Shown here piece by piece: positions 1 through 64,000 of a stretch of DNA of 64,000 nucleotides. The notes under the pieces were generated by a model. That model did not search any database and was not told the DNA's origin. It saw only the letters and a list, made by a program, of their open reading frames with translations. Source of the stretch: Streptomyces canus. Its GTDB lineage: Bacteria; Actinomycetota; Actinomycetes; Streptomycetales; Streptomycetaceae. The stretch covers positions 4,464,001-4,528,000 of the forward strand of contig NZ_CP107989.1 of assembly GCF_041435015.1 (NCBI RefSeq), in the 5' to 3' direction. The position numbers were made by a program, and so were the translations under genes. Within the stretch, counting starts at the first letter, position 1. Each line of letters begins with the position of its first letter.

Positions 1-1673
1 GACACACCGTCCGGCTCCGCCTCCGTGGCCTCGGACGGGCTGGGAGCCTGGTCGAAAAGAACACCCGCCAGTTCGCCCAGTTCCTCCGGTACCTTCGCCG
101 ACTCGCTGCGGCCCAGGCCGGCCATCTCCACGATCGTCACCCCGTCGGCGCCGCGCACCGCCCGCACCCACACCCGGCGGCGCTGGATGAACAGGGACGC
201 GGCGAGGCCGAAGATCGCGGTGAGGGCGCCGGCGAGGGCCCAGCCGCTGGCCGGCTGCTGGACGACCTGGAAGTTCGCCCACTGCTTGGTGCCCTCGTAG
301 GTGACCGAACCGGCGCCGCCCGGCAGCTGCATGGTCTCGCCGGGCTTCAGGTTCTCCCTGAGCTGCGCGCCCTTGGAGTCCTTGAACCCCTTCACATGCG
401 ACTTGTCGAGCTGGTAGACGCTCTGCGGGATGCCCGAGTCGACGCCGAGGTCACCGTGGTACGGCGCGAGGTTGAGCACCGGGTTGTTCAGCGCGGGGAA
501 GGTGGAGGCCGTCTCGCTGCCCGTGGTGTAGGTCGGCAGGAAGAAGGCCGAGATGCCCAGCTGCTCGCTGACGCCCTTGGGGTTCTTGTAGCCGTCGAGG
601 ACCTTGACCACGCCGGTGGAGGTGACGTTGGAGTCGAGCGGCAGCATCGCGACCGCGTCGTGGAAGACGACATTGCCCTTGCCGTCCCGCACGGTGATGA
701 GGGGCGCGTAGCCGTGGGCGGTGAGGTAGACCTTCGCGTCGCCGATCTCCAGCGGCTCGTTGACCTTGACGAGGGTCTTGTGGCCCTTGCCGTAGGCGCC
801 CTCGCTGTAGGTGATGGCGGCCTGGTAGAGGCGCGGGGTGCCCTTGTTGGGGCCGGAGGTCTCGTAGGTGCCGGTGAACTTGTTCAGGCGGAAGCTGAGC
901 GGCACCAGGTCGCCGGTGTCGAAGAGGTTCCCGGACTTGAAGTCGTCGTACTGAGTGAGGGTGTTGGAGAAACCGTCACCCTCGACGACCACTTTGTTGC
1001 CCTCGGACTTGAAGAGCTGGCCCCAGGCGAAGGCGGTCAGCATCACGATGAGCGCGATGTGGAAGGCGAGGTTGCCGACCTCGCGCAGATAGCCCTTCTC
1101 GCCGGCGACGTTGTCGCCGGTGAGGTGGGCACGGAAGCGCTTCTTCTTCAGCAGGGCGAGCGCTGCCTCGCGGACCTGCTCGGGCTCGGCCGTGGTGCGC
1201 CAGGTGGTGTAGGCGGGCAGCCGGGTCAGCCGCTTCGGGGCGCCGGGCGGACGGCTGCGCAGCTGCCCGACGAACTGCCAGGTCCGGGGCACGATGCAGC
1301 CGATGAGGGAGACGAACAGCAGGATGTAGACCGCCGAGAACCACACCGAGCTGTAGACGTGGAAGAGGCCGAGCTTGTCGTAGACGTCCCCGAGGGTGGG
1401 GTTGTTCTTGACGAAGTCGGCGACCTTCGTGGCGTCGGTCCCGCTCTGCGGGATCAGCGAGCCGGGGATGGCACCGAGCGCCACCAGCAGGAGCAGCAGC
1501 AGCGCGACCCGCATGGAGGTCAGCTGGCGCCAGAACCAGCGGGCCCAGCCGACGACCCCCAGGGCGGGCATGCTCAGGCTCTCCGTGGGCGCGGTGGACA
1601 GCTGGGAGCCCGCGGCACCGAGGTCCTGGTCGCCGACGGGAGCGTCGGGGGTGGCGGGTGTGGTCTTGCTCAT
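1..1673 (-). CDS. resB: ResB-family cytochrome c biogenesis protein (3' end beyond the window)
   Basis: ResB works with the haem-handling protein ResC/CcsA in System II cytochrome c maturation, delivering haem to apocytochromes outside the membrane. The 557 visible codons show a proline/serine-rich cytoplasmic N-terminus, a membrane segment near residues 54-70, a second near 108-127 following HVYSSVWF, a third near 200-218 (GNLAFHIALIVMLTAFAWG), a large extracytoplasmic domain, and a last membrane segment near 470-490. This is the family's standard layout, and little of the protein can be missing. The ATG lies 2 bp after the ccdA TGA, so it is the third gene of a tlpA-ccdA-resB operon. A resC partner would be expected just beyond the left edge. 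Confidence 0.9.
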   Translation of the reverse strand, partial: MSKTTPATPDAPVGDQDLGAAGSQLSTAPTESLSMPALGVVGWARWFWRQLTSMRVALLLLLLVALGAIPGSLIPQSGTDATKVADFVKNNPTLGDVYDKLGLFHVYSSVWFSAVYILLFVSLIGCIVPRTWQFVGQLRSRPPGAPKRLTRLPAYTTWRTTAEPEQVREAALALLKKKRFRAHLTGDNVAGEKGYLREVGNLAFHIALIVMLTAFAWGQLFKSEGNKVVVEGDGFSNTLTQYDDFKSGNLFDTGDLVPLSFRLNKFTGTYETSGPNKGTPRLYQAAITYSEGAYGKGHKTLVKVNEPLEIGDAKVYLTAHGYAPLITVRDGKGNVVFHDAVAMLPLDSNVTSTGVVKVLDGYKNPKGVSEQLGISAFFLPTYTTGSETASTFPALNNPVLNLAPYHGDLGVDSGIPQSVYQLDKSHVKGFKDSKGAQLRENLKPGETMQLPGGAGSVTYEGTKQWANFQVVQQPASGWALAGALTAIFGLAASLFIQRRRVWVRAVRGADGVTIVEMAGLGRSESAKVPEELGELAGVLFDQAPSPSEATEAEPDGV

Positions 1674-1676
1674 GGA

Positions 1677-2450
1677 TCAGATCCCCACAGTGAAGCCGGC
1701 GGACCAGGACTGGACGTCCTGCACGAGGCGGTCCCACGCGCCGGTCAGCAGCAGCAGTCCGGTCACGATCATCATGGTGCCGCCGATGCGCATGACCCAG
1801 ACGTAGTGGCGCTTGACCCAGCCGAAGGCGCCCAGCGCCTTGCGGAAGGCGACCGCGGCGAGCACGAAGGGCACCCCGAGGCCGAGGCAGTAGGCGACGG
1901 TCAGTATGGCACCGCGGCCCGCGCTGCCCTGCTGGGAGGACAGGGCGATCACCGAGGCGAGGGTGGGGCCGATGCAGGGGGTCCAGCCGATGCCGAACAG
2001 CGCGCCGAGCAGCGGGGCACCGACCAGGCCCATGGTGGGCTTGTTGTGGAAGCGGAACTCCCGCTGGGTCATCCAGGGCATCAGGCCCATGAAGAAGATG
2101 CCCATGAGGATCATGAGCCCGCCCAGCACCTTGGACAGCACGCTCTGGTTCTCCTGGAGCGTCTGGCCGAAGTAGCCGAACAGCGCCCCGCTGGAGACGA
2201 ACACCGCGGTGAAGCCGAGCACGAACAGCGAGGCGCCCGCGACCATCCGGCCGCGCCGGGCCTCGGCCAGATCGGTGCCGGTGACGCCGGTGACGTACGA
2301 CAGATAGCCCGGGACAAGGGGCAGGACGCAGGGCGAGAAGAAGGAGACCAGGCCGCCGAGGACCGCGATGGGCAGGGCGAGGAGCAACGCGCCGTTCAGG
2401 ACGGTGCCGTTGTAGCCCGTTTCGGCGGCGAGCGTGACGACTGCGCTCAC
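1677..2450 (-). CDS. ccdA: CcdA, thiol-disulfide electron carrier of the membrane
   Basis: This 257-aa multi-spanning protein passes reducing equivalents across the membrane to extracytoplasmic thioredoxins that keep apocytochrome c haem-binding cysteines reduced. The two hallmark cysteine motifs are present: FSPCVLPLVPGYLSYVTG with Cys41 near the N-terminus and GIGWTPCIGP with Cys159 in the second half. About six hydrophobic segments can be seen. It starts with GTG one base after the stop of the TlpA-like gene, which indicates translational coupling, and ends 3 bp before resB. Its natural partner is the upstream lipoprotein thioredoxin. Confidence 0.93.
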   Translation of the reverse strand: MSAVVTLAAETGYNGTVLNGALLLALPIAVLGGLVSFFSPCVLPLVPGYLSYVTGVTGTDLAEARRGRMVAGASLFVLGFTAVFVSSGALFGYFGQTLQENQSVLSKVLGGLMILMGIFFMGLMPWMTQREFRFHNKPTMGLVGAPLLGALFGIGWTPCIGPTLASVIALSSQQGSAGRGAILTVAYCLGLGVPFVLAAVAFRKALGAFGWVKRHYVWVMRIGGTMMIVTGLLLLTGAWDRLVQDVQSWSAGFTVGI

Positions 2451-2451
2451 G

Positions 2452-3060
2452 TCACTTCTCCGCGAGGACCGGGTTGATCATCTTGCGCAGCTTGCTCTCG
2501 CTGAGCGCGGCCAGCGAGCGGGCGGCGATCTTCCCGTCCCGGTCGATGACGAGCGTGGAGGGCACGGCCTGCGGGTTGAGGGTGCCCTTGGAGAAGCGGA
2601 GCATCAGCTTGCCCGTCGGGTCGTACAGGCTGGGGAAGGTGATGCCCATGTCCTTCTCGAAGGCGCGGGCGTTCTGGACGCTGGTGTCGCGGGTGTTGAC
2701 CCCGACGAACTGCACGCCCTGGTCCTTGAGGTCCTTGTAGACGGCCTCGAGGTTGGGTGCCTCGGCCCGGCAGGGGGCGCACCAGGAACCCCACATGTTG
2801 AGGACGACGACCTTGCCCTTGTGGTCGGCGACGTCGAGCTGTCCCCCGTCGACGGTCTTGCCGGACAGGTCGGGGGCGGCGCCCCGGTCCCCCTGCTTGG
2901 CGGTGGAGATGCCGTCCGCGCCCATGATGAAGTTGGTGTCGCCGCCTCCGCCCGAGGTGCCGCCCGAACTGCAGGCGGACAGGGTCAGCGCTGCGGCTGC
3001 GGCACCCGCGGTGAGCAGGGTGATACGGACTCGGGAGCGGCTACGGCTGGCGGCACTCAT
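2452..3060 (-). CDS. TlpA/ResA-like thioredoxin lipoprotein
   Basis: A 202-aa extracytoplasmic thiol-disulfide oxidoreductase. An Arg/Ser-rich n-region and hydrophobic stretch end in the lipobox LTLSAC with Cys30 as the lipidation site; a Gly/Ser linker follows. The thioredoxin fold (AhpC/TSA-Redoxin class) carries MWGSWCAPCRAEAP, with active-site Cys94 and Cys97. It is the first gene of the tlpA-ccdA-resB unit, so its inferred role is reduction of apocytochrome c haem-binding cysteines using electrons from CcdA. The ATG was chosen because the signal peptide begins there. The exact family name (ResA, CcsX or TlpA) cannot be settled from sequence alone. Confidence 0.88.
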   Translation of the reverse strand: MSAASRSRSRVRITLLTAGAAAAALTLSACSSGGTSGGGGDTNFIMGADGISTAKQGDRGAAPDLSGKTVDGGQLDVADHKGKVVVLNMWGSWCAPCRAEAPNLEAVYKDLKDQGVQFVGVNTRDTSVQNARAFEKDMGITFPSLYDPTGKLMLRFSKGTLNPQAVPSTLVIDRDGKIAARSLAALSESKLRKMINPVLAEK

Positions 3061-3126
3061 GTGAAAAGTTTCGCATGCCCGTTCTGGGGATCTTGCGCAC
3101 CCCCCTTGCGGGCGGAAACCCGCATT

Positions 3127-4389
3127 TCAGGCGGCGTTCGACGCAGTCGCGGAGGTGTCCTTGAGGAACCCGTTCCAGCCGCCCGCGGGCTCCTGGCCGA
3201 CGTCGAGCGTACGGAGCTTGGCGAGGACCTCCGGCTTCTGGACGTCCATCCAGTCGACGAACTGCCGGAAGGAGACCAGGCGGATGTCCGCGCCCTTCTC
3301 CTTCTCCTGCGCGATGTGGGTGAGGGCCCGCTCGACGGCGTCCATGTAGATGCCGCCGTTCCAGTGCTCGAAGTGGTTGCCCACGAAGAAGGGGGCGCGG
3401 TTGGTCTCGTAGGCCCGCTTGAAGCCGGATATGTAGGCGCCGGCGGACTGCTCGCGCCAGGCCGGGTAGTTGTAGGCGGGCGCGTTGGTCGAGTTGATCG
3501 ACTGGTTGGCGAGCATGTTGTAGTCCATGGACAGGACCTCGAAGCTGTGGCCGGGGAAAGGTATCGCCTGTAGGGGCAGGTCCCAGATGCCGTTCTTCTT
3601 CTCGGGCCAGACCTGGCGGCCGCCGGGCGAGGAGGCGTCGTAGCGCCAGCCGAGCTCGCGGGCGGTGGGCAGCAGGTTGTTCTGGCCGAGCAGACAGGGG
3701 GTGCGGCCGCCGACGAGTTCCTTCTCGTAGTCGAAGGGCAGCGCGGGCAGGTCGGTCCAGCCGGTGTTGGTGCGCCACTCCTTGACGAAAGCTTTCGCCT
3801 GCGCGATCTCCGAGCGCCACTGCGCGGGAGTCCAGTTGCCCACGGTGCCGTAGCCGGAGCAGAAGTGACCGTTGAAGTGGGTGCCTATCTCGTGCCCTTC
3901 GAGCCAGGCCCGGCGGACGTTGGTGAGGGTCGCCTTGACGTGCTCGTCGGTGAGGTAGCCGATGTCCGAGGCGCCACGGGGGTTGTTCGGGGGGTCGTAG
4001 AGCCGCTTCTTCGACTCGGGCAGCAGATACAGCCCGGAGAGGAAGAAGGTCATGTGCGCGTCGTGCTTCTTGGCGAGGTCGAGGAAGCGCGGGAAGAGGC
4101 CGTTGCCGACCTCGCCGGCGCCGTCCCAGGAGAAGATCACGAACTGCGGCGGGGTCTGGCCGGGCTCCAGCGGCACGGCCTTTCCGGGCTGGCGGGGCTG
4201 CTTGCCGGTGAAGGAGGTGGAGCCGTCACCGATGGGCCGGGCCGTCGGCGTCGGCGCGTGCGTGGGCTTGGAGCCCGAGGTGTGGGTCACCCCGTCCGAC
4301 CCGGTCGGGGTTCCGCACCCCGAGAGCCCTACGGCGGCTGCGGCGCCCGCACCGAGGCCTATTGCTCCCCTTCGAGTGAGAGAGTGCAT
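3127..4389 (-). CDS. Exported polysaccharide deacetylase-like lipoprotein
   Basis: A 420-aa protein with a twin-arginine-like start (LTRRGAIGLG) that runs into the lipobox LSGC (Cys25), so it should be exported and lipid-anchored. The mature part resembles the NodB/CE4 polysaccharide deacetylase fold: QFVIFSWDGAGEVG sits where the family has its catalytic Asp motif, and EIGTHFNGHFC matches the metal-binding HxxxH-type motif. The ATG at 4389 is preferred because GGGGA lies 4-8 nt upstream; an in-frame GTG at 4407 would add six residues and has a weaker site. Substrate is unknown. The first motif is non-canonical (SWDG rather than TFDD), so activity may differ. It lies about 65 bp upstream of the TlpA-like gene on the same strand. 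Confidence 0.75.
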   Translation of the reverse strand: MHSLTRRGAIGLGAGAAAAVGLSGCGTPTGSDGVTHTSGSKPTHAPTPTARPIGDGSTSFTGKQPRQPGKAVPLEPGQTPPQFVIFSWDGAGEVGNGLFPRFLDLAKKHDAHMTFFLSGLYLLPESKKRLYDPPNNPRGASDIGYLTDEHVKATLTNVRRAWLEGHEIGTHFNGHFCSGYGTVGNWTPAQWRSEIAQAKAFVKEWRTNTGWTDLPALPFDYEKELVGGRTPCLLGQNNLLPTARELGWRYDASSPGGRQVWPEKKNGIWDLPLQAIPFPGHSFEVLSMDYNMLANQSINSTNAPAYNYPAWREQSAGAYISGFKRAYETNRAPFFVGNHFEHWNGGIYMDAVERALTHIAQEKEKGADIRLVSFRQFVDWMDVQKPEVLAKLRTLDVGQEPAGGWNGFLKDTSATASNAA

Positions 4390-4579
4390 GCTTCCCCGAT
4401 TCGTCACGTTCTCTGGCGGTCACCCAGTCAGAGGTGACGAGGAGGGGGGAAGGTTCCGGCACTTTTTCCGGATTCGGTAACAGAAGGGCGCCCCACAGGG
4501 GCGCGGGGCCGTATCACTCTGCGGCTCCGCCGCGCGGGCGCGACCAGCCACAACGGACCCGCGGTCCCCCACGGACCGG

Positions 4580-5269
4580 CTACGCCCCGAACGCCTTGCT
4601 CTTACCCTTCACCGGCTTGGCGCCCGCCCGGAGATGGACCGGCACCAGATCGATCGCGGGCTCGCTGTAGCCGACGGAGACGATCCTGTCGCCCTGGTAC
4701 GTGAAGGACGTCAAAGAAGCCAGCGTGCACTGCCGCTTGCGCGGGTCGTGCCACAGCCGCCGCTTCTCGACATACGACCGCACGATCCAGATCGGCAGCT
4801 GATGGCTGACCAGCACGGCCTCGTGTCCGCGCGCCCGGTCCCGCGCGGCGTCCAGCGCGCCCTTCATCCGGACGACCTGGTCGACGTACGGCTCGCCCCA
4901 GGACGGCTTGAACGGGTTGACCAGGTGCTTCCAGTTCTCCGGGTTCTTCAGCGCCCCGTCGCCCACGCCGAAGGTCTTGCCCTGGAAGACGTTCTCGGCC
5001 TCGATGAGCCGCTCGTCGGTCGCGATGTCGAGGCCGTGCGCCTTGGCGATCGGGGTGGCGGTCTCCTGCGCCCGCTCCAGCGGGGAGGCACAGACGTGGG
5101 TGACGTCCCGGGGGGCGAGGTGCTCGGCGACCCGGTCGGCCATCTGCCGCCCGAGCTCGGAGAGGTGGTACCCGCCGAGACGGCCGTACAGGACCCCGTC
5201 GGGGTTGGCGACCTCACCGTGCCGCATGAGGTGGACGACGGTGATGTCGCTGTTGTTCGAGGTGCTCAT
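4580..5269 (-). CDS. Histidine phosphatase family protein (phosphoglycerate mutase-like)
   Basis: A 229-aa branch-1 histidine phosphatase. The catalytic motif is [11 protein letters not shown] with His17 as the predicted phospho-acceptor; [10 protein letters not shown] near residue 158 supplies the second active-site His. The ATG overlaps the hemL stop by 4 bp, so the two are translationally coupled. This hemL-phosphatase-deacetylase-tlpA-ccdA-resB order is, to my knowledge, a conserved Streptomyces block. The actual substrate cannot be read from the sequence, and annotation as phosphoglycerate mutase proper would be over-precise. Confidence 0.85.
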
Positions 5270-6585
5270 GCTGCCGTGGCCTCCGCCGCCGCTCGGGCCG
5301 CCGCCGGAAGGGCGTCGGCGATCCGCTGAACCGCCTGCTCGTCATGGGCCGTGGACACGAACCACGACTCGAAGGAGGACGGCGGCAGGTAGACGCCGTT
5401 CTCCAGGAGGGAGTGGAAGAAGGCGGTGAACCGGAAGGACTCCTGCGCCTTGGCGTCCTCGTAGCTGCGCACCGGCCGGTCGGTGAAGAACACCGAGAAC
5501 ATGTTGGAGGCGTTCTGCACGGTGTGCGCGACGCCTTCCTTGCCGAGCGCCTCGGAGACCAGCGACTGGATCTGCTGGGAGACGGCGTCGATCCTGACGT
5601 AGGCGGCGTCGTCGAGCAGCCGCAGCTGGGCGAGGCCGGCGGCGGTGGCGACGGGGTTTCCGGAGAGGGTGCCGGCCTGGTAGACGGGTCCGGCCGGGGC
5701 GAGGTGGGCCATGACGTCCGCGCGCCCCCCGAAGGCGGCGGCGGGGAACCCGCCCCCCATGACCTTTCCGAAGGTCATGAGATCGGGCCGGACGCCGTCG
5801 ATGCCGTACCAACCACTGCGGCTGGTCCGGAACCCGGTCATGACCTCGTCGGAGATGTAGAGGGCGCCGTTCTGCGCGCAGGCGTCCTTCAGTCCCTGGT
5901 TGAACCCGGGCAGCGGCGGCACGACGCCCATGTTGCCGGGCGAGGCCTCGGTGATCACACAGGCGATCTCCCCGGGGTGCCGGTGGAAGGCCTCGTGGAC
6001 GGCCTCGAGGTCGTTGTACGGCAGCACGATCGTGTCGCCGGCCTGGGCACCGGTGACACCCGGGGTGTCGGGAAGCGCGAAGGTGGCCACACCGCTGCCC
6101 GCCGCGGCCAGCAGCGAGTCGACGTGACCGTGGTAACACCCGGCGAACTTGATGACCTTGGTGCGCCGGGTGAAGCCGCGGGCGAGCCGGATGGCGGACA
6201 TGGTGGCCTCGGTCCCGCTGGAGACGAGCCGCACCTGCTCCAGCGGTTCGACGCGGGCGACCATCTCCTCGGCGAGTGCGACCTCGCCCTCACCGGGAGT
6301 GCCGAAGGAGGTGCCTTTCGACACCGCCTCCTGGACGGCGGCGATCACCTCGGGGTGGGAGTGCCCGAGGATCATGGGTCCCCAGGAGCAGACGAGGTCG
6401 ACGTACTCGCGCCCGTCGGCGTCGGTCAGATAGGGGCCGGTGCCGGACCCCATGAAGCGGGGGGTGCCGCCCACGGCACGGAAGGCGCGGACCGGGGAGT
6501 TCACGCCGCCGGGCGTGACGGCGGACGCGCGGTCGAACAGGGCCTGCGAGACAGGCGCATCGTACGAATAGGGCAATTCACTCAT
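5266..6585 (-). CDS. hemL: Glutamate-1-semialdehyde 2,1-aminomutase
   Basis: A PLP-dependent enzyme that converts glutamate-1-semialdehyde to 5-aminolevulinate in the C5 route to haem, sirohaem and corrinoids. At 439 aa it has the usual family length. Visible hallmarks are the N-terminal [24 protein letters not shown] start (here [19 protein letters not shown]), the [16 protein letters not shown] phosphate-binding region, and [18 protein letters not shown] with the PLP lysine at about residue 273. It is the first gene of its transcription unit, with about 520 bp of non-coding DNA upstream. Confidence 0.96.
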
Positions 6586-7105
6586 ATCCTGCGACTACTC
6601 CGACCTTCTCCGGTGCGTTCGGCTTTTCTCGGACTCCATTGCCGGTGACTACCTCAGGGTAGGCCAGGCCTCGAAAGCCCCCGGTCCCCGGCGATCTGCG
6701 AAACTGGATGCAGATACACACAGCTCACGGAGACGATGGCACGGAGCCGTTTGTTCAGGGGCTGCGAAGATCCTGCGGACAGGTGTTTCAGCGCACGTTT
6801 CGGCGGGCGACCGTGGGGGAGGTCACTGACACGATGATCGGGTTGCGCGGCGGGGGTCGCGCGTCCTAGAAAAGCAGTCGGGTGGAGATATGCATCGCGG
6901 TGGCGGACTGGGCGAGGGGACCGATGACCTGGGTCCTCGACGTGCCCGGCGGGGAAGGCACCGACGCGAGGCGGAGGAAGCGGCCGAGACACGTCAGGGG
7001 CGGGGCGCCTCGGGCACCCCGGATGAGTCGGAACGCGACGAGCGACGTATCGAACGTCGGATCGATCCGTTGAGGGCGGGAAGCAGGAATGGTGGTCGGG
7101 TGGGG
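6586..7105. other. Intergenic region between hemL and the hypothetical gene at 7106
   Basis: About 520 bp without a convincing gene. It should hold the hemL promoter on the minus side. The frame of the downstream gene stays open back to an ATG at 6890, but codons from 6890 to 7105 have clearly lower G/C at third positions and encode Arg/Glu-rich low-complexity sequence, so I treat it as leader. No tRNA or hairpin of note was recognised. Confidence 0.5.
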
Positions 7106-7537
7106 GTGACGTACAAGTACTTCGGCGCGCCCGACGGCGCTACCGCGGCCCGCGTCCCGATCTCGATGCGTCCCGAGGAACTCGGCGGCGACGAGCTCGG
7201 CATGAACGGCATGTTCACCAAGATCAAGCCGGAGACCATGGCGGCGATGGTCCTCACCGGCATCGAAGGCGTCCCCCTCCACAAGGTCCCCCCGCTCGAA
7301 CTGGTCGTCCTGCACCCCGACTACGCGGTGGTCAAGCTCCCCATGACGGTCGTGGACCCGCTGCGCGGCATAGGCGAGGAAGCGGTCGGCGCGGCGGCGT
7401 TCATCTGGTCGACGGTCCCGGACCGGGGCGGCCCGCGGGACGCGTTCAACGTGTACCAACTGCTGCACGAGTGGCAGGACTTCAGCCACCGGTTGCATGA
7501 GGCGGGGCATCAGCCTTATTGCCTTGTCTGGCCCTGA
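7106..7537 (+). CDS. Conserved hypothetical protein; 3' end carries the left 35-bp repeat
   Basis: A 143-aa soluble protein of unknown function. It begins with TYKYFGAPDG and contains VPISMRPEELGGDE, LVVLHPDYAVVKLPM and a His/Trp-rich C-terminus ending PYCLVWP. I do not recognise a catalytic motif or signal peptide. A GTG at 7106 is chosen because G/C-rich third positions begin here; in-frame starts at 7100 (GTG) and 6890 (ATG) exist. Codons near its end (7476-7510) are repeated at 47076-47110, and an integrase remnant lies just downstream, so the gene looks like the insertion target of an integrative element, with its reading frame kept intact. Confidence 0.7.
   Translation: MTYKYFGAPDGATAARVPISMRPEELGGDELGMNGMFTKIKPETMAAMVLTGIEGVPLHKVPPLELVVLHPDYAVVKLPMTVVDPLRGIGEEAVGAAAFIWSTVPDRGGPRDAFNVYQLLHEWQDFSHRLHEAGHQPYCLVWP
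7476..7510 (+). repeat. Left copy of 35-bp direct repeat (candidate attL core)
   Basis: Begins AGGACTTCAGCCA and ends GGGGCAT. It matches 47076-47110 at 32 of 35 positions; the three differences are all C/T transitions (7489, 7498 and 7504). It encodes residues DFSHRLHEAGH of the hypothetical protein. Similarity stops abruptly on both sides (7475 C versus 47075 T; CAGCC versus GCCGC after the core). Confidence 0.6.
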
Positions 7538-7604
7538 CCTGGGGTTTCTTGCGGATCGGGTGGGGTCTTCGGGCCTCGCCCTTTTTGGTGCCGGAGAGGG
7601 GCCA

Positions 7605-7901
7605 TCAGGCGGCCAGGGCACATTGATTTCGCTGGGGGCACTGATGCGCGCCCTGGCCGGCGGGCGGGTCGCCGTCGTCTTCCGCCTCGGCTTCTTCCGT
7701 GAAGGCGTCGTCGATTGCTTTGCGGGTGCGGGTTTCGCTGGACGGCAGCAGGTGCGTGTACATCCGCACTGTGAAGCCGGGGTCCGAGTGGCCGAGGTAC
7801 TCGGAGAGCGCCTTGATGCTCTCCCCCGCGTCCAGGAGTACGGAGGCGTAGGCGTGCCGGAGGGCGTGCATGCCGTCTTCCGGAGCCGCCTGGAGGTGAC
7901 C
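7605..7901 (-). pseudogene. Tyrosine (phage-type) integrase, C-terminal remnant
   Basis: The frame encodes the catalytic C-terminus of a tyrosine recombinase: MHALRHAYASVLLDAGES contains the HxLR box (His/Arg of the active site), LSEYLGHSDPG holds the second conserved His, and VRMYTHLLPSSETRTRKAI contains the nucleophilic Tyr, followed by an acidic tail. Reading upstream, GHLQAAPEDG is family-like, but a TGA at 7902-7904 cuts the frame, and no N-terminal arm-binding or core-binding domain follows. The gene is therefore truncated and dead. It ends about 95 bp from the left 35-bp repeat. Confidence 0.85.
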
Positions 7902-8192
7902 TCACGGCCTGACCCCGCGCTTGGCGCGGACAACGAAGCTGCCCCCGGCGCGCCAACGCCGAGGGCCGAAGACTTCCCAAATGATCGCCCATCCCTGAAC
8001 GAATGAGCTGGTGAGGGGCGGGATCTTGCCCGTCCTGCCTCCAGCGCAACCATGGCGAAGGTCGGATACGGGGTCGGTTTGTGCTCCGGACCGGACACTT
8101 TGCGAGCGTGGCTGTAAATACCCGTGCCTGGCGGATCGCTTCGCCGATCCGTCTTGCTTCGCTGTGTGCTTCGGCCATCTGTCACGGCCCCC
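7902..8192. other. Decayed accessory DNA between two gene remnants
   Basis: No convincing gene. Both strands have open frames, but none has coherent codon bias or recognisable domains. The segment sits between the integrase remnant and an acetyltransferase fragment and is best read as debris. Confidence 0.4.
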
Positions 8193-8321
8193 CTGGTCGA
8201 TCTGGCCCACCCCAAGGTCCAAGCCCTGTACGAGTCGTGGGGATACGCCAAGGCCGGAGAACAGCAGCCGTTCGCCGACTCCCCTGTGTACGCGGTCATG
8301 GTCAAGGACCTTCGCTGCTGA
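8193..8321 (+). pseudogene. GNAT acetyltransferase, C-terminal fragment
   Basis: Forty-two codons (LVDLAHPKVQALYESWGY, then ADSPVYAVMVKDL before the TGA) match the end of GNAT-family N-acetyltransferases, where A/QALYESWGY is the beta-bulge/acetyl-CoA region helix and the C-terminal strand follows. The sequence upstream in this frame has no acetyltransferase character, so at least two thirds of the gene is missing. Confidence 0.7.
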
Positions 8322-8427
8322 GGCGGCCCATTCGAGCCGCTGCTGCATCTCCAGGAGCGGCGAACCCCTAGCTTCTCGGGCGCATCCCGTCCGTCGGCCC
8401 GCGCGGCACGCCGCCCATCGGCACCGG

Positions 8428-8949
8428 TCAGGCGGCGTGGCAGAGCACCGCGGGGCCGGCCGGGGCCGCGGTGCGGGCCACGGTCGCGTGCACGGAACGG
8501 GCGGTGCGAACGGTAGGAGTGACCTGCGAGCGGTTCCGCGCGAAGACGACGAGGCGCAGCACCATGAACCGCGCGACACCGGCGAGTGCGGAGGCGGACA
8601 GGTAGACGACCTGCTCGAGCACGGCACCGGGCGCCGCCGCCATCTGCTGCAGGACCAGCATCGCCACACACGTAACCGCGTACGCGACCGCTGCGGACCC
8701 GGCCGACTGCGCATGCTGGCGCAAGGTCGCGTGCCCGCCCCCGAAGGTGAACCGGGCGTGCAGTTCGGTGGCGAGGAGCGTGGCGACCACGGTGATGAGG
8801 GCGTTCGCCAGAACCCAGGGCATCCAGGAAGCGAGGGCCGCCACGGCGAAGCTGGAGGCGATCCCCACCCCACCGCCGAAGAGCACGAAGCGGGCGAAGG
8901 CGGTGAAGGCGGGGGGCGCCGCCTTCATCTGGCTGTGCGCTGTCTCCAT
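8428..8949 (-). CDS. GtrA-like small membrane protein
   Basis: A 173-aa protein with four hydrophobic segments in the GtrA/DPMS pattern: FARFVLFGGGVGIASSFAVA, WVLANALITVVATLLATEL followed by HARFTFG, a third around AAVAYAVTCVAMLVLQQ, and the last ending VARFMVLRLVVFARN. GtrA-type proteins are thought to help flip or present lipid-linked sugars. The ATG at 8949 is chosen because GAAGGGG precedes it; longer frames to 9033 would start inside the operator array. It is divergent from the ribbon-helix-helix gene, and four TGGCGCCA-like boxes lie 64-107 bp upstream, so shared repression by that regulator is plausible. Confidence 0.7.
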   Translation of the reverse strand: METAHSQMKAAPPAFTAFARFVLFGGGVGIASSFAVAALASWMPWVLANALITVVATLLATELHARFTFGGGHATLRQHAQSAGSAAVAYAVTCVAMLVLQQMAAAPGAVLEQVVYLSASALAGVARFMVLRLVVFARNRSQVTPTVRTARSVHATVARTAAPAGPAVLCHAA

Positions 8950-9012
8950 GATCCGACCCCTTCGATGACTCACTCCGCGAAAGGCGCACTCCTCGGCCTG
9001 CGAGACCGAGTC

Positions 9013-9054
9013 GTGCGCCATTAGTGGCGCCACTATGGCACATGAATGGCACCA
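9013..9054. promoter_or_regulatory. Four helically phased TGGCGCCA-like boxes upstream of the GtrA-like gene
   Basis: Boxes centred at 9016.5 (GTGCGCCA), 9028.5 (TAGTGGCGCCACTA, a perfect 14-bp palindrome at 9022-9035), 9039.5 (TGGCACAT) and 9050.5 (TGGCACCA). Centre spacings are 12, 11 and 11 bp, so all lie on one face of the helix, as expected for cooperative binding of a small dimeric repressor. Confidence 0.65.
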
Positions 9055-9056
9055 TT

Positions 9057-9402
9057 ACGAGTCCAAAATGGCTCCCCGTATGGGAGGACCCACTAATGTG
9101 CAGGTCAGCGGTCCAAGGCGCCGTCGACGCACGCCAGCAGCGGTAAATGTCACGACAGCGCCGCCGTCCGCATCAGCCGACTGACGTCAGTCCGGAACAC
9201 TCGAAAGGCTTGCTCCGGCCGACACCGGCGCCAGGTCGACGACCAGCTGGAGCCCCCGAGGCATCGTTGGCGCGGGATGGCACCACCCGGCACCATCCCG
9301 CGCTTCTGGAAACGCGTGAGCACGCATGGCGCCACAATGAATCGGGTCGTCCATTTCACGTCCCCGCAGCTCAGGGCGCACTATCTCAAGCCCGCCCCGC
9401 CG
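9057..9402. other. Intergenic region between the GtrA-like and RHH genes
   Basis: No gene is supported here. Scattered further boxes of the same operator family occur at 9277-9286 (ATGGCACCAC), 9288-9297 (CGGCACCATC) and 9326-9335 (ATGGCGCCAC). Two of these sit within an inverted repeat GGGATGG...CCATCCC at about 9274-9299. Confidence 0.5.
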
Positions 9403-9456
9403 AGGCGCCATTTAGGCTTGCGGATGGCGCCATCACGGCGCCATACTGGCACCATG
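9403..9456 (+). promoter_or_regulatory. TGGCGCCA operator array overlapping the RHH gene start
   Basis: A box at 9403-9411 (AGGCGCCAT) is followed by three adjacent boxes: GATGGCGCCATC (perfect palindrome, 9423-9434), ACGGCGCCAT (9435-9444) and CTGGCACCATG (9446-9456). The centres of the last three are 9428.5, 9439.5 and 9450.5, exactly 11 bp apart, and the third contains the ATG at 9454. No Shine-Dalgarno sequence precedes that ATG, so either the mRNA is leaderless or the boxes displace normal initiation signals. Autoregulation by the encoded ribbon-helix-helix protein is the simplest reading. Confidence 0.65.
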
Positions 9457-9972
9457 GACCTCACCCCGTATGTCGACTCCCTCCGCCGCGAACTCGCGGT
9501 GGCCGCCGAAAGCGGCGGCGACGAAGCCCGCGAGCTGGCCGAGAGGCTCACCGCTCCCCTGGAGTCGGCGACCCGTCTGACCATGCTCAATGTGCTCTCC
9601 GCCGCGATGGACGAGGTCACCCGCGAACTCGCCCCCGGCTCGGTCGACGTACGGCTGCGTGGACTCGACCCCGACTTCGTGGTGACACCGCCGCCCACCT
9701 ACGGCGGCGCCCCCGCTGAGCCGGCCGCGCCCGCCGAACCGTTCAGGGCCCCGCTCCCGGCCGACGGCGACGACGGGGGCACGGCCCGCGTCAACCTACG
9801 TCTGCCGGCCCACCTCAAGACGCGTGCCGAGGAGGCCGCGACCCGCGAGGGCCTGTCGGTCAACGCGTGGCTGGTGCGCGCTGTGGCGGCCGCCGTCGAC
9901 GGCGGCACCCGGCCGCGTACGACGGAGAAGGCCCAGACCGTCGGACAGAGCTTCACGGGCTGGGTGCGCTAG
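9454..9972 (+). CDS. HicB/CopG-like ribbon-helix-helix regulator
   Basis: A 172-aa protein. The N-terminal 90 residues (DLTPYVDSLRRELAVAAESG onward) form a helical oligomerisation-like region. A Pro/Ala linker follows, then the C-terminal RHH motif ARVNLRLPAHLKTRAEEAA plus EGLSVNAWLVRAVAAAVDGG, as found in HicB/Arc antitoxin-like proteins. No HicA toxin is adjacent. It leads a row of same-strand genes (DUF4097, ABC ATPase, ABC permease), so it is more likely a local repressor of an export operon than half of a toxin-antitoxin pair. Its start codon lies inside the operator array. Confidence 0.75.
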   Translation: MDLTPYVDSLRRELAVAAESGGDEARELAERLTAPLESATRLTMLNVLSAAMDEVTRELAPGSVDVRLRGLDPDFVVTPPPTYGGAPAEPAAPAEPFRAPLPADGDDGGTARVNLRLPAHLKTRAEEAATREGLSVNAWLVRAVAAAVDGGTRPRTTEKAQTVGQSFTGWVR

Positions 9973-10067
9973 CCGCGCCCGCCAACACCCCCCAAGAAAC
10001 CAGCACAGCACCCACACCACGTCCCACCAGCGGGGACGACCCGAAGACCCAAGAGGACGGGACAGCC

Positions 10068-10916
10068 ATGCCTTCTTTCGACACTCCCGAAGCGATCTCG
10101 GTCACGGCGCGCGTGGAGGCCGGTTCCATCCAGTTCACCGCGGACGACCGCCTCGACACGGTCGTCGATGTGCGGCCCCGCGACCCGAAGAAGGACCTGG
10201 ACGTACGGGCGGCCGAGCAGACCGAGGTCACGTACACGGGCGGCGTACTGACCGTCAGGACGCCCAAGGGCAATCTGCTGGGGCTCGGCCGCACCGGCAC
10301 CGTCGACGTCACGGTCGAACTGCCCGCGGACTCGCGCATCGACATGACAGGTGCCTGGGCCCAGGTGCTGGGCGAGGGCCGGCTCGGCGAGGTCCACGTG
10401 AAGACCTCGTCCGGCGACGTCCGCCTCGACACGACGGGTCCGCTCCAGCTGACCGCGTCGCACGGCTCGATCACCGTGGACCGTGTCGAGGGCCGGGCCG
10501 AGATCACCACCAGCTCCGGCAGCCTGCGCGTCGGCCTCCTCGATGGCCCCGCGGTCCTGAAGAACTCGCACGGCACCACGACCGTCGACGCCGCGACCGG
10601 CGAGCTGCGGGTGAGCGGCGCCAACGGCGACATCGAGATCCGGCGCGCCGAGGACTCGGTCACCGCCACCACCGCCCACGGCACCCTGCGGGTGGGCGAA
10701 GTGGCGCGTGGCACCGTCCAGTTGGAGACCAACTACGGCGCCATCGACGTTGGTGTCCGCGAAGGCACGGCCGCCTGGCTCGACGTCAGCTCTGGCTCGG
10801 GCCAGGTGCGCAACACGCTCAGCGCGTCCGAGAGCCCGGAGCAGACCGAGGACACGGTCAAGATCCGCGCTCGCACCAAGTACGGCAACATCGACGTCCG
10901 CCGCGCCAGGGCCTGA
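10068..10916 (+). CDS. DUF4097-type beta-strand-repeat protein
   Basis: A 282-aa protein made of repeated short beta-hairpin units with turns such as KTSSGDVRL, TASHGSITV, TTSSGSLRV, KNSHGTTTV, SGANGDIEI, TTAHGTLRV and KYGNIDV, diagnostic of the DUF4097 'adhesin-like' right-handed beta solenoid. There is no signal peptide or transmembrane segment, so a cytoplasmic location is predicted. The ATG at 10068 has AAGAGGACGGGA upstream. It lies 60 bp before an ABC ATPase, an association common in Streptomyces; its role (scaffold, sensor or exporter accessory) is unknown. Confidence 0.8.
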   Translation: MPSFDTPEAISVTARVEAGSIQFTADDRLDTVVDVRPRDPKKDLDVRAAEQTEVTYTGGVLTVRTPKGNLLGLGRTGTVDVTVELPADSRIDMTGAWAQVLGEGRLGEVHVKTSSGDVRLDTTGPLQLTASHGSITVDRVEGRAEITTSSGSLRVGLLDGPAVLKNSHGTTTVDAATGELRVSGANGDIEIRRAEDSVTATTAHGTLRVGEVARGTVQLETNYGAIDVGVREGTAAWLDVSSGSGQVRNTLSASESPEQTEDTVKIRARTKYGNIDVRRARA

Positions 10917-10976
10917 GCACCACCCCGCCAACCGGCCCCTTCCCCTTATCACTTCAGCCTTCGATCGGAGGGCCCC

Positions 10977-11978
10977 ATGCCTTCATCTGTCATGCCCACG
11001 CCCAGGCAAGGTGACGGTCCGCAGTCGTCGGCCGCCGTCTCCACCGTCGGTCTGCGCAAGTCGTACGGCGACAAGACCGTCCTCGACGGCATCGATCTGC
11101 GTATCCCGGCCGGGTCCGTGTTCGCGTTGCTGGGGCCCAACGGCGCCGGCAAGACCACCGCCGTGAAGATCCTTTCCACGCTCATCACCGCCGACGGCGG
11201 ACAGGCCCAGGTCGCGGGCCACGACGTCGCCACGTCACCGGACGGCGTGCGCGCCGCGATCGGTGTCACCGGGCAGTTCTCCGCCGTCGACGGCCTCATC
11301 ACCGGCGAGGAGAACCTGCTCCTCATGGCGGACCTGCACCACCTGTCCAAGGCCGAGGGCAGGCGAGTCACCGCCGAGCTGCTGGAACAGTTCGATCTCA
11401 CCGAGGCCGCGAGCAAGCCCGCCTCCACCTACTCCGGCGGCATGAAGCGCCGCCTCGACATCGCCATGACTCTGGTCGGCAAGCCGAGGGTCATCTTCCT
11501 CGACGAACCGACCACCGGCCTCGACCCCCGTTCCCGCCACAACATGTGGCAGATCATCCGCGAACTCGTCTCCGACGGCGTCACCGTCTTCCTCACCACC
11601 CAGTACCTGGAGGAGGCCGACGAACTCGCCGACCGCATCGCGGTGCTGAACGACGGCAAGATCGCCGCCGAGGGCACCGCCGACGAACTGAAGCGGCTGG
11701 TCCCCGGCGGTCACGTCCGGCTCCGCTTCACCGACCCGGACGCCTACCGGTCCGCTGCCTCCGCCCTGCGCGAGGCCGCCCGGGACGACGAGGCACTCGC
11801 GCTGCAGATCCCCAGCGACGGCAGCCAGCGCGAACTGCGCTCCATCCTCGACTGGCTGGACGCCGCCGGCGTAGCGGCCGACGAGCTGACCATGCACTCC
11901 CCCGACCTCGACGACGTGTTCTTCGCCCTGACCGGCGAAGCCGACCGAACCGACAAGAAAGGTGAGGCTGTCCGATGA
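10977..11978 (+). CDS. DrrA-family ABC transporter ATP-binding protein
   Basis: A 333-aa ATPase of the daunorubicin-resistance (DrrA/ABC-2) class. Walker A is LLGPNGAGKTTAVKIL, the signature is YSGGMKRRLDIAMTL, Walker B is VIFLDEPTTGLDP, and the H-loop region is TVFLTTQYLEEADELADR. The C-terminal extension after about residue 230 (GHVRLRFTDPDAYRSA...) is typical of DrrA proteins. It overlaps the permease gene by 4 bp. Together they should form an exporter of a drug, lipid or peptide; the substrate cannot be read from sequence. Confidence 0.93.
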   Translation: MPSSVMPTPRQGDGPQSSAAVSTVGLRKSYGDKTVLDGIDLRIPAGSVFALLGPNGAGKTTAVKILSTLITADGGQAQVAGHDVATSPDGVRAAIGVTGQFSAVDGLITGEENLLLMADLHHLSKAEGRRVTAELLEQFDLTEAASKPASTYSGGMKRRLDIAMTLVGKPRVIFLDEPTTGLDPRSRHNMWQIIRELVSDGVTVFLTTQYLEEADELADRIAVLNDGKIAAEGTADELKRLVPGGHVRLRFTDPDAYRSAASALREAARDDEALALQIPSDGSQRELRSILDWLDAAGVAADELTMHSPDLDDVFFALTGEADRTDKKGEAVR

Positions 11979-12793
11979 GCTCCCCCCTGGCTCCCGCCCG
12001 CCCGACCCGGATCTCGCTCGCCGTGCGGGACTCGAGCACGATGCTGCGCCGCAACTTGCTGCACGCGCGCCGCTACCCGTCCCTCACCCTGAACCTGCTG
12101 CTCACGCCGATCGTCCTCCTGCTGCTCTTCGTCTACGTCTTCGGCGACGTGATGAGCGCGGGCATCGGCGGCGGAGGCGCCGATCGCTCGGAGTACATCG
12201 CGTATCTCGTCCCGGGCATCCTGCTGATGACCATCGGCGGCACCCTGGTCGGCACAGCGGTGTCCGTCTCCATGGACATGACCGAGGGCATCATCGCCCG
12301 CTTCCGGACCATGGCGATCCACCGCGGCTCCGTGCTCATCGGGCACGTCATCGGCAGCGTGCTGCAGTCGGTCATCAGCGTGGTTCTCGTCGGCGCCGTC
12401 GGCGTGGCCATCGGCTTCCGCTCCACGGACGCCTCGGCCCTGGAGTGGCTGGCGGCATTCGGGCTGCTCACGCTGTTCGCCCTGGCGTTCACCTGGATCG
12501 CGGTCGGGATGGGGATGGTCAGCCCCAGCGCCGAGGCAGCCAGCAACAACGCGCTGCCGCTGGTCTTCCTGCCGCTCATCTCCAGCGCCTTCGTTCCGGT
12601 CGACGCGATGCCGGGCTGGTTCCAGCCGATCGCCGAGTACCAGCCGTTCACGCCCGCCATCGAGACCCTGCGCGGGTTGCTGCTCGGCACCGAGATCGGC
12701 AACAACTGGTGGATCACCATCGTCTGGTGCCTGGGCCTCGCGGCGCTCGGCTACCGCTGGTCGAAGGCGGTGTTCGACCGCGACCCGAAGTAA
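11975..12793 (+). CDS. DrrB-family ABC-2 permease
   Basis: A 272-aa integral membrane partner of the preceding ATPase. Six hydrophobic segments are visible, with the ABC-2 pattern LVPGILLMTIGGTLVG and the C-terminal conserved FVPVDAMPGWFQPIAEYQPF followed by TPAIETLRGLLLG, which is characteristic of DrrB/ABC-2 exporters. The ATG overlaps the ATPase stop (4 bp), which implies coupled translation. The gene ends the exporter unit and converges on kdpD. Confidence 0.92.
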   Translation: MSSPLAPARPTRISLAVRDSSTMLRRNLLHARRYPSLTLNLLLTPIVLLLLFVYVFGDVMSAGIGGGGADRSEYIAYLVPGILLMTIGGTLVGTAVSVSMDMTEGIIARFRTMAIHRGSVLIGHVIGSVLQSVISVVLVGAVGVAIGFRSTDASALEWLAAFGLLTLFALAFTWIAVGMGMVSPSAEAASNNALPLVFLPLISSAFVPVDAMPGWFQPIAEYQPFTPAIETLRGLLLGTEIGNNWWITIVWCLGLAALGYRWSKAVFDRDPK

Positions 12794-12829
12794 CCGCACG
12801 GACTGCCTCCGGCAGCTCGTCACGCCCGC

Positions 12830-12868
12830 GGGCGGCGTACACCGGCACTACGTCGGCGTACGCCGCCC
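12830..12868. terminator. Bidirectional hairpin between exporter operon and kdpD
   Basis: Perfect 11-bp stem (GGGCGGCGTAC at 12830-12840 pairing with GTACGCCGCCC at 12858-12868) with a 17-nt loop, located between convergent stop codons. No T-tract is present, as is usual for Streptomyces terminators. Confidence 0.65.
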
Positions 12869-12906
12869 CGGCGGCATTCTGCATCAGCGCCTGTCGCTCA
12901 ACACCC

Positions 12907-15459
12907 CTACGCGATCGCCGTAGTGGACAGGTCCGGTTCCGGCGGTGGCGGGTGGCTCGCCGCCATGGGCAGGGTCAGCACCATGGTGAGGCCGCCGCCC
13001 GGTGTGTCCTCGGCGTGCAGGGTGCCGCCGATGGCCTCCGTGAAGCCGCGGGCGACCGCGAGTCCGAGGCCGACGCCGTTGCCGCGCGGGGAGTCGCCGT
13101 AGCGCTGGAAGGGTTCGAAGATGCGGTCCTTGGCCTCGTCAGGGACGCCCGGACCTCGGTCCACGACCCGGACCTCGACCCGGTCGGCGATGGCGCTCGC
13201 CTTCACCAGCACCCGTGTGTCCGCAGGGCTGTACTTGACGGCGTTCTCGACCACGTTGGCCACGGCCCGCTCCAGGAGGCCCCGGTCGACGTCGACCATC
13301 GGCAGGGTCTCCGACACGTCCATGTCGACACTGTCCTCGGGGACGCCGCCGAGCGCCATCGGGATCACCTCGTCGAGATCCGTCTCGCGGATGAGCGGGG
13401 TGACCGTGCCGGTCTGGAGGCGCGACATGTCGAGGAGGTTGCCGACGAGGTGGTCGAGGCGGTCGGCGCCCTCCTCGATGGCCTCCAGCAGGTCCGCCTG
13501 GTCCTGCTCCGACCACTCGACGTCGTCCGAGCGCAGGGACGTCACCGCCGCCTTGATCCCGGCGAGCGGGGTACGCAGGTCATGGCTGACGGCGGCCAGC
13601 AACGCGGTGCGGATGCGGTTGCCCTCGGCGAGCGCCCGGGCCCGGTCCGCCTCCTCCTGCAGCCTCCGGCGGTCCAGGACGACGACGGCCTGCGCGGCGA
13701 AGGCCGCGAGGACGCGTCGGTCCTCGGCCGGCAGCACCCGTCCCGTCAGGGCCAGTGCCATGTGGTCGCCGACCGGTACGTCGACGTCCGCGTCGTCGGG
13801 GACGGCACAGGGCCGCGGGCCCACGCTCCCGGCGCAGGTCCACGGCGCGACGTCGCTCTCGCGCTCCAGCAGCGCCACCGACTCCATGCCGAAGGTCTCC
13901 CGGACTCGTTCGAGGAGCGCCTCCAGTGTGGTCTCGCCGCGCAGGACGTTGCCGGCGAGGAAGGAGAGGATCTCCGACTCGGCGCGCAGACGCGCCGCCT
14001 GGTGGGTGCGGCTGGCGGCCAGGTCCACGACCGAGGCGACGGACACGGCGACTCCGACGAAGATCGCGATGGCGACGATGTTCTTCGGGTCGGCGATGGT
14101 CAGGGTGTGGACGGGTGGGGTGAAGTACCAGTTCAGCAGGAGGGAACCGGCCGCCGCCGAGGCCAGGGCGGGGAAGAGGCCGCCCAGCAGGGCCGCCGCC
14201 ACCGTCATGGCCAGGAACAGCAGCATGTCGTTGGCGAGCCCGACGTCCGGGGACATGCTCCGTAGTAGCCAGGTCAGCAGGACGGGGCCGCCCAGGCCGG
14301 CGAGCCAGCCCCAGATCAGGCGGGTCCGGCCGAGGCGGGCGCTCCGGGCGACCGGGAGTCCCCGCCCCTTGCCGACCTCGTCGTGGGTGATGAGGTGGAC
14401 GTCGAGGTCGGGCCCGGAGTCGCGGGCGACCGTGGCGCCGACACCTGGGCCGAAGGCGTATTGCCAGCCCTTGCGGCGGGAGACACCCAGCACGATCTGG
14501 GTGGCGTTGACCCCGCGCGAGAAATCGAGGAGCGCGACCGGTATGTCGTCGCCGACGACGTGGTGGAAGGTGCCACCGAGGTCCTCTACGAGGGTGCGCT
14601 GGACGGCCAGCTCCTTCGGGGAGGCCGCGGTCAGACCGTCGCTGCGGGATATGTAGACAGCCAGCACCTCGCCGCCCGCGCCCTTCTCCGCCAGCCGGGC
14701 CGCGCGGCGGATGAGCGTCCGGCCCTCGGGGCCACCGGTGAGCCCGACGACGATCCGCTCGCGCGAGCCCCAGATCGTGGAGACCCGGTGCTCGCTGCGG
14801 TACTCGGTCAGATAGGCGTCGACCCGGTCGGCCACCCACAGCAGCGCCAACTCCCGCAGGGCGGTGAGGTTCCCGGGCCGGAAGTAGTTGGAGAGGGCCG
14901 CGTCGACCTTGTCCGGCTTGTAAATGTTGCCGTGCGCCATCCTGCGCCGCAGCGCCTGCGGGGACATGTCGACCAGCTCGATCTGGTCGGCCCGGCGTAC
15001 GACCTCGTCCGGCACGGTCTCCCGCTGCCGTACACCCGTGATCGACTCCACGACGTCCCCCAGCGACTCCAGGTGCTGGATGTTCACCGTGGAGACGACG
15101 TCGATCCCCGCCGCCAGCAGTTCCTCCACGTCCTGCCAGCGCTTCTCGTTGCGCGAGCCGGGGATGTTGGTGTGGGCGAGTTCGTCCACCAGCGCCACAT
15201 CGGGGCGGCGCGCGAGGACCGCGTCCACGTCCATCTCCGTGAAAGTGCTGTCCCGGTAGGCCAGTTCCCTGCGCGAAATCTGCTCCAGGCCGTGCAGCAT
15301 CACCTCGGTGCGCGGCCGGTGGTGGTGCTCGACGAAGGCGACCACGCAGTCGGTGCCCCGCTCCACGCGACGGTGCGCCTCGGACAGCATGGCGTAGGTC
15401 TTGCCGACGCCGGGGGCCGCGCCGAGGTAGATCCGGAGCTTGCCGCGTGCCATGTTCAT
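12907..15459 (-). CDS. kdpD: KdpD, potassium/turgor sensor histidine kinase
   Basis: An 850-aa kinase that phosphorylates KdpE when K+ is limiting. Order of domains: N-terminal KdpD domain with Walker A GAAPGVGKT (residues 13-21) and DELAHTNIPGSRNEKRWQDV; a universal-stress-protein module (GLTGGPEGRTLIRRAARLAE); a four-helix DUF4118 membrane region near 400-500; a GAF-like segment; the HisKA box AVSHDLRTPLAGIKAA with phospho-His near residue 625; and the HATPase with VVENAVKYSP and GVGLGLAVARGF. The ATG at 15459 overlaps the kdpE stop as ATGA. A second, orphan KdpD-like kinase lies at 23699-26218. Confidence 0.96.
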   Translation of the reverse strand: MNMARGKLRIYLGAAPGVGKTYAMLSEAHRRVERGTDCVVAFVEHHHRPRTEVMLHGLEQISRRELAYRDSTFTEMDVDAVLARRPDVALVDELAHTNIPGSRNEKRWQDVEELLAAGIDVVSTVNIQHLESLGDVVESITGVRQRETVPDEVVRRADQIELVDMSPQALRRRMAHGNIYKPDKVDAALSNYFRPGNLTALRELALLWVADRVDAYLTEYRSEHRVSTIWGSRERIVVGLTGGPEGRTLIRRAARLAEKGAGGEVLAVYISRSDGLTAASPKELAVQRTLVEDLGGTFHHVVGDDIPVALLDFSRGVNATQIVLGVSRRKGWQYAFGPGVGATVARDSGPDLDVHLITHDEVGKGRGLPVARSARLGRTRLIWGWLAGLGGPVLLTWLLRSMSPDVGLANDMLLFLAMTVAAALLGGLFPALASAAAGSLLLNWYFTPPVHTLTIADPKNIVAIAIFVGVAVSVASVVDLAASRTHQAARLRAESEILSFLAGNVLRGETTLEALLERVRETFGMESVALLERESDVAPWTCAGSVGPRPCAVPDDADVDVPVGDHMALALTGRVLPAEDRRVLAAFAAQAVVVLDRRRLQEEADRARALAEGNRIRTALLAAVSHDLRTPLAGIKAAVTSLRSDDVEWSEQDQADLLEAIEEGADRLDHLVGNLLDMSRLQTGTVTPLIRETDLDEVIPMALGGVPEDSVDMDVSETLPMVDVDRGLLERAVANVVENAVKYSPADTRVLVKASAIADRVEVRVVDRGPGVPDEAKDRIFEPFQRYGDSPRGNGVGLGLAVARGFTEAIGGTLHAEDTPGGGLTMVLTLPMAASHPPPPEPDLSTTAIA

Positions 15460-16139
15460 CCTTCGAAGCGGTAGCCCATGCCGGGCTCGGTGATGAGATA
15501 GCGGGGGTGGGCGGGGTCTGTTTCCAGTTTGCGCCGCAGCTGGGCCATGTAGACGCGGAGGTAGTTGGTCTTGTTGCTCTGGGACACGCCCCACACCTCC
15601 TGGAGCAGGTGCTTCTGTGTGATCAGCCGCCCGGGGCTGGTCACCAGGATCTCCAGCAGGTGCCACTCGGTGGGCGTGAGCCGTACGTCGTGATCGCCCC
15701 GTACGGCCTTCTTGGCGAGCAGGTCGATGGTGAAGTCAGCCGTCTCGACCAGGGTCGCCCCCGGCGCGAGCGGCACCTCCTCGGTGCGGCGGACGGCGGC
15801 CCGCAGCCGGGCGAGCAGTTCGTTCATGCTGAACGGCTTGGTGACGTAGTCGTCGGCGCCTGCGTCCAGCGCGGCGACCTTCTCGTCGGACGCCTGCCGC
15901 GCGGACAGAACGAGGATCGGCACCCTGGTCCAGGCCCGCAGCCCCTTGATGACGTCGACACCGTCCATGTCGGGCAGCCCGAGGTCGAGGAGGACCACGT
16001 CGGGCTGCCGGGCAGCCGCGAGCCGGAGCGCGGTGGTGCCGTCGGGGGCCGCGTCGACCCCGTACTGGCGTGCCTGGAGATTGATGAGGAGGGCCCGTAC
16101 GAGCTGCGGGTCGTCCTCCACCACCAGCACCCGTGTCAT
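15456..16139 (-). CDS. kdpE: KdpE, OmpR/PhoB-class response regulator
   Basis: A 227-aa regulator with the receiver domain RVLVVEDDPQLVRALL (acidic pocket), VVLLDLGLPDMDGVDV (phospho-Asp) and DDYVTKPFSMNELLARL (conserved Lys), followed by a winged helix with RLTPTEWHLLEILVTSPGRL and KTNYLRVYMAQLRRKLE. Such regulators bind tandem 11-bp direct repeats, and repeats of that design occur at six promoters in this window. Start 16139 follows AGGAAAGG. It is separated from kdpC by a strong hairpin, and its own leader lacks the repeats, so kdpED probably has a separate, non-autoregulated promoter. Confidence 0.96.
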   Translation of the reverse strand: MTRVLVVEDDPQLVRALLINLQARQYGVDAAPDGTTALRLAAARQPDVVLLDLGLPDMDGVDVIKGLRAWTRVPILVLSARQASDEKVAALDAGADDYVTKPFSMNELLARLRAAVRRTEEVPLAPGATLVETADFTIDLLAKKAVRGDHDVRLTPTEWHLLEILVTSPGRLITQKHLLQEVWGVSQSNKTNYLRVYMAQLRRKLETDPAHPRYLITEPGMGYRFEG

Positions 16140-16209
16140 GGGCGTGCGCCTTTCCTGTCGTACGTCGGGCTGTAAGCGCCGGAGGCCGTGCAACCGACCT
16201 CATGGCGGT

Positions 16210-16252
16210 GGGAGTCGGCGGAACCCGGTTCTCCCCGGATCCGCCGACTCCC
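16210..16252 (-). terminator. Hairpin between kdpC and kdpE
   Basis: Perfect 13-bp stem: GGGAGTCGGCGGA (16210-16222) with TCCGCCGACTCCC (16240-16252), 17-nt loop. It lies 21 bp beyond the kdpC stop and 71 bp before the kdpE start, and probably terminates or attenuates kdpFABC transcription so that the structural operon and the regulator pair are expressed separately. Confidence 0.7.
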
Positions 16253-16272
16253 CTGTGGATCGCGTAACGCCA

Positions 16273-16941
16273 TCAGCTCTTCGCCGCGAGTTCCTTGAGC
16301 GCGATGTTGAGTTCGAGAACGTTCACCCGGGGCTCGCCGATGAAGCCGAGGGTGCGGCTCTCGGTGTGGTCGTCGACCAGCTTCTGCACCTGGACCACGG
16401 AGAGGCCGTTTTTCTCGGCGATCCGGTGAACCTGGATGTCCGCGTACTGCGGGGAGATGTCCGGGTCGAGACCGGAACCGGAGGAGGTCACCGCGTCGGC
16501 GGGCACCTCGGACGGCTTCACCGTGTAGCCGTTCACCGAGTTGTCCTTGACGACGGCCTTCTTGGCGGCGGTCACCCAATCGATCAAATCCTTGTTGTCG
16601 GCGGACCGGTTGGTGGCGCCGGACAGGATCAGCTTGTACTGGGTGTTCACGCTGTTGCTGCCGAGGCCGTTCTGCGGGCGCCCCTGGAACCACTTCAGGT
16701 CGGGCTCCGGGGTCTCCTGGCCCTTCTTCAACGGCAGGTTGTACGACTGCCCGATCAGGGACGAGCCGACGACCTTGCCGTCCGACGTGATCTCGGAGCC
16801 GTTGGCCTGGTCGCTGAACAACCCCTGGGCGATACCGGTCACCACCAGCGGGTAGATGACGCCGGTCACCAGGGTCAGCACGAGGAGGGCGCGCAGGCCG
16901 GCCCAGAGCAACCGGGCGGTGTTCATAACCGAGTTGTTCAT
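16273..16941 (-). CDS. kdpC: KdpC, accessory subunit of the K+-transporting ATPase
   Basis: A 222-aa subunit with one N-terminal membrane helix (LLWAGLRALLVLTLVTGVIYPLVVTGIAQ region) and a periplasm-type domain containing GSSLIGQ, WFQGRPQ, SGSGLDPDISPQYADIQVHR and NVLELN, all hallmarks of KdpC. It stabilises the KdpA/KdpB complex. It begins 5 bp after the kdpB stop. Confidence 0.96.
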   Translation of the reverse strand: MNNSVMNTARLLWAGLRALLVLTLVTGVIYPLVVTGIAQGLFSDQANGSEITSDGKVVGSSLIGQSYNLPLKKGQETPEPDLKWFQGRPQNGLGSNSVNTQYKLILSGATNRSADNKDLIDWVTAAKKAVVKDNSVNGYTVKPSEVPADAVTSSGSGLDPDISPQYADIQVHRIAEKNGLSVVQVQKLVDDHTESRTLGFIGEPRVNVLELNIALKELAAKS

Positions 16942-16946
16942 GGGGA

Positions 16947-19073
16947 TCAGCCGATTCCGGGGATGAGGGAGATGAGCAGGTCGATGAGCTTGATGCCGAC
17001 GAAGGGGGCGACCAGGCCGCCGATGCCGTAGATCGTGAGGTTGCGGCGGAGCATCTTGTCGGCGCTGACGGGCCGGTACTGCACGCCCTTCAGGGAGAGC
17101 GGGACCAGCGCGATGATGATCAGCGCGTTGAAGATGACCGCGGACAGGATCGCGGAGTCCGGCGAGGACAGGTTCATGATGTTGAGCTTGTCCAGGCCCG
17201 GGTAGACGGCCGCGAAGAGCGCCGGGATGATCGCGAAGTACTTCGCGACGTCGTTGGCGATGGAGAACGTCGTCAACGCGCCCCGGGTGATGAGGAGTTG
17301 CTTGCCGATCTCGACGATCTCGATCAGCTTGGTCGGGTTGGAGTCGAGGTCGACCATGTTGCCGGCCTCCTTAGCGGCCGACGTACCGGTGTTCATCGCG
17401 ACACCGACGTCCGCCTGTGCGAGGGCCGGTGCGTCGTTGGTGCCGTCGCCGGTCATCGCGACGAGCTTGCCGCCCGCCTGCTCCCGCTTGATGAGCGCCA
17501 TCTTGTCCTCGGGAGTGGCCTCCGCGAGGAAGTCGTCGACCCCGGCCTCCTCGGCGATCGCCTTCGCGGTCAGCGGGTTGTCGCCCGTGATCATGACGGT
17601 CTTGATGCCCATCCGGCGCAGCTCGTCGAAGCGCTCGCGCATGCCGTCCTTGACGACGTCCTTGAGATGGATGACGCCCAGGACGCGTGCTCCGTCGGTG
17701 TCCTCGACCGCGACAAGCAGGGGAGTGCCGCCCGCCTCGGAGATCCGGTCGGTGAGCGCGCCGGCGTCCTCGGACACCTCACCGCCCTGCTCCCGGACCC
17801 AGGCGACGACCGAACCGGCCGCACCCTTGCGGATCCTGCGCCCCTCGACGTCCACGCCGGACATCCGGGTCTGTGCGGTGAAGGCGATCCACTCGGCGCC
17901 GGTCAACTCCCCCTGGTGGCGCTCGCGCAGGCCGTACTTCTCCTTCGCCAGTACAACGATGGAGCGGCCCTCAGGCGTCTCGTCGGCCAGCGACGACAGC
18001 TGGGCCGCGTCGGCGAGTTCGGCCTCCGTGGTCCCGCTCACCGGCACGAACTCGGACGCCTGACGGTTGCCGAGCGTGATGGTGCCGGTCTTGTCGAGCA
18101 GCAGGGTCGACACGTCACCGGCCGCCTCGACGGCCCGGCCGGACATGGCCAGCACATTGCGCTGCACCAGCCGGTCCATGCCCGCGATGCCGATCGCGGA
18201 CAACAGCGCCCCGATGGTGGTGGGGATGAGGCAGACCAGCAGCGCCACCAGCACGACCATCGTCAGATGCGTACCCGCGTAGTCCGCGAACGGCGGCAGG
18301 GTCGCCACCGCCAGCAGGAAGACGATCGTCAACGAGGCCAGCAGGATGTTCAGCGCGATCTCGTTCGGCGTCTTCTGCCGGGCCGCGCCCTCCACGAGGT
18401 TGATCATCCGGTCGATGAAGGTCTCGCCCGGCTTCGTCGTGATCTTGATGACGATCCGGTCGGACAGGACCTTCGTGCCGCCGGTCACCGCGGACCGGTC
18501 GCCGCCGGACTCCCGGATGACCGGCGCTGACTCTCCTGTGATCGCCGACTCGTCCACGGAGGCCACACCCTCGACGACGTCACCGTCGCCGGGGATGATG
18601 TCGCCGGCCTCGCAGACGACCAGGTCACCGATCTTCAGGTCGGTGCCGGGCACCTGCTCCTCGGACTCCCCCACGAGGCGTCGGGCGACCGTGTCAGTCT
18701 TGGCCTTGCGCAGGGTGTCCGCCTGCGCCTTGCCACGCCCCTCGGCGACCGCCTCCGCCAGGTTGGCGAAAACGACGGTCAGCCACAGCCAGGCGCTGAT
18801 GGTCCAGCCGAACCAGTCGCCCGGGTCCTTGAAGGAGAACAGGGTGGTCAGCACCGAGCCGATCCACACCACGAACATCACGGGCGACTTGACCATCACC
18901 CGCGGGTCGAGTTTGCGACAGGCGTCCGGCAGCGACTTCAGCAGCTGCTTGGGGTCGAAGAGGCCCGCGCCGACACGGCTCTCCTTGTGACCGGTCGGGA
19001 CGTCCTGGTGGGGTGCCCGGGTCGGGGTGGCTGTGGACATCGAGTCCTCTTGCTTCTGCGTGTCGGTCGTCAT
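16947..19073 (-). CDS. kdpB: KdpB, P-type ATPase subunit for K+ uptake
   Basis: A 708-aa P-type ATPase that energises K+ import. Visible motifs: the TGES actuator loop ([17 protein letters not shown]), the phosphorylation site [13 protein letters not shown] with Asp near residue 326, the nucleotide-binding KGAAGSV, and the hinge [21 protein letters not shown]. Start 19073 is chosen because its ATG overlaps the kdpA stop by 4 bp; a second in-frame ATG 33 bp downstream would drop the 11-residue [18 protein letters not shown] leader. Confidence 0.97.
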
Positions 19074-20734
19074 GACGCCAGCCCCTCGGCGAGCGGACCC
19101 AGCGCGAGCGCCGGGAAGTAGGTCAGACCGGTGATGATCAGGATCGCGCCCACCAGCAGGCCGGTGAACAGCGGCTTCTCAGTGCGGAGTGTGCCCGCGG
19201 TCGCCGGCACCGGCTTCTGCTCGGCGAGCGAACCGGCCAGCGCCAGCACGAACACCATCGGCAGGAACCGGCCCAGCACCATGGCCAGCCCCAGCGTGCT
19301 GTTGAACCACTGCGTGTCCGCGTTCAGACCGGCGAAGGCCGAACCGTTGTTGTTCCCGGCGGAGGTATAGGCGTAAAGGATCTCGGAGAATCCGTGCGCA
19401 CCGCTGTTGGTCATCGAGTGGCCCGGAGTGGGCAGGGCCATCGCCGCGGCGGTGAAGACGAGCACCAGCGCCGGGGTGATGAGGATGTAGCAGGCCGCGA
19501 ACTTGATCTCACGGGTGCCGATCTTCTTGCCCAGGTACTCGGGCGTACGGCCGACCATCAGACCGGCGATGAACACCGCGATGATGGCCATGACCAGCAT
19601 GCCGTAGAGACCGGAGCCCGTACCGCCGGGCGCGATCTCCCCCAGCTGCATGCCCAGCATGGTGATCCCGCCGCCGAGACCGGTGAACGAGGAGTGGAAC
19701 GAGTCCACCGCTCCGGTCGAGGTGAGCGTGGTCGAGACGGCGAAGATCGACGAGGCACCGACGCCAATGCGGGTCTCCTTGCCCTCCATCGCTCCCCCGG
19801 CGATCTGGAGCGCCGGACCGTGGTGCGCGAACTCGGTCCACATCATCAGCGCGATGAATCCGACCCAGATGGTGGCCATGGTGGCGAGGATCGCGTAGCC
19901 CTGCTTGATGGAGCCGACCATGATGCCGAAGGTGCGGGTCAGCGCAAACGGGATGACCAGCAGCAGGAAGATCTCGAAGAGATTCGTGAACGGCGTCGGG
20001 TTCTCGAAGGGGTGGGAGGAGTTGGCGTTGAAGTAACCGCCGCCATTGGTGCCTACCTCCTTGATGGCCTCCTGCGAGGCGACCGCACCGCCGTTCCACT
20101 GCTGGTGGCCGCCCATGAACTGGCCGACCTCATGGATGCCGGAAAAGTTCTGGATGGCACCGCAGGCGACCAGCACGATCGCGGCGACGATGGAGAGCGG
20201 CAGCAGGATGCGGGTCACACCGCGCACCAGGTCCGCCCAGAAGTTGCCGAGTTCACCGGTGCGGGAGCGGGCGAACCCGCGCACCAGCGCCACCGCGACC
20301 GCGATACCGACGGCCGCCGAGACGAAGTTCTGCACCGCCAGTCCCGCCGTCTGCACGACGTGGCCCATGGCCTGCTCGCCGTAGTACGACTGCCAGTTGG
20401 TGTTCGTGACGAAGGACGCGGCCGTGTTGAACGCCTGGTCCGGGTCGATCGCCTTGAAGCCGAGCGAACCGGGCAGGTGGCCCTGGAGCCGCTGGAGCAG
20501 GTAGAGGAAGACGACGCTCACGGCCGAGAAGGCGAGGACGCCGCGCAGGTAGGCCGGCCAGCGCATCTCGGTGTTCGGGTTGGCACCGATGCCCTTGTAG
20601 ATCCACTTCTCGACGCGCCAGTGCTTGTCGGAGGAGTAGACCTTGGCCATGTAGGTGCCGAGGGGGACGTAGGCGAGAGCCAGCGCCGCTATGAGCGCGA
20701 GCAGCTGGAGCACGCCGGCGAGTACGGGACCCAT
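19070..20734 (-). CDS. kdpA: KdpA, K+-binding and translocating subunit
   Basis: A 554-aa membrane protein of the superfamily of K+ transporters that forms the selectivity filter of the Kdp pump. The repeated P-loop-like segments include [20 protein letters not shown] and [18 protein letters not shown], followed by [18 protein letters not shown], all characteristic. Roughly ten membrane segments can be seen. It follows kdpF by 7 bp. Confidence 0.97.
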
Positions 20735-20741
20735 GACGATC

Positions 20742-20831
20742 TCAGAACCTCTCCGGGAAGATCAGGGCGAGGACGAGATAGCCCAGCAGGGCGACGGCCA
20801 CGATCAGGCCGACGACGTTTTCGACGGTCAC
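20742..20831 (-). CDS. kdpF: KdpF, small stabilising subunit
   Basis: A 29-aa protein, [20 protein letters not shown] then LALIFPERF: a single hydrophobic helix with the terminal PERF typical of KdpF. In E. coli KdpF stabilises the KdpABC complex in the membrane. It starts with GTG at 20831, and that GTG overlaps the stop of a further microprotein gene upstream (GTGA, 20828-20831). Confidence 0.92.
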
Positions 20832-20911
20832 AGCTTCGTCACCCCCTTGGCGACGAGGGCCACCAGCGCGAAGACCGCGACTGTGGTGACGACGAAGGCC
20901 AGATCGGCCAT
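20828..20911 (-). CDS. 27-aa membrane microprotein, first gene of the kdp operon
   Basis: The frame encodes MADLAFVVTTVAVFALVALV then AKGVTKL: one predicted membrane helix with a lysine-bearing C-terminus. It has its own Shine-Dalgarno sequence (CCAGGAG about 6 nt before the ATG), and its TGA overlaps the kdpF GTG, so the two are translationally coupled. It is too short for most gene callers. Function is unknown; position suggests a second small subunit or regulator of the Kdp complex. I recall similar small frames upstream of kdpF in other Streptomyces, but could not check. Confidence 0.7.
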   Translation of the reverse strand: MADLAFVVTTVAVFALVALVAKGVTKL

Positions 20912-20952
20912 CGCGAACTCCTGGAGTGAGGTTCGGGTGGAACGGACGATTA

Positions 20953-21036
20953 GAGGTAACCGCTTCTGTGGCCGGATTCGGCCGCCGTTGACGCCTCTCT
21001 TACGGCGGCCCCGGCACCTTTGACGGGACTCTGACG
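20953..21036 (-). promoter_or_regulatory. kdp promoter with two pairs of 11-bp direct repeats (proposed KdpE sites)
   Basis: In the kdp direction: CGTCAG-N5-CGTCAA (21036 to 21020), 15 bp, CGTAAG-N5-CGTCAA (21004 to 20988), 29 bp, then TACCTC (20958-20953) as the candidate -10. The microprotein ATG is at 20911. The hexamer starts fall at 0, 11, 32 and 43 bp, the same geometry as at four other promoters in this locus. The -10 match is the weakest of the set. Confidence 0.7.
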
Positions 21037-21052
21037 CCGCCGGAGGCGAGGG

Positions 21053-22894
21053 TCACAGCAACCGGAAGCGCAGTCGGCAGATGACCGCGTCGGTCTCCCT
21101 GCGCACGGCGTGGGCGACGACGGCGCCGCGCTGGTTCTGCAGCAGCCGCTGCCACAGCCGCTCCGGCTCGGTCTCCGGGATCAGCACGGTGACCTGGGTG
21201 GCCGGTTCCGACGTGGCGACCTCGCGCACGTACGCGGCGATGGGACGGCCCAGGCTGCGGCTCTCGCAGGTCAGCCGGACCAGCGGAACCCCAGGGCCCC
21301 ACTCCGCCCAGGAGCGCTCCAGAGCGTGCAGCTGGGCCCTGTCCTCGGGGTCGGGGTAGCAGACGGTGACCGCGCGTACCTCGTCGCCCAGGGAGGCCGC
21401 CGCGGTCAGCGCCTCGGACGTCAGGCGGGAGAGGGAGGACACGGGGACGATCACCAGCGACCGCTCGCGATGAGGAGTCTCGGGGATACTGCCCAGGCCC
21501 AGGCGCTCCCCGATGCGGGCGTAGGCGCGGTGCACGGCGACGAAGGCCGCCACCAACAGCGGCAGGGTCACCACCACCAGCCAGGCCCCCTCCTCGAACT
21601 TGCTCGCCGTGACGACGATCGAGGAAATCCCGGTCAGTAGCGCGCCGAAGCCGTTCAGCAGGGCCTTGCCCCGCCAGCCCCGACCTCGCTCCTGACGCCA
21701 GTGCCGCACCATGCCGACCTGGGCGATGGTGAAGCCGACGAAGACCCCGATCGCGAACAGCGGCACGAGGGTGTTGGTGTCGCCGCCGGAGAACACCAGC
21801 AGTGCCGCCGAGACCACGGCCAGGGCGAGCACACCGTGCCGGTGCACCTGGCGGTCGGCCTTGAGCGCGAACACGTGGGGCAGGTAATTGTCACGCGCCA
21901 GGAGCTTCAGCAGGACCGGCAGCCCGCCGAACGACGTGTTCGCGGACAGGGCCAGCAGGATCACCGTGGCGAACTGGATGATGTAGAAAGCCCAGTTGTG
22001 GCCGAGGGAGGCGTCGGCGAGCTGGGCGAGGACGGTGACGCCCTCGACCGGCTGGAGGTGGAAGCGGGAGATCAGTACCGACAGTCCGATGAGCATCAGG
22101 CCGAGGACGGCGCCGAGGGCGACCTCCGCGTGCTGGGCGCGCTTGGCGCGCGGGACGCGGAAGGAGGGGACGGCATTGGCGATGGCCTCGACGCCGGTCA
22201 GGGCGCTGCACCCGGAGGCGAAAGCTTTCAGCAGGAGCAGGGCGCCCACGGTGGTGGCGTTGTCGGCCAGCACCGAGGCGTGCCCGTCCGCCGTGGCCGT
22301 ACTGACGGGGGCGGACCGGAACAGCCCGACGCCGATCAGCACGAAGATCGAGCCCACGAACACCACGGTCGGCACGATGAACACCTTCGCCGACTCGACG
22401 ATGCCCCGCAGGTTGACCGCCGTGATCAGCGCCAGCACGGCCAGACACAGCCATAGCCGGTCGTCGTAGAGGGCCGGGAAGGCCGAGGTCAGCGCGGCCA
22501 CTCCGGCCGTGACGGCGACGGCGACGTTCAGGACGTAGTCCAGGACCAGCGAAGCGGCCGCGACCAGGCTCGTCCGCGCGCCAAGATGGGTCTTGGCGAC
22601 GGCGTACGACCCGCCGCCGTCCGGGAAGGCGGCGATCACCTGCCGGTACGAGGCGACCAGCACCGCCAGCAGACCCGCGATCGCCAGGGTCACCGGGAGG
22701 GTGAACCCGAGGCCGTGGGCGCCGGCTGCGGCCAGCACGAGGACGATCGCCTCGGGGCCGTAGGCCACGGACGCCATCGCGTCGAGGGAGAGTGCGGCAA
22801 GACCTGTGACGGCGGTCAGCCGGTGGCGCTCGCCGGTATCGGGCGGCTCCTCGTCGGCGGGGGTCGCGCCCGGCTCGATGGTCACGACGGACAT
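21053..22894 (-). CDS. KimA-like APC-superfamily potassium permease
   Basis: A 613-aa permease with about 12 membrane segments and a soluble C-terminal domain of about 150 residues (RSLVIVPVSSLSRLTSEALT onward) with a USP-like pattern. The N-terminus GLAALSLDAMASVAYGPEAI and the segment VASYRQVIAAFPDGGGSYAV resemble KimA (YdaO), the K+/H+ symporter controlled by c-di-AMP in Bacillus, more than amino-acid carriers. Start 22894 follows AAGGAG. Placement beside kdp and a shared promoter design strengthen a K+ role, but substrate is inferred; 'amino acid permease' is the default alternative. Confidence 0.75.
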   Translation of the reverse strand: MSVVTIEPGATPADEEPPDTGERHRLTAVTGLAALSLDAMASVAYGPEAIVLVLAAAGAHGLGFTLPVTLAIAGLLAVLVASYRQVIAAFPDGGGSYAVAKTHLGARTSLVAAASLVLDYVLNVAVAVTAGVAALTSAFPALYDDRLWLCLAVLALITAVNLRGIVESAKVFIVPTVVFVGSIFVLIGVGLFRSAPVSTATADGHASVLADNATTVGALLLLKAFASGCSALTGVEAIANAVPSFRVPRAKRAQHAEVALGAVLGLMLIGLSVLISRFHLQPVEGVTVLAQLADASLGHNWAFYIIQFATVILLALSANTSFGGLPVLLKLLARDNYLPHVFALKADRQVHRHGVLALAVVSAALLVFSGGDTNTLVPLFAIGVFVGFTIAQVGMVRHWRQERGRGWRGKALLNGFGALLTGISSIVVTASKFEEGAWLVVVTLPLLVAAFVAVHRAYARIGERLGLGSIPETPHRERSLVIVPVSSLSRLTSEALTAAASLGDEVRAVTVCYPDPEDRAQLHALERSWAEWGPGVPLVRLTCESRSLGRPIAAYVREVATSEPATQVTVLIPETEPERLWQRLLQNQRGAVVAHAVRRETDAVICRLRFRLL

Positions 22895-22954
22895 GAGTGC
22901 GTGCTCCTTCTTCCCTCGGCCGCGCACGAGGGCTGTGGTGTGCGCGGTGCACTC

Positions 22955-23038
22955 AGGGTGTGTGCGTTTCCAGCCGGGACCGACCGCTCCTTGCGGTTTC
23001 TTCGCGCCGAACGGGCCGACTTTGACGGGTCCTTGACG
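22955..23038 (-). promoter_or_regulatory. Promoter of the KimA-like gene with 11-bp direct repeats (proposed KdpE sites)
   Basis: In the gene direction: CGTCAA-N5-CGTCAA (23038 to 23022), 15 bp, a degenerate pair CGCGAA-N5-CGCAAG (23006 to 22990), 29 bp, then CACCCT (22960-22955) as candidate -10. Spacing matches the kdp promoter exactly although the proximal pair is degenerate. Confidence 0.6.
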
Positions 23039-23076
23039 GCGATGTGACCCAGGTGACAGAGCCGTGAGGACAAGGC

Positions 23077-23128
23077 CGTCAGAGTGGCGTCAAAAGGGAG
23101 GCGATCCGGCCATGCGGATACCTACGGT
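23077..23128 (+). promoter_or_regulatory. Promoter of the two-TM gene at 23135 with one 11-bp repeat pair
   Basis: CGTCAG (23077-23082), AGTGG, CGTCAA (23088-23093), then 29 bp and TACGGT (23123-23128) as -10. Only six bases separate the -10 from the ATG at 23135, which implies a leaderless transcript. The upstream second pair seen at other sites is not recognisable here. Confidence 0.65.
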
Positions 23129-23134
23129 CGGCGC

Positions 23135-23665
23135 ATGGCACCCCGCAACGACGCGCGCGGCCCCGCGGACGCGGCGCACGACCTCCGCTGGGCGCGCGAC
23201 GTGCGGGACTCGGTGCGCTGCGCCGGCGTGTTGCTCGCCCTGGCCCTCCTCCTCGACTGGGGCACGGACCGGCTGTCGCTCTGGCGCGGCGCCCTGTGGG
23301 TCGCCTCGGCGCTGCTCCTCTTCCTCGTGCTGTGTCCCGCCCACGTCCGGGCCGGTGAGGACTGGTTGTCCGTGCGCCGGCTGCTGCGCGAGCGGCGGGT
23401 CCGTACGGATCTGCTGGTGTCCATCCGCTGCCTTGACGGCGTCTCCCAACGGCTCGTGCTGCGGGACGCGTTCGGCGGGCGGGTGGAGATCGACCCCGAA
23501 GTCCTGGTGAGGAACTCGCCGTTGTGGTTTCGTCTGGAGGCGGGCGCCCGGAAGGCGGCGGCCGGTGGCACGCTGCTGTGCGGAGCGACCGCCTTGCGCC
23601 GCCTCTCCTTGCGCGTCGACCGCGAGGCCGCCCAGGCCGTCTTCAAGGTTTCCGGGCTGGAGTGA
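23135..23665 (+). CDS. Two-TM protein with PH-like cytoplasmic domain (paralogue of 33924)
   Basis: A 176-aa protein: charged N-terminus, two adjacent helices (VRCAGVLLALALLLDWGTD and ALWVASALLLFLVLCPA), then a beta-rich domain with RTDLLVSIRCLDGVSQRLVL and GGRVEIDPEVLVRNSPLW. It is clearly homologous to the protein at 33924-34442 through RTDxLVxxR, GVSxxLVLRD and GGRxExDPxVL. The start at 23135 sits six bases after a candidate -10, so translation is probably leaderless. It is divergent from the KimA-like permease and shares its regulatory repeats, so an accessory or regulatory role in K+ transport is inferred. Confidence 0.72.
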   Translation: MAPRNDARGPADAAHDLRWARDVRDSVRCAGVLLALALLLDWGTDRLSLWRGALWVASALLLFLVLCPAHVRAGEDWLSVRRLLRERRVRTDLLVSIRCLDGVSQRLVLRDAFGGRVEIDPEVLVRNSPLWFRLEAGARKAAAGGTLLCGATALRRLSLRVDREAAQAVFKVSGLE

Positions 23666-23698
23666 CGCCCTCGGGGCGCCTCCTCTGGAGCCGTCCCT

Positions 23699-26218
23699 TC
23701 AGGCACCGCCTACGTTGCGCGCACCTCGCGGGTGGTGCGGGCCGGTCGGGGAGGGCACCGGGTCCGTCTGCTCGGCGAAGGGCAGTGACACGACCATGGT
23801 CAGGCCGCCGCCTGGGGTGTCCTCGGGGGTGAGGGTCCCGTCCATCGCCTCGGTCAGGCCCCGGGCGAGGGCCAGCCCGAGGCCGAGTCCGGTGGTGTTG
23901 TCGGTGTCGCCGAACCGTTGGAAGGGCTCGAAGAGGCGATCGCGGCCGGTCGGCGGGAGGCCGGGACCGCGGTCCACGACACGCAGTTCGACCCGGCCCG
24001 CGAGGGCGCTGGCGGTGACCAGCACCTTCTGCCCCGGAGAAGTGTGGCGGGCGGCGTTACCGACCAGGTTGGCGACGACGCGCTCCAGCAGCGGCGGGTC
24101 AGCCAGCACGGCCGGGACCTCCTCCATGTCCCGCACCTCGGCCCCTGGCACATCGGCCAGCGCCATCGGGAGTACCTCCTCCAGGGTCGTGGCCCGCAGG
24201 TTCAGCGTGAGGACACCGGCTTCCAGGCGGCTGAGGTCGAGGAGGTTCTCCACGAGGCCGTTCAGCTTGGCCATGGACTCGTCGGCGGTGGCCAGGAGTT
24301 CGTCGCGGTCCTGGGGCGAGAACTCCACATCGCGACTGCGCAGCGAGGTCACGGCCGCCCATCCGGCGGCGAGCGGGGTGCGCAGGTCGTGTCCGACGGC
24401 CCGCAACAGTGCCGTACGCATCCGGTCGGCGGCCTTCACCGGCTCGGCCTCGGCCGCCGCCTCGGCCAGCCGAGCCCGCTCCACGGCCGACCCCACGTGC
24501 GCGGCGAACGCGGCCAGCACCCGCCGCTCGGAGGAGGACAGTGTGCGTCCACGCAGCGCCAGCCACGCCTCCGGCCCTGCGGGCACGACCGTGGTGTCCT
24601 CGGCGTCGGGCGGCTCGTCGACGAGTTCCGCGGTCTCCATGCCGAAGGTCTCCCGCGTGCGTTCCAGCAGTGCCGGGATCGTCGCTCCGCCCCGCACGAT
24701 GCTGCCGGCCAGCGACGACATGGTCTCCGCCTCGGCGGTGGCTCGGGCCGAGCGGCGGGACAGACGCAGGGAGCGGTCGACGACGGCGGCCACGGTGGCG
24801 GCCACCGTCGCGAACACCCCGAGCGCGAGCAGCGCGTTGGGGTCCTCGAGCGTGAACGAGCCGATGGGCGGGATGAACCAGTAGTTCAGCAGCAGGGACG
24901 CCGTCACCGACGCGATCAGCGCCGACAGGACCCCTCCTATGCAGGCCACGCCGACCACCGTGAGCAAGAACAGCAGCGCCTCGCTGGTCAGGTTGACCGT
25001 CCCGCGTACCTGGGCGAGGACGACCGTGAGCAGCACCGGCAGCACCAGCCCGGCAACCGGCCCCGCGATCTGCCGGGCCGTGGACAGGGTGCGGCGCCGG
25101 GACGGCAGCAGGGTGCCGCGGCCGGCGCGCTCGTGGGTGACCCGGTGGACGTCGATGTCGCCCGACAGCGCGGTCACGGTCTCTCCCGTGCCCGGGCCGG
25201 TCAGGAAGCGTTCCAGTCGGCCCCGGCGGCTCGTGCCGAGGACCAGCTGAGTGGCGTTCTCGGCGCGGGCGAACTCCACCAGGGCGGTGGCGATGTCGTC
25301 GCCGACGACGGAGTGGTAGCTGCCGCCGAGGTCCTCCACCAGCCTGCGCTGGCGGGCCAGCGAGGCGTGGGAGACCCCGGCGGCGAGTCCGTCGCTGCGT
25401 GCCACGTGCACGGCGAGCAGATCGCCGCCGGCCGACCGGGCGGCGATCCGGGCGGCCCGCCGGACCAGCGTGTCGCCCTCCGGCCCGCCGGTCAGCGCGA
25501 CGACGACCCGTTCCCGCGTCTCCCACACACCGCCGATGCCGTGCTGGGAGCGATAGTCCTGGAGGGCCTCGTCGACCCGGTCGGCCACCCACAGCAGCGC
25601 GAGCTGGCGCAGTGCGGTGAGGTTGCCGGGCCGGAAGTAGTTGGCGAGCGCAGCGTCGACCTTGTCGGGGGCGTAGATGTTGCCGTGCGCCATGCGGCGG
25701 CGCAGCCCCTCGGGCGGCATGTCCACCAGCTCCACCTGGTGCGCGCGCCGGACGACGTCGTCGGGCACCGTCTCGTGCTGCGGCACGTGCGTGATCTTCT
25801 CGACCACGTCGTTGAGGGACTCAAGGTGCTGGATGTTCAGCGCCGTGACGACGTCGACGCCGGCGGCGAGCAGCGCCTCGATGTCCTGCCAGCGCTTGGG
25901 GTTGCGGCCGTCACCGGGGACGTTGCTGTGCGCGAACTCGTCGACGATCGCCACCTGCGGGCGACGCGCGAGGACCGCGGCGAGGTCCATCTCCTCGAAC
26001 CGCCCGCCACGGTACGAACAGCGGGCTCGCGGGACGACCTCCAGGCCGTCGAGCATCTCTTCCGTGCGGGGTCGGCCGTGGCACTCGGCGAAGCCGACCA
26101 CCACATCCGCACCACGGGCGGCACGGCGCCGCCCCTCGTCCAGCATCCGGTAGGTCTTGCCCACCCCCGGGGCCGCCCCGAGGTAGACCTTCAGCCGTCC
26201 AGGCCGTACGTCACTCAT
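23699..26218 (-). CDS. Orphan KdpD-like sensor histidine kinase
   Basis: An 839-aa kinase with the same domain order as KdpD: Walker A GAAPGVGKT (14-22), VDEFAHSNVPGDGRNPKRWQ, a USP module (ALTGGPEGDTLVRRAARIAA), four membrane helices near 400-500, HisKA box AVGHDLRTPLAAGWAAV (His near residue 609) and HATPase with GLGLGLALARGLTEAMDG. No response regulator gene adjoins it. It may phosphorylate KdpE as a second input, or sense and modulate transport through its N-terminal module. It is transcribed from a promoter with the same repeat geometry as kdp. Confidence 0.9.
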   Translation of the reverse strand: MSDVRPGRLKVYLGAAPGVGKTYRMLDEGRRRAARGADVVVGFAECHGRPRTEEMLDGLEVVPRARCSYRGGRFEEMDLAAVLARRPQVAIVDEFAHSNVPGDGRNPKRWQDIEALLAAGVDVVTALNIQHLESLNDVVEKITHVPQHETVPDDVVRRAHQVELVDMPPEGLRRRMAHGNIYAPDKVDAALANYFRPGNLTALRQLALLWVADRVDEALQDYRSQHGIGGVWETRERVVVALTGGPEGDTLVRRAARIAARSAGGDLLAVHVARSDGLAAGVSHASLARQRRLVEDLGGSYHSVVGDDIATALVEFARAENATQLVLGTSRRGRLERFLTGPGTGETVTALSGDIDVHRVTHERAGRGTLLPSRRRTLSTARQIAGPVAGLVLPVLLTVVLAQVRGTVNLTSEALLFLLTVVGVACIGGVLSALIASVTASLLLNYWFIPPIGSFTLEDPNALLALGVFATVAATVAAVVDRSLRLSRRSARATAEAETMSSLAGSIVRGGATIPALLERTRETFGMETAELVDEPPDAEDTTVVPAGPEAWLALRGRTLSSSERRVLAAFAAHVGSAVERARLAEAAAEAEPVKAADRMRTALLRAVGHDLRTPLAAGWAAVTSLRSRDVEFSPQDRDELLATADESMAKLNGLVENLLDLSRLEAGVLTLNLRATTLEEVLPMALADVPGAEVRDMEEVPAVLADPPLLERVVANLVGNAARHTSPGQKVLVTASALAGRVELRVVDRGPGLPPTGRDRLFEPFQRFGDTDNTTGLGLGLALARGLTEAMDGTLTPEDTPGGGLTMVVSLPFAEQTDPVPSPTGPHHPRGARNVGGA

Positions 26219-26288
26219 CGCCGCCGACGCGCTCCGCTCACTGGCTCAACTCCCACGGGAGACGGGTTGCTTCCCCCTACCGATCCCT

Positions 26289-26372
26289 ACCGAAGCGCTT
26301 TCGAGGCTCGGCCGGTGCGGGTGTTAGCGCGTTCTTGGCGCCGATCACGGGGACCTTGACACTGCCTTGACA
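26289..26372 (-). promoter_or_regulatory. Promoter of the orphan kinase with 11-bp direct repeats (proposed KdpE sites)
   Basis: In the kinase direction: TGTCAA-N5-TGTCAA (26372 to 26356), 15 bp, degenerate CGCCAA-N5-CGCTAA (26340 to 26324), 29 bp, then TTCGGT (26294-26289) as candidate -10. The region is shared with the divergent antiporter gene, whose start is at 26463, so the sites could serve both. Confidence 0.6.
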
Positions 26373-26462
26373 TCCCTTGGCCGGATAAGGTGAAGGCGGT
26401 GTGCCGGGAAGTCTGGTCGGCGGGGAGTCAGAGCGGCTCCTTCGTAGTCCCAGGGGGACGGC

Positions 26463-28037
26463 ATGCGCGGCGTCGGCACGGTTCTGGCACTGGTCATCCT
26501 GGCCACCGTCGTGGCGACCTTCGCCCGCCGGTGGCGCATACCCGCGCCCTCCCTGCTCGTCGTCGCGGGCCTGACTGTCGCGCTGCTGCCGGGCACTCCG
26601 CAGATAGAGATCAGCCCGGAGATCATCGGCCTCGTCGTACTGCCACCACTGCTGTACGCCAGTGCGGAGGAACTGTCCTGGCGTGAGCTGCGCGCGGTGT
26701 GGAAGCCGGTCGGGATTCTCGCGATCGGACTGGTGCTGGCCTCGGCGGCGGCCGTCGGCTGGGTGGCCTCGCTGGTAACTCCCCTGTCATGGCAGATGGC
26801 GTTCGTGCTCGGCGCGATCCTGGCCAGCACCGACCCGGTCGCGGTCACGGCCCTGGGCCGACGGCTCGCGCTGCCGCCGAAGGTTCAGATGCTGGTGCAG
26901 GCTGAGAGCCTGTTCAACGACGCGACCTCGCTCGTCCTGTACCGCGTCGCGGTGAGTGTCGCCGTGGCCACCGCGGCGGTCGGCTGGGGCTCGGCAGGCA
27001 GTGAGTTCGTGGTGCTCGCGGGCGGCGGCACGCTCATCGGCGCCGCGGTCGCCGGGGTGGTCGCGCTGATCCGACGGCGCACCGAGGACCCGGTGCTGGA
27101 GACGGTGATCGCCCTGGTCACGCCGTACGCCGCCTATGTCCTCGCGGAGGCGGCACACACCTCCGGGGTCACCTCCGTGGTGGTCGCGGGCGTGGTCCTC
27201 GGCGGCCGCGGCGACCGGCTGACCAACGCCCGCATCCGGCTCCAGCTGCATGCCGTCTACGGCACGGTGGTGTTCCTCTTGGAGAGCGTGGTGTTCTCGC
27301 TCATCGGCCTGGCCCTGCCCGCACAGGTGCAGGCACTGGACGACGGTGACCGGGCCTGGCCGCTGTACGCCCTCGCGGTGGCGGGCACGCTGATCGCGGT
27401 ACGGCTGTTGTGGCTGGCGCCCCTGTCGGCCGTGGTGCAGCGCAAGGGCGGCATCCAGCGGATGAACTGGCGGGTGCCGCTCGTCCTGACCTGGGCGGGC
27501 ACCCGGGGAGTCGTCCCCCTGGCCGCAGCCCTCTCCATCCCCGAGACCACGAAAGCGGGTGCGGCACTGGCGGACCGCCCCCTGGTCCTCGTCCTGACCA
27601 CCTCGGTCGTGGTCGTCACCCTCGTCGTGCAGGGCTTCACCCTCGCCCCGGCCGTGCGCCGCTCCGGCATCGCCCTGGAGCCCGACCACACCGAGCGCGA
27701 GGAGGCCTCCGCCCGCTGTCACCTGGCCGACGCCGGCATCCGCCGCCTCGACGAGCTCTCCGGCCTCGAAGCCGTACCGGACGTCGTCGTCGAACGCCTC
27801 CGGCGGGGGCTCACCGCCCGCCTCGACGACGCCCGCGACCGCCTCGCCGACGACAGCACGACCGCGGCTCCGGCCGGGTCCGCCGACCTCGTCTACCGCC
27901 GGCTGCGCCGCGACCTGATCGCCGTGGAAGCCATGGAACTGCAACGCCTCTACGACGACCACGCCATCAGCGACACGACGCGCAGAAGGCTCCAACGCTC
28001 CCTCGACCTGGAGGAAGCCCGGCTGGCGGACGCCTGA
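26463..28037 (+). CDS. CPA1-family Na+/H+ (or K+/H+) antiporter
   Basis: A 524-aa antiporter of the NhaP/CPA1 type with about 12 membrane segments. The ion-binding motifs are ASTDPVAVTALGRRL near residue 122 and AESLFNDATSLVLYRVAVS near residue 153 (the ND pair), with TWAGTRGVVPLAAALSIP in the C-terminal half. A hydrophilic tail of about 110 residues (REEASARCHLADAGIRRLDEL onward) is typical of actinobacterial members. AGGGGGA precedes the ATG. In this locus a role in Na+/K+ balance and pH is likely; ion specificity is not determined by sequence. Confidence 0.92.
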   Translation: MRGVGTVLALVILATVVATFARRWRIPAPSLLVVAGLTVALLPGTPQIEISPEIIGLVVLPPLLYASAEELSWRELRAVWKPVGILAIGLVLASAAAVGWVASLVTPLSWQMAFVLGAILASTDPVAVTALGRRLALPPKVQMLVQAESLFNDATSLVLYRVAVSVAVATAAVGWGSAGSEFVVLAGGGTLIGAAVAGVVALIRRRTEDPVLETVIALVTPYAAYVLAEAAHTSGVTSVVVAGVVLGGRGDRLTNARIRLQLHAVYGTVVFLLESVVFSLIGLALPAQVQALDDGDRAWPLYALAVAGTLIAVRLLWLAPLSAVVQRKGGIQRMNWRVPLVLTWAGTRGVVPLAAALSIPETTKAGAALADRPLVLVLTTSVVVVTLVVQGFTLAPAVRRSGIALEPDHTEREEASARCHLADAGIRRLDELSGLEAVPDVVVERLRRGLTARLDDARDRLADDSTTAAPAGSADLVYRRLRRDLIAVEAMELQRLYDDHAISDTTRRRLQRSLDLEEARLADA

Positions 28038-28117
28038 GCGGCGCTCGGCGAGGCTCCGCGAACCCCGACGATGCAGGGACTTGGGGCACCTCGCCCTGAC
28101 GACCGCCGTCTGACATC

Positions 28118-28330
28118 TCAACCGATGGCGTTTCGGAGCCGGTCAACGGCTTCCGCCAGATCGTTGAAAGCCTTGTTCTCCTGCTGCCCGGTAGTACGGG
28201 AAGCCGACAAGATGCTGTCGCGACCTCCGCGGATCCGAGCGTAGGCGTCAAAGCGGACGAGGACCTCTTGCACTGGCTCCTGGGACGAGAACTGGGGCAC
28301 GGAGGGCAGATCACTCTGCGGCGACATCAT
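28118..28330 (-). CDS. Small hypothetical protein downstream of the four-TM protein
   Basis: A 70-aa soluble protein (MMSPQSDLPSVPQFSSQEPV ... AFNDLAEAVDRLRNAIG). The C-terminal half is predicted helical and amphipathic. A strong ribosome site (GGAAGGAG) precedes the double ATG, and the start lies 29 bp after the stop of the four-TM gene on the same strand, so it is probably co-transcribed. No family recognised. Confidence 0.6.
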   Translation of the reverse strand: MMSPQSDLPSVPQFSSQEPVQEVLVRFDAYARIRGGRDSILSASRTTGQQENKAFNDLAEAVDRLRNAIG

Positions 28331-28359
28331 CAATCTCCTTCCCTGAGCAGCACAGGAAC

Positions 28360-29934
28360 TCAGCGGAACTCGGCCAGCCGTGGCCGCAGCCCGAGCGCGG
28401 TCAGCAGCATCGCTGCGAGCAGCAGACCGGCCGCCCACGGCAGCAGACCACTCACCGCCGACCGGCCCGCCCGCACGGACGCCGCGAAGTGGGCCTGATT
28501 GATGTCCGTCACCTTGTCCAGTGCGGTCATCCAGGCCCCGAAGTGCGCGTTGGACGTGCCGGGCTCCCAGCCCATGCAGAACTCGGTGGCCTGCCGTTCC
28601 TTCCCCGCCGCCACCAGCGCCCGGATCTTCCGGTCGTCGCGCTGATAGACGGCGTACGTCTCCACCGTCTTCTCGGCTGCCGTTCGCTCCCCGGGGAAGG
28701 TGATGTTGTCCAGCTCGCGCCGGAACTCGCCGGTGAAGCGCAGGTCGTGGTGGTCGGACTCGTACGCCTTCCAGGTGGTGGCGAGCCCGGCGTCGTACGT
28801 GGCTAGGGTCGCGCCCTGGATGCCGTACAGCTTCTGCGACTTGGCTAGGAATGCGCCCGAGTACTGGTCGCGGCGCTGGGGGTCGAGAAGGTAGCGGCTC
28901 TCGTCGGCGTTGGCGTCGTAGGCGACGGCCCGGGCACGGGAGAGCGCGACGACGGAGTCGAAGGCGTCGCGGCGGGCGCCCCGCAGCTGGCCGGAGGTGG
29001 AGATCAGCATCTGCGCGCCGAGGATCACCGCGAGCAAGGCGCAGACGGTGGCGGCCAGGACGCCGGGGTTGAGGATCCGCCGGAAGCGGCGGACCAGGTA
29101 CCACTGCACAATGCCGAGCGTGGTGAGCAGCAGGACCCCGAGTGCGACGACTGCGATGAGCCGGCCGGAGAGCGTCGAGCGGGCGGCGGTGTACCGCGTC
29201 TCGAAGGAGCCGTCGTTGGACGACACCAGCACGCGTGAAGCGGGCAGGAGCCTGCTCTGCAGGAGGTCCGTAGCCCGGCGGTATTCATCGACCGCGGACG
29301 CCTTGCCGCTGCTACGGTCGTCGCTCTCCAGCGCGCGCCCTACGAGTTCCTGGTACTCGGCGAAGTCGTCGGTGAGGGACTCGACCGTCGTCTCGTCGGC
29401 CCGGTCCCCCTGCGCCGCGACGGCCAGCGTTCGCAGGTCATGACCGATCCCGCGCCGCGCGTCGCCGTACAAGCCGACCGCCTTCTCGTACGGCGTCTTC
29501 AAGCGCCCTTTCCCCGCATCCCCATGGGACAGCAGGATGTTGGCGGCCTGCGCGTCCATGTCGTTGAGGGCGAGGTTGAGATCGGCTGCGCTGGTGGTGC
29601 GGGGTGCGTCACGGTCGGCCACGCTGTCCCAGGTGCCGTTCGCGGCAAGCCCGGCGACGAGAAGCAGGACGGCCAGGGCGGCGGTGAGCACAGCCGTGGC
29701 CGCTCGCAGGAGACGCAGCCGCGCGGGCACCGTGGCCCAGAAGCGACGGCGCAGCACGGCCCGCGCGGCCGCGGCCTGCTGTCTCAGGCTCGGCCGCGGC
29801 CCCGGACCGGGATCGCCCGTCCACGCTCTACCTCCTGGCCGTGGTCCGGGGCCGCTCGGCGGCACGACCACCTTTCGCGGTGGCCGTGCGCCACCCTCCT
29901 GAGGTGTCCGCGCTGTGCCGGCCGTGATCGTCAC
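28360..29934 (-). CDS. Four-TM sensor-like membrane protein (GlnX-like topology)
   Basis: A 524-aa protein with a basic, Pro/Gly-rich N-terminus of about 75 residues and two repeated units, each a membrane helix, a helical extracytoplasmic domain of about 150 residues, and a second helix. Helices are visible at TAALAVLLLVAGLAANGTW, IAVVALGVLLLTTLGIVQWY, LAATVCALLAVILGAQMLI and LLPWAAGLLLAAMLLTALGL. The extracytoplasmic parts resemble four-helix-bundle chemoreceptor ligand domains, and the layout recalls GlnX of the mycobacterial GlnH-GlnX-PknG pathway. No kinase or binding protein lies beside it, so this is a topological comparison only. Its promoter carries the proposed KdpE repeats. Confidence 0.65.
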   Translation of the reverse strand: MTITAGTARTPQEGGARPPRKVVVPPSGPGPRPGGRAWTGDPGPGPRPSLRQQAAAARAVLRRRFWATVPARLRLLRAATAVLTAALAVLLLVAGLAANGTWDSVADRDAPRTTSAADLNLALNDMDAQAANILLSHGDAGKGRLKTPYEKAVGLYGDARRGIGHDLRTLAVAAQGDRADETTVESLTDDFAEYQELVGRALESDDRSSGKASAVDEYRRATDLLQSRLLPASRVLVSSNDGSFETRYTAARSTLSGRLIAVVALGVLLLTTLGIVQWYLVRRFRRILNPGVLAATVCALLAVILGAQMLISTSGQLRGARRDAFDSVVALSRARAVAYDANADESRYLLDPQRRDQYSGAFLAKSQKLYGIQGATLATYDAGLATTWKAYESDHHDLRFTGEFRRELDNITFPGERTAAEKTVETYAVYQRDDRKIRALVAAGKERQATEFCMGWEPGTSNAHFGAWMTALDKVTDINQAHFAASVRAGRSAVSGLLPWAAGLLLAAMLLTALGLRPRLAEFR

Positions 29935-29985
29935 GGTCCCTCCCAGGTCCCGCCGCGGACGGTTACCCGTCCCCCGTCGCCGATC

Positions 29986-30069
29986 AGTCTGCGACCGTAT
30001 CCGGCCACCGGCGGCTGGCCTTGATGCCTCCCTGACGGTTCCTCAGGGTTGTTTGACGGGACGTTGACG
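29986..30069 (-). promoter_or_regulatory. Promoter of the four-TM gene with two pairs of 11-bp direct repeats
   Basis: In the gene direction: CGTCAA-N5-CGTCAA (30069 to 30053), 15 bp, CGTCAG-N5-CATCAA (30037 to 30021), 29 bp, then CAGACT (29991-29986) as -10. The gene ATG is at 29934. Hexamer spacing (0, 11, 32, 43) and the 29-bp gap equal those at kdp. Confidence 0.7.
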
Positions 30070-30396
30070 GCACGCAGGCGAGAGCCGTGCGAGTGCCGCA
30101 CATTCCTTGCCGGACCGGTCAGTTACGACGTCGACCACGATCGGTGCTCCACCTGGCGCCAACACAGCGCGAGAGCCACCACGGGCTGACCTCAGCCGTA
30201 GATCCGCGGGGCGGGAACAGGGCGCACCGGCACGTGACGACAGCGTCGGATCAGGATCGTTACGAGACCCGGGTCGAAGAGCCATGCCGGCGAGGTCGAC
30301 CCCTGTAACTGCGCCATCGGCCGACGCCTGTTCGCGCTGCGCCGAGGTGCACGAACCGCGCGTGCCGGCTACGCCGCCGGCATGGGGCGGCGGGCG
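30070..30396. other. Non-coding stretch upstream of the DUF1048 gene end
   Basis: No gene is supported. Short frames on both strands lack ribosome sites and codon bias. It separates the four-TM gene promoter from the 3' end of the PadR/DUF1048 operon. Confidence 0.4.
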
Positions 30397-30723
30397 TCAC
30401 TTCTCGGCCATGCCTGATCCCCCGCTGAGGGATTCCTGGTAGACCTCCGCATAGGTGGGAGAGTCCTTGACCAGGTCGTCGCAGAACACGGCGACGTCGT
30501 TGCCGACGAGTTCCAAGACCCCCTTGCCCGCGGCGACGCCCTCCTCGAAGAAGTCGACGATCCCGGGGAGCAGGGGTCCGTCAGACAGGTCGATCGGTCC
30601 GACCTTGAACAGGTACCTCTGCATCTCCTTGTAGACGATCCGGTAGTCCGGCGGGAGCGCCTTGACCCGGGCCATGTGTGTCCGCCACTGCTTCTTGCCC
30701 TCGATGATGTCTTGGATGCCCAC
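30397..30723 (-). CDS. DUF1048 protein, second copy
   Basis: A 108-aa helical protein: MGIQDIIEGKKQWRTHMARV then ALPPDYRIVYKEMQRYLFK and GVLELVGNDVAVFCDDLV. This is the DUF1048 pattern, sometimes annotated as Dps-like, usually encoded next to PadR regulators. It starts one base after the stop of the first DUF1048 gene. It is paralogous to that gene (ALPxDYR; VLxxDxxxFCxxL). Function unknown. Confidence 0.82.
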   Translation of the reverse strand: MGIQDIIEGKKQWRTHMARVKALPPDYRIVYKEMQRYLFKVGPIDLSDGPLLPGIVDFFEEGVAAGKGVLELVGNDVAVFCDDLVKDSPTYAEVYQESLSGGSGMAEK

Positions 30724-30724
30724 G

Positions 30725-31081
30725 TCAGCCTCCCAGCCGGCTCAATTTCTTTGCGACGTTCCTGTTCAGCTGCTCGCGCCACCGGTCGCGATAGGTTCGA
30801 GCCCCTTCGCCCCCCGCCAGCGCGGTGCAAAAACCTCCGATGTCGTCGCCGAGCACCTCCTGGACACTCTGTCCGTCCACCGCCGCCATTTCGAGCAGCC
30901 CCAGGCCGGCGTCGAGGATCGGCATCAGGTTGCGGCCGGTGAAGTCCCCGTAGGGGAAGAGGTGGGCGACGACCTGCCCCCACGCCGCCCGGTAGTCGTC
31001 CGGCAGGGCCTCGGCTCGGGCTTCGAACGCCTTCCATTCCCTGGTGAGATCGCTGCCTGTGATGGTCTCCCAGAAGGTCAT
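30725..31081 (-). CDS. DUF1048 protein, first copy
   Basis: A 118-aa helical protein with ALPDDYRAAWGQVVAHLFPY and VQEVLGDDIGGFCTALAGG, matching DUF1048. Its ATG overlaps the padR stop by 4 bp, so it is translated with its regulator. Tandem DUF1048 copies behind one PadR suggest they act as a hetero-oligomer, though this is inference. Confidence 0.82.
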   Translation of the reverse strand: MTFWETITGSDLTREWKAFEARAEALPDDYRAAWGQVVAHLFPYGDFTGRNLMPILDAGLGLLEMAAVDGQSVQEVLGDDIGGFCTALAGGEGARTYRDRWREQLNRNVAKKLSRLGG

Positions 31082-31404
31082 CTCCCGCTCTCCTTGAGCC
31101 TGTTAATGCGTGATGAGACGTACTGCCATTTCGCCCAGAACTTCGCGAGTTCTTCGTGTCCGGCTTCGTTGAGCGCGTAGAACTTGCGCGGCGGACCGAC
31201 CCCGGATGGTCGTTTCGTCACCTGGACGAGTCCGTTCCTCTCCAGTCGTAGCAAGATCGTGTACACCGTCCCCTCGATGACGTCGGCGAAGCCGAGCTCG
31301 TTCAGCTGACGGGTGATGGCGTACCCGTAGGTTTCCTCGCTGCCGATGATTTCGAGCACGCATCCTTCGAGCGTGCCCTTCAGCATCTCCGTCAGGTCGT
31401 CCAT
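31078..31404 (-). CDS. PadR-family transcriptional regulator
   Basis: A 108-aa PadR regulator. The winged helix runs through LEGCVLEIIGSEETYGYAIT, ELGFADVIEGTVYTILLRLE and GPPRKFYALNEAGHEELAKF; the GTVYTILLRLERNGL recognition region is diagnostic. It heads a three-gene operon with two DUF1048 genes. An inverted repeat (31423-31444) lies 19 bp upstream of the start and is the likely autoregulatory operator. Confidence 0.92.
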   Translation of the reverse strand: MDDLTEMLKGTLEGCVLEIIGSEETYGYAITRQLNELGFADVIEGTVYTILLRLERNGLVQVTKRPSGVGPPRKFYALNEAGHEELAKFWAKWQYVSSRINRLKESGR

Positions 31405-31422
31405 CGCGATTCCTCCTCAGCC

Positions 31423-31444
31423 CTCGGTACTGCGTGCTACCGAG
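31423..31444 (-). promoter_or_regulatory. Candidate PadR operator
   Basis: Perfect 7-bp inverted repeat CTCGGTA-N8-TACCGAG. A second, smaller one, TACCG-N5-CGGTA, follows at about 31445-31459. Together they make a tandem operator immediately upstream of padR. Confidence 0.6.
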
Positions 31445-31459
31445 TACCGCTACACGGTA

Positions 31460-31852
31460 TCACCGAGTAGCGGAGGAGTCGCAGTATCCCGGGCGGGCGC
31501 GGACCTCGGACCGATCCACGAGGAGCCAGGCCCCGCAGCGGCGGCCACCCCATCGGCCCGGATCCGTCATGGGCGGGGGCTGCGCGACCACGAGGGTCGG
31601 CGTACGAGATGACGCTGGGTGCACGCCCCTGATCCCGGAACCATCCCCCGTACGGCCCAACCCGTTCCCATGCGCCCGAAACGTCCCTACTTGATGTGCC
31701 CGCGGACGCTTCCGTGGTCGGTCTTAACGCAAGCTTGACGCCGTCGCATGCCCCATCCGTGGGCCCCTGCGTCACGCTCTGCATACGCTGGTGCCGCCGT
31801 CCGCGTGATGGCCGGAACCCGACGCCGAGCCGCACATCAGGAGAGCAAGCCG
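31460..31852. other. Intergenic region between padR and the APC permease
   Basis: No gene is supported. A single 11-bp repeat pair, TTAACG-N5-TTGACG (31724-31740), matches the proposed KdpE hexamers but points away from the permease. TACGCT at 31784-31789 is a possible permease -10. Confidence 0.45.
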
Positions 31853-33808
31853 ATGGCCACCACCGAGCACCCGCCGTCGAGCCGTCTGCGGACATGGATG
31901 CTTCAGGGCCTGTCCGACATGGGCAAGCAGGGCGGCCACACGGGACCGCACGCCCAGCCGGAGCCCCCGCACAAGGGCCAGCGCTGGTGGCGCGTGATGT
32001 GTCTGACCGGTGTGGACTATTTCTCCACCCTCGGCTACCAGCCGGGCATCGCGGCCCTGGCGGCCGGTCTGCTGTCGCCGGTCGCGACCATCGTGCTCGT
32101 GATAGTCACCCTGGCCGGCGTCCTGCCGGTCTACCGACGCGTCGCCGAGGAGAGCCCGCACGGCGAGGGCTCGATCGCGATGCTGGAGCGGCTGTTGACC
32201 TTCTGGAAGGGCAAGCTGTTCGTCCTGACCCTGCTGGGCTTCGCCGCCACCGACTTCCTGATCACCATCACGCTCTCGGCGGCGGACGCCTCGACCCACC
32301 TGGTCGAGAACCCGCATCTGACCAGCACTCTGCACGACAAGCAGATGCTGATCACCCTGATCCTCGTGGCTCTGCTCGGCGCGGTGTTCCTCAAGGGCTT
32401 CCTGGAGGCCATCGGCGTCGCGGTCGCCCTGGTGGCCGTCTACCTCACGTTGAACATCGTGGTGGTCATCGTCGGCGTGTGGCACGTCGCCACCGCCGGC
32501 CACGTGATCACCGACTGGTCCAGCGCGCTGACCGCCGAGCACGGCAACGTCTTCGCCATGGTCGGCGTGGCGCTCCTGGTCTTCCCCAAGCTCGCGCTCG
32601 GCCTGTCCGGCTTCGAGACCGGCGTCGCCGTCATGCCGCACGTGCAGGGAGATGAGGGCGACACGGAGGAGGACCCCCGGGGCCGTATCCGCGACACGAA
32701 GAAGCTGCTGACGGCCGCCGCTCTCATCATGAGCGTCTTCCTGATCACCACCAGCTTCATCACGACACTGCTGATCCCGGAGAAGGAGTTCGAGTCCGGC
32801 GGCCAGGCCAACGGACGCGCCCTCGCCTACCTGGCCCATGAATACCTGGGCGGCGCCTTCGGCACGGTCTACGACGTCTCGACGATCGCGATCCTGTGGT
32901 TCGCGGGCGCCTCGGCGATGGCCGGCCTGCTGAACCTGATGCCGCGCTATCTGCCCCGCTACGGCATGGCCCCGCACTGGGCACGGGCCGTCCGCCCGAT
33001 GGTCATCGTGTTCACGCTCGTCGGCTTCCTCGTCACGTGGATCTTCGACGCGGACGTGGACGCGCAGGGTGGCGCGTACGCCACTGGCGTGCTCGTCCTG
33101 ATGTCCTCCGCCGCGATCGCCGTGACCATCGCCGCCCGCCGCGCCCAGCAGCGGGGCTGGACCATCGGCTTCGCCGTCGTCTCGGCGGTCCTGCTCTACG
33201 TCACCGTCGCGAACGTCGTCGAACGCCCCGACGGCGTCAAGATCGGCGCCTGCTTCATCGCCGGCATCATCCTCATCTCCCTGCTCTCCCGCCTGGCCCG
33301 TGCCTTCGAGCTCCGCGTCACCAGTGTCACGCTGGACGACATGGCGGAACGATTCGTCCGAGACATGGCCAGTCGCAAGATGCGCTTCATCGCCAACGAG
33401 CCGGACCAGCGCGACAAGGCCGAGTACCGCGACAAGATCGAGCAGATACGGGCCGACAACGACATGCCGGAGCAGGAGGACTTCGTCTTCGTCGAGGTGA
33501 CGGTGACGGACCCCTCCGAGTTCGAGGCGAGCCTGACCGTACGCGGCGAGGTCCTCCACAACCGCTACCGCGTGCTCACTCTGGAGTCCTCCTCCGTCCC
33601 CAACGCCCTCGCCGCGCTGCTCCTCCACGTCCGTGATTCGACGAACTGCACCCCGCACATGTACTTCGAGTGGACCGAGGGCAGCCCTTTCGCCAACTTC
33701 CTGCGGTTCTTCCTCTTCGGCCAGGGCGAGGTCGCCCCGGTCACCCGAGAGGTCCTGCGCGAGGCGGAACCGGACCGCGCCCGCCGCCCACGCGTCCACA
33801 CCGGCTGA
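31853..33808 (+). CDS. APC-superfamily permease, second potassium-locus copy
   Basis: A 651-aa permease with a long cytoplasmic N-terminus, [20 protein letters not shown] at the first helix, about 12 membrane segments, and a soluble C-terminal domain from about residue 500 ([39 protein letters not shown] at the end). The architecture (12 TM plus soluble tail) parallels the KimA-like protein at 21053-22894, but sequence similarity is low. The ATG at 31853 follows CAGGAG. Substrate unknown; K+ or an amino acid are both possible. The next gene encodes a paralogue of the small two-TM protein found beside the KimA-like gene. Confidence 0.8.
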
Positions 33809-33832
33809 ATCACCGGCTGGACACGACGCCAG

Positions 33833-33916
33833 CGTCAGGAGCCCGTCAGGATTCACCCGCACGGCGTCAGGACCCCGTCAGGGACCGCCGCCAGGACCCG
33901 CACAGCCGCATAGCGT
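33833..33916 (+). promoter_or_regulatory. Best example of the repeat promoter: upstream of the two-TM gene at 33924
   Basis: CGTCAG at 33833, 33844, 33865 and 33876 (offsets 0, 11, 32, 43; four identical hexamers), 29 bp, then -10 TAGCGT (33911-33916) and the ATG at 33924 after seven bases, so the mRNA is probably leaderless. A short palindrome, CATAGCG-N4-CGCTATG, spans the -10 and the start codon (33909-33926). Confidence 0.8.
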
Positions 33917-33923
33917 CAGCGCT

Positions 33924-34442
33924 ATGACACGGATGGACCGGCGGGTCCTGGCCGGTGACCGCCACTGGCGGGGCAGCGCCCGACTGGCGGCGATCTGCGC
34001 CCTGCTGTTCTGCGCCCTCTCCCTGCTCGTGGACTGGGACGCCGGCACCCTGACGCTCCTGCGAGCTCTGCTGTGGCTGACCTTGTCCGCCACCGTCTTC
34101 GCCGTCCTGCTCCCGCCCCAGGTGACGGCGGGCCCCGGATGGCTGGAGGTACGCACACCCTGGCGCAGGCGCATCGTGCGTACCGACGCGCTGGTGGCCG
34201 TACGGCAGTACAGCGGCGTGTCAGCACACCTGGTCCTGCGCGACACCCACGGCGGGCGCCTGGAACTCGACCCCCGCGTCCTCGCCGCCAACCCCCTGAT
34301 CTGGCACGAGCTCGACACCGGCGTCCACCGATCCGTCGACCGCGGCACGCTCCTCCAGGGCACGGACGTCCTGGGACAGCTCGGTCACCGGATCGACGAC
34401 GAGACCGCGCGAGCGGTTCTGAGGACCTCCGGACTCTCCTGA
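33924..34442 (+). CDS. Two-TM protein with PH-like domain (paralogue of 23135)
   Basis: A 172-aa protein with two hydrophobic helices (LAAICALLFCALSLLVDWD and LLWLTLSATVFAVLLPPQ), followed by a beta-rich domain containing IVRTDALVAVRQYSGVSAHL and GGRLELDPRVLAANPLIWHE. It is homologous over its length to the protein at 23135-23665. Translation probably starts at the first base of the transcript. It follows the APC permease by 115 bp, but with its own strong repeat promoter. No family function is known to me; an accessory role for the adjacent transporter is the working guess. Confidence 0.72.
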   Translation: MTRMDRRVLAGDRHWRGSARLAAICALLFCALSLLVDWDAGTLTLLRALLWLTLSATVFAVLLPPQVTAGPGWLEVRTPWRRRIVRTDALVAVRQYSGVSAHLVLRDTHGGRLELDPRVLAANPLIWHELDTGVHRSVDRGTLLQGTDVLGQLGHRIDDETARAVLRTSGLS

Positions 34443-34455
34443 CCAGAAGGCTGAA

Positions 34456-34496
34456 ATGACACAAATAATTGTCATCTCAGCAAAAAGTGCTATCTT
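34456..34496 (+). promoter_or_regulatory. Promoter and palindromic operator of the MarR-like gene
   Basis: Perfect inverted repeat ATGACA-N8-TGTCAT (34456-34475) overlaps a -35 element TTGTCA (34469-34474); a -10, TATCTT, lies at 34491-34496 after a 16-bp spacer. The transcript would start at about 34503-34504, at the GTG itself. This layout suggests autorepression. Confidence 0.75.
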
Positions 34497-34503
34497 CGAA
34501 GGC

Positions 34504-35034
34504 GTGCCGAACGACGCCCACCTACTCTTCGCCGACCACGTCGGCCGCTTCTACGCCCGCCAGTACGGCTTCCCGCCCATGGCCGGACGCCTGCTGGGCC
34601 ACCTCTTCGTCTGCGACCCGCCGCAACAGTCGATCGACGAACTGGCGGAAGCCCTGCTGGCGAGCCGCAGCGCCATCACCGGCGCCGTAAAACTGCTGGA
34701 GAACTACGGGATCGCTCGGCGTACCCGCACCGCCGGTGAGCGCATGGACCGGGTCAGCTTGAACCCGGACAGCCAACAGCCGCAGAACTTCGACGCCGCC
34801 CTCCACCAAGAACACGCCACGCTGTTCCGGGAGGGCCTGGCGCTCCTCACCGACGCCCCGCCGGAGCGCCGCGCCCCGCTGGAGGAGATGGTCGCGCTGG
34901 CCGAATTCCTCGCCGAACGCCTGCCCCAGCTGGTCGATGAGTGGCAGGCGCACCGAGACGAGTTGCGCACCTCGGGAAGACTCCCCACCCCAGGTGATCA
35001 GCCACCCCAGAGCCCTGGGCCGACCGGTCCGTAA
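34504..35034 (+). CDS. GbsR/MarR-family regulator, probably leaderless
   Basis: A 176-aa regulator beginning VPNDAHLLFADHVGRFYARQ, with a winged helix (PPMAGRLLGHLFVCDPPQQS, SIDELAEALLASRSAITGAV, ENYGIARRTRTAGERMD) and a C-terminal helical dimerisation region. The GTG at 34504 is preferred: the promoter -10 ends eight bases upstream, and the longer ATG at 34456 would lie inside the operator. GbsR-like proteins often control osmolyte or transporter genes. The repeat-protein gene follows 26 bp downstream. Confidence 0.82.
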   Translation: MPNDAHLLFADHVGRFYARQYGFPPMAGRLLGHLFVCDPPQQSIDELAEALLASRSAITGAVKLLENYGIARRTRTAGERMDRVSLNPDSQQPQNFDAALHQEHATLFREGLALLTDAPPERRAPLEEMVALAEFLAERLPQLVDEWQAHRDELRTSGRLPTPGDQPPQSPGPTGP

Positions 35035-35060
35035 CTGACACCACGGAAGAGGCGCTCCTC

Positions 35061-35405
35061 ATGACGGAACCCGACCTGTCCGCCCTGCGGGAACGTGCCG
35101 CACACGGTGACGCCGACGCAACCGCTCAGCTGATCGAACTCGCCACCGAACGCGGCGACCTCAACGAACTGCGCGGCCTCGCGGACGCAGGCAGCGCCGA
35201 TGCGACCGACGAACTCATCCAACTCGCCTCGGAACAAGGCAACATCGAAGAGCTACGACACCTCTCGGACAGCGGCAACGCGACGGCCACCGACCAGTTG
35301 ATCGAACTCGCCACCGAGCAGGACAACATGAACGAGCTGCGACGCCTCGCCGACCGGGGCAACATCACCGCAGCCGAGCAACTCGGGGAACTCACCGCCG
35401 AGTGA
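35061..35405 (+). CDS. Small protein made of four 28-residue helical repeats
   Basis: A 114-aa acidic protein consisting almost wholly of repeats beginning LRxLADxG and continuing ATDxLIELATEQGN, period 28 residues; the fourth is truncated. Each unit looks like a pair of short helices, resembling Sel1/TPR-type solenoids but shorter. It contains no Cys or Trp and no signal peptide. It probably shares a transcript with the MarR-like gene. No established family recognised; a protein-protein interaction role is inferred. Confidence 0.7.
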   Translation: MTEPDLSALRERAAHGDADATAQLIELATERGDLNELRGLADAGSADATDELIQLASEQGNIEELRHLSDSGNATATDQLIELATEQDNMNELRRLADRGNITAAEQLGELTAE

Positions 35406-35591
35406 TCACGCAGCCGCCCCTTCGGTCCGGGAAGCGGCGTGAACACGAGGCCCGCGACTGGGCGCCTCCGATCCAGCCGCCCTTGAAGTCGATGTCCTCG
35501 ACGGCGAAGCCGAAGACCCACATTGGCGCCGTGCAGATGTTCGTGCAGCTGGCCCCGCCCATACCGCCGGCCACGACGGGACGTCCGCGAC

Positions 35592-35960
35592 TCAGGACGT
35601 TTTCGTGGCGGACCGCTTCGCGCTTTTTCTTCCTTCGGTGCCCATGCTGCTGCGCCCTGGCTCTGCGGCCACGCTCTCTCGCGTAGTGGCCTCGTCCGTG
35701 CCTGCGGCGGTCCGCGACGGCTCTGTCCGGGGCGTCACGGTCGGCCACTTGAGCTCGATCTCCAGTTCGATCTCCCCGTCACCGATCTCGACCTCGATCT
35801 CGCTGCGAAGGTCGTCGGGGACCCGCAGGCTCAGCGTTCCCGGGCTGAGCTCCAGTTCGGCGTCCCCGCCTTCCCTCAGTGCGGCTGCGAGCGCCGTGAG
35901 CTGGTCGGCCGCCTCACGGCGGGACAGCGACCGCTTCTGCTCGATCTTGAGGTCCTTCAT
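35592..35960 (-). CDS. Amphi-Trp domain protein
   Basis: A 122-aa protein whose first 75 residues (MKDLKIEQKRSLSRREAADQ, GTLSLRVPDDLRSEIEVEIG, EIELEIELKWPT) match the amphi-Trp domain, a small alpha/beta module of unknown function found in actinobacteria and archaea, ending with the conserved ELKW. The rest is a low-complexity Thr/Arg/Ser/Lys tail. About 190 bp of unassigned DNA lies between it and the convergent repeat-protein gene. Confidence 0.78.
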   Translation of the reverse strand: MKDLKIEQKRSLSRREAADQLTALAAALREGGDAELELSPGTLSLRVPDDLRSEIEVEIGDGEIELEIELKWPTVTPRTEPSRTAAGTDEATTRESVAAEPGRSSMGTEGRKSAKRSATKTS

Positions 35961-36022
35961 CGGTGTCTCCGTCCGTATACGGCCGGGGTGTCGGGCCGCA
36001 CCTCAAGGTCGGCCGTGCTTCA

Positions 36023-36454
36023 TCACTCCGACGGACTGGGGGCGGCACACAGCGCCCAGATCACGAAGCCGTTGACGGCGATCAGGACGATGGCCCAGAC
36101 CGGCGCGTAGGGGAGCCACAGGAAGTTCGCGAACATGGCCAGGCCGGCCACCGCCACGCCGACGACCCTGGCCCAGGTGGCACCCTGGAAGAGGGCCGCA
36201 CCCGCGAGTGTGATGACCACACCCACAATCAGATGGATCCACCCCCATGAGGTGAGATCGAAGGCGTAGGCGTAATTGCGGGTGGTCACGAACACATCGT
36301 CCTCGGCGATGGCCGCGATCCCCTCGAAGATCATCATCAGGCCACCGAACACCATCAGGACGGCGGCGAAGACCACCCAGCCGCTTCCCGCCCCGGTCCT
36401 CTCCGAACTCCGCGCCGCCTCACCTGAGTGGGTCCCACTCACATGACTGGCCAT
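36023..36454 (-). CDS. DUF7144-family four-TM membrane protein
   Basis: A 143-aa protein with four hydrophobic segments: GWVVFAAVLMVFGGLMMIFE, WGWIHLIVGVVITLAGAALF, VVGVAVAGLAMFANFLWLPY and VWAIVLIAVNGFVIWALCA. The segments GLMMIFEGIAAI and PYAPVWAIVLIAV are typical of this Streptomyces-rich family. TAGGAG precedes the ATG. A decayed paralogue lies at 45889-46085. Function unknown. Confidence 0.82.
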   Translation of the reverse strand: MASHVSGTHSGEAARSSERTGAGSGWVVFAAVLMVFGGLMMIFEGIAAIAEDDVFVTTRNYAYAFDLTSWGWIHLIVGVVITLAGAALFQGATWARVVGVAVAGLAMFANFLWLPYAPVWAIVLIAVNGFVIWALCAAPSPSE

Positions 36455-36678
36455 TGTCGGCTCCTAGGTGTCGTACGGCCCCGCACGGCCGCGCATTCAC
36501 GTTCGGCCAGTCGGGCTACTTCCACTCTCTGCCGACCGGGGTCACTACGCACCTCGAGGTGTGCGGACAGCGCTGCACGACAAGCAGTTGACGGCCCATC
36601 CTCACGTGACTACGCCAACCGGTCGACCTCCGGGGCGGGTCGCGGATCGCCCTTTGGGGCGGCTGGGACGATGCGCGG

Positions 36679-38295
36679 ATGGCATCCAGGACAAAAAACG
36701 CCGAGAGTCCGCCGAAGGCGCGAATCGTCCTGCTGGCCCTCGCGGCAGGTCAGTTCCTCATGGCGCTCGACAGTTCGGTCATGAACGTCTCGATCGCGAC
36801 GGTGGCCGAAGACTTGGGCACGACGGTGACAGGTGTCCAGGGCGCCATCACGGCCTACACCCTCGTGATGGCCATGTTCATGATCCCCGGCGGCAAGGTG
36901 GGGGCGCTGATCGGCCGCAAACGCGCGTTCATGATCGGCTGCGGCATCTACGGCTGCGGCTCCCTCACCACGGCGCTCGCACCGAACCTGCCCGTGCTGC
37001 TGCTCGGCTGGTCGTTCCTCGAGGGGATCGGTGCGGCACTCATCCTGCCCGCGATCGTGGCGCTCGTGGCGAGCAACTTCGCCACCGAACGCCGTCCCGC
37101 CGCCTACGGTCTCGTCGCGGCCGCGGGGGCCGTGGCGATCGCGGTCGGGCCGCTCATCGGGGGTGTCGCGACGACGTACTTCTCCTGGCGGTGGGTCTTC
37201 GCCGGAGAGGTCCTGGTGGTCCTCGGCATCCTGGTGCTCGCCGGCCGCATCGCCGATGCGCCGGTCGGCGAACGCCCTCGCATCGATCTCGTCGGCGCCG
37301 TGCTGTCCGCGCTCGGGCTCGGGGTCTTCGTCTACGGCGTCCTGCGTTCGGACGAGTGGGGCTGGTTCCAGCCCAAGCCCGACGCGCCCTCGTGGCTCGG
37401 GATCTCGCTGGTCGTGTGGCTGATGCTGGCCGGTCTGCTGCTGGTCTGGCTCTTCCTCCGCTGGGAGGCCCGCATGGTGAAGCGACGCAGGGAGCCACTC
37501 GTCGACCCGGCCATGCTGCACAACAAGCAGCTCACCGGCGGACTGACGATGTTCTTCTTCCAGTACCTCGTCCAGATGGGCGTCTTCTTCGTCGTACCGC
37601 TCTATCTGTCGGTCGCCCTGGGCCTGTCCGCGCTCAAGACCGGCGCCCGCCTCCTGCCGCTCTCCCTGACACTGCTGGCGGCCGCCATCCTGATCCCCCG
37701 CTACCTCCCGGACGTCTCGCCCCGGCGGGTGGTGCGGCTCGGGGTTCTGGCGTTGCTCGCGGGCGCGGTCGTCCTGATGGCCGCGCTCGACGCGGACGCC
37801 GGCGCGGAAATCGTCACCATCCCCCTGCTGTTGATCGGGCTGGGCATGGGCGCGCTGGCGTCCCAGCTCGGGTCGGTCACCGTGTCCGCGGTGCCCGAAG
37901 CAGAGAGTGCGGAAGTCGGCGGCGTGCAGAACTCCGTCACCAACCTGGGCGCCTCGATCGGCACGGCGCTCGCCGGGTCGATCTTGATCGCCGCGATGAC
38001 GTCTTCCTTCCTCACCAGCGTGGAGCAGAACCCGGAGATCCCGGCCGAGGTCAAGAGCCAGGCGACCGTCGAACTCGAAAGCGGCGTACCGTTCCTGTCG
38101 GACGCCCAGCTCGAGTCCGCGCTCGACGACGCGGGCACGAGCAAGACGGTGACCGAAGCGGCACTCGACGCGAACGAAAAAGCCAGGATCGACGGACTGC
38201 GCGCCGCCCTCGCCATCCTCGCCTTCGCCGCTCTCCTCGCGATGTTCTTCACCTCACGGATCCCCAAGACCCAGCCCCGTTCGGTGGGGTCGTAG
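36679..38295 (+). CDS. MFS multidrug-type transporter (DHA2, 14 TM)
   Basis: A 538-aa major facilitator of the EmrB/QacA class. The first helix carries GQFLMALDSSVMNVSIATVA (motif D1), followed by GGKVGALIGRKRAFMIGCGI (motif A) and GVATTYFSWRWVFAGEVLVV. Fourteen hydrophobic segments are visible. A C-terminal stretch of about 80 residues before the last helix is hydrophilic (NPEIPAEVKSQATVELESGV). It is likely a proton-driven drug or metabolite exporter. No regulator is immediately adjacent. Confidence 0.9.
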   Translation: MASRTKNAESPPKARIVLLALAAGQFLMALDSSVMNVSIATVAEDLGTTVTGVQGAITAYTLVMAMFMIPGGKVGALIGRKRAFMIGCGIYGCGSLTTALAPNLPVLLLGWSFLEGIGAALILPAIVALVASNFATERRPAAYGLVAAAGAVAIAVGPLIGGVATTYFSWRWVFAGEVLVVLGILVLAGRIADAPVGERPRIDLVGAVLSALGLGVFVYGVLRSDEWGWFQPKPDAPSWLGISLVVWLMLAGLLLVWLFLRWEARMVKRRREPLVDPAMLHNKQLTGGLTMFFFQYLVQMGVFFVVPLYLSVALGLSALKTGARLLPLSLTLLAAAILIPRYLPDVSPRRVVRLGVLALLAGAVVLMAALDADAGAEIVTIPLLLIGLGMGALASQLGSVTVSAVPEAESAEVGGVQNSVTNLGASIGTALAGSILIAAMTSSFLTSVEQNPEIPAEVKSQATVELESGVPFLSDAQLESALDDAGTSKTVTEAALDANEKARIDGLRAALAILAFAALLAMFFTSRIPKTQPRSVGS

Positions 38296-38395
38296 CCCCA
38301 GGACGGCCGCAACCAAGCCGTCCCTGCCTCACCGGACCGGGGGCGGTGCGTCCGGGAGCCGGCGCGGCCAGACGGCATATCCGGAGCACGGGGCC

Positions 38396-39229
38396 CTACA
38401 CGGGTTGCGGGGCGAAGGGGAGCAGGTTGTCCCCTCCGGACCGCACAATGCCGTAGCTGCCCTCGGGGACCTCGTTCCAGACGCCGGGCAGATCGCCCAA
38501 TGGCTCGGACACGATGAGGCGGGTCTCGTCGGACACCTCCTGCAGGAACTCTATGTCGGGGTGGAGTGCCCGGAGCGCCTCAACCTGGGTGCTGTAGTAC
38601 AGCGAGCGGGAGGCTCCCTGACTGGAGTAGCGGAAGGCCCACATCTGCTGCCCGTCGGTCACGGCGACCGTCATCTGCATGGGGAACTCCACCCCGTGCT
38701 CATGACCGGTCCGTTCCACCATGCCGACCATGCGGGCGACGGCACCCGGCGGGTCCTGTTCCAGGCCGAAGGTGAGTGCCAGGTAGAACATCATCTCGGA
38801 GTCCGTCGAGCCCTCGATGTCGAGGAAGAGCTCCGGGTCGACCACCAGGGCGAGATCGCGCCGTAGCCGGTGGAAGTCGGTGATCCCGCCGTTGTGCATC
38901 CACATCCAGCGGCCGTGGCGGAACGGGTGGCAGTTGGTCTGCTGCACCGGGGTACCGGTCGAGGCCCGGATGTGGGCGAAGAACAGCGGGGAGCGGACGT
39001 GGTCGGCGATCTCCCGCAGATTGCGGTTGCTCCATGCCGGGCCGGTGTCCCGGAAGACTGCGGGGGTGCCGTTGTCCGGTGTGTACCAGCCGACGCCGAA
39101 CCCGTCGCCGTTGGTCGTCTCGACCCCCATCCGGGAGTGCAGGCTCTGGTCGATCAGCGAGTGGTCCGGTTTGTAGAGCACGGTGTCGAGGAGGACAGGG
39201 GTTCCTGTGTAGGCGAGCCAGCGGCACAT
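38396..39229 (-). CDS. Class II glutamine amidotransferase (EgtC-like)
   Basis: A 277-aa Ntn-type amidohydrolase: Met1 is followed by Cys2 (MCRWLAYTG), the expected nucleophile after Met removal. Further motifs are NGDGFGVGWYTPDNGTP, FFAHIRASTGTPVQQTNCHP and WMWMHNGGITDF, as in YafJ/EgtC proteins. EgtC acts in ergothioneine synthesis, but no egtABDE genes are nearby, so this may be a stand-alone amidotransferase-like hydrolase. A TCACCY-N5-GGGTGA element lies about 125 bp upstream. Confidence 0.85.
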   Translation of the reverse strand: MCRWLAYTGTPVLLDTVLYKPDHSLIDQSLHSRMGVETTNGDGFGVGWYTPDNGTPAVFRDTGPAWSNRNLREIADHVRSPLFFAHIRASTGTPVQQTNCHPFRHGRWMWMHNGGITDFHRLRRDLALVVDPELFLDIEGSTDSEMMFYLALTFGLEQDPPGAVARMVGMVERTGHEHGVEFPMQMTVAVTDGQQMWAFRYSSQGASRSLYYSTQVEALRALHPDIEFLQEVSDETRLIVSEPLGDLPGVWNEVPEGSYGIVRSGGDNLLPFAPQPV

Positions 39230-39351
39230 GGGCTACCACCTTCCTGGTGTTCGGAACCACGCCCGTCGCAGGGGCGTCGTTCCCTGACGCAGGCACGGCG
39301 ACTGCTCCGTCAGGATGACCCCCACTGTGAGCCGCCGAGTGCGCCTCCGCA

Positions 39352-39368
39352 TCACCCGGGACAGGTGA
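39352..39368 (-). promoter_or_regulatory. TCACCY-N5-GGGTGA element upstream of the amidotransferase gene
   Basis: In the gene direction: TCACCT-N5-GGGTGA followed by TGCGGA. One of three copies of this near-palindrome in the same orientation relative to genes starting at 39229, 41661 and 42348. Confidence 0.45.
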
Positions 39369-39426
39369 GTGCCCGGCACGGCTGACCGCCACCGGGGACC
39401 AGACACGCCTGAGCGCGGGAAGGACG

Positions 39427-39777
39427 TCACTCGCCCCTCCGGTGGTTCCAGAGCGCGAAGACCAGGGCCACGATCGCGCCGCGGACTCCGCCGCGCGGTG
39501 GGCTTACGGCCATCAGGTCCGCACCGGCCGCGTGGGCACCTGGACGCAGGCCCACCGCCACCGGATCGCCCTGACCGCCCTGCTGTGCCCCGATCGCGAT
39601 CACGACACCGAGCACGATCGCCGTGCGCAGGCTGACCTTCAGGAAGTGCAGCAGGGTGTCGAAGACGGCCGCTGCGGCGGCCTCCGACTGGACCTGGGGC
39701 GGCAGATGATCGAGGTAGTAGCGGCGGACGACGACCAGGACGATCACCACGACCAGGCAGGCGAAGGCCGCACCGAG
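39427..39777 (-). pseudogene. Fragment of a conserved membrane protein gene
   Basis: The frame encodes VVVIVLVVVRRYYLDHLPPQ, VQSEAAAAAVFDTLLHFLKV and SLRTAIVLGVVIAIGA, then unrelated low-complexity residues, then GAIVALVFALWNHRRGE. The first part resembles an internal segment (extracellular loop and helix) of a larger Streptomyces membrane protein, but the frame is stopped upstream by TGA at 39778-39780 and the membrane pattern is lost after about 70 residues. I read it as an internally deleted remnant. Confidence 0.5.
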
Positions 39778-39806
39778 TCACGGTCAGCCAGACCGTTCGA
39801 GCACCG

Positions 39807-40337
39807 TCACTTGGCTTTCGGGTCCTGTCGCCGTTGGCCGGTCTCGACGGCCTTGACGACTACCCGGGCCGCGACCCCGACGAGCAGGAGCCCGCCGACC
39901 ATCTGGATCATCGTCATGACGCGGGCCGTTTCGGTGCGGGCGGTGATGTCGCCGAAGCCGACGGTGCTGATCACGGTGAACGTGAAGTACAGGGCGTCGG
40001 TACGGGTGAGGGGCTCGGTGAAGCTGCCGGGTGTGGCCCGCTCCAGCAGGAAGTACGAGGTGGCGAAGAGGAGCGCGAACAGCGTGACGAGGGCGGCGAG
40101 CGACTCCACGGCCCGCAACTGGGGGTAATGGGAACGGGCGATCGCACGGACCTGCCAGAGGAACAGGGCCGTCAGAACGAGCAGACCGAGGACGAGTACG
40201 GCTATCGTGCCCGCGTCGAACGACCCGTCCATGGGCAGCAGGTAGTAGCCGACGATCAGTCCGGTCGCCATGCCGATCGACCGGGCCAGCGCCGACAGGG
40301 TCGCCCGACGGCCTGGCCGCGAAAGGTCACCCGTCAT
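39807..40337 (-). CDS. Two-pore-helix potassium channel protein
   Basis: A 176-aa protein with two N-terminal hydrophobic segments, then a KcsA/Ion_trans_2 unit: outer helix LAALVTLFALLFATSYFLLE, pore with TDALYFTFTVISTVGFGDIT (selectivity filter TVGFGD), and inner helix MTMIQMVGGLLLVGVAARVV. No RCK domain follows; the tail is short. It overlaps the diacylglycerol-kinase-like gene by 11 bp and is probably co-translated with it. It should mediate passive K+ flux, complementing the pumps encoded earlier in the island. Confidence 0.9.
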   Translation of the reverse strand: MTGDLSRPGRRATLSALARSIGMATGLIVGYYLLPMDGSFDAGTIAVLVLGLLVLTALFLWQVRAIARSHYPQLRAVESLAALVTLFALLFATSYFLLERATPGSFTEPLTRTDALYFTFTVISTVGFGDITARTETARVMTMIQMVGGLLLVGVAARVVVKAVETGQRRQDPKAK

Positions 40338-41661
40338 GTCCCGCGGCCCTCCGGATCGTCGTCAGGGCCAGCCGCCGCACCCGGTGCCAGTCCATCGCAG
40401 GTCTGCCGCGCGGCACGCCGGGGCGTTCGCGGGGGACCCGCACGCGCAGAGCGCGCGGGCGGATCCGGCACCGGACCGGGGTCGCCAGGGTGAGGGCCTC
40501 GCCGTCCACGCCGACGGGGACCGTATCGGCATCGGCATCGACGACGACTTCCTGCGCGGTCAGTTGCGCGAGCCCGGCCGCCCGGTGCCCGCGGAGCATC
40601 CCCGCCGCCTGCGCCGCGCTGTCGACCTTCACGCCCAGCACCCCGAGGACGCCGGAGTCCAGCCGCTCCCGGTGACCCAGCCCCGCCGGGTCGTCCGTCC
40701 GGTACGGGTTGTTGCTGACCAGTACGGCCTGCGGCTGCTCGACGGTCACGCCCTCCGCGCGCACGGTGAGGCGCGGGCCGTGCTGGTGCGTCAACAGATC
40801 GGGCAGCATCTGCACGGTGGTGCGGGCCTTGTCGTCGCGGTAGGCGGGGCTCTGCACCACGGATGCATAGGCGCCGAACGAGGCGTTGTTGACGAACACG
40901 CGGTCGTTGATGGTGCCCAGGTCAATGCGGAGTTCGACGCCGTCGGTGAGGGCGTCGAGACACTTCGACGGGTCGTCCCTGTCCAGCCCGAGGTCCAGGG
41001 CGAAGTGGTTGCGGGTGCCGGCGGAGATGACCATGAACGGCAGGTCGCGCTCCGCGGCCACGGCCGCGACGAGGGCCTGTGTGCCGTCGCCTCCCGCGAC
41101 GCCGAGCAGGTCGGCGCCCTCGTCGGCGGCCCGGCGGGCGAGCGCGGCCACGTCCTGCCGGTTCGTCACGTCCAGGACGCGGACCTCGGCGCCGAGTGCC
41201 TCGGCCTTCTCCCGCAGCCGGAACCGGCCGACCTTGCCGCCGCCGGAGCGCGGGTTCATGATCAGGTAGGCGTGCCGCGGCGGCGCCAGTGGGCGTTGCG
41301 GGGCCTGTGCCGGGGCCGCGTCGGCGCCTGCCAGCGCGACCCTGCCGCAGAAGACGGCCAGAACCCACAGCGCGAGCGAGACGAGCACCACCCACAGCAG
41401 CCCGGCCGCCACGTAGAGCACGATGACGACGGCGGGGGCGGCGAAGGCCAGCACCCCGGCCAGCACCCTGACCAGGCCCGTGTGGACGAGCGCCCACCAC
41501 ACGCCCGCCGCCGTCACCGCCAGCCCGGCGGCCCCCACGAGGATGAGCAGCAGGCTGTCGAGCCCGCCGAACAGCAGCAGCACGATGACCGCCCCGATGC
41601 CCGCGGTCACAGCCAGGCGTGCGGCCCAGCGTGGCGCGAGCGCGGAACGGCTACCGGACAT
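40327..41661 (-). CDS. Diacylglycerol kinase-like lipid kinase with N-terminal membrane domain
   Basis: A 444-aa protein. The first ~130 residues hold about four hydrophobic segments (IGAVIVLLLFGGLDSLLLIL; VLAGVLAFAAPAVVIVLYVA). The catalytic domain begins AYLIMNPRSGGGKVGRFRLR and has the nucleotide motif LGVAGGDGTQALVAAVA and SAGTRNHFALDLGLDR, standard for DAGK/YegS-type kinases, ending at about residue 430. The start at 41661 is set by GGAGG six bases upstream; a frame to 41685 has no such site. Lipid substrate unknown. Confidence 0.88.
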   Translation of the reverse strand: MSGSRSALAPRWAARLAVTAGIGAVIVLLLFGGLDSLLLILVGAAGLAVTAAGVWWALVHTGLVRVLAGVLAFAAPAVVIVLYVAAGLLWVVLVSLALWVLAVFCGRVALAGADAAPAQAPQRPLAPPRHAYLIMNPRSGGGKVGRFRLREKAEALGAEVRVLDVTNRQDVAALARRAADEGADLLGVAGGDGTQALVAAVAAERDLPFMVISAGTRNHFALDLGLDRDDPSKCLDALTDGVELRIDLGTINDRVFVNNASFGAYASVVQSPAYRDDKARTTVQMLPDLLTHQHGPRLTVRAEGVTVEQPQAVLVSNNPYRTDDPAGLGHRERLDSGVLGVLGVKVDSAAQAAGMLRGHRAAGLAQLTAQEVVVDADADTVPVGVDGEALTLATPVRCRIRPRALRVRVPRERPGVPRGRPAMDWHRVRRLALTTIRRAAGHDG

Positions 41662-41737
41662 GTCGACCTCCCACGGGCCTCCCACGGGCGTGGTGCGCTC
41701 GGACGGACCATGCCACCGTGCTTCCGCCCCATCCGCA

Positions 41738-41754
41738 TCACCCGCCCCGGGTGA
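41738..41754 (-). promoter_or_regulatory. TCACCC-N5-GGGTGA element upstream of the lipid kinase gene
   Basis: Perfect inverted repeat within ATCACCCG-N3-CGGGTGAT, about 77 bp before the start at 41661, followed in gene direction by TGCGGA. Confidence 0.5.
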
Positions 41755-42262
41755 TACTCCGGACCGAGCGGCCGCCCTCGCACCGGCGGAGCGGTCCTCG
41801 CGCGGGCCGGTGGGTATGTGGCCCGATCCGTGGCGGCTCGGTCGACGATCAGCGGTCGGTCACCTGCGTCAGGACGTCCGGAGTCGGGCGAGCAGCACTT
41901 CGTGTGTCAGGCGTCTGGCGCGAGTCCTCCGCTTCCGGAAGCAGCCCAGCACGGCGAGGGAACCGCACCCGCTGCGCGGTCCGGCTCGTTGGCGCCAGGT
42001 GGGCATGCTCAGCCGTAGCGGCGTTCTCCGTACGGCGGCTCGGGACCGGCATGCCGGGAGACATCAGCGGGGGAAGGTCCACGGCTTCCACCGTCGTCTC
42101 CTCAGCGGCTGCCGAAGGTTCAGGTCTTTCTGGCCACGACCGGCCCGTCGACGGACCTCCTCCGAGCGCAGGCGAACTCGTCGTCCCTCGTGCTGCTCCT
42201 CCTCGCGTTCCTCGGCGCAGCTTCCGAGGCACCGAAGTACCCGGCCGCCTGCGCCCGGACGA
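41755..42262. other. Non-coding accessory DNA
   Basis: About 500 bp with no supported gene. Frames on both strands are short, lack ribosome sites and show mixed codon use. No RNA gene was recognised. Confidence 0.4.
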
Positions 42263-42279
42263 TCACCCCTTCCGGGTGA
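42263..42279 (+). promoter_or_regulatory. TCACCC-N5-GGGTGA element upstream of the carboxymuconolactone decarboxylase-like gene
   Basis: Perfect 6-bp arms with a 5-bp centre, followed by GGCGG, 68 bp before the ATG at 42348. Third member of the element family at 39352 and 41738. Confidence 0.5.
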
Positions 42280-42347
42280 GGCGGTCCGCGGCAGGCCCAG
42301 CTCTCATGAAGGTGCACGACACCACGCCTATGAAGGGAACTTGAACC

Positions 42348-42692
42348 ATGACCCAGAAAGAGACAGGCGCCAAAGGTGTCGCCGCCCTCGCCGAAGCGGA
42401 CGCCCCCGTATTCGAGACACTCGTCCAGATGACCCTCGACACCTTCGAGCGTTCAGGGCTGGACGAGGAAACGTATCTGCTGGCACGCATCGCCGCCCTG
42501 GTGGCGATGGATGCCTCCGCACCCTCCTATCTCCTCAACATCGGCACCGCCGCGGAAGTCGGCGTGCCGCTGGAGAAGGTTCAGGGAACGCTCGTGGCGA
42601 TCGCCCCCGTGGTGGGCAGCGCCCGGGTCGTGTCCGCCGCCCGCGCCATCGGCGAAGCCTTCGGGCTCGACATCAGCACCGAGGACGAATAG
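42348..42692 (+). CDS. Carboxymuconolactone decarboxylase/AhpD-like protein
   Basis: A 114-aa all-helical protein: DAPVFETLVQMTLDTFERSG, DEETYLLARIAALVAMDASA, PSYLLNIGTAAEVGVPLEKV and GTLVAIAPVVGSARVVSAAR. This is the CMD fold, but the AhpD catalytic CxxC pair is absent, so peroxidase activity is not expected. AAGGGA precedes the ATG. It is followed by a strong terminator. Confidence 0.82.
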   Translation: MTQKETGAKGVAALAEADAPVFETLVQMTLDTFERSGLDEETYLLARIAALVAMDASAPSYLLNIGTAAEVGVPLEKVQGTLVAIAPVVGSARVVSAARAIGEAFGLDISTEDE

Positions 42693-42705
42693 CAGCAAGG
42701 CGACC

Positions 42706-42757
42706 GGGACCGCCCGTGAGTCCCACCCGCCTTCAGTTGGGACTCACGGGCGGTCCC
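42706..42757 (+). terminator. Strong 20-bp hairpin terminator
   Basis: Perfect 20-bp stem (42706-42725 with 42738-42757; arms start GGGACCGCCCGTGAG and end GGGCGGTCCC) and a 12-nt loop, just after the CMD-like gene stop at 42692. Confidence 0.85.
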
Positions 42758-42794
42758 GCCGGGGTCCCGGCGGACGACACCCAGAGGAGAAGCG

Positions 42795-43208
42795 ATGAGC
42801 AGCAGCATGAACCTCGCCTACGACTTTCCCGTCCTGGGGGCCTTCTGGGCGATCATGTGGTTCTTCCTGTGGATCATGTGGTTCGTCCTGCTTTTCCGCG
42901 TCGTCGTGGACGTCTTCCGTGACGACGACCTGAGCGGATGGGCCAAGAGCGGATGGCTCCTCTTCGCCATCGTCCTCCCCTTCCTGGGCGTCTTCGTCTA
43001 CGTCATCGCCCGGGGCAAGGACATGGGCAAGCGCGAACAGCGTCACGCCAGAGCCAAGCAGGAGCAGACGGAGCGGTACATCCGCGAGACCGCAGGCAGC
43101 GCGGAAACCAGCGAGGCGGACGAACTCGCCAAGCTCTCCGAGATCCGCGCCAGGGGCGACATCACCGACGAGGAGTACCGCCGGGCCAAAGAGAAGGTCC
43201 TCCACTGA
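42795..43208 (+). CDS. SHOCT-domain membrane protein
   Basis: A 137-aa protein with two membrane helices (FPVLGAFWAIMWFFLWIMWF; SGWLLFAIVLPFLGVFVYVI), an intervening DVFRDDDLSGWAK loop typical of PLDc_N-like proteins, a basic helical linker, and a C-terminal SHOCT motif (DELAKLSEIRARGDITDEEY then RRAKEKVL). SHOCT modules are short oligomerisation/localisation motifs. Such proteins are common in Streptomyces stress clusters. GAGGAGA lies before the ATG. Confidence 0.88.
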   Translation: MSSSMNLAYDFPVLGAFWAIMWFFLWIMWFVLLFRVVVDVFRDDDLSGWAKSGWLLFAIVLPFLGVFVYVIARGKDMGKREQRHARAKQEQTERYIRETAGSAETSEADELAKLSEIRARGDITDEEYRRAKEKVLH

Positions 43209-43392
43209 CCGGGGTGTGCCCGCGGTGCGGAGCCCGGCGGGAATCGACGGCCCGACCGTACCCAACTGCCGTCTGCAGGAATGGACCTGGGCGGGGAACA
43301 TGCCGTTCCGCCGCTGCAAGAGGGCCGCACTTCCGCGGTGGCGCCGGCCATCCGCTCCTCATGTGTGGCGGCCGTCTGCCATCAGGACACGA

Positions 43393-43425
43393 GACGAGGT
43401 GGGCGCCCAGTGCGCCCACCTCGTC
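43393..43425. terminator. Hairpin downstream of the SHOCT gene
   Basis: Perfect 14-bp stem (GACGAGGTGGGCGC at 43393-43406 with GCGCCCACCTCGTC at 43412-43425) and a 5-nt loop CCAGT. It lies 185 bp beyond the SHOCT gene stop. Confidence 0.7.
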
Positions 43426-43850
43426 GACCTGACGTCCACCTTCCTCTTCCTCGACGTCCTCGGCGTCGAACAGCCCGAAACCAGCAGGGATTTGACCCGC
43501 CCCCCCCCGGACTCGGCCACTGACCGTCGACCACGAATGACGGCGCGCCGTCCGACGGCAGCGAGGTCACCGTGAGGCCGTACGGCCGGATTGCTCCCAC
43601 TCGCCGGTAGCGCAATCCAGGCATATGTTGTAGATAGTGGCCAATCGGACTGGCGTGACCAGGGTTGAACCGTCTGCTTCGGCAACTGATCGGCTCCGAG
43701 TTCGGCGTCAACCGCAAGGCCCACGCCTTGGGTTGACACCCATGCCGTCAACGCCGGCTCCTTTCCGGGCATGCGGAGCGGTCGACTCCCTCTCTGAATG
43801 GCATCGCCAAGGCATCCGAGCGCCGGCCATCACACAGTGGAGGGTCCGCA
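43426..43850. other. Non-coding region upstream of DUF2252
   Basis: No gene supported. It includes a run of nine C (43500-43508) and a locally A/T-richer patch near 43611-43645, which may contain the promoter of the DUF2252 gene. Confidence 0.4.
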
Positions 43851-45269
43851 ATGATCGACAACCACTTTTCCGGCGCCGGCACACGGCACCTCACCCCGCA
43901 CGATCGGGTCGCCCGCGGCAAGGCCGCACGCGCCGACGTACCCCGGTCCAGCCACGCCGAGTTCGTGCCCCCGCCCAAGCGCCCGGATCCGGTGGAGATC
44001 ATCGAGAAGCAGTCCGCGACGCGGGTGCCGGAACTCGTGCCGATCCGCTACGGCAGGATGAGTGAGGCGCCGTTCCGCTTCTACCGTGGGGCCGCCGCCA
44101 TCATGGCCGCGGACCTCGCGGAGACCCCCCGCACCGGGATCAGGGTGCAGTGCTGCGGCGACGCGCACATGCTGAACTTCCGGCTGCTGGCCTCACCGGA
44201 ACGCCATCTGATGTTCGACATCAACGACTTCGACGAGACGCTGCCCGGACCGTGGGAATGGGACGTCAAGCGGCTGTCGGCCAGCTTCGTCATCGCGGGC
44301 CGGGCGAACGGCTTCAGCTCCAAGGAACGGGCGTCGGTGGTGCGGGCGGCCGTACGGTCGTACCGCGAGCGCATGCGGAGCTTCGCCGGAATGGGCAATC
44401 TCGAAGTCTGGTACGCCCACCTCGACTTGGAGGAGTTGCAGCAGCGGTTCGCCCCCGAGCTGAGCGCCGGGCAGCGCGATCGCCTGGAGCGCAGCCGCAA
44501 GGGGGCGCGTGCTCATGACACGCTGCAGGTCTTCGAAAAGCTCACCCACGTCATCGACGGAAGGCGTCGGATCGCTCCCGATCCGCCGCTGCTGGTACGG
44601 CTCCAGGATCTGCTGCCGGACACCGAACGCGGCGAGCTGGAGAAGCTGCTCAGCCGGCTGATCGAGCGCTACGGCCAGACCCTGCAGACGGACCGCCGGT
44701 TCCTGCTGGAGAGCTACCGGGTCGCCGACATGGCCCGCAAGGTGGTCGGCGTGGGCAGTGTGGGAACCCGCTGCTGGATCATCCTGCTGCTCGGCAAGGA
44801 CGACCAGGATCCCCTCTTCCTCCAGGCCAAGGAGGCCGACGAGTCGGTTCTGGCGCCTTACGTCGGAGGCAGTACGTACACCACCCAGGGCGAACGCGTC
44901 GTCGCCGGCCAACGGCTCATGCAGGCCACCAGTGACATCTTCCTGGGCTGGGAACACGTCCAGGGCATCGACGGCAGGCAACGGGACTTCTACATACGCC
45001 AGTTGCGAGACTGGAAGGGCGTCGCCGTGGCCGAGAACATGTCGCCGAAGAGGATGGCCCTGTTCGGCCGGCTGTGCGGTGCCACCCTGGCCCGCGCCCA
45101 CGCCAGGTCCGGGGACCGGATCGCGATCGCCGCGTACCTGGGCGGCGGCGACGCCTTCGACCGCGCGCTGGTGACGTTCGCCGAGCTGTACGCCGACCAG
45201 AACGAGAAGGACCACCAGGCCCTGGTCGACGCCATCCGTACCGGACGGGTCCCGGCCGAAGCGGCCTGA
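43851..45269 (+). CDS. DUF2252 family protein
   Basis: A 472-aa soluble protein. Signature segments are ELVPIRYGRMSEAPFRFYRG, VQCCGDAHMLNFRLLASPER, MFDINDFDETLPGPWEWDVK, and GTRCWIILLLGKDDQDPLFL followed by QAKEADESVL. GDAHxxNF and the DxNDFDE segment correspond to the catalytic-loop and metal-binding motifs of protein-kinase-like phosphotransferases such as aminoglycoside phosphotransferases, so a small-molecule kinase role is plausible but unproven. It sits alone, with its own promoter region, and ends at a convergent terminator. Confidence 0.88.
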   Translation: MIDNHFSGAGTRHLTPHDRVARGKAARADVPRSSHAEFVPPPKRPDPVEIIEKQSATRVPELVPIRYGRMSEAPFRFYRGAAAIMAADLAETPRTGIRVQCCGDAHMLNFRLLASPERHLMFDINDFDETLPGPWEWDVKRLSASFVIAGRANGFSSKERASVVRAAVRSYRERMRSFAGMGNLEVWYAHLDLEELQQRFAPELSAGQRDRLERSRKGARAHDTLQVFEKLTHVIDGRRRIAPDPPLLVRLQDLLPDTERGELEKLLSRLIERYGQTLQTDRRFLLESYRVADMARKVVGVGSVGTRCWIILLLGKDDQDPLFLQAKEADESVLAPYVGGSTYTTQGERVVAGQRLMQATSDIFLGWEHVQGIDGRQRDFYIRQLRDWKGVAVAENMSPKRMALFGRLCGATLARAHARSGDRIAIAAYLGGGDAFDRALVTFAELYADQNEKDHQALVDAIRTGRVPAEAA

Positions 45270-45448
45270 GGTGCATGACGGCCTGGGCTGCCGGCGACGT
45301 ACCCGTGCACGAGTACAGGCAGGCGATATTCCCTCGGGCCCGCGGACCTGACACGCGGGCCCGAGGGCACGTACGCGGGCACGGCGAGATACCCGGTGCA
45401 GGCCCGGAGACAGGCGAGCCGGGGCTGACGTCAACGGCGGCACAGGCG

Positions 45449-45501
45449 GCACATAACTGCCGGGCGCCGCCGCCCGACGGCGTCGCCCGGCAGTTATGTG
45501 C
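45449..45501. terminator. Bidirectional terminator between DUF2252 and DUF5133 genes
   Basis: Perfect 18-bp stem: GCACATAACTGCCGGGCG (45449-45466) with its complement at 45484-45501. The right arm touches the DUF5133 stop codon. Confidence 0.85.
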
Positions 45502-45732
45502 TCAGTCGTGGAAAAGCTGTTGTCGTGCCATGGCGTCGGCCAACTGCCGGCGGGCCACAGACAGTGCCGCATCCAACTCGCGGGTGCCGGTGACCACGCA
45601 GAGCGTGTACGTCGCATCCTCAAGCCGGCGCGTGACCTCCGGACTGCCGTCGGACTCCGCGTGCCGTCTGAGCGTCTCGCACCGCCCGACCAGCTCCCGC
45701 AGAAGCGAATGTGCCACCACCGCCATGGCCAC
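45502..45732 (-). CDS. DUF5133 small protein
   Basis: A 76-aa helical protein: LLRELVGRCETLRRHAESDG, RRLEDATYTLCVVTGTRELD and AALSVARRQLADAM. The DATYTLCVxTGTRxxDAAL segment is the DUF5133 signature, a Streptomyces-type family of unknown function. The ATG is at 45732. It converges on DUF2252. Confidence 0.82.
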   Translation of the reverse strand: MAMAVVAHSLLRELVGRCETLRRHAESDGSPEVTRRLEDATYTLCVVTGTRELDAALSVARRQLADAMARQQLFHD

Positions 45733-45888
45733 CTCCAGTGCAACCCATTGGGACCATCCAACACATCACTCCAACGGTCGCAGCCGTCTCCGCGCTCCGC
45801 ACCCTGAGGACCATGAGCTGAACCACGCGCCTCCGAGAGCACGGAAGGATCGGACCGGCAAGGTCCGGCAGCGCGAGCGTTACCCAGC

Positions 45889-46085
45889 TCAACCGGTGGA
45901 CGTGTCCCGCTTGACCACGCACAGCGCCCGGATGACGCATGAGTCAGCGCGATCAGGGTGATCGACCACACCGGGTAATACGGGATGGACAGGAAGCTGA
46001 CGACGAGCAGCAGCGCGGCGATCCCCACCCCGACGACCTCGCCCACAGTGCGGCCGAGAACAGGCCGATGCTCACTTGAGGACAT
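45889..46085 (-). pseudogene. Decayed DUF7144 gene (paralogue of 36023-36454)
   Basis: Translation from 46085 gives VGEVVGVGIAALLLVVSFLS then IPYYPVWSITLIAL, matching the C-terminal third of DUF7144 proteins. The frame then shifts: the expected ending CVIRALCVVKRDTSTG appears in the next frame and stops at 45889-45891. The first two thirds are missing. So the gene is 5'-truncated and frameshifted. Confidence 0.75.
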
Positions 46086-46377
46086 AGTTCCTCGTGGGGC
46101 CACACGCCCGTAGCTCCTCTTCTCCAGCCTGTGCCGAGGGCGGGGCCCGGGCGCCTGGACTCGCGTCCGGGTCCTGCCGATCTCTGTGTGTGACCACTGA
46201 GGGCGAAGCGCGGAGGGACGGGCCGTTCGCGTCCGAAGCAGACGACGCCCGCCTCCTGACCGGACCTGGCCGACCGGCTGCGCCTACCCGCCACTCGGAG
46301 CCTTCGTGGCCCCCCGTACCGGGGCCCTGAGCATCGGCCGGGATGCGGTGCGGTTCCCCCCGTTGGATGGTGGAGTC
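46086..46377. other. Intergenic region
   Basis: About 290 bp without a supported gene; it must include the promoter of the 46378 gene. A CGGGATGCGGTGCGG stretch at about 46339-46353 partly resembles the right half of the TCACCC-N5-GGGTGA elements. Confidence 0.35.
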
Positions 46378-46644
46378 ATGAAGCGTCACCACCAGTCCCG
46401 AGGGACGATCGAGATCAACACCCGGCTCGTCACGACCGGTGTCGTACTCGCCGCGGCCGGTGCCGTGGTGTCGTGGGCCGGCATGGCCATCGCGGCCTCC
46501 GCCGTGTTGGTGGCTGGCCGGCGCCTGGTCCGCGAGATGGACGTGCCTCCGGCCCAGCAGGCGGCCATGAAGTGGCAGCAGGCCAAGGAGGCGTCCCGAG
46601 CGGGCATGCAGGCGTGGCAGTCCACGTCCGACGCCCAGAGCTGA
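46378..46644 (+). CDS. Small membrane protein, hypothetical
   Basis: An 88-aa protein with a basic N-terminus (MKRHHQSRGTIEINTRLVTT), one long hydrophobic stretch (VVLAAAGAVVSWAGMAIAAS, AVLVAG) that could form one or two helices, and a hydrophilic helical tail (EMDVPPAQQAAMKWQQAKEA). GGTGGAG lies four bases before the ATG. No family function known. Confidence 0.65.
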   Translation: MKRHHQSRGTIEINTRLVTTGVVLAAAGAVVSWAGMAIAASAVLVAGRRLVREMDVPPAQQAAMKWQQAKEASRAGMQAWQSTSDAQS

Positions 46645-47075
46645 TCGCCCGCCCGCCAGGTGTGTCGCTCACCAGCGACTCACGCCCCACCTCCCGGGGG
46701 GGGCACGCACCCCCTCAAAGGTCTGGCCTCCCGACCGACCAGCAGGGCCACGGTCCGCACTCGGAAGTCACGTGCTTCCGGCGACAAGCGTGCTCACCTG
46801 CCGGCGGGATCGAATGCCGAACGGCTGCACCGGGTGGAGAGCACAGCCGGGGACCTACTTGCTCGACACGTCCGGCCTGCCCGCCCGTCCTGATGACTGG
46901 CCGTCGGCAGAAGCCGTCGGCCGTTGGGCGTCGGCTCATCGCTGAAAGCCCGCACAGCCCGGCGGCTGTCCAAGGTGGCCGGCATGCCGCGCCCTTCTCT
47001 CAGCAATCCACCACCGATCCGGGTAGCGAACACAGTCGCAGGCCGACCTTCGCTACGCATATTCCCTCACAAAAT
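46645..47075. other. Non-coding right end of the island
   Basis: No gene is supported. The segment ends in locally A/T-richer DNA (about 47057-47076) directly next to the right 35-bp repeat. Confidence 0.4.
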
Positions 47076-47110
47076 AGGACTTCAGCCATCGGTTGCACGA
47101 GGTGGGGCAT
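47076..47110 (+). repeat. Right copy of 35-bp direct repeat (candidate attR core)
   Basis: Same orientation as 7476-7510, with three transitions. It would still encode DFSHRLHEVGH in the original frame but is detached from any gene. The stop codon of the M20 peptidase begins seven bases beyond it. Confidence 0.6.
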
Positions 47111-47117
47111 GCCGCGT

Positions 47118-48299
47118 TCAGCCGCGCAGGGGGTCCGCAAGCCGTGTCAGCAGGCCCGCGACCAGGGCGGTCTGGGCGGGCACGGTGTCGGGGTAGATGA
47201 ACTCGCCCTGGGCGTGGGCGCCGTCGCCGACCGCGCCCATGCCGCACAGCACCGGCAGTCCGAGGGCGGCGACGAAGTTGGCGTCGCTGGCGCCGCCGAC
47301 GGCGGCTGTGGGCAGCTCCTGACGGCCCTGTTCGCGGGCGACCTGGCGGGCGAGGTCGAGGAGCGGGGCGGAGGCGGCGTTCAGGGTCATCGGCGGCCGG
47401 TTCCAGGCGTGGTCGACCTTGACGCGTACGCGGGGGTCGCTGACGTCGATGGCGTCCAGTTCGGCGTCGACGCGGTCCTGCTCGGCCTGGCTGCTGACCC
47501 GGATGTCCACGCTCGCGGTGGCCCGCCCGGCGACGACGTTGGTGGCGGTGCCGCCCTTGATGAGGCCTGCGTTGATCGTGGTGCCCTTGTCGGGCGCGGC
47601 GACGCCGGCCGCCGCGACGACGAACTCGGACAGCGCGGTGATCGCGCTCGCCCCGTCCTGGGGCGCGAGCCCGGCGTGCGCCTCGACGCCGGTGACCGTG
47701 ACCTCGAAGATCCCGGTGCCCTTGCGGCCCGTCTTGACGGCACCGTGCGCGGTCGGCTCCAGCACCAGCGTCACATCGGCCTTCTGGGCGACCTGCTCGA
47801 TCACCGGGCGCGAGGACAGGGAACCGATCTCCTCGTCGCCGTTGAAGAGGAAGGTGACGGTAGGTACGGGGACGCCGCTCTCCCGGGCGAGCTTCAGGGA
47901 CCAGATCCCTTGAGCCAGGCCGGTCTTCATGTCGAAGATGCCCGGCCCACTGAGCTTGTCCCGGCCGTCGCCGGACGCCTGCGGATGCTCCCATCCGGCG
48001 AGCGTGCCGGTCGGCCATACGGTGTCGTAGTGGCCGACGAGCGCGACGTGGCCGGGGGCGGTACCGGTGTAGGTCAGGGTGAGCGTGTCTCCGCACTCGC
48101 CGCCGGGGTGGCGGTGCTCGTGGTCGGGCTGCCCGAGCCGATGGACGGCCAGCTCCCGCAGGAGGTCCAGGCCCGTCGCGAGGGCGGACAGGTCGTAGCT
48201 GCCGGTCTCGTGGCGGACGAGCGCCAGGATGTCGGTGACGATCTCCGACGAGACGTCCTGGGCGCGGGCGGTGAGGGCGGCGACGGGCGATACGGTCAT
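47118..48299 (-). CDS. M20-family metallopeptidase
   Basis: A 393-aa zinc hydrolase of the M20 (carboxypeptidase G2/ArgE/DapE) family. VALVGHYDTVWPTG carries the first metal His and catalytic Asp; SGPGIFDMKTGLA carries the bridging Asp; FLFNGDEEIGSLSSRP carries the catalytic Glu pair; and a C-terminal HAQGEF supplies the last His. The dimerisation domain begins near residue 190 (FEVTVTGVEAHAG). The next gene upstream encodes an AbgT transporter, so cleavage of p-aminobenzoyl-glutamate or a related acyl-amino acid is the likely job. Confidence 0.92.
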   Translation of the reverse strand: MTVSPVAALTARAQDVSSEIVTDILALVRHETGSYDLSALATGLDLLRELAVHRLGQPDHEHRHPGGECGDTLTLTYTGTAPGHVALVGHYDTVWPTGTLAGWEHPQASGDGRDKLSGPGIFDMKTGLAQGIWSLKLARESGVPVPTVTFLFNGDEEIGSLSSRPVIEQVAQKADVTLVLEPTAHGAVKTGRKGTGIFEVTVTGVEAHAGLAPQDGASAITALSEFVVAAAGVAAPDKGTTINAGLIKGGTATNVVAGRATASVDIRVSSQAEQDRVDAELDAIDVSDPRVRVKVDHAWNRPPMTLNAASAPLLDLARQVAREQGRQELPTAAVGGASDANFVAALGLPVLCGMGAVGDGAHAQGEFIYPDTVPAQTALVAGLLTRLADPLRG

Positions 48300-48352
48300 G
48301 ATCTGCTTTCTCGTACGAAGGTGCGGGGTGGCGTTGTGGCGGCAGGGCCGGG

Positions 48353-49906
48353 TCAGCTGATGCCGAAGGGCAGGCCCAGCAGGTACCAGGCCACGAAGAA
48401 CGCGACCCAGACGACCCAGACGACGGCGGCGATCGGGATCGTGAAGGAGGCCAGCGTGCCGATGCCGGCGGACTTCTTGTGCTGCTGGATGAAGCCCAGC
48501 GCCATCGCGAAGTACGGGCTCATCGGGGTGACGCAGTTGGTGACCGAGTCGGCGACGCGGTAGACGGCCTGGGTGGTCTGGGGCTCGATGCCGATGAGCA
48601 TCAGCATGGGGATGAGCACCGGGGCGGCCAGCGCCCACAGGGCGGAGCCGCTGGTGATCACGAGGTTCATGAAGGTGATCAGTACGGCGATGCCGACCAG
48701 CACGGTCCAGCCGCCCAGATGCATCTGCTTCAGGGCCTCCGCGCCCTGGATGGCGATGACGTTGCCGATGTTCGTCCACTTGAAGTAGGCGAGGAACTGC
48801 GAGATCGCGAAGAACAGGACCAGGATCGGGGCGTAGGTGCGCGTGCCCTCGACCAGTGCGTCGACGATGTCACCGGCCGTACGGAAGGTCCCGACGCTGC
48901 GGCCGTAGACCCAGCCGAGCAGGGAGAAGAAGAGGAACAGGACGATCGACATGCCCGTGATCACCGGGGACTCGACGAGGGAGCCGTGCTCGCCGCGCAG
49001 CGGGGAGTCCGCCGGGATCATGGCCGCGGTCAGGACCGCGACGAAGCCGGCGGCGGCCAGGCCGGTCATCCGCAGGGCGCGGCGCTGCTCCGGGGTGACC
49101 TCGACCGCCTTCAGCTCCTCGGCGCTCAGCGCCTTCACCGGCTCGTCGGGGGCCAGGTCCGAGCGCTTGGAGATGACCTTGTCGACGACGAGCGTGATGA
49201 CCAGGGCGACGAGGACGGACGAGGCGAGGCCGAAGAAGTAGTTCGCGACCGGGGTGACGGTGACGTGCGGGTCGATGGTGTGCGCGGCAGCCGTGGAGAT
49301 CGACGACAGCAGGACGTCGGTGGTGGTGAGGGACGGGGAGGCGTCGTAGCCGGCGGAGATGGAGACGTAGGCGACGATGCAGCCGAGGACGGGGCTGCGT
49401 CCGGCGGCGCGGAAGACGAGTGCCCCGAGCGGTATGAGGGTGACGTACGCGGCGTCGCCCGCGACGTGGGCGACCATCGCCGTCATCGACAGCGCGAAGG
49501 TGAGGTACCGGCCCGGCACCCGGGCGACCATGCGGCGCAGCAGGGTCGTGAACAGGCCGCTCGCCTCGGCGACCGCGATCCCGAAGCCCACGATGAGGAT
49601 CGTGGCCAGCGGCGGGAAGGTCGCGAAATTCTCGACGGCCCCCTCGACCATCGTCGTGACGCCGGCCTTGCTGAGCAGGCTCTGCACCTTGATGGTCTCG
49701 TGCGTTCCGGGATGCACGGCGCCGACCCCGGCCGCCGCCAGGATCGCGCTGAGGACGATCACGACCCCCGCGAGGATCCAGAACAGCCAGAACGGGTTGG
49801 GCAGCTTGTTGCCGACCTTCTCGATCGCGGCGAAGGCGCGGAACGCGGTACGCAGGGCTCTCGACGGTGGCTCGGTCGGCCGGGACTCGGTGGCGGTGGC
49901 ACTCAT
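48353..49906 (-). CDS. AbgT-family transporter
   Basis: A 517-aa permease of the AbgT family (p-aminobenzoyl-glutamate uptake or sulfonamide/pABA efflux). Conserved stretches include NPFWLFWILAGVVIVLSAIL, the helix-loop ILIVGFGIAVAEASGLFTTL, ISAGYDASPSLTTTDVLLSS and the C-terminal RVADSVTNCVTPMSPYFAMA. About 11-13 membrane segments are visible. Start 49906 is set by GAAGAGGT upstream. It is followed by the M20 peptidase after 53 bp, presumably one operon, and faces the divergent Lrp-type regulator. Confidence 0.92.
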   Translation of the reverse strand: MSATATESRPTEPPSRALRTAFRAFAAIEKVGNKLPNPFWLFWILAGVVIVLSAILAAAGVGAVHPGTHETIKVQSLLSKAGVTTMVEGAVENFATFPPLATILIVGFGIAVAEASGLFTTLLRRMVARVPGRYLTFALSMTAMVAHVAGDAAYVTLIPLGALVFRAAGRSPVLGCIVAYVSISAGYDASPSLTTTDVLLSSISTAAAHTIDPHVTVTPVANYFFGLASSVLVALVITLVVDKVISKRSDLAPDEPVKALSAEELKAVEVTPEQRRALRMTGLAAAGFVAVLTAAMIPADSPLRGEHGSLVESPVITGMSIVLFLFFSLLGWVYGRSVGTFRTAGDIVDALVEGTRTYAPILVLFFAISQFLAYFKWTNIGNVIAIQGAEALKQMHLGGWTVLVGIAVLITFMNLVITSGSALWALAAPVLIPMLMLIGIEPQTTQAVYRVADSVTNCVTPMSPYFAMALGFIQQHKKSAGIGTLASFTIPIAAVVWVVWVAFFVAWYLLGLPFGIS

Positions 49907-50068
49907 GGGTACCTCTTCGTGCACTCGGGGAGGGTTCGAGATGACGCGGGGGGGGAACATCCTTTGGGGATGTTCCTGCAAACCATGACAGCACAGTGAG
50001 AGATTCTCTAGAGTCGGTGTGTAACAGTGGGATTAACCGGCGAGCGTCCGCGGTCTAACCTGTGCGCT
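49907..50068. promoter_or_regulatory. Divergent control region between abgT and the Lrp-type regulator
   Basis: The plus side has TAACCT (50056-50061) seven bases before the ATG at 50069, suggesting a leaderless regulator mRNA. A dyad-like GAGAGATTCTCT sits at about 49999-50010 and is a possible Lrp-type site. Confidence 0.45.
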
Positions 50069-51094
50069 ATGACTCGCCCCCTGCTCGACGAGCTCGACCG
50101 GCGCCTGATCGGGGCGCTGCATCTGGCACCCCGGGCCACCTGGGACGACATCGGCGCGATCCTGTCCGCCGACGCCAGCACCCTCAAGCGCCGCTACGAC
50201 CGTCTGCACGAGGCCCGGATGGTCCGCGTCATCGGACAGGCCGACTGGGGCATGCACTCCACGACGATGCCGATCCACGTCTTTTTGGACATCACCGGCG
50301 AGACTCCGCTCGCCGTCCTGGACCGGCTGCGTGACCTGCCCCATCTCCAGCTCCTGGCGCAGATCTCCGGCGACTACCCGCTGTACGCCGTCGTGCACGC
50401 CCCCTCCGAGGCGGCCACCAGCGAGGCGATCGACCGGATGTTCTCCGTGGCCGGGGTCCGCCGCGTCAACGCCCTGCCGGCGCTCAGCACCCTGCGCCGG
50501 GGCATCACCTGGGACCCGCAGTTCCTGACCGACACCGAACGCGCCGAACTGCTGAAGCTCACCGGCACGCAGCCGGAGGGCACGGCGACCGCGACACCCC
50601 CCGCGAAGCCCCTGAGCGAGTCCGAACGAACCGTGGTGGCCCTGCTTTTGCAGGACGGCCGGGCCTCCGCCGCGAGCATCGGCCGCGCCGCCGGACTGGC
50701 CACCTCCACCGCTCATCGCGTGGTCCGACGGGTCCTGGACGAACAATGGGTCAAGCCACGCCTGGAGATCGTGTCGGAATGGCTCGGCTTCGAGACCCCG
50801 TTCATGCTCCGTCTCCGCGTCGCTCCCGGCGAGACTCCCGAGGCCATGCGCCGCATCGACCGGCTCCCCCAGACCCGCCTCGCCGCCCACGTGGCCAGTG
50901 ACATGTCCGTCCTCGCCACCGGTCTGGTCACCGACCGCTCCGCCCTGGCCCGCTTCATCGACGACGAGTTGGCGAAGATCCCCGGCATCATCACCGTCAG
51001 CGTCGACGTCATGCTCGCGGAGCCGCGCCGCTACTGGCTGGACCGGGACCGGGTGTCGGGCCTCGGGGAGTTCCACGCGCCGACGTTGCTCTAG
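50069..51094 (+). CDS. Two-domain Lrp/AsnC-family regulator
   Basis: A 341-aa protein with two Lrp/AsnC halves. The first begins LDELDRRLIGALHLAPRATW with winged helix DDIGAILSADASTLKRRYDR, and the second contains LSESERTVVALLLQDGRASA, ASIGRAAGLATSTAHRVVRR and AAHVASDMSVLATGLVTDRS (ligand-type domain). Such double proteins are common in Streptomyces. It is divergent from the AbgT/M20 pair and probably regulates it. The ATG at 50069 has no ribosome site but follows a -10 by seven bases. Confidence 0.88.
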   Translation: MTRPLLDELDRRLIGALHLAPRATWDDIGAILSADASTLKRRYDRLHEARMVRVIGQADWGMHSTTMPIHVFLDITGETPLAVLDRLRDLPHLQLLAQISGDYPLYAVVHAPSEAATSEAIDRMFSVAGVRRVNALPALSTLRRGITWDPQFLTDTERAELLKLTGTQPEGTATATPPAKPLSESERTVVALLLQDGRASAASIGRAAGLATSTAHRVVRRVLDEQWVKPRLEIVSEWLGFETPFMLRLRVAPGETPEAMRRIDRLPQTRLAAHVASDMSVLATGLVTDRSALARFIDDELAKIPGIITVSVDVMLAEPRRYWLDRDRVSGLGEFHAPTLL

Positions 51095-51103
51095 ATGTAC
51101 TGC

Positions 51104-52462
<1,359 letters not shown>

Positions 52463-52482
52463 GAAAGTCCTTTCACGGTCGG

Positions 52483-53343
52483 TCACTTGACGGCGCCCGC
52501 CGTCAGCCCGGCGACGAGATAGCGCTGGAGCAGCAGGAACCCGGCGACCACGGGGACGCTCACCACCAGCGAGGCGGCCATGATCTGGTTCCAGTACACG
52601 TTGTTGAGCGTGGAGTAGCCCTGGAGGCCGACGGCGAGGGTGCGGGTGGCGTCGTTGGTCATCACCGACGCGAAGAGCACCTCGCCCCAGGCGGTCATGA
52701 AGGCGTAGACGGCGACCGCGACGATCCCCGGGATCGCGGCGGGCACGACGACCCGGAAGAGCGCGCCGAACGGCCCGCAGCCGTCCACCAGCGCGGCCTC
52801 GTCCAGGTCGCGCGGTACCGAGTCGAAGTACCCGATCAGCATCCAGATCGAGAAGGGCAGGGAGAAGGTCAGATACGTCAGGATCAGCCCGCCCCGCGAG
52901 CCGAACAGGGCGATTCCGGTGGCGTTGCCGATGTTGACGTAGATCAGGAAGAGGGGCAGCAGGAAGAGGATGCCCGGGAACATCTGCGTGGACAGCACGG
53001 TGACCGTGAAGACGCGCTTGCCGCGGAACTCGTAGCGGCTGACGGCGTACGCGGCGAACACCGCGATCACCACCGAGCAGACGGTCGCCGCGCCCGCCAC
53101 GATCAGCGAGTTCACGAAGTACCGCGCGAGCGGGATCGTCGACCAGATGTCGATGTACGGCCGGACGGTCAACCGGCTCGGCAGCCAGTGGAACTCGCCC
53201 GTCACGTCCGCCAGTGGCTTCAGTGAGCTGGAGACCATCACGTAGACCGGCACCAGGACGAAGCCGGTGAGCAGGGTGAGGAAGATCCGCCGGGACCAGA
53301 AGAACGAACGCGGCGGTGCCATGGGCGAGCGGGGGCTAGACAT
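52483..53343 (-). CDS. Sugar ABC transporter permease (MalG type)
   Basis: A 286-aa permease of the carbohydrate uptake CUT1 family with six membrane helices and the EAA loop [20 protein letters not shown] followed by PAAIPG. It overlaps the upstream permease gene by 8 bp. It pairs with the MalF-type protein to carry the substrate delivered by the binding lipoprotein; an MsiK-type shared ATPase is presumably encoded elsewhere, since no ATPase gene is present in this operon. Confidence 0.92.
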
Positions 53344-54328
53344 CGGCCGGCTTCCTTCCCCGGGAGGTCAGCAGGAGGTAGACGCCCGTCACCACGAGCA
53401 GGAACAGCAGCAGCAGGACGGACATCGCGGAGCCTGTGCCGAAGTTCCAGGTCACGAAGGACGCCTGGTAGATGTGGACCGAGATGAGGTCCGCGGCCTC
53501 CGGAGCCGACTTGCCGAACAGGACGAACGGCGTGTTGAAGTCGTTGAACGTCCACAGGAACAGCACCAGGAGCAGCACCTGGTTGACGGACCGCAGGGAC
53601 GGGAGCGTGATCCGCCGGAGCTGCTGCCACATCCCGGCGCCGTCCAGGGCCGCCGCCTCGTACAGCTCGCCGGGGATGTTCTGGAGTCCGGCCATGACGA
53701 TGAGGAAGGCGAACGGCCAGCCCTTCCACACCGAGACGGTCAGCAGCGCCCAGAAGCTGTTGTCGCCGATGAGCCAGAAGGACGGCTTGTCGGTGAGGTG
53801 GAGCTGGTCGTGCAGGACGTGGTTCACCAGGCCGTTGTCGTGCTGGAACATGAACACCCAGGTGATGACGGCCGCGTAGACCGGCAGGGCGTAGGGCACC
53901 AGGAACAGGGCGCGCAGCAGGCCCCGGCCCCGGAAGGTGTCCTGAAGGAAGACCGCCGCCGCGGTCCCGACCAGCCAGCACAGGCCGACCGACAGCAGCG
54001 TGAAGGCCACCGTGACGAGGAACGAGTGCAGCAGCGCCTCGCCGACCGGGGCGTCGAAGTCCACCGACACCCGGTAGTTGTCGAGGCCGGACCAGGGCGC
54101 CGTGCCCCAGTCGCGGATGTAGAACTGCGTGAGCTCCTTGAAGCTCATCACGATGCCGATCACCATCGGCACCAGGTGGACCAGGAGTTCGAGGAGCAGG
54201 GCCGGCAGCAGGAGCAGGTACGGCAGACCGATGCGGCGGATCCTGCCGGGGCGGCGGCGGGGACCTGGGTGCGCAGCCCCGGAAGGGTTGTGGTCCACGG
54301 CGGTCTCCGCGGGCGCGGTGGTGGTCAT
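53336..54328 (-). CDS. Sugar ABC transporter permease (MalF type)
   Basis: A 330-aa CUT1 permease: basic N-terminus, six helices beginning LPYLLLLPALLLELLVHLVP, and the EAA loop YEAAALDGAGMWQQLRRITL then PSL. The ATG at 54328 is the start because the signature N-terminus begins there, five bases after the binding-protein stop. Confidence 0.92.
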   Translation of the reverse strand: MTTTAPAETAVDHNPSGAAHPGPRRRPGRIRRIGLPYLLLLPALLLELLVHLVPMVIGIVMSFKELTQFYIRDWGTAPWSGLDNYRVSVDFDAPVGEALLHSFLVTVAFTLLSVGLCWLVGTAAAVFLQDTFRGRGLLRALFLVPYALPVYAAVITWVFMFQHDNGLVNHVLHDQLHLTDKPSFWLIGDNSFWALLTVSVWKGWPFAFLIVMAGLQNIPGELYEAAALDGAGMWQQLRRITLPSLRSVNQVLLLVLFLWTFNDFNTPFVLFGKSAPEAADLISVHIYQASFVTWNFGTGSAMSVLLLLFLLVVTGVYLLLTSRGRKPADV

Positions 54329-54333
54329 CCTGC

Positions 54334-55650
54334 TCACTTCGCCGGCATCTGCTGCTGGGCCTTCTCCAGCGCCGCCTTCACCGAGTCGGTGGTGACCGGG
54401 CGTCCGGCGGCCGCGTCGGCGAACAGGTCCTTGACGGCGGTTCCCACGGCCGTCTCGAACTGCGACTCGTCGGCGACCTGCGGCAGCGCGGCCGCACTGG
54501 TGGCGAGGGTGTCTTTCAGGACCTCGTTGGTTCCCGAGCTGAACACGCTCTCCGCCTGCACGCTCTTCACCGGCGGGATGGAGCTGTAGGCGGTGTTGAG
54601 GATCTTCTGCTCGGCGTCGCCGGTCATGAACTTCACGAACTTCTTGGCGCCGTCGATGTTGTCGGTGTTCTTGAAGACGGCCAGGTTGATGCCCATGACG
54701 GCCGAGTTGACCTGACTGCCGGGCCCCGGGGTTCCGGACTGCACGGGCACCGGTGCGATGCCGTACTTGTCCTCGCTCATGCCCTGGGACTTGAGGTTGG
54801 AGGAAGCGGACTGCCACAGCAGCATGGCCTGCTTGCCCTTGGCGAAGTCGCTCACCGACTGGTTCTGGGCGTACTCGGCGTCGCCGGTCGGTATGACCTT
54901 GTCCTTGGCCATGAGGTCGACGTACTGCTTGACCGCCGCCACCACGTTGTCGTCGGTGAAGTCGGGCTTGCCGTCGGGGGTGAAGAAGTCGCCGCCGTGC
55001 TGCTGGGCGAAGACGAAGACGTGGTGGATGTTCTCCGACAGGTTCGCACCCTCCGCGCCGAGCGCCGACTTGCCCTTGGCCTGGATCTTCTTGCCGTCGG
55101 CGATCAGTTCGTCCCAGGTGGCCGGGGGCTTGGTGATGCCGGCGTCGGCGAAGATCTGCTTGTTGTAGTAGAGGGCGTAGGACATCGAGTAGAGCGGGAC
55201 CGCGGCCGGGTCCTGGCCCTGGGCGCCGGTGGAGCCGAGCGCGGAGTCGACGAAGCGGTCCTTGCCACCGATCGCGGCGAAGTTCTTGGCGTTCCAGGGC
55301 AGCAGCGCGCCGGTGGCCTGGAGGGAGGCGCTCCAGGTGTTGCCGATGTTGAGGACGTCGGGGCCCTGCCCTGAGGTGGTCGCGGTGAGGATCCGGTTGA
55401 GCAGGTCGGACCAGGGGACGACCTCGACCTTGACCTTGATCCCGGTCTGCTTCTCGAACTTGTCGAGCTCGGGCTGGAGGACCTTCTTGTCCACCTCGAC
55501 GCCGGCGCCCTGGTTGGAGGCCCAGTAGGTCAGGGTCTTCGGCGAGTCGTTGGACCCGCCGCTCGTCGACGAGCCGCCGCCGCAGGCGGTCACGAGAGTC
55601 ATGAGGGAAACGGCGACCGCACCGGCGGCCGCGGCTCGGGTTCTGCGCAT
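54334..55650 (-). CDS. Sugar-binding lipoprotein of the ABC transporter
   Basis: A 438-aa extracytoplasmic binding protein (SBP family 1). The signal sequence ends in TLVTACGGG with the lipobox Cys near residue 23. Then KTLTYWASNQGAGVEVDKKV, NIGNTWSASLQATGALLPWN and SMSYALYYNKQIFADAGITK PPATWDE-type segments follow the standard pattern. It is the first gene of the operon SBP-MalF-MalG-GH1. The downstream beta-glucosidase suggests a beta-glucoside such as cellobiose as ligand. Its promoter overlaps an inverted repeat probably recognised by the divergent ROK regulator. Confidence 0.92.
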   Translation of the reverse strand: MRRTRAAAAGAVAVSLMTLVTACGGGSSTSGGSNDSPKTLTYWASNQGAGVEVDKKVLQPELDKFEKQTGIKVKVEVVPWSDLLNRILTATTSGQGPDVLNIGNTWSASLQATGALLPWNAKNFAAIGGKDRFVDSALGSTGAQGQDPAAVPLYSMSYALYYNKQIFADAGITKPPATWDELIADGKKIQAKGKSALGAEGANLSENIHHVFVFAQQHGGDFFTPDGKPDFTDDNVVAAVKQYVDLMAKDKVIPTGDAEYAQNQSVSDFAKGKQAMLLWQSASSNLKSQGMSEDKYGIAPVPVQSGTPGPGSQVNSAVMGINLAVFKNTDNIDGAKKFVKFMTGDAEQKILNTAYSSIPPVKSVQAESVFSSGTNEVLKDTLATSAAALPQVADESQFETAVGTAVKDLFADAAAGRPVTTDSVKAALEKAQQQMPAK

Positions 55651-55712
55651 GGCTCTGGTGTCCCTTCCAGGGGAGACCCCGGGTGCGTTCGCTTCTCGAA
55701 CACCGGCCGGAG

Positions 55713-55756
55713 TTAATTTATGGCGTGATTTAAGACGCGAAGGAAAGTCGCGTCAA
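55713..55756 (-). promoter_or_regulatory. Promoter and operator of the sugar ABC operon
   Basis: In the operon direction: -35 TTGACG (55756-55751), 17-bp spacer, -10 TTAAAT (55733-55728). A perfect inverted repeat GACGCGA-N7-TCGCGTC (55734-55754) fills the spacer and enters the -35; an A/T-rich near-palindrome, TTAATTTA to TGATTTAA (55713-55733), covers the -10. Both are suitable ROK sites. Confidence 0.7.
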
Positions 55757-55808
55757 GGGTCGGCGCGGCGGTATCTTGCAGGTCGAGGCGGCGTCGGAAA
55801 GGATCCAC

Positions 55809-57068
55809 ATGGCGGGGCGTAACGGGCGGACGGTGCGTGACCTGCGACGGGGCAACCGGGCCGCCGTACTGCGACGGCTGTATTTCGACGGGCCGATGAG
55901 CCGCTTCGAGCTGGGCCCGGCCACCGGCCTGAGCGGCGGCTCCATCAGCAACGTGGTCGCTGAACTGGTCGAGGACCACCTCGTCGAGGAGGCCGGCACC
56001 GTCGAGTCCGACGGCGGCCGCCCCCGCACCCTGCTGCGCGTGGCCCCCTCCGGCGGCCACATGATCGGCGTCGACGTCGGCGAGACCCGCGTCCGCGTCG
56101 AGCTCTTCGACCTCACCCTCACCGAACTCGCCCGCACCGAACGGCCGCTGGAGCATCACGGCTACGACGTCGAGGTCGTCGTCGGCCACATCCGGGACGG
56201 CATCGCCGAGGTGCTCGCCGACACCGACATCGCCCCCGAACAGCTCCTGGGCGTCGGCATCGGAGTCCCCGGCATCGTGGCCCGCACCCCAGGGCAGGGC
56301 GCGGTGGTGCACGGCCAGACGATCGGCTGGGACGCCGTCCCGCTCGAGTCCCTGCTGCGTTCGACCTGTGAACTCCCCGACACCGTCCCGTACTTCATCG
56401 ACAACGGCGCCCGCACACTCGGCCAGGCCGAGCTGTGGTTCGGCGCCGGCCGGGGCTGCCGCAACGCGGTGGTCGTCCTCTTCGGCTCGGGCATCGGCGC
56501 CTGTCTCGTCACCGAGGAGGTCGAATACGGCCGCCCCCTGGAGTGGGGGCATGTGACCGTGCAGGTCAGGGGACGCCGCTGCCGCTGTGGTGCCCTGGGC
56601 TGCCTGGAGGCCTACGCGGGCGCGGGGGCACTCGTCGACCGCTGGCGCGAGGCGGGCGGCCATCCGCCCGTGGGTGCCGACGAGGAGACCGCGCTGGCCG
56701 CGCTGCTCGCCGCCGCCCACCCGGCCCAGGCCGCCGAGGCCGACCCGGTGGCCCTCGCCGTCCTGGAGGAGACCGCCGAGTACGTCGGCGCGGGCCTGTC
56801 CGACCTGGTCAACCTCTTCCAGCCCGAGCGCATCCTCATCGGCGGCTGGGCAGGCCTCCAGCTCGGTCCCCGCTTCCTGCCCGCCGTACGCCGGTACGCC
56901 GACGCGTACGCCCTGCGGCACCCGGCCGAACGTGTCTCCATCGACCTCGGCAAGCTCGGCCCCGACGCGGTCACGGTCGGCGCGGCGAGTCTGCCCCTCG
57001 CCGACCTCTTCGCCCGGGGCGGGCGGCCCGCCACGCACAGGCAAGACCGCGAGGGCGCGACCGGCTGA
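55809..57068 (+). CDS. ROK-family transcriptional regulator
   Basis: A 419-aa ROK repressor: N-terminal winged helix (RRGNRAAVLRRLYFDGPMSR, FELGPATGLSGGSISNVVAE), then the sugar-kinase-like domain with MIGVDVGETRVRVELFDL, GVGIGVPGIV and the zinc motif RCRCGALGCLEAYAG. AAAGGA lies upstream of the ATG at 55809. Divergent orientation and the operator arrangement indicate that it controls the sugar ABC/GH1 operon. Confidence 0.92.
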   Translation: MAGRNGRTVRDLRRGNRAAVLRRLYFDGPMSRFELGPATGLSGGSISNVVAELVEDHLVEEAGTVESDGGRPRTLLRVAPSGGHMIGVDVGETRVRVELFDLTLTELARTERPLEHHGYDVEVVVGHIRDGIAEVLADTDIAPEQLLGVGIGVPGIVARTPGQGAVVHGQTIGWDAVPLESLLRSTCELPDTVPYFIDNGARTLGQAELWFGAGRGCRNAVVVLFGSGIGACLVTEEVEYGRPLEWGHVTVQVRGRRCRCGALGCLEAYAGAGALVDRWREAGGHPPVGADEETALAALLAAAHPAQAAEADPVALAVLEETAEYVGAGLSDLVNLFQPERILIGGWAGLQLGPRFLPAVRRYADAYALRHPAERVSIDLGKLGPDAVTVGAASLPLADLFARGGRPATHRQDREGATG

Positions 57069-57166
57069 CCGGGGCTGGAGCGCGAGGACGCCACCGCACC
57101 GACCAGAGCTGAAGCCCGAGGACACTTCCAGCCGACCAGAGCCGAAGCCCGAGGGGGACCACCCGT
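57067..57166 (+). repeat. Three degenerate 33-34-bp tandem repeats after the ROK gene
   Basis: Units begin at 57067, 57101 and 57134, with a shared core like GACCAGAGCTGAAGCCCGAG; the second and third units are nearly identical over their first 22 bases. It follows the ROK stop codon. A weaker related segment lies near 57199. Confidence 0.5.
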
Positions 57167-57288
57167 CCCGACACGGCTGAAGCACGTCGGGGCCAGGCCG
57201 ACCGGCCCCGGAGCGCGAGCGGCCAGGGCACTGCCGTCGGCGTCACCGGCAGATCAGCACCCCGTCCCCGGCACTGCGCCGGCTCCGG

Positions 57289-57582
57289 TCAGGTCACCGG
57301 GTCGAGGAACGTCAGCACGGAGGCGTCCTCCTCGATCAACGGGGTGAGCGCGGCGTTGAAGGGGCCGCCGTACGGGGCGTTCAGGTGCGTCTGGAAGGCG
57401 TCCTCGTCCCGGTACACCTCGAAGATCCAGAAGGCGCGTGGATGCGAGGCCTTGGTGTAGACGTCGAAGGCGAGGTTGCCCTCCTCCGCACGCACCTTGT
57501 CGGCGTACTCCACGATCATGCGGGCGACCTCGTCCTGCGCTCCCTCACGGGCGGTGAACTCGGCGAGCAGGGTTTTCTTCAC
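57289..57582 (-). CDS. Antibiotic biosynthesis monooxygenase-like (ABM) protein
   Basis: A 97-aa dimeric alpha-beta barrel protein: KKTLLAEFTAREGAQDEVAR, FDVYTKASHPRAFWIFEVYR and DEDAFQTHLNAPYGGPFNAA. The pattern matches YgiN/ABM-type quinol monooxygenases; with a sugar regulon alongside, a role in lactaldehyde/sugar by-product handling is also possible. GTG start at 57582 is chosen because AAGGAC lies nine bases upstream and homology begins here. The operators at 57622-57651 place it under the LacI regulator's likely control. Confidence 0.82.
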   Translation of the reverse strand: MKKTLLAEFTAREGAQDEVARMIVEYADKVRAEEGNLAFDVYTKASHPRAFWIFEVYRDEDAFQTHLNAPYGGPFNAALTPLIEEDASVLTFLDPVT

Positions 57583-57621
57583 GGGTGCGTGTCCTTGTTC
57601 GTCGCGGTGGCGCCGACCGGA

Positions 57622-57697
57622 TGTCATCGTTGACTTGTGTCATCGATGACATCCGGGGTCGGTCTGAATGATGTGCGCAGTGCGGTCGGCTCGTCAA
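57622..57697 (-). promoter_or_regulatory. Promoter and paired LacI-type operators of the monooxygenase gene
   Basis: -35 TTGACG (57697-57692), 18-bp spacer, -10 CATCAT (57673-57668). Downstream lie two CG-centred boxes: TGTCATCGATGACA (57638-57651, perfect palindrome) and TGTCATCGTTGACT (57622-57635), starts 16 bp apart. Confidence 0.75.
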
Positions 57698-57758
57698 CGG
57701 TTCGGGCACGAAGCGGGCGGCCACCTCACCGTTGCGGACTTGTGACAGACGCGGGGCA

Positions 57759-57826
57759 TTGACGTTGCCGGGAGACGGGGTCATCATCCTCGGCAGTGTC
57801 AACGATGACATAAGTCAACGATGACA
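57759..57826 (+). promoter_or_regulatory. Promoter and paired LacI-type operators of the sugar ABC operon
   Basis: -35 TTGACG (57759-57764), 17-bp spacer, -10 CATCAT (57782-57787), then boxes TGTCAACGATGACA (57797-57810) and AGTCAACGATGACA (57813-57826), again 16 bp apart. The arrangement mirrors the monooxygenase promoter. Confidence 0.75.
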
Positions 57827-57883
57827 CCTAGGGACGGCATGCTCCGATGCCGCCGCTCGTCCGCAATCCCGCTGGAGTCGTTC

Positions 57884-58900
57884 ATGTCTCGCATCCCCCG
57901 ACTGCCTTCCTCCCTGCTCAGAGTCGCCGCGTGCACGTCGGTCGCGGCCCTCGCCCTGACGGCCTGTGGTTCCGGCTCCGGATCGGGCTCCACGAGCTCC
58001 GGATCGGGCACGGTGAAGGTCGGGCTGATCACCAAGACCGACACCAACCCGTTCTTCGTGAAGATGAAGGAGGGTGCGGAGAAGGCCGCCAAGGAGAACG
58101 GCGCCCAGCTCATGACCGCGGCGGGCAAGTTCGACGGAGACAACGCCGGTCAGGTCACCGCCATCGAGAACATGGTCGCCGCCGGTGTGAAGGGCATCCT
58201 GATCACCCCGAGCGACTCCAAGGCGATCGTGCCCGCGATAGCGAAGGCCAAGGCCAAGGGCGTGCTGGTCATCGCCCTGGACACGCCGACCGAGCCGGAG
58301 AGCGCGGTCGACGCCCTCTTCGCCACCGACAACCTCAAGGCCGGCGAGCTGATCGGCGAGTACGCCAAGGCCGCGATGAAGGGCAAGACGGCGAAGATCG
58401 CCGCCCTCGACCTCGCGCCCGGCGTCTCCGTCGGCGTCCAGCGGCACAACGGGTTCCTCAAGGGCTTCGGCGCCACCGAGAAGGACGTGGCGTGCGCCCA
58501 GGACACGGGCGGCGACCAGGCCAAGGGCCAGACGGCGATGGAGAACTGCCTCCAGAAGGAGCCCGGCATCAACCTCGTCTACACGATCAACGAGCCGGCC
58601 GCGCTCGGCGCGTTCACCGCGCTGAAGGCCAAGGGCCGCGAGAAGGACGTACTGATCGTCTCCGTCGACGGCGGCTGCACCGGCACCCAGGCCGTCAAGG
58701 ACGGCAAGATCGCGGCCACGTCGCAGCAGTACCCGCTGAAGATGGCCGCCCAGGGCGTCAAGGCCGTCGTGACGTACGCCAAGGACGGCAAGAAGGCGTC
58801 CGGTTACACCGACACCGGCGTCACCCTGATCACCGACAAGGCCCAGACGGGCGTCACGTCCAAGGACACCGCCTTCGGCCTGGAGAACTGCTGGGGCTGA
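57884..58900 (+). CDS. Sugar-binding lipoprotein (RbsB/FrcB type)
   Basis: A 338-aa periplasmic-binding-protein-like family 4 protein. The signal sequence ends LALTACGSG with the lipobox Cys near residue 27, followed by a Gly/Ser linker. The mature domain starts VKVGLITKTDTNPFFVKMKE, with NMVAAGVKGILITPSDSKAI and LIVSVDGGCTGTQAVKDGKI. It is the first gene of an SBP-permease-ATPase operon. Ligand is probably a monosaccharide such as fructose, ribose or a sugar alcohol; not determined here. Confidence 0.92.
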   Translation: MSRIPRLPSSLLRVAACTSVAALALTACGSGSGSGSTSSGSGTVKVGLITKTDTNPFFVKMKEGAEKAAKENGAQLMTAAGKFDGDNAGQVTAIENMVAAGVKGILITPSDSKAIVPAIAKAKAKGVLVIALDTPTEPESAVDALFATDNLKAGELIGEYAKAAMKGKTAKIAALDLAPGVSVGVQRHNGFLKGFGATEKDVACAQDTGGDQAKGQTAMENCLQKEPGINLVYTINEPAALGAFTALKAKGREKDVLIVSVDGGCTGTQAVKDGKIAATSQQYPLKMAAQGVKAVVTYAKDGKKASGYTDTGVTLITDKAQTGVTSKDTAFGLENCWG

Positions 58901-59028
58901 GTCCGGCTCCAGCGGACGTACTTCTTCGCCTCACCCCTGAGCGGGGCGGCCGGCCCCGCACCTCCCCGACCCGGGGACGGCCGCCCCCTTGTCCCACCAG
59001 GACTTCTGTCTTCCGACAAGGACTTCGC

Positions 59029-60042
59029 ATGACCGCCACGTCCACGCCTCCGAGCACCTCCTCGCCGTACGCCGAGCTCAAAGCGCCGACCACGGCCCGC
59101 AGGCTGCTCACGGCACCGACCACCGGCCCGCTCGTCGCCCTCCTTCTCGCCTGTGTCTTCTTCGCCGTCTCCTCCGACCAGTTCCTCACCGGTGGGAACT
59201 TCTCGCTGATCGTGCAGCAGGTCATGGTCGTCGGCACCCTCGCCATCGGCCAGACCCTGATCATCCTCACCGCGGGCATCGACCTGTCGTGCGGCGCGGT
59301 GATGGCGTTCGGCAGCATCGTGATCGCCAAGATGGCCGCCGAGGGCTCGCTGCCGCCGCTCGCCGCCATCGCGCTGGGCCTGGTCGTCTGCGGCGGATTC
59401 GGGCTGCTGAACGGGCTGTTGGTGCAGAAGATCCCGCTGCCGCCGTTCATCGTCACGCTCGGCATGCTCAACGTGGCCTTCGCGCTGACCCACATCTACT
59501 CCGAGGAGCAGACGGTCACCAACCTGCCCGGCCCGCTGACGGCCCTCGGGCAGACCTTCCCGATGGGCCACACCGACATCACCTACGGCTCCCTCGTCAC
59601 CATCGGCCTGTTCCTGCTGCTCGCCTACGCGTTGAGCAGCACCGGCTGGGGCCGGCACGTCTACGCCCTGGGCAACAGCCAGGAAGCCGCGCGGCTGAAC
59701 GGCATCCGCACCTCCCGGCTGACCATCGGCGTCTACACCGTCGCCGGTCTCCTCTACGGCGTCGCCGCCCTGCTCCTCATCTCCCGTACCGGAGTCGGTG
59801 ACCCGCAGGCCGGACAGACCGACAACCTCGACAGCATCACCGCCGTGGTCCTCGGCGGCACCAGCCTCTTCGGAGGCCGCGGTTCGGTCCTCGGCACCTT
59901 CATCGGCGTCCTGATCGTCGGGGTCTTCCGCAACGGGCTCCAGCTGATGGGCGTCGCCTCGATCTACCAGACCCTGATCACCGGAGTCCTGGTCATCCTC
60001 GCGGTGACCGTCGACCAGATCTCCCGGAAGAAGGCCCGATGA
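59029..60042 (+). CDS. Monosaccharide ABC permease (RbsC/FrcC type)
   Basis: A 337-aa CUT2 permease with about ten hydrophobic segments: TLAIGQTLIILTAGIDLSCG and AVVLGGTSLFGGRGSVLGTF are family signatures. The ATG at 59029 follows AAGGAC. A 128-bp gap with a GGGGCGGCCGGCCCCG dyad near 58942-58957 separates it from the binding-protein gene and may lower downstream expression, a common design for excess binding protein. Confidence 0.92.
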   Translation: MTATSTPPSTSSPYAELKAPTTARRLLTAPTTGPLVALLLACVFFAVSSDQFLTGGNFSLIVQQVMVVGTLAIGQTLIILTAGIDLSCGAVMAFGSIVIAKMAAEGSLPPLAAIALGLVVCGGFGLLNGLLVQKIPLPPFIVTLGMLNVAFALTHIYSEEQTVTNLPGPLTALGQTFPMGHTDITYGSLVTIGLFLLLAYALSSTGWGRHVYALGNSQEAARLNGIRTSRLTIGVYTVAGLLYGVAALLLISRTGVGDPQAGQTDNLDSITAVVLGGTSLFGGRGSVLGTFIGVLIVGVFRNGLQLMGVASIYQTLITGVLVILAVTVDQISRKKAR

Positions 60043-60875
60043 CCGCCCTCGACTCCCCCACCCCGATCCTCCAGGCCCGCGGTCTCGTCAAGCGCTACGG
60101 CCAGGTCACCGCCATCGACGGTGCCGACTTCGACCTGCTGCCCGGCGAGGTGCTCGCCGTGATCGGCGACAACGGCGCCGGAAAGACCAGCCTCATCAAG
60201 GCGCTCACCGGTGCGGTGACGCCCGACGCGGGCGAGATCCGCCTCAACGGCGAACCCATCCAGTTCTCCGGCCCGCAAAGTGCCCGCGCTCACGGCATCG
60301 AGACGGTCTATCAGGACCTGGCCGTGGCCGCCTCGATGGACATCGCCTCGAACGTGTTCCTCGGCCGCGAGCTGCGCCGGCCCGGTGTCCTCGGCAGTGT
60401 CTTCCGCATGCTCGACAAGAAGCGCATGCGCCAGGAGGCCGCCGAGCACATGGCCGACCTGAAGATCGGACTGCGCTCGCTGACCCAGTCGGTCGAGACC
60501 CTCTCCGGGGGCCAGCGGCAGGCCGTGGCGGTCGCCCGTTCCGTCGCCTGGGCCCGCAGTGTCGTCGTCATGGACGAACCCACCGCCGCGCTCGGCGTCA
60601 AGGAGTCCGGACAGGTCCTCGACCTCATCCGGCGGGTCCGGGACAAGGGCATGCCGGTCGTCCTGATCAGCCACAACATGCCCCACGTCTTCGAGATCGC
60701 CGACCGGATCCATGTGCACCGGCTGGGCCGGCGCGCCGCCCTGATCAAGCCCTCCGACTACTCCATGGCGGAGGTCGTCGCCATCATGACCGGCGCCCTC
60801 ACCGTGGACGAGGCCGGCGGTACTGTCGTAGCGGATTCCGAGGCCGCGAAGGCCGCGGGCGTCCAGGCCACCTGA
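60039..60875 (+). CDS. Monosaccharide ABC ATPase (FrcA type, single domain)
   Basis: A 278-aa ATPase with one nucleotide-binding domain rather than the double domain of RbsA: Walker A IGDNGAGKTSLIKALTG, signature LSGGQRQAVAVARSVAWARS, Walker B VVVMDEPTAALG, H-loop VVLISHNMPHVFEIADRIHV. It overlaps the permease by 4 bp. Single-domain ATPases of this class are typical of FrcBCA fructose-type systems. Confidence 0.92.
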   Translation: MTALDSPTPILQARGLVKRYGQVTAIDGADFDLLPGEVLAVIGDNGAGKTSLIKALTGAVTPDAGEIRLNGEPIQFSGPQSARAHGIETVYQDLAVAASMDIASNVFLGRELRRPGVLGSVFRMLDKKRMRQEAAEHMADLKIGLRSLTQSVETLSGGQRQAVAVARSVAWARSVVVMDEPTAALGVKESGQVLDLIRRVRDKGMPVVLISHNMPHVFEIADRIHVHRLGRRAALIKPSDYSMAEVVAIMTGALTVDEAGGTVVADSEAAKAAGVQAT

Positions 60876-60951
60876 CCACAGCACTCGACACTCGACGGCA
60901 TCCGGCCGAGGCCGCGGCCGGAACCGACGAGCACAGGAGACGGTTTCCTCC

Positions 60952-61983
60952 ATGGCAGCGAACCGCCGCCCGACCCTGGCCGACGTCGCCCGCGAAGTGG
61001 GCGTCAGCGCCAAGACGGTCTCCCGCGTTCTCAACGAGGACGGACCCGCGTCGCCCGAGACGAGGGAACAGGTGCTGGCCGCCGTGGCCAAGCTCGGCTT
61101 CCAGCCGAACCTGATGGCGCGCAACATCCGCGTCGGCGGGCCCGACACCACCGTCGGGCTGGTCATCCCCGACCTCGGCAACCCGTTCTTCGGAGCGGTG
61201 GCCCGCAGTATCGAGGACACGGTCCGCGACCGTGGACTGACCCTGCTCATGGGCTCGTCGGCGGACGAACCGGACCGTGAACGGGCCCTGACGGACAAGT
61301 TCCTGGCCCGCCGCGTCAGCGTCCTGCTGGTCGTGCCGTCCGTCGGCGCCGACCACTCCCACCTCAAGACCCACCGCGCCACCGGGCTGCCCGTCGTCTT
61401 CCTCGACCGCCCCGGAGTGGGCCTGGCCGCCGACAGCGTGGTCAGCTCCAACCGCACCGGCGCCCACGACGGCGTCGCCCACCTGATCGCCCACGGCCAC
61501 CGGCGCATCGGCTTCGTCGGCGACCTGCCGGTCAAGCTCTACACCCGCCGTGAGCGCTTCACCGGGTACCGGGAGGCCCTTGAGCGGGCCGGCCTGCCCT
61601 ACGACCGTTCCCTGGTCACCAACGCCCATGACCAGCAAGGGGCTTCGGCCGCGACCTCCCGGCTCCTCGGCCTGGCCGCTCCGCCCACGGCCCTGTTCGC
61701 CGGCAACAACATCGTCGCCCTGGGGATAGTGGCCGAACTCGCCCGCAGCAGACGCAAGGACGTCGCCGTCGTCTCCTTCGACGACGTCCCGCTCGCCGAG
61801 GCACTCGAACCGGCCCTGACCGTCGTCGCCCAGGACCCGGACGAGATCGGCAGGACGGCGGCGACCACGGCCCTGTCCCGCCTCGACGGCGACCGCACCC
61901 GGGCCCGGACCATCACCGTGCCGACCCGGCTGATCGTGCGCGGCTCGGGCGAGCGGCCCGCCCCGGAGTTGCAGCGGGCCTGA
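60952..61983 (+). CDS. LacI-family transcriptional regulator
   Basis: A 343-aa LacI/GalR repressor: HTH TLADVAREVGVSAKTVSRVL, hinge helix region KLGFQPNLMARNIRVGG, and the sugar-binding core (TVGLVIPDLGNPFFGAVARS; LFAGNNIVALGIVAELARS; VAVVSFDDVPLAEALEPALT). It follows the ABC genes by 76 bp. CG-centred palindromes at the two divergent promoters (57622-57651, 57797-57826) are of LacI type and are its likely targets. Confidence 0.92.
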   Translation: MAANRRPTLADVAREVGVSAKTVSRVLNEDGPASPETREQVLAAVAKLGFQPNLMARNIRVGGPDTTVGLVIPDLGNPFFGAVARSIEDTVRDRGLTLLMGSSADEPDRERALTDKFLARRVSVLLVVPSVGADHSHLKTHRATGLPVVFLDRPGVGLAADSVVSSNRTGAHDGVAHLIAHGHRRIGFVGDLPVKLYTRRERFTGYREALERAGLPYDRSLVTNAHDQQGASAATSRLLGLAAPPTALFAGNNIVALGIVAELARSRRKDVAVVSFDDVPLAEALEPALTVVAQDPDEIGRTAATTALSRLDGDRTRARTITVPTRLIVRGSGERPAPELQRA

Positions 61984-61987
61984 CCCG

Positions 61988-63034
61988 TCAGCCCGCCTGC
62001 CCCGGCACCTCCTTCATCTCGTTCACGACCGCCCGCTGAGTGATGGCGATGGTGAACGTCACGGTGCCCTTCTTGAAGGTCTCACTCGGCCCGACCTGCA
62101 CACTGCGCTCACCGAGGAACGCGTACGTCTTCCTGTCGAAGATCCACTCCGTGCGCTGCCCGCTCTGCTCGTCGAGCCGCGCGACGGCCACCCCGTGGCG
62201 CCCCACCGCGTCGACCGCGTCGTCCACCGCGACGACACCGGGGATCTCGGCGGCGGCCTTGTAGAGCGCGGCGGTGAGGTTCGCGGGCGGGTAGCTCTCG
62301 GTCAGCAGGTCGCCGATGGCGACGAAGGCGGCCTGGTCGCGGGAGACTTCGGGATCCCTGGTGGCATCCGACTCCTGGTAGATCTTCCGCAGCAGGGCCC
62401 CGGGTTCGGTGGGCAGCTGGGCGAGCCGGCGGTAGGCAGAGCTGAGCGGGTTCGGTCCGGCCAGGGTGATGCCGTCCTCGCTCGTGTTGCCCGGCTCGAT
62501 CAGCCAGCCGTTCCTGCCGTCGGGGGACTCCCAGACCTGACGGGAGTGCAGCTTCTCGCTGACCACCGTGGTCTTGTCGTCGACCGTCTTGGGGTAGGTG
62601 CTGGCGACCTTGGACGCGATGTAGAGGAACTGGTCGTCGCGCACGCCGGGTTCGGAGGTGTCGGCGGCGGCCAGCGAGATGTGGTCGAGCAGGCGGTCGG
62701 CGCCCCGGGCGTCGGCGGCGCCGATGCGGGTTGTCAGGGCGGGCCCGGTGGCCAGGGAGGTGTTCGCGTCACCGCCGCCGGTCAGGGCGAGGCCGCCCAC
62801 GACCGCGCCGGCCAGGGCGCAGGCCAGCGCGGGCAGCAGGACCGTCCGGCGCAGGAACGGGTTGCGGCGTACGGGGGCAACGGCCGTGGCACGGAGGTCT
62901 TCGCGGATCCGGACCATCATCTGCTCCTTGTGGAACTGGTGGCGGCCCGCCGGCAGATCCCGCTCCACGGAGGGCAGAAGACCCTGGGTCTCCGTCCACT
63001 CGGCCGGGTGCGGCTGGGAGGGGCTGGCGTTCAT
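61988..63034 (-). CDS. CU044_5270 family protein (anti-sigma-like)
   Basis: A 348-aa single-pass membrane protein: cytoplasmic N-terminus of about 65 residues with KEQMMVRIREDLRATAVAPV, one helix (TVLLPALACALAGAVVGGLA), and a long extracytoplasmic domain (YLYIASK-type start, here DDQFLYIASKVASTYPKTVD; AELPTEPGALLRKIYQESD-like region; DAVDAVGRHGVAVARLDEQS). Such proteins are routinely paired with ECF sigma factors and may act as anti-sigma or signal sensors. Its GTG/ATG region overlaps the sigma gene stop by 4 bp. Its stop is 4 bp from that of the convergent LacI gene, so there is no room for a terminator between them. Confidence 0.85.
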   Translation of the reverse strand: MNASPSQPHPAEWTETQGLLPSVERDLPAGRHQFHKEQMMVRIREDLRATAVAPVRRNPFLRRTVLLPALACALAGAVVGGLALTGGGDANTSLATGPALTTRIGAADARGADRLLDHISLAAADTSEPGVRDDQFLYIASKVASTYPKTVDDKTTVVSEKLHSRQVWESPDGRNGWLIEPGNTSEDGITLAGPNPLSSAYRRLAQLPTEPGALLRKIYQESDATRDPEVSRDQAAFVAIGDLLTESYPPANLTAALYKAAAEIPGVVAVDDAVDAVGRHGVAVARLDEQSGQRTEWIFDRKTYAFLGERSVQVGPSETFKKGTVTFTIAITQRAVVNEMKEVPGQAG

Positions 63035-63669
63035 CGGTTTCCTTCCTGTGCGGACCGGATCACGTAGTCGCGATCACCTGTTATCTGCCGGTTCGACGGG
63101 GTGAGTTCCCGTCTTTTTCTCGCCAGTTCGGCCTCGGCGAGCTTCCGCAGCCTGCCGCGCGCCCGGGACAGCCGGGAGCGGACGGTGCCGACGGGGATGC
63201 CGAGGGCGCGGGCGGCGTCGGCGTACTCGAGCCCCTCCCACAGGCACAGCACCAGGACCTCGCGTTCGGGGCGTCTCAGGGAGCCGAGCGCGGTCAGCGT
63301 GGCGGCGATCCGGCGCCGGTCGTCCACCCGCCCGGCGGTCTCCTCGGCATGGTCGGCGACCTCGGCCACCCCTGCCGCGGCCGCCGCGCCGGCCGCGGCC
63401 CGGTAGCGGCGGTTGCTGCGGTAGTGGGACCGGGCGACGTTCGTGGCGATGCCGAGCAGCCAGGGCCGCAGCGAGCCCCCGTCGGCCTCGATCGACGTCC
63501 GGCGCCGCCAGGCCTCCATGAACGTCGCCGACATGACGTCCTCGGCCACGGACCAGTCGGCGGTCAGCCGGAAGGCGTGGTTGTACACCGAGCGGGCGTA
63601 CTGGTCGTAGAGCTCCGCGAAGGCGTCCGGATCCCCGGCCCGTATCCGGGTTCGCATATCTGTGGTCAC
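63031..63669 (-). CDS. ECF RNA polymerase sigma factor
   Basis: A 212-aa ECF sigma factor: region 2 (FAELYDQYARSVYNHAFRLT, DWSVAEDVMSATFMEAWRRR), an Ala-rich linker, and region 4 (LRRPEREVLVLCLWEGLEYA, DAARALGIPVGTVRSRLSRA). It is coupled to the CU044_5270 gene, with which it forms the usual two-gene unit. Target promoter and stimulus are unknown. Confidence 0.93.
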   Translation of the reverse strand: MTTDMRTRIRAGDPDAFAELYDQYARSVYNHAFRLTADWSVAEDVMSATFMEAWRRRTSIEADGGSLRPWLLGIATNVARSHYRSNRRYRAAAGAAAAAGVAEVADHAEETAGRVDDRRRIAATLTALGSLRRPEREVLVLCLWEGLEYADAARALGIPVGTVRSRLSRARGRLRKLAEAELARKRRELTPSNRQITGDRDYVIRSAQEGNR

Positions 63670-63742
63670 GCACTCAACTGCCCGGACGCATCACCGAGTT
63701 CCAGTGATCCACGTCACACTCCCGCTAATGTTGTGCACTTTA

Positions 63743-63771
63743 TTGACGGCGGTCACGAGACAGCCTAATTT
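63743..63771 (+). promoter_or_regulatory. Promoter of the MFS gene
   Basis: -35 TTGACG (63743-63748), 17-bp spacer, -10 TAATTT (63766-63771), 36 bp before the ATG at 63807. Good HrdB-type match. Confidence 0.7.
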
Positions 63772-63806
63772 CACGGTGTCCTTCCCCCGCTCCAAGGGAG
63801 CCCGCG

Positions 63807-64000
63807 ATGCCCCCGTCCCCCACCGCATCAGAACGCACCCGCCAACTCCGCCGAGTCGCCCTCTCCGGACTGCTCGGCACCGCCGTCGAGTTCTACGACT
63901 TCCTCGTCTACGGCACCGTCGCCGCGCTCGTCTTCGGCGAACTGTTCTTCCCCGGCGCCGACCCCGCCGTGGGCACGATCGCCGCGTTCGGCACCTTCGC
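63807..64000 (+). CDS. MHS-family MFS transporter (5' end only)
   Basis: The first 64 codons are visible: a hydrophilic start (PPSPTASERTRQLRRVALSG), then LLGTAVEFYDFLVYGTVAAL and VFGELFFPGADPAVGTIAAF. The GTxVEFYDFxxYG segment is the first-helix signature of the metabolite:H+ symporter group (shikimate, proline/betaine, alpha-ketoglutarate carriers). AAGGGAG precedes the ATG. The rest lies beyond the window. Confidence 0.85.
   Translation, partial: MPPSPTASERTRQLRRVALSGLLGTAVEFYDFLVYGTVAALVFGELFFPGADPAVGTIAAFGTF

Follow-up and report, generated by a model that had tools for sequence, protein, structure and literature searches.

The operator of the Escherichia coli response regulator KdpE is described as two 6-bp direct repeats with 5 bp between them, each half-site taking one DNA-binding domain; it consists of a single pair with AT-rich half-sites, TTTATA and TTTACA (PMC3264566). 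In Mycobacterium smegmatis the KdpE site CCGTAAAGAAACCATCAAGGCC was mapped experimentally, KdpE binds there and positively regulates kdpFABC, and the site was called A-rich, with no noticeable likeness to other KdpE motifs (PMC5401905). PhoB and PhoP, regulators of the OmpR/PhoB family, are reported to bind head to tail to PHO boxes composed of two 11-nt direct repeats, and Streptomyces coelicolor PHO operators are described as having the core GTTCACC and as varied in number and organisation (PMC4415409). Expression and activity of the Bacillus subtilis potassium importer KimA are described as controlled by c-di-AMP (PMC10117811), and kdpFABC of Bacillus thuringiensis as being under a c-di-AMP riboswitch (PMC6488665).

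Here we describe a potassium locus of Streptomyces canus (GCF_041435015.1, NZ_CP107989.1, forward strand 4,464,001–4,528,000, a stretch of 64,000 nt referred to as the window), located at window positions 20953..33916, i.e., 12,964 bases of a 10,677,318-base genome. Its promoter arrays share with the E. coli and M. smegmatis operators the hexamer pair with a 5-bp spacer, in M. smegmatis likewise upstream of kdp, and with PHO boxes the 11-nt direct repeat. Whereas the M. smegmatis operator is one 22-bp site with kdp as its target, the S. canus arrays comprise two pairs offset by 32 bp and serve several predicted targets. They differ from PHO boxes in the fixed gap between the two pairs (hexamer offsets 0/11/32/43), and by eye the PHO core is not matched by the array box cores CGTCA(A/G). 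The S. canus homolog of B. subtilis KimA is instead preceded by a KdpE-like array.

Repeat arrays at the S. canus potassium locus

The original prediction placed CGTCAn-N5-CGTCAn direct repeats, oriented alike relative to their genes, at six promoters of the locus. By direct inspection they are present at the predicted positions and in the predicted orientation at all six (Table 1), with the 0/11/32/43 offsets borne out in five and degenerate proximal pairs at the KimA and orphan kinase (kdpD2) promoters (22990/23001 and 26324/26335). Exact CGTCA-N6-CGTCA pairs occur six times in the window (one each at kdp, KimA, the two-TM gene, and the four-TM gene, and two at the two-TM paralogue) against a mean of 0.32 and a maximum of 2 in 100 dinucleotide shuffles; the orphan kinase site, which reads TGTCAA-N5-TGTCAA, contains none. 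Genome-wide the pattern is found 41 times and the same pattern read backwards 12 times, and the presence of 6 of the 41 within these 12,964 bases corresponds to a post hoc binomial P of ~1.4e-11. By both measures, the motif is not as frequent elsewhere in the genome or in shuffled sequence as it is here. The 48-bp four-box pattern, allowing up to three mismatches, occurs at six places genome-wide (control, 0), the best three being the two-TM paralogue (0 mismatches), kdp (1), and the four-TM gene (1). Two of the six places are unexplained.

Table 1. Features of the potassium locus (window positions)
Feature	Positions	Strand	Details
kdp four-box array	20988..21036	-	CGTCAG/CGTCAA/CGTAAG/CGTCAA, offsets 0/11/32/43; top row of genome scan, E 1.9e-11
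kdp -10-like element	20953-20958	-	TACCTC
KimA promoter array	22990..23038	-	distal pair strong, CGTCAA/CGTCAA; proximal pair degenerate, CGCGAA/CGCAAG; genome scan row 7
TM2a single pair	23077..23128	+	CGTCAG/CGTCAA, 29 bp, TACGGT; genome scan row 14, E 0.342
kdpD2 array (putative)	26324..26372	-	TGTCAA/TGTCAA/CGCCAA/CGCTAA; weakest member
GlnX-like gene four-box array	30021..30069	-	CGTCAA/CGTCAA/CGTCAG/CATCAA; genome scan row 3, E 6.4e-5; 2/2 relatives examined
Reverse pair of 651-aa transporter	31724..31789	+	TTAACG-N5-TTGACG, 43 bp, TACGCT; genome scan rank 10, also in window scan
TM2b perfect four-box array	33833..33916	+	CGTCAG x4, 29 bp, TAGCGT; genome scan row 2, E 2.3e-6
kdpD, sensor kinase	12907..15459	-	Pfam KdpD, Usp, DUF4118, HisKA, HATPase_c
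kdpE, OmpR/PhoB-family response regulator	15456..16139	-	Pfam Response_reg + Trans_reg_C
kdpFABC	16273..20831	-	kdpF 20742-20831 (by eye), kdpA 19070-20734, kdpB 16947-19073, kdpC 16273-16941; KdpA profile match
KimA-type K+ importer, 613 aa	21053..22894	-	solved KimA 6s3k, E 1.7e-121
TM2a, two-TM protein	23135..23665	+	leaderless-looking, ATG at 23135
kdpD2, KdpD-type kinase	23699..26218	-	no response regulator adjoining
GlnX-family-like signal-transduction membrane protein (four-TM gene)	28360..29934	-	NCBIfam NF058618, 240.8 bits (cut-off 250)
APC-like transporter, 651 aa	31853..33808	+	25% identity to KimA over 428 aligned columns
TM2b, two-TM paralogue	33924..34442	+	leaderless-looking, ATG at 33924

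A further pair, overlooked in the original prediction, lies in reverse orientation before the 651-aa APC-like transporter. It was found in 22 of 25 sequences (the window and 24 loci), with TACGCT at 43 bp in 21 of them and at 44 bp in one. The 613-aa protein encoded nearby aligns to solved KimA over residues 21–604 of 613, i.e., with near full-length homology. A c-di-AMP riboswitch might be the main potassium control at this locus, leaving the repeats incidental, as the B. thuringiensis precedent would allow, but no ydaO-type match was detected in Rfam at E ≤ 0.5 on either strand of positions 11000-36500, and we regard this alternative as extremely unlikely. The lone Rfam row in that interval was an sR44 snoRNA, far under its threshold.

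The original prediction also held that a TANNNT-like -10 element lies exactly 29 bp past the proximal hexamer in all six promoters. The strict form at 29 bp holds in two, those of the leaderless-looking two-TM genes (TACGGT and TAGCGT), and fails in four, where TACCTC, CACCCT, TTCGGT, and CAGACT each have at most two of the three fixed letters. TANCGT, where present among 269 array sites, was at 27–30 bp in 38 of 39 cases. The -10 rule is a register of ~27–30 bp across relatives, not a strict TANNNT at 29 bp everywhere.

The response regulator of the locus

The window kdpE is encoded together with kdpFABC and kdpD, the arrangement of a KdpE-type regulator, and its product has a receiver domain and a Trans_reg_C winged helix. 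Among solved structures it matched 6lgq, named only as a DNA-binding response regulator (E 1.2e-64), KdpE 4kny (E 3.5e-64), and then 4kfc, KdpE being the closest named kind. Residues R193, R200, and T215, named in the description of DNA binding by E. coli KdpE (PMC3264566), have identical equivalents in the window KdpE, according to the alignment printed for 6lgq with numbering fitted by our own count, and the recognition helices of the two proteins are very similar despite the AT-rich half-sites of E. coli. The best NCBIfam family listed was NF007820 (two-component system response regulator KdpE), with 240 bits against a curated cut-off of 325; we therefore term the protein KdpE-type rather than filing it under that equivalog.

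A genome scan based on sites of other genomes

The hexamer matrix was built from 22 window hexamers, so that in-window scores are circular and the loci of other genomes constitute the test; thresholds of 7.3, 15, 16, 18, and 20 were picked while the work was under way. For the genome scan, the model was made from 43 of 50 listed kdp-upstream references (L164, L167, L169, L172, L192, L194, and L200 were dropped), one of which, L031, is closely related to the window. The best 150 of 15,224 first-look candidates were scored, and absences are thus weak evidence. The top seven rows were all potassium or kdp-locus genes, among them kdp, the two-TM paralogue, the four-TM gene, a second kdp remnant, a second kdpDE operon, and KimA. 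No potassium link is seen for rows 11-12, and rows 8 and 9 are internal to unrelated reading frames. For the reversed pair before the 651-aa transporter the rank is not independent, as training references L056 and L108 are that very site by sequence. The kdpD2 site scored 9.1 bits in the window scan and was not recovered at E ≤ 10 among the 150 candidates scored, and arrays above threshold were found at the kdpD2 promoters of 19 of 45 relatives (antisense, 1); it is a weakly supported putative operator in this genome.

The regulon reaches beyond this locus and is not compact, as had been supposed, since it includes the second kdpDE operon at ~2.90-2.91 Mb, with the pair CGTCAG-N5-CGTCAA upstream, and the kdp remnant at 8.50 Mb, which carries an array site. 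Several predicted targets share ancestry or neighborhood and are not independent: TM2a and TM2b are paralogues, and the likeness of the 8.50-Mb site to the kdp promoter extends beyond the boxes. Promoter likeness could accordingly have been inherited through duplication of the TM2 genes and of kdp, rather than preserved by selection for a shared regulator. We consider this very improbable, because the kdp, KimA, GlnX-like, kdpD2, and TM2 products belong to different families, and because the inter-box spacers vary while the hexamers and their register stay.

Conservation of the array in Streptomyces and other Actinomycetes

The 0/11/32/43 four-box array was found upstream of kdpA in 80 of 80 Streptomyces kdp loci, with antisense passes of the threshold in 5 of the 80 upstream regions; the 80 include two-copy genomes (L034/L051 and L054/L065), and related genomes are not independent observations. 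When spacing was left free, 32 bp was best in 76 and 11 bp in 67 of the 80 kdp promoters, and neither was preferred in the stretches before kdpB and kdpC. The KimA promoter array and its 32-bp register were found in 21 of 21 relatives examined, and with free spacing 32 bp and 11 bp were each best in all 21. Across 1.66 Mb of fetched kdp loci there were 191 four-box sites with scores ≥18, of which 162 lay upstream of tracked genes. Before TM2 genes, arrays occurred in antisense about as often as in sense (18 and 19, 18 and 18, of 28), as expected where genes diverge.

In a survey of 26 Streptomyces genomes (S. canus included), in which the best 150 first-look candidates per genome were scored and absences are again weak evidence, all 21 kdpA genes (20 genomes) had a same-strand match ~290-610 bp upstream. 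Six genomes lack kdpA; of these, G016 contains a strong four-box match whose place is unexplained, and G275, which lacks KdpD too, contains two weak ones. At kdp loci of other Actinomycetes, the array was present in sense in 31 of 49 and in antisense in 1 (mononucleotide shuffles, 0.000), 18 of the 49 promoters being under threshold, and 32 bp was the best free spacing in 29 of 49.

The experimentally mapped M. smegmatis site is itself one array-type pair, CGTAAA-N5-CATCAA, and none of 50,000 mononucleotide shuffles scored as high against the window-hexamer matrix on either strand. With up to two mismatches, the 22-mer was found in 3 of 148 genomes taken to be of that genus, and in none exactly. 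PhoP, MtrA, and AfsQ1 are core regulators in Streptomyces, and 11-bp direct repeats, as in the PHO box, are general for the OmpR/PhoB family, so that one of these or another family member might bind the arrays. This is improbable: from genome to genome the array motif goes with kdp and kdpDE, which counts against a core regulator, the M. smegmatis KdpE site matches the arrays, and, for PhoP, the S. coelicolor PHO core does not correspond to CGTCA(A/G).

A predicted KdpE regulon

Conservation of the array at kdp, the match to the M. smegmatis site, and the scan of the S. canus genome with the externally trained model strongly support the proposal that the arrays define a predicted KdpE regulon. 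It is highly probable, judging from sequence comparison, that the CGTCAn-N5-CGTCAn pairs are KdpE operators acting through paired dimers and activation at low potassium. Under potassium shortage, KdpD, and possibly KdpD2, would phosphorylate KdpE, and each pair would bind one head-to-tail KdpE dimer at an 11-bp half-site spacing. With the dimers offset by 32 bp, or about three turns of the helix, two of them would occupy one face of the DNA immediately ahead of the -35 region, from where they would recruit RNA polymerase to the -10-like element ~28-30 bp past the last hexamer. Predicted operators precede kdpF, KimA, the two 2-TM/PH-like membrane proteins, the GlnX-like sensor, and probably the KdpD2 kinase, and also the second kdpDE operon (as autoregulation or cross-regulation) and the second kdp remnant; that of the APC-like transporter lies in reverse orientation. 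The sequence comparisons establish the motif, its statistics, its conservation, and its association with these genes; KdpE binding in Streptomyces, occupancy by two dimers, phosphorylation, activation, and the identity of the acting KdpE are inferred.

The description of KdpE as the only such regulator seen applied to this stretch of DNA and does not hold for the genome, where a 75% identical KdpE paralogue is encoded by the second kdpDE operon. The arrays might be bound mainly by the paralogue, or by both proteins, a variant that is compatible with a KdpE regulon and differs in its wiring. Both proteins have an identical DNA-binding helix, TNYLRVYMAQLRRKLE, and 18 of 21 loci of the second type carry a pair no more than 400 bp ahead of kdpD. 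Three of five examined genomes without kdpA keep this pair, so that there the motif stays with kdpDE though the pump is absent; G262 and G283 have no pair before kdpD. However, the window KdpE is encoded within the cluster that it would control, and a kdpE match lies inside 62 of the 80 fetched kdp loci, some of these being other regulators given identities down to 31%. We hold binding mainly by the paralogue, or by both proteins, to be possible but rather unlikely.

There is about an even chance that the four-half-site array, with rigid 0/11/32/43 spacing tied to the transcription start, is a KdpE operator throughout the Actinomycetes, and that the Streptomyces potassium-starvation regulon extends well beyond the pump. 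It would then take in two transporters, one of them with a reversed operator; two-helix PH-like proteins, a new family that accompanies KimA-type importers; a GlnX-like sensor possibly linking potassium to Ser/Thr-kinase signaling; the regulator gene itself; and SAV_915/lysA in some species. Low potassium appears to switch the pump together with transporters, sensors, and membrane proteins that are so far unstudied, and what is now at hand is a probable operator, a promoter design of rigid geometry, and a short target list. Read in this way, the M. smegmatis site is an ordinary 6+5+6 direct repeat and may have a second pair upstream of it. TM2 and a small peptide encoded before kdpF by a 27-codon ORF, both unstudied families, may likewise contribute to potassium supply. 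No match to TM2a was detected in Pfam or NCBIfam at E ≤ 0.001, and in the structure model of TM2b two helices precede a PH-like beta domain.

Putative Operator Arrays at a Potassium Locus

The window carries kdpF-A-B-C followed by kdpE and kdpD on the minus strand, and its KdpA shares up to 97% identity with the proteins from Streptomyces sp. NRRL B-24085 and S. canus. Upstream of kdp lie genes for a KimA homolog, the divergently oriented two-helix protein TM2a, a KdpD-type kinase with no regulator adjoining (kdpD2), a Na+/H+ exchanger, a GlnX-like membrane protein, a 651-aa APC-like transporter, and a second two-helix protein, TM2b. The original prediction had placed direct repeats of CGTCAn-type hexamers at six promoters (kdp, KimA, TM2a, kdpD2, the GlnX-like gene, and TM2b); all six sites are present as described, with a reservation on the −10 element. 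Two hexamers with an N5 spacer form a pair, and hexamers at offsets 0, 11, 32, and 43 form the four-box array, a putative KdpE operator; in the KimA and kdpD2 arrays the distal pair is stronger and the proximal pair weaker.

The repeats proved commoner than chance: the 64 kb contain six exact CGTCA-N6-CGTCA pairs, compared with a shuffle mean of 0.32 and maximum of 2, and the 10.68-Mb genome contains 41, compared with 12 for the reversed control. The full four-box pattern, with up to three mismatches, occurs at six places in the genome and at none in the control. TM2b, kdp, and the GlnX-like gene are the top three; one of the others is a second kdp locus at 8.50 Mb, a remnant in which a kdp-type array stands directly before a truncated kdpC and which has a divergent 651-aa-type transporter gene next to it; the remaining two are without explanation. 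A sequence-only profile was built from 43 kdpA-upstream sites of other genomes, two of them being the reverse-oriented site of the 651-aa transporter. Its scan of the S. canus genome, in which 150 of 15,224 first-look candidates were scored, gave 63 rows at E ≤ 10; the kdpD2 site, which scores 9.1 bits in the profile scan of the window, is missing from these rows.

Features, their locations, and their rows in the profile scan of the S. canus genome (L, locus taken from a genome)
Feature	Location	Scan row	E
kdp site		1	1.9e-11
TM2b site	window, ATG 33924	2	2.3e-6
GlnX-like gene site		3	6.4e-5
8.50-Mb kdp remnant	L237 8109-8664	4-5	
Site upstream of complete second kdpDE pair	genome 2,906,160	6	0.0085
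Second kdpD-kdpE operon	L236 3832-7190		
KimA site		7	0.0103
Matches within unrelated reading frames		8-9	
Reverse-oriented site, 651-aa transporter	window 31724-31789	10	0.299
Matches with no evident potassium link		11-12	
TM2a site	window, ATG 23135	14	0.342
27-codon ORF	window 20828-20911 (-)		
G016 four-box match	L274 3959-4007		
Tandem units, universal-stress-like protein	L283 3984-4092		

Conservation of the Array

Of 568 kdp loci the best 80 were examined; two belong to genomes named Actinobacteria bacterium and the rest to genomes named Streptomyces. Every one of the 80 has a four-box array no farther than 500 bp from kdpA, starting 301 to 312 bp upstream in at least 64. When spacing was left free, the best distance between hexamers was 11 bp in 67 of these 80 promoters, and that between pairs was 32 bp in 76; both spacings were best in 21/21 KimA promoters, and at kdpD2 (up to 45 loci) 32 bp was best in 17 and 11 bp in 25. 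Neither preference was seen in the stretches before kdpB and kdpC. The 1.66 Mb of these loci contain 191 four-box sites with a score of ≥18, of which 162 lie upstream of tracked genes and 29 elsewhere.

The wider class was sampled with 118 genomes, 62 of them with KdpA; one locus each came from 56 of these, and 49 loci were from outside Streptomyces. A four-box score of ≥18 was found in 31 of the 49 in sense and 1 in antisense (shuffle expectation 0.000), and 18 missed this threshold. Free spacing gave 32 bp in 29 of the 49, 11 bp in 24, and next 21 bp in 14, the last being the distance between the inner boxes of the array. Within a set of 26 Streptomyces genomes, S. canus included, 20 have KdpA (21 genes), and every kdpA gene has a profile match ~290 to 610 bp upstream on the same strand; the weakest of these matches has E 0.0025 (G266). 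Four of the six genomes without KdpA gave no match at E ≤ 0.03; G275 gave two weak matches, and G016 one strong four-box match (E 4.4e-6) with no evident potassium gene downstream. KdpD is present in 25 of the 26.

Promoter Geometry

At 269 distinct four-box sites, those of the window left out, we sought elements 15 to 59 bp past the proximal hexamer. TANCGT occurs 39 times in that range, 38 of them at 27 to 30 bp, and GTTTCC, the element conserved in kdp promoters of Streptomyces, occurs 55 times, 49 of them at 27 to 28 bp; the majority of sites have no more than one of the two. At the second kdpD, a TTYGYC element lies at 29 to 30 bp in 13 of 19 pairs. The reverse-oriented KdpE-like pair upstream of the 651-aa transporter is present in 22 of 25 sequences, and its distance to TACGCT is rigid (43 bp in 21, 44 bp in 1). 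An operator-to-start register is therefore real, though the letters of the −10 vary by gene.

In the best reading, two KdpE dimers would bind the same face of the DNA, the last half-site ending immediately before the −35 region, and would activate a promoter whose −10 is poor. Promoters with a single pair (TM2a, second kdpD) would perhaps be weaker or tuned differently. For Streptomyces we infer KdpE binding and activation from sequence, statistics, conservation, and gene association; both are known from M. smegmatis, according to the accessible part of that study (PMC5401905). According to unpublished data in a 2023 review, S. venezuelae can do without KdpDE both in development and when growing in 0.5 M NaCl or KCl, conditions other than potassium shortage (PMC10117811).

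Relation to Known KdpE Sites

The minimal M. smegmatis KdpE site, CCGTAAAGAAACCATCAAGGCC, was mapped with footprinting and EMSA, and in the accessible part of the study its authors described it as not noticeably similar to other KdpE motifs (PMC5401905). Read as hexamers (CGTAAA-GAAAC-CATCAA) it is a 6+5+6 repeat like the window pairs, and scored with the window hexamers it was equaled by 0 of 50,000 shuffles. The M. smegmatis 22-mer occurs with up to two mismatches in 3 of 148 genomes of one genus, taken to be Mycobacterium, and exactly in none; in all three of them it stands before kdpF, and an extra CGTTAA or CGTAAA hexamer lies 21 bp upstream at two loci and 22 bp upstream at the third, which suggests that these loci also have a distal pair beyond the mapped site. 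The E. coli operator, as far as described in the accessible text, has the 6+5+6 layout in common but is AT-rich (PMC3264566). Searches of openly licensed literature turned up no account of a KdpE operator or regulon in Streptomyces; the KdpE system itself is of a known kind, the operator layout is new, and the target list is larger.

Further Putative Targets and Small Genes

The second kdpD-kdpE operon, away from kdpFABC at ~2.90 Mb, has its own putative operator pair, and its kdpD and kdpE are 86% and 75% identical to those of the window. In 21 loci chosen from the 26 Streptomyces genomes (second kdpD the best match in 20), 18 have a pair no more than 400 bp upstream of second-type kdpD, and in 20 a kdpE-paralog match adjoins kdpD. 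Five genomes represented among these loci lack kdpA: G284, G016, and G279 have the pair, and G262 and G283 have none.

Twenty-five matched places, chosen in 20 stretches from Streptomyces genomes, were annotated as kdp (4), TM2 genes (5, the 651-aa transporter behind in three), kdpD (1), a KdpB homolog (1), KimA (1, 539 bp away), a protein similar to the membrane region of KdpD (1), the reverse transporter site (1), SAV_915-type genes (5), and a universal-stress-like protein (1, labeled by eye); five have no evident link. Of 38 TM2 genes, 32 are no more than 1.5 kb away from a KimA-like gene or the 651-aa transporter. The predicted TM2b structure (mean pLDDT 85.1) contains two helices along with six strands and additional helices, and its matches are PH-like but weak. 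Both TM2 genes of the window look leaderless, the ATG standing 6 to 7 nt past the end of a −10-like element. Corynebacterium glutamicum GlnX controls protein kinase PknG, according to the accessible part of the report (PMC9769921). The window GlnX-like protein scores just under the GlnX family cut-off, and a protein-kinase link for it is speculation.

Five other genomes of Streptomyces (L269, L270, L275, L277, and L278) have four-box arrays before SAV_915-type genes, with lysA, a gene of diaminopimelate or lysine metabolism, behind in L269, L275, and L277 (one SAV_915-type gene and one lysA checked); L273 has a similar array, but no SAV_915-type gene is shown there. Tandem CGTCAGGGGTGC-like units lie upstream of the universal-stress-like protein. 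The 27-codon ORF stands 5′ of kdpF, overlaps it, and may be an unrecognized kdp micropeptide. A 120-bp 5′-UTR is reported at the matching position in the accessible part of the M. smegmatis study (PMC5401905). By a loose criterion, 112 of 136 loci from Streptomyces and other Actinomycetes combine at this place a kdpF-like ORF with a further small hydrophobic ORF, many of them visibly similar.
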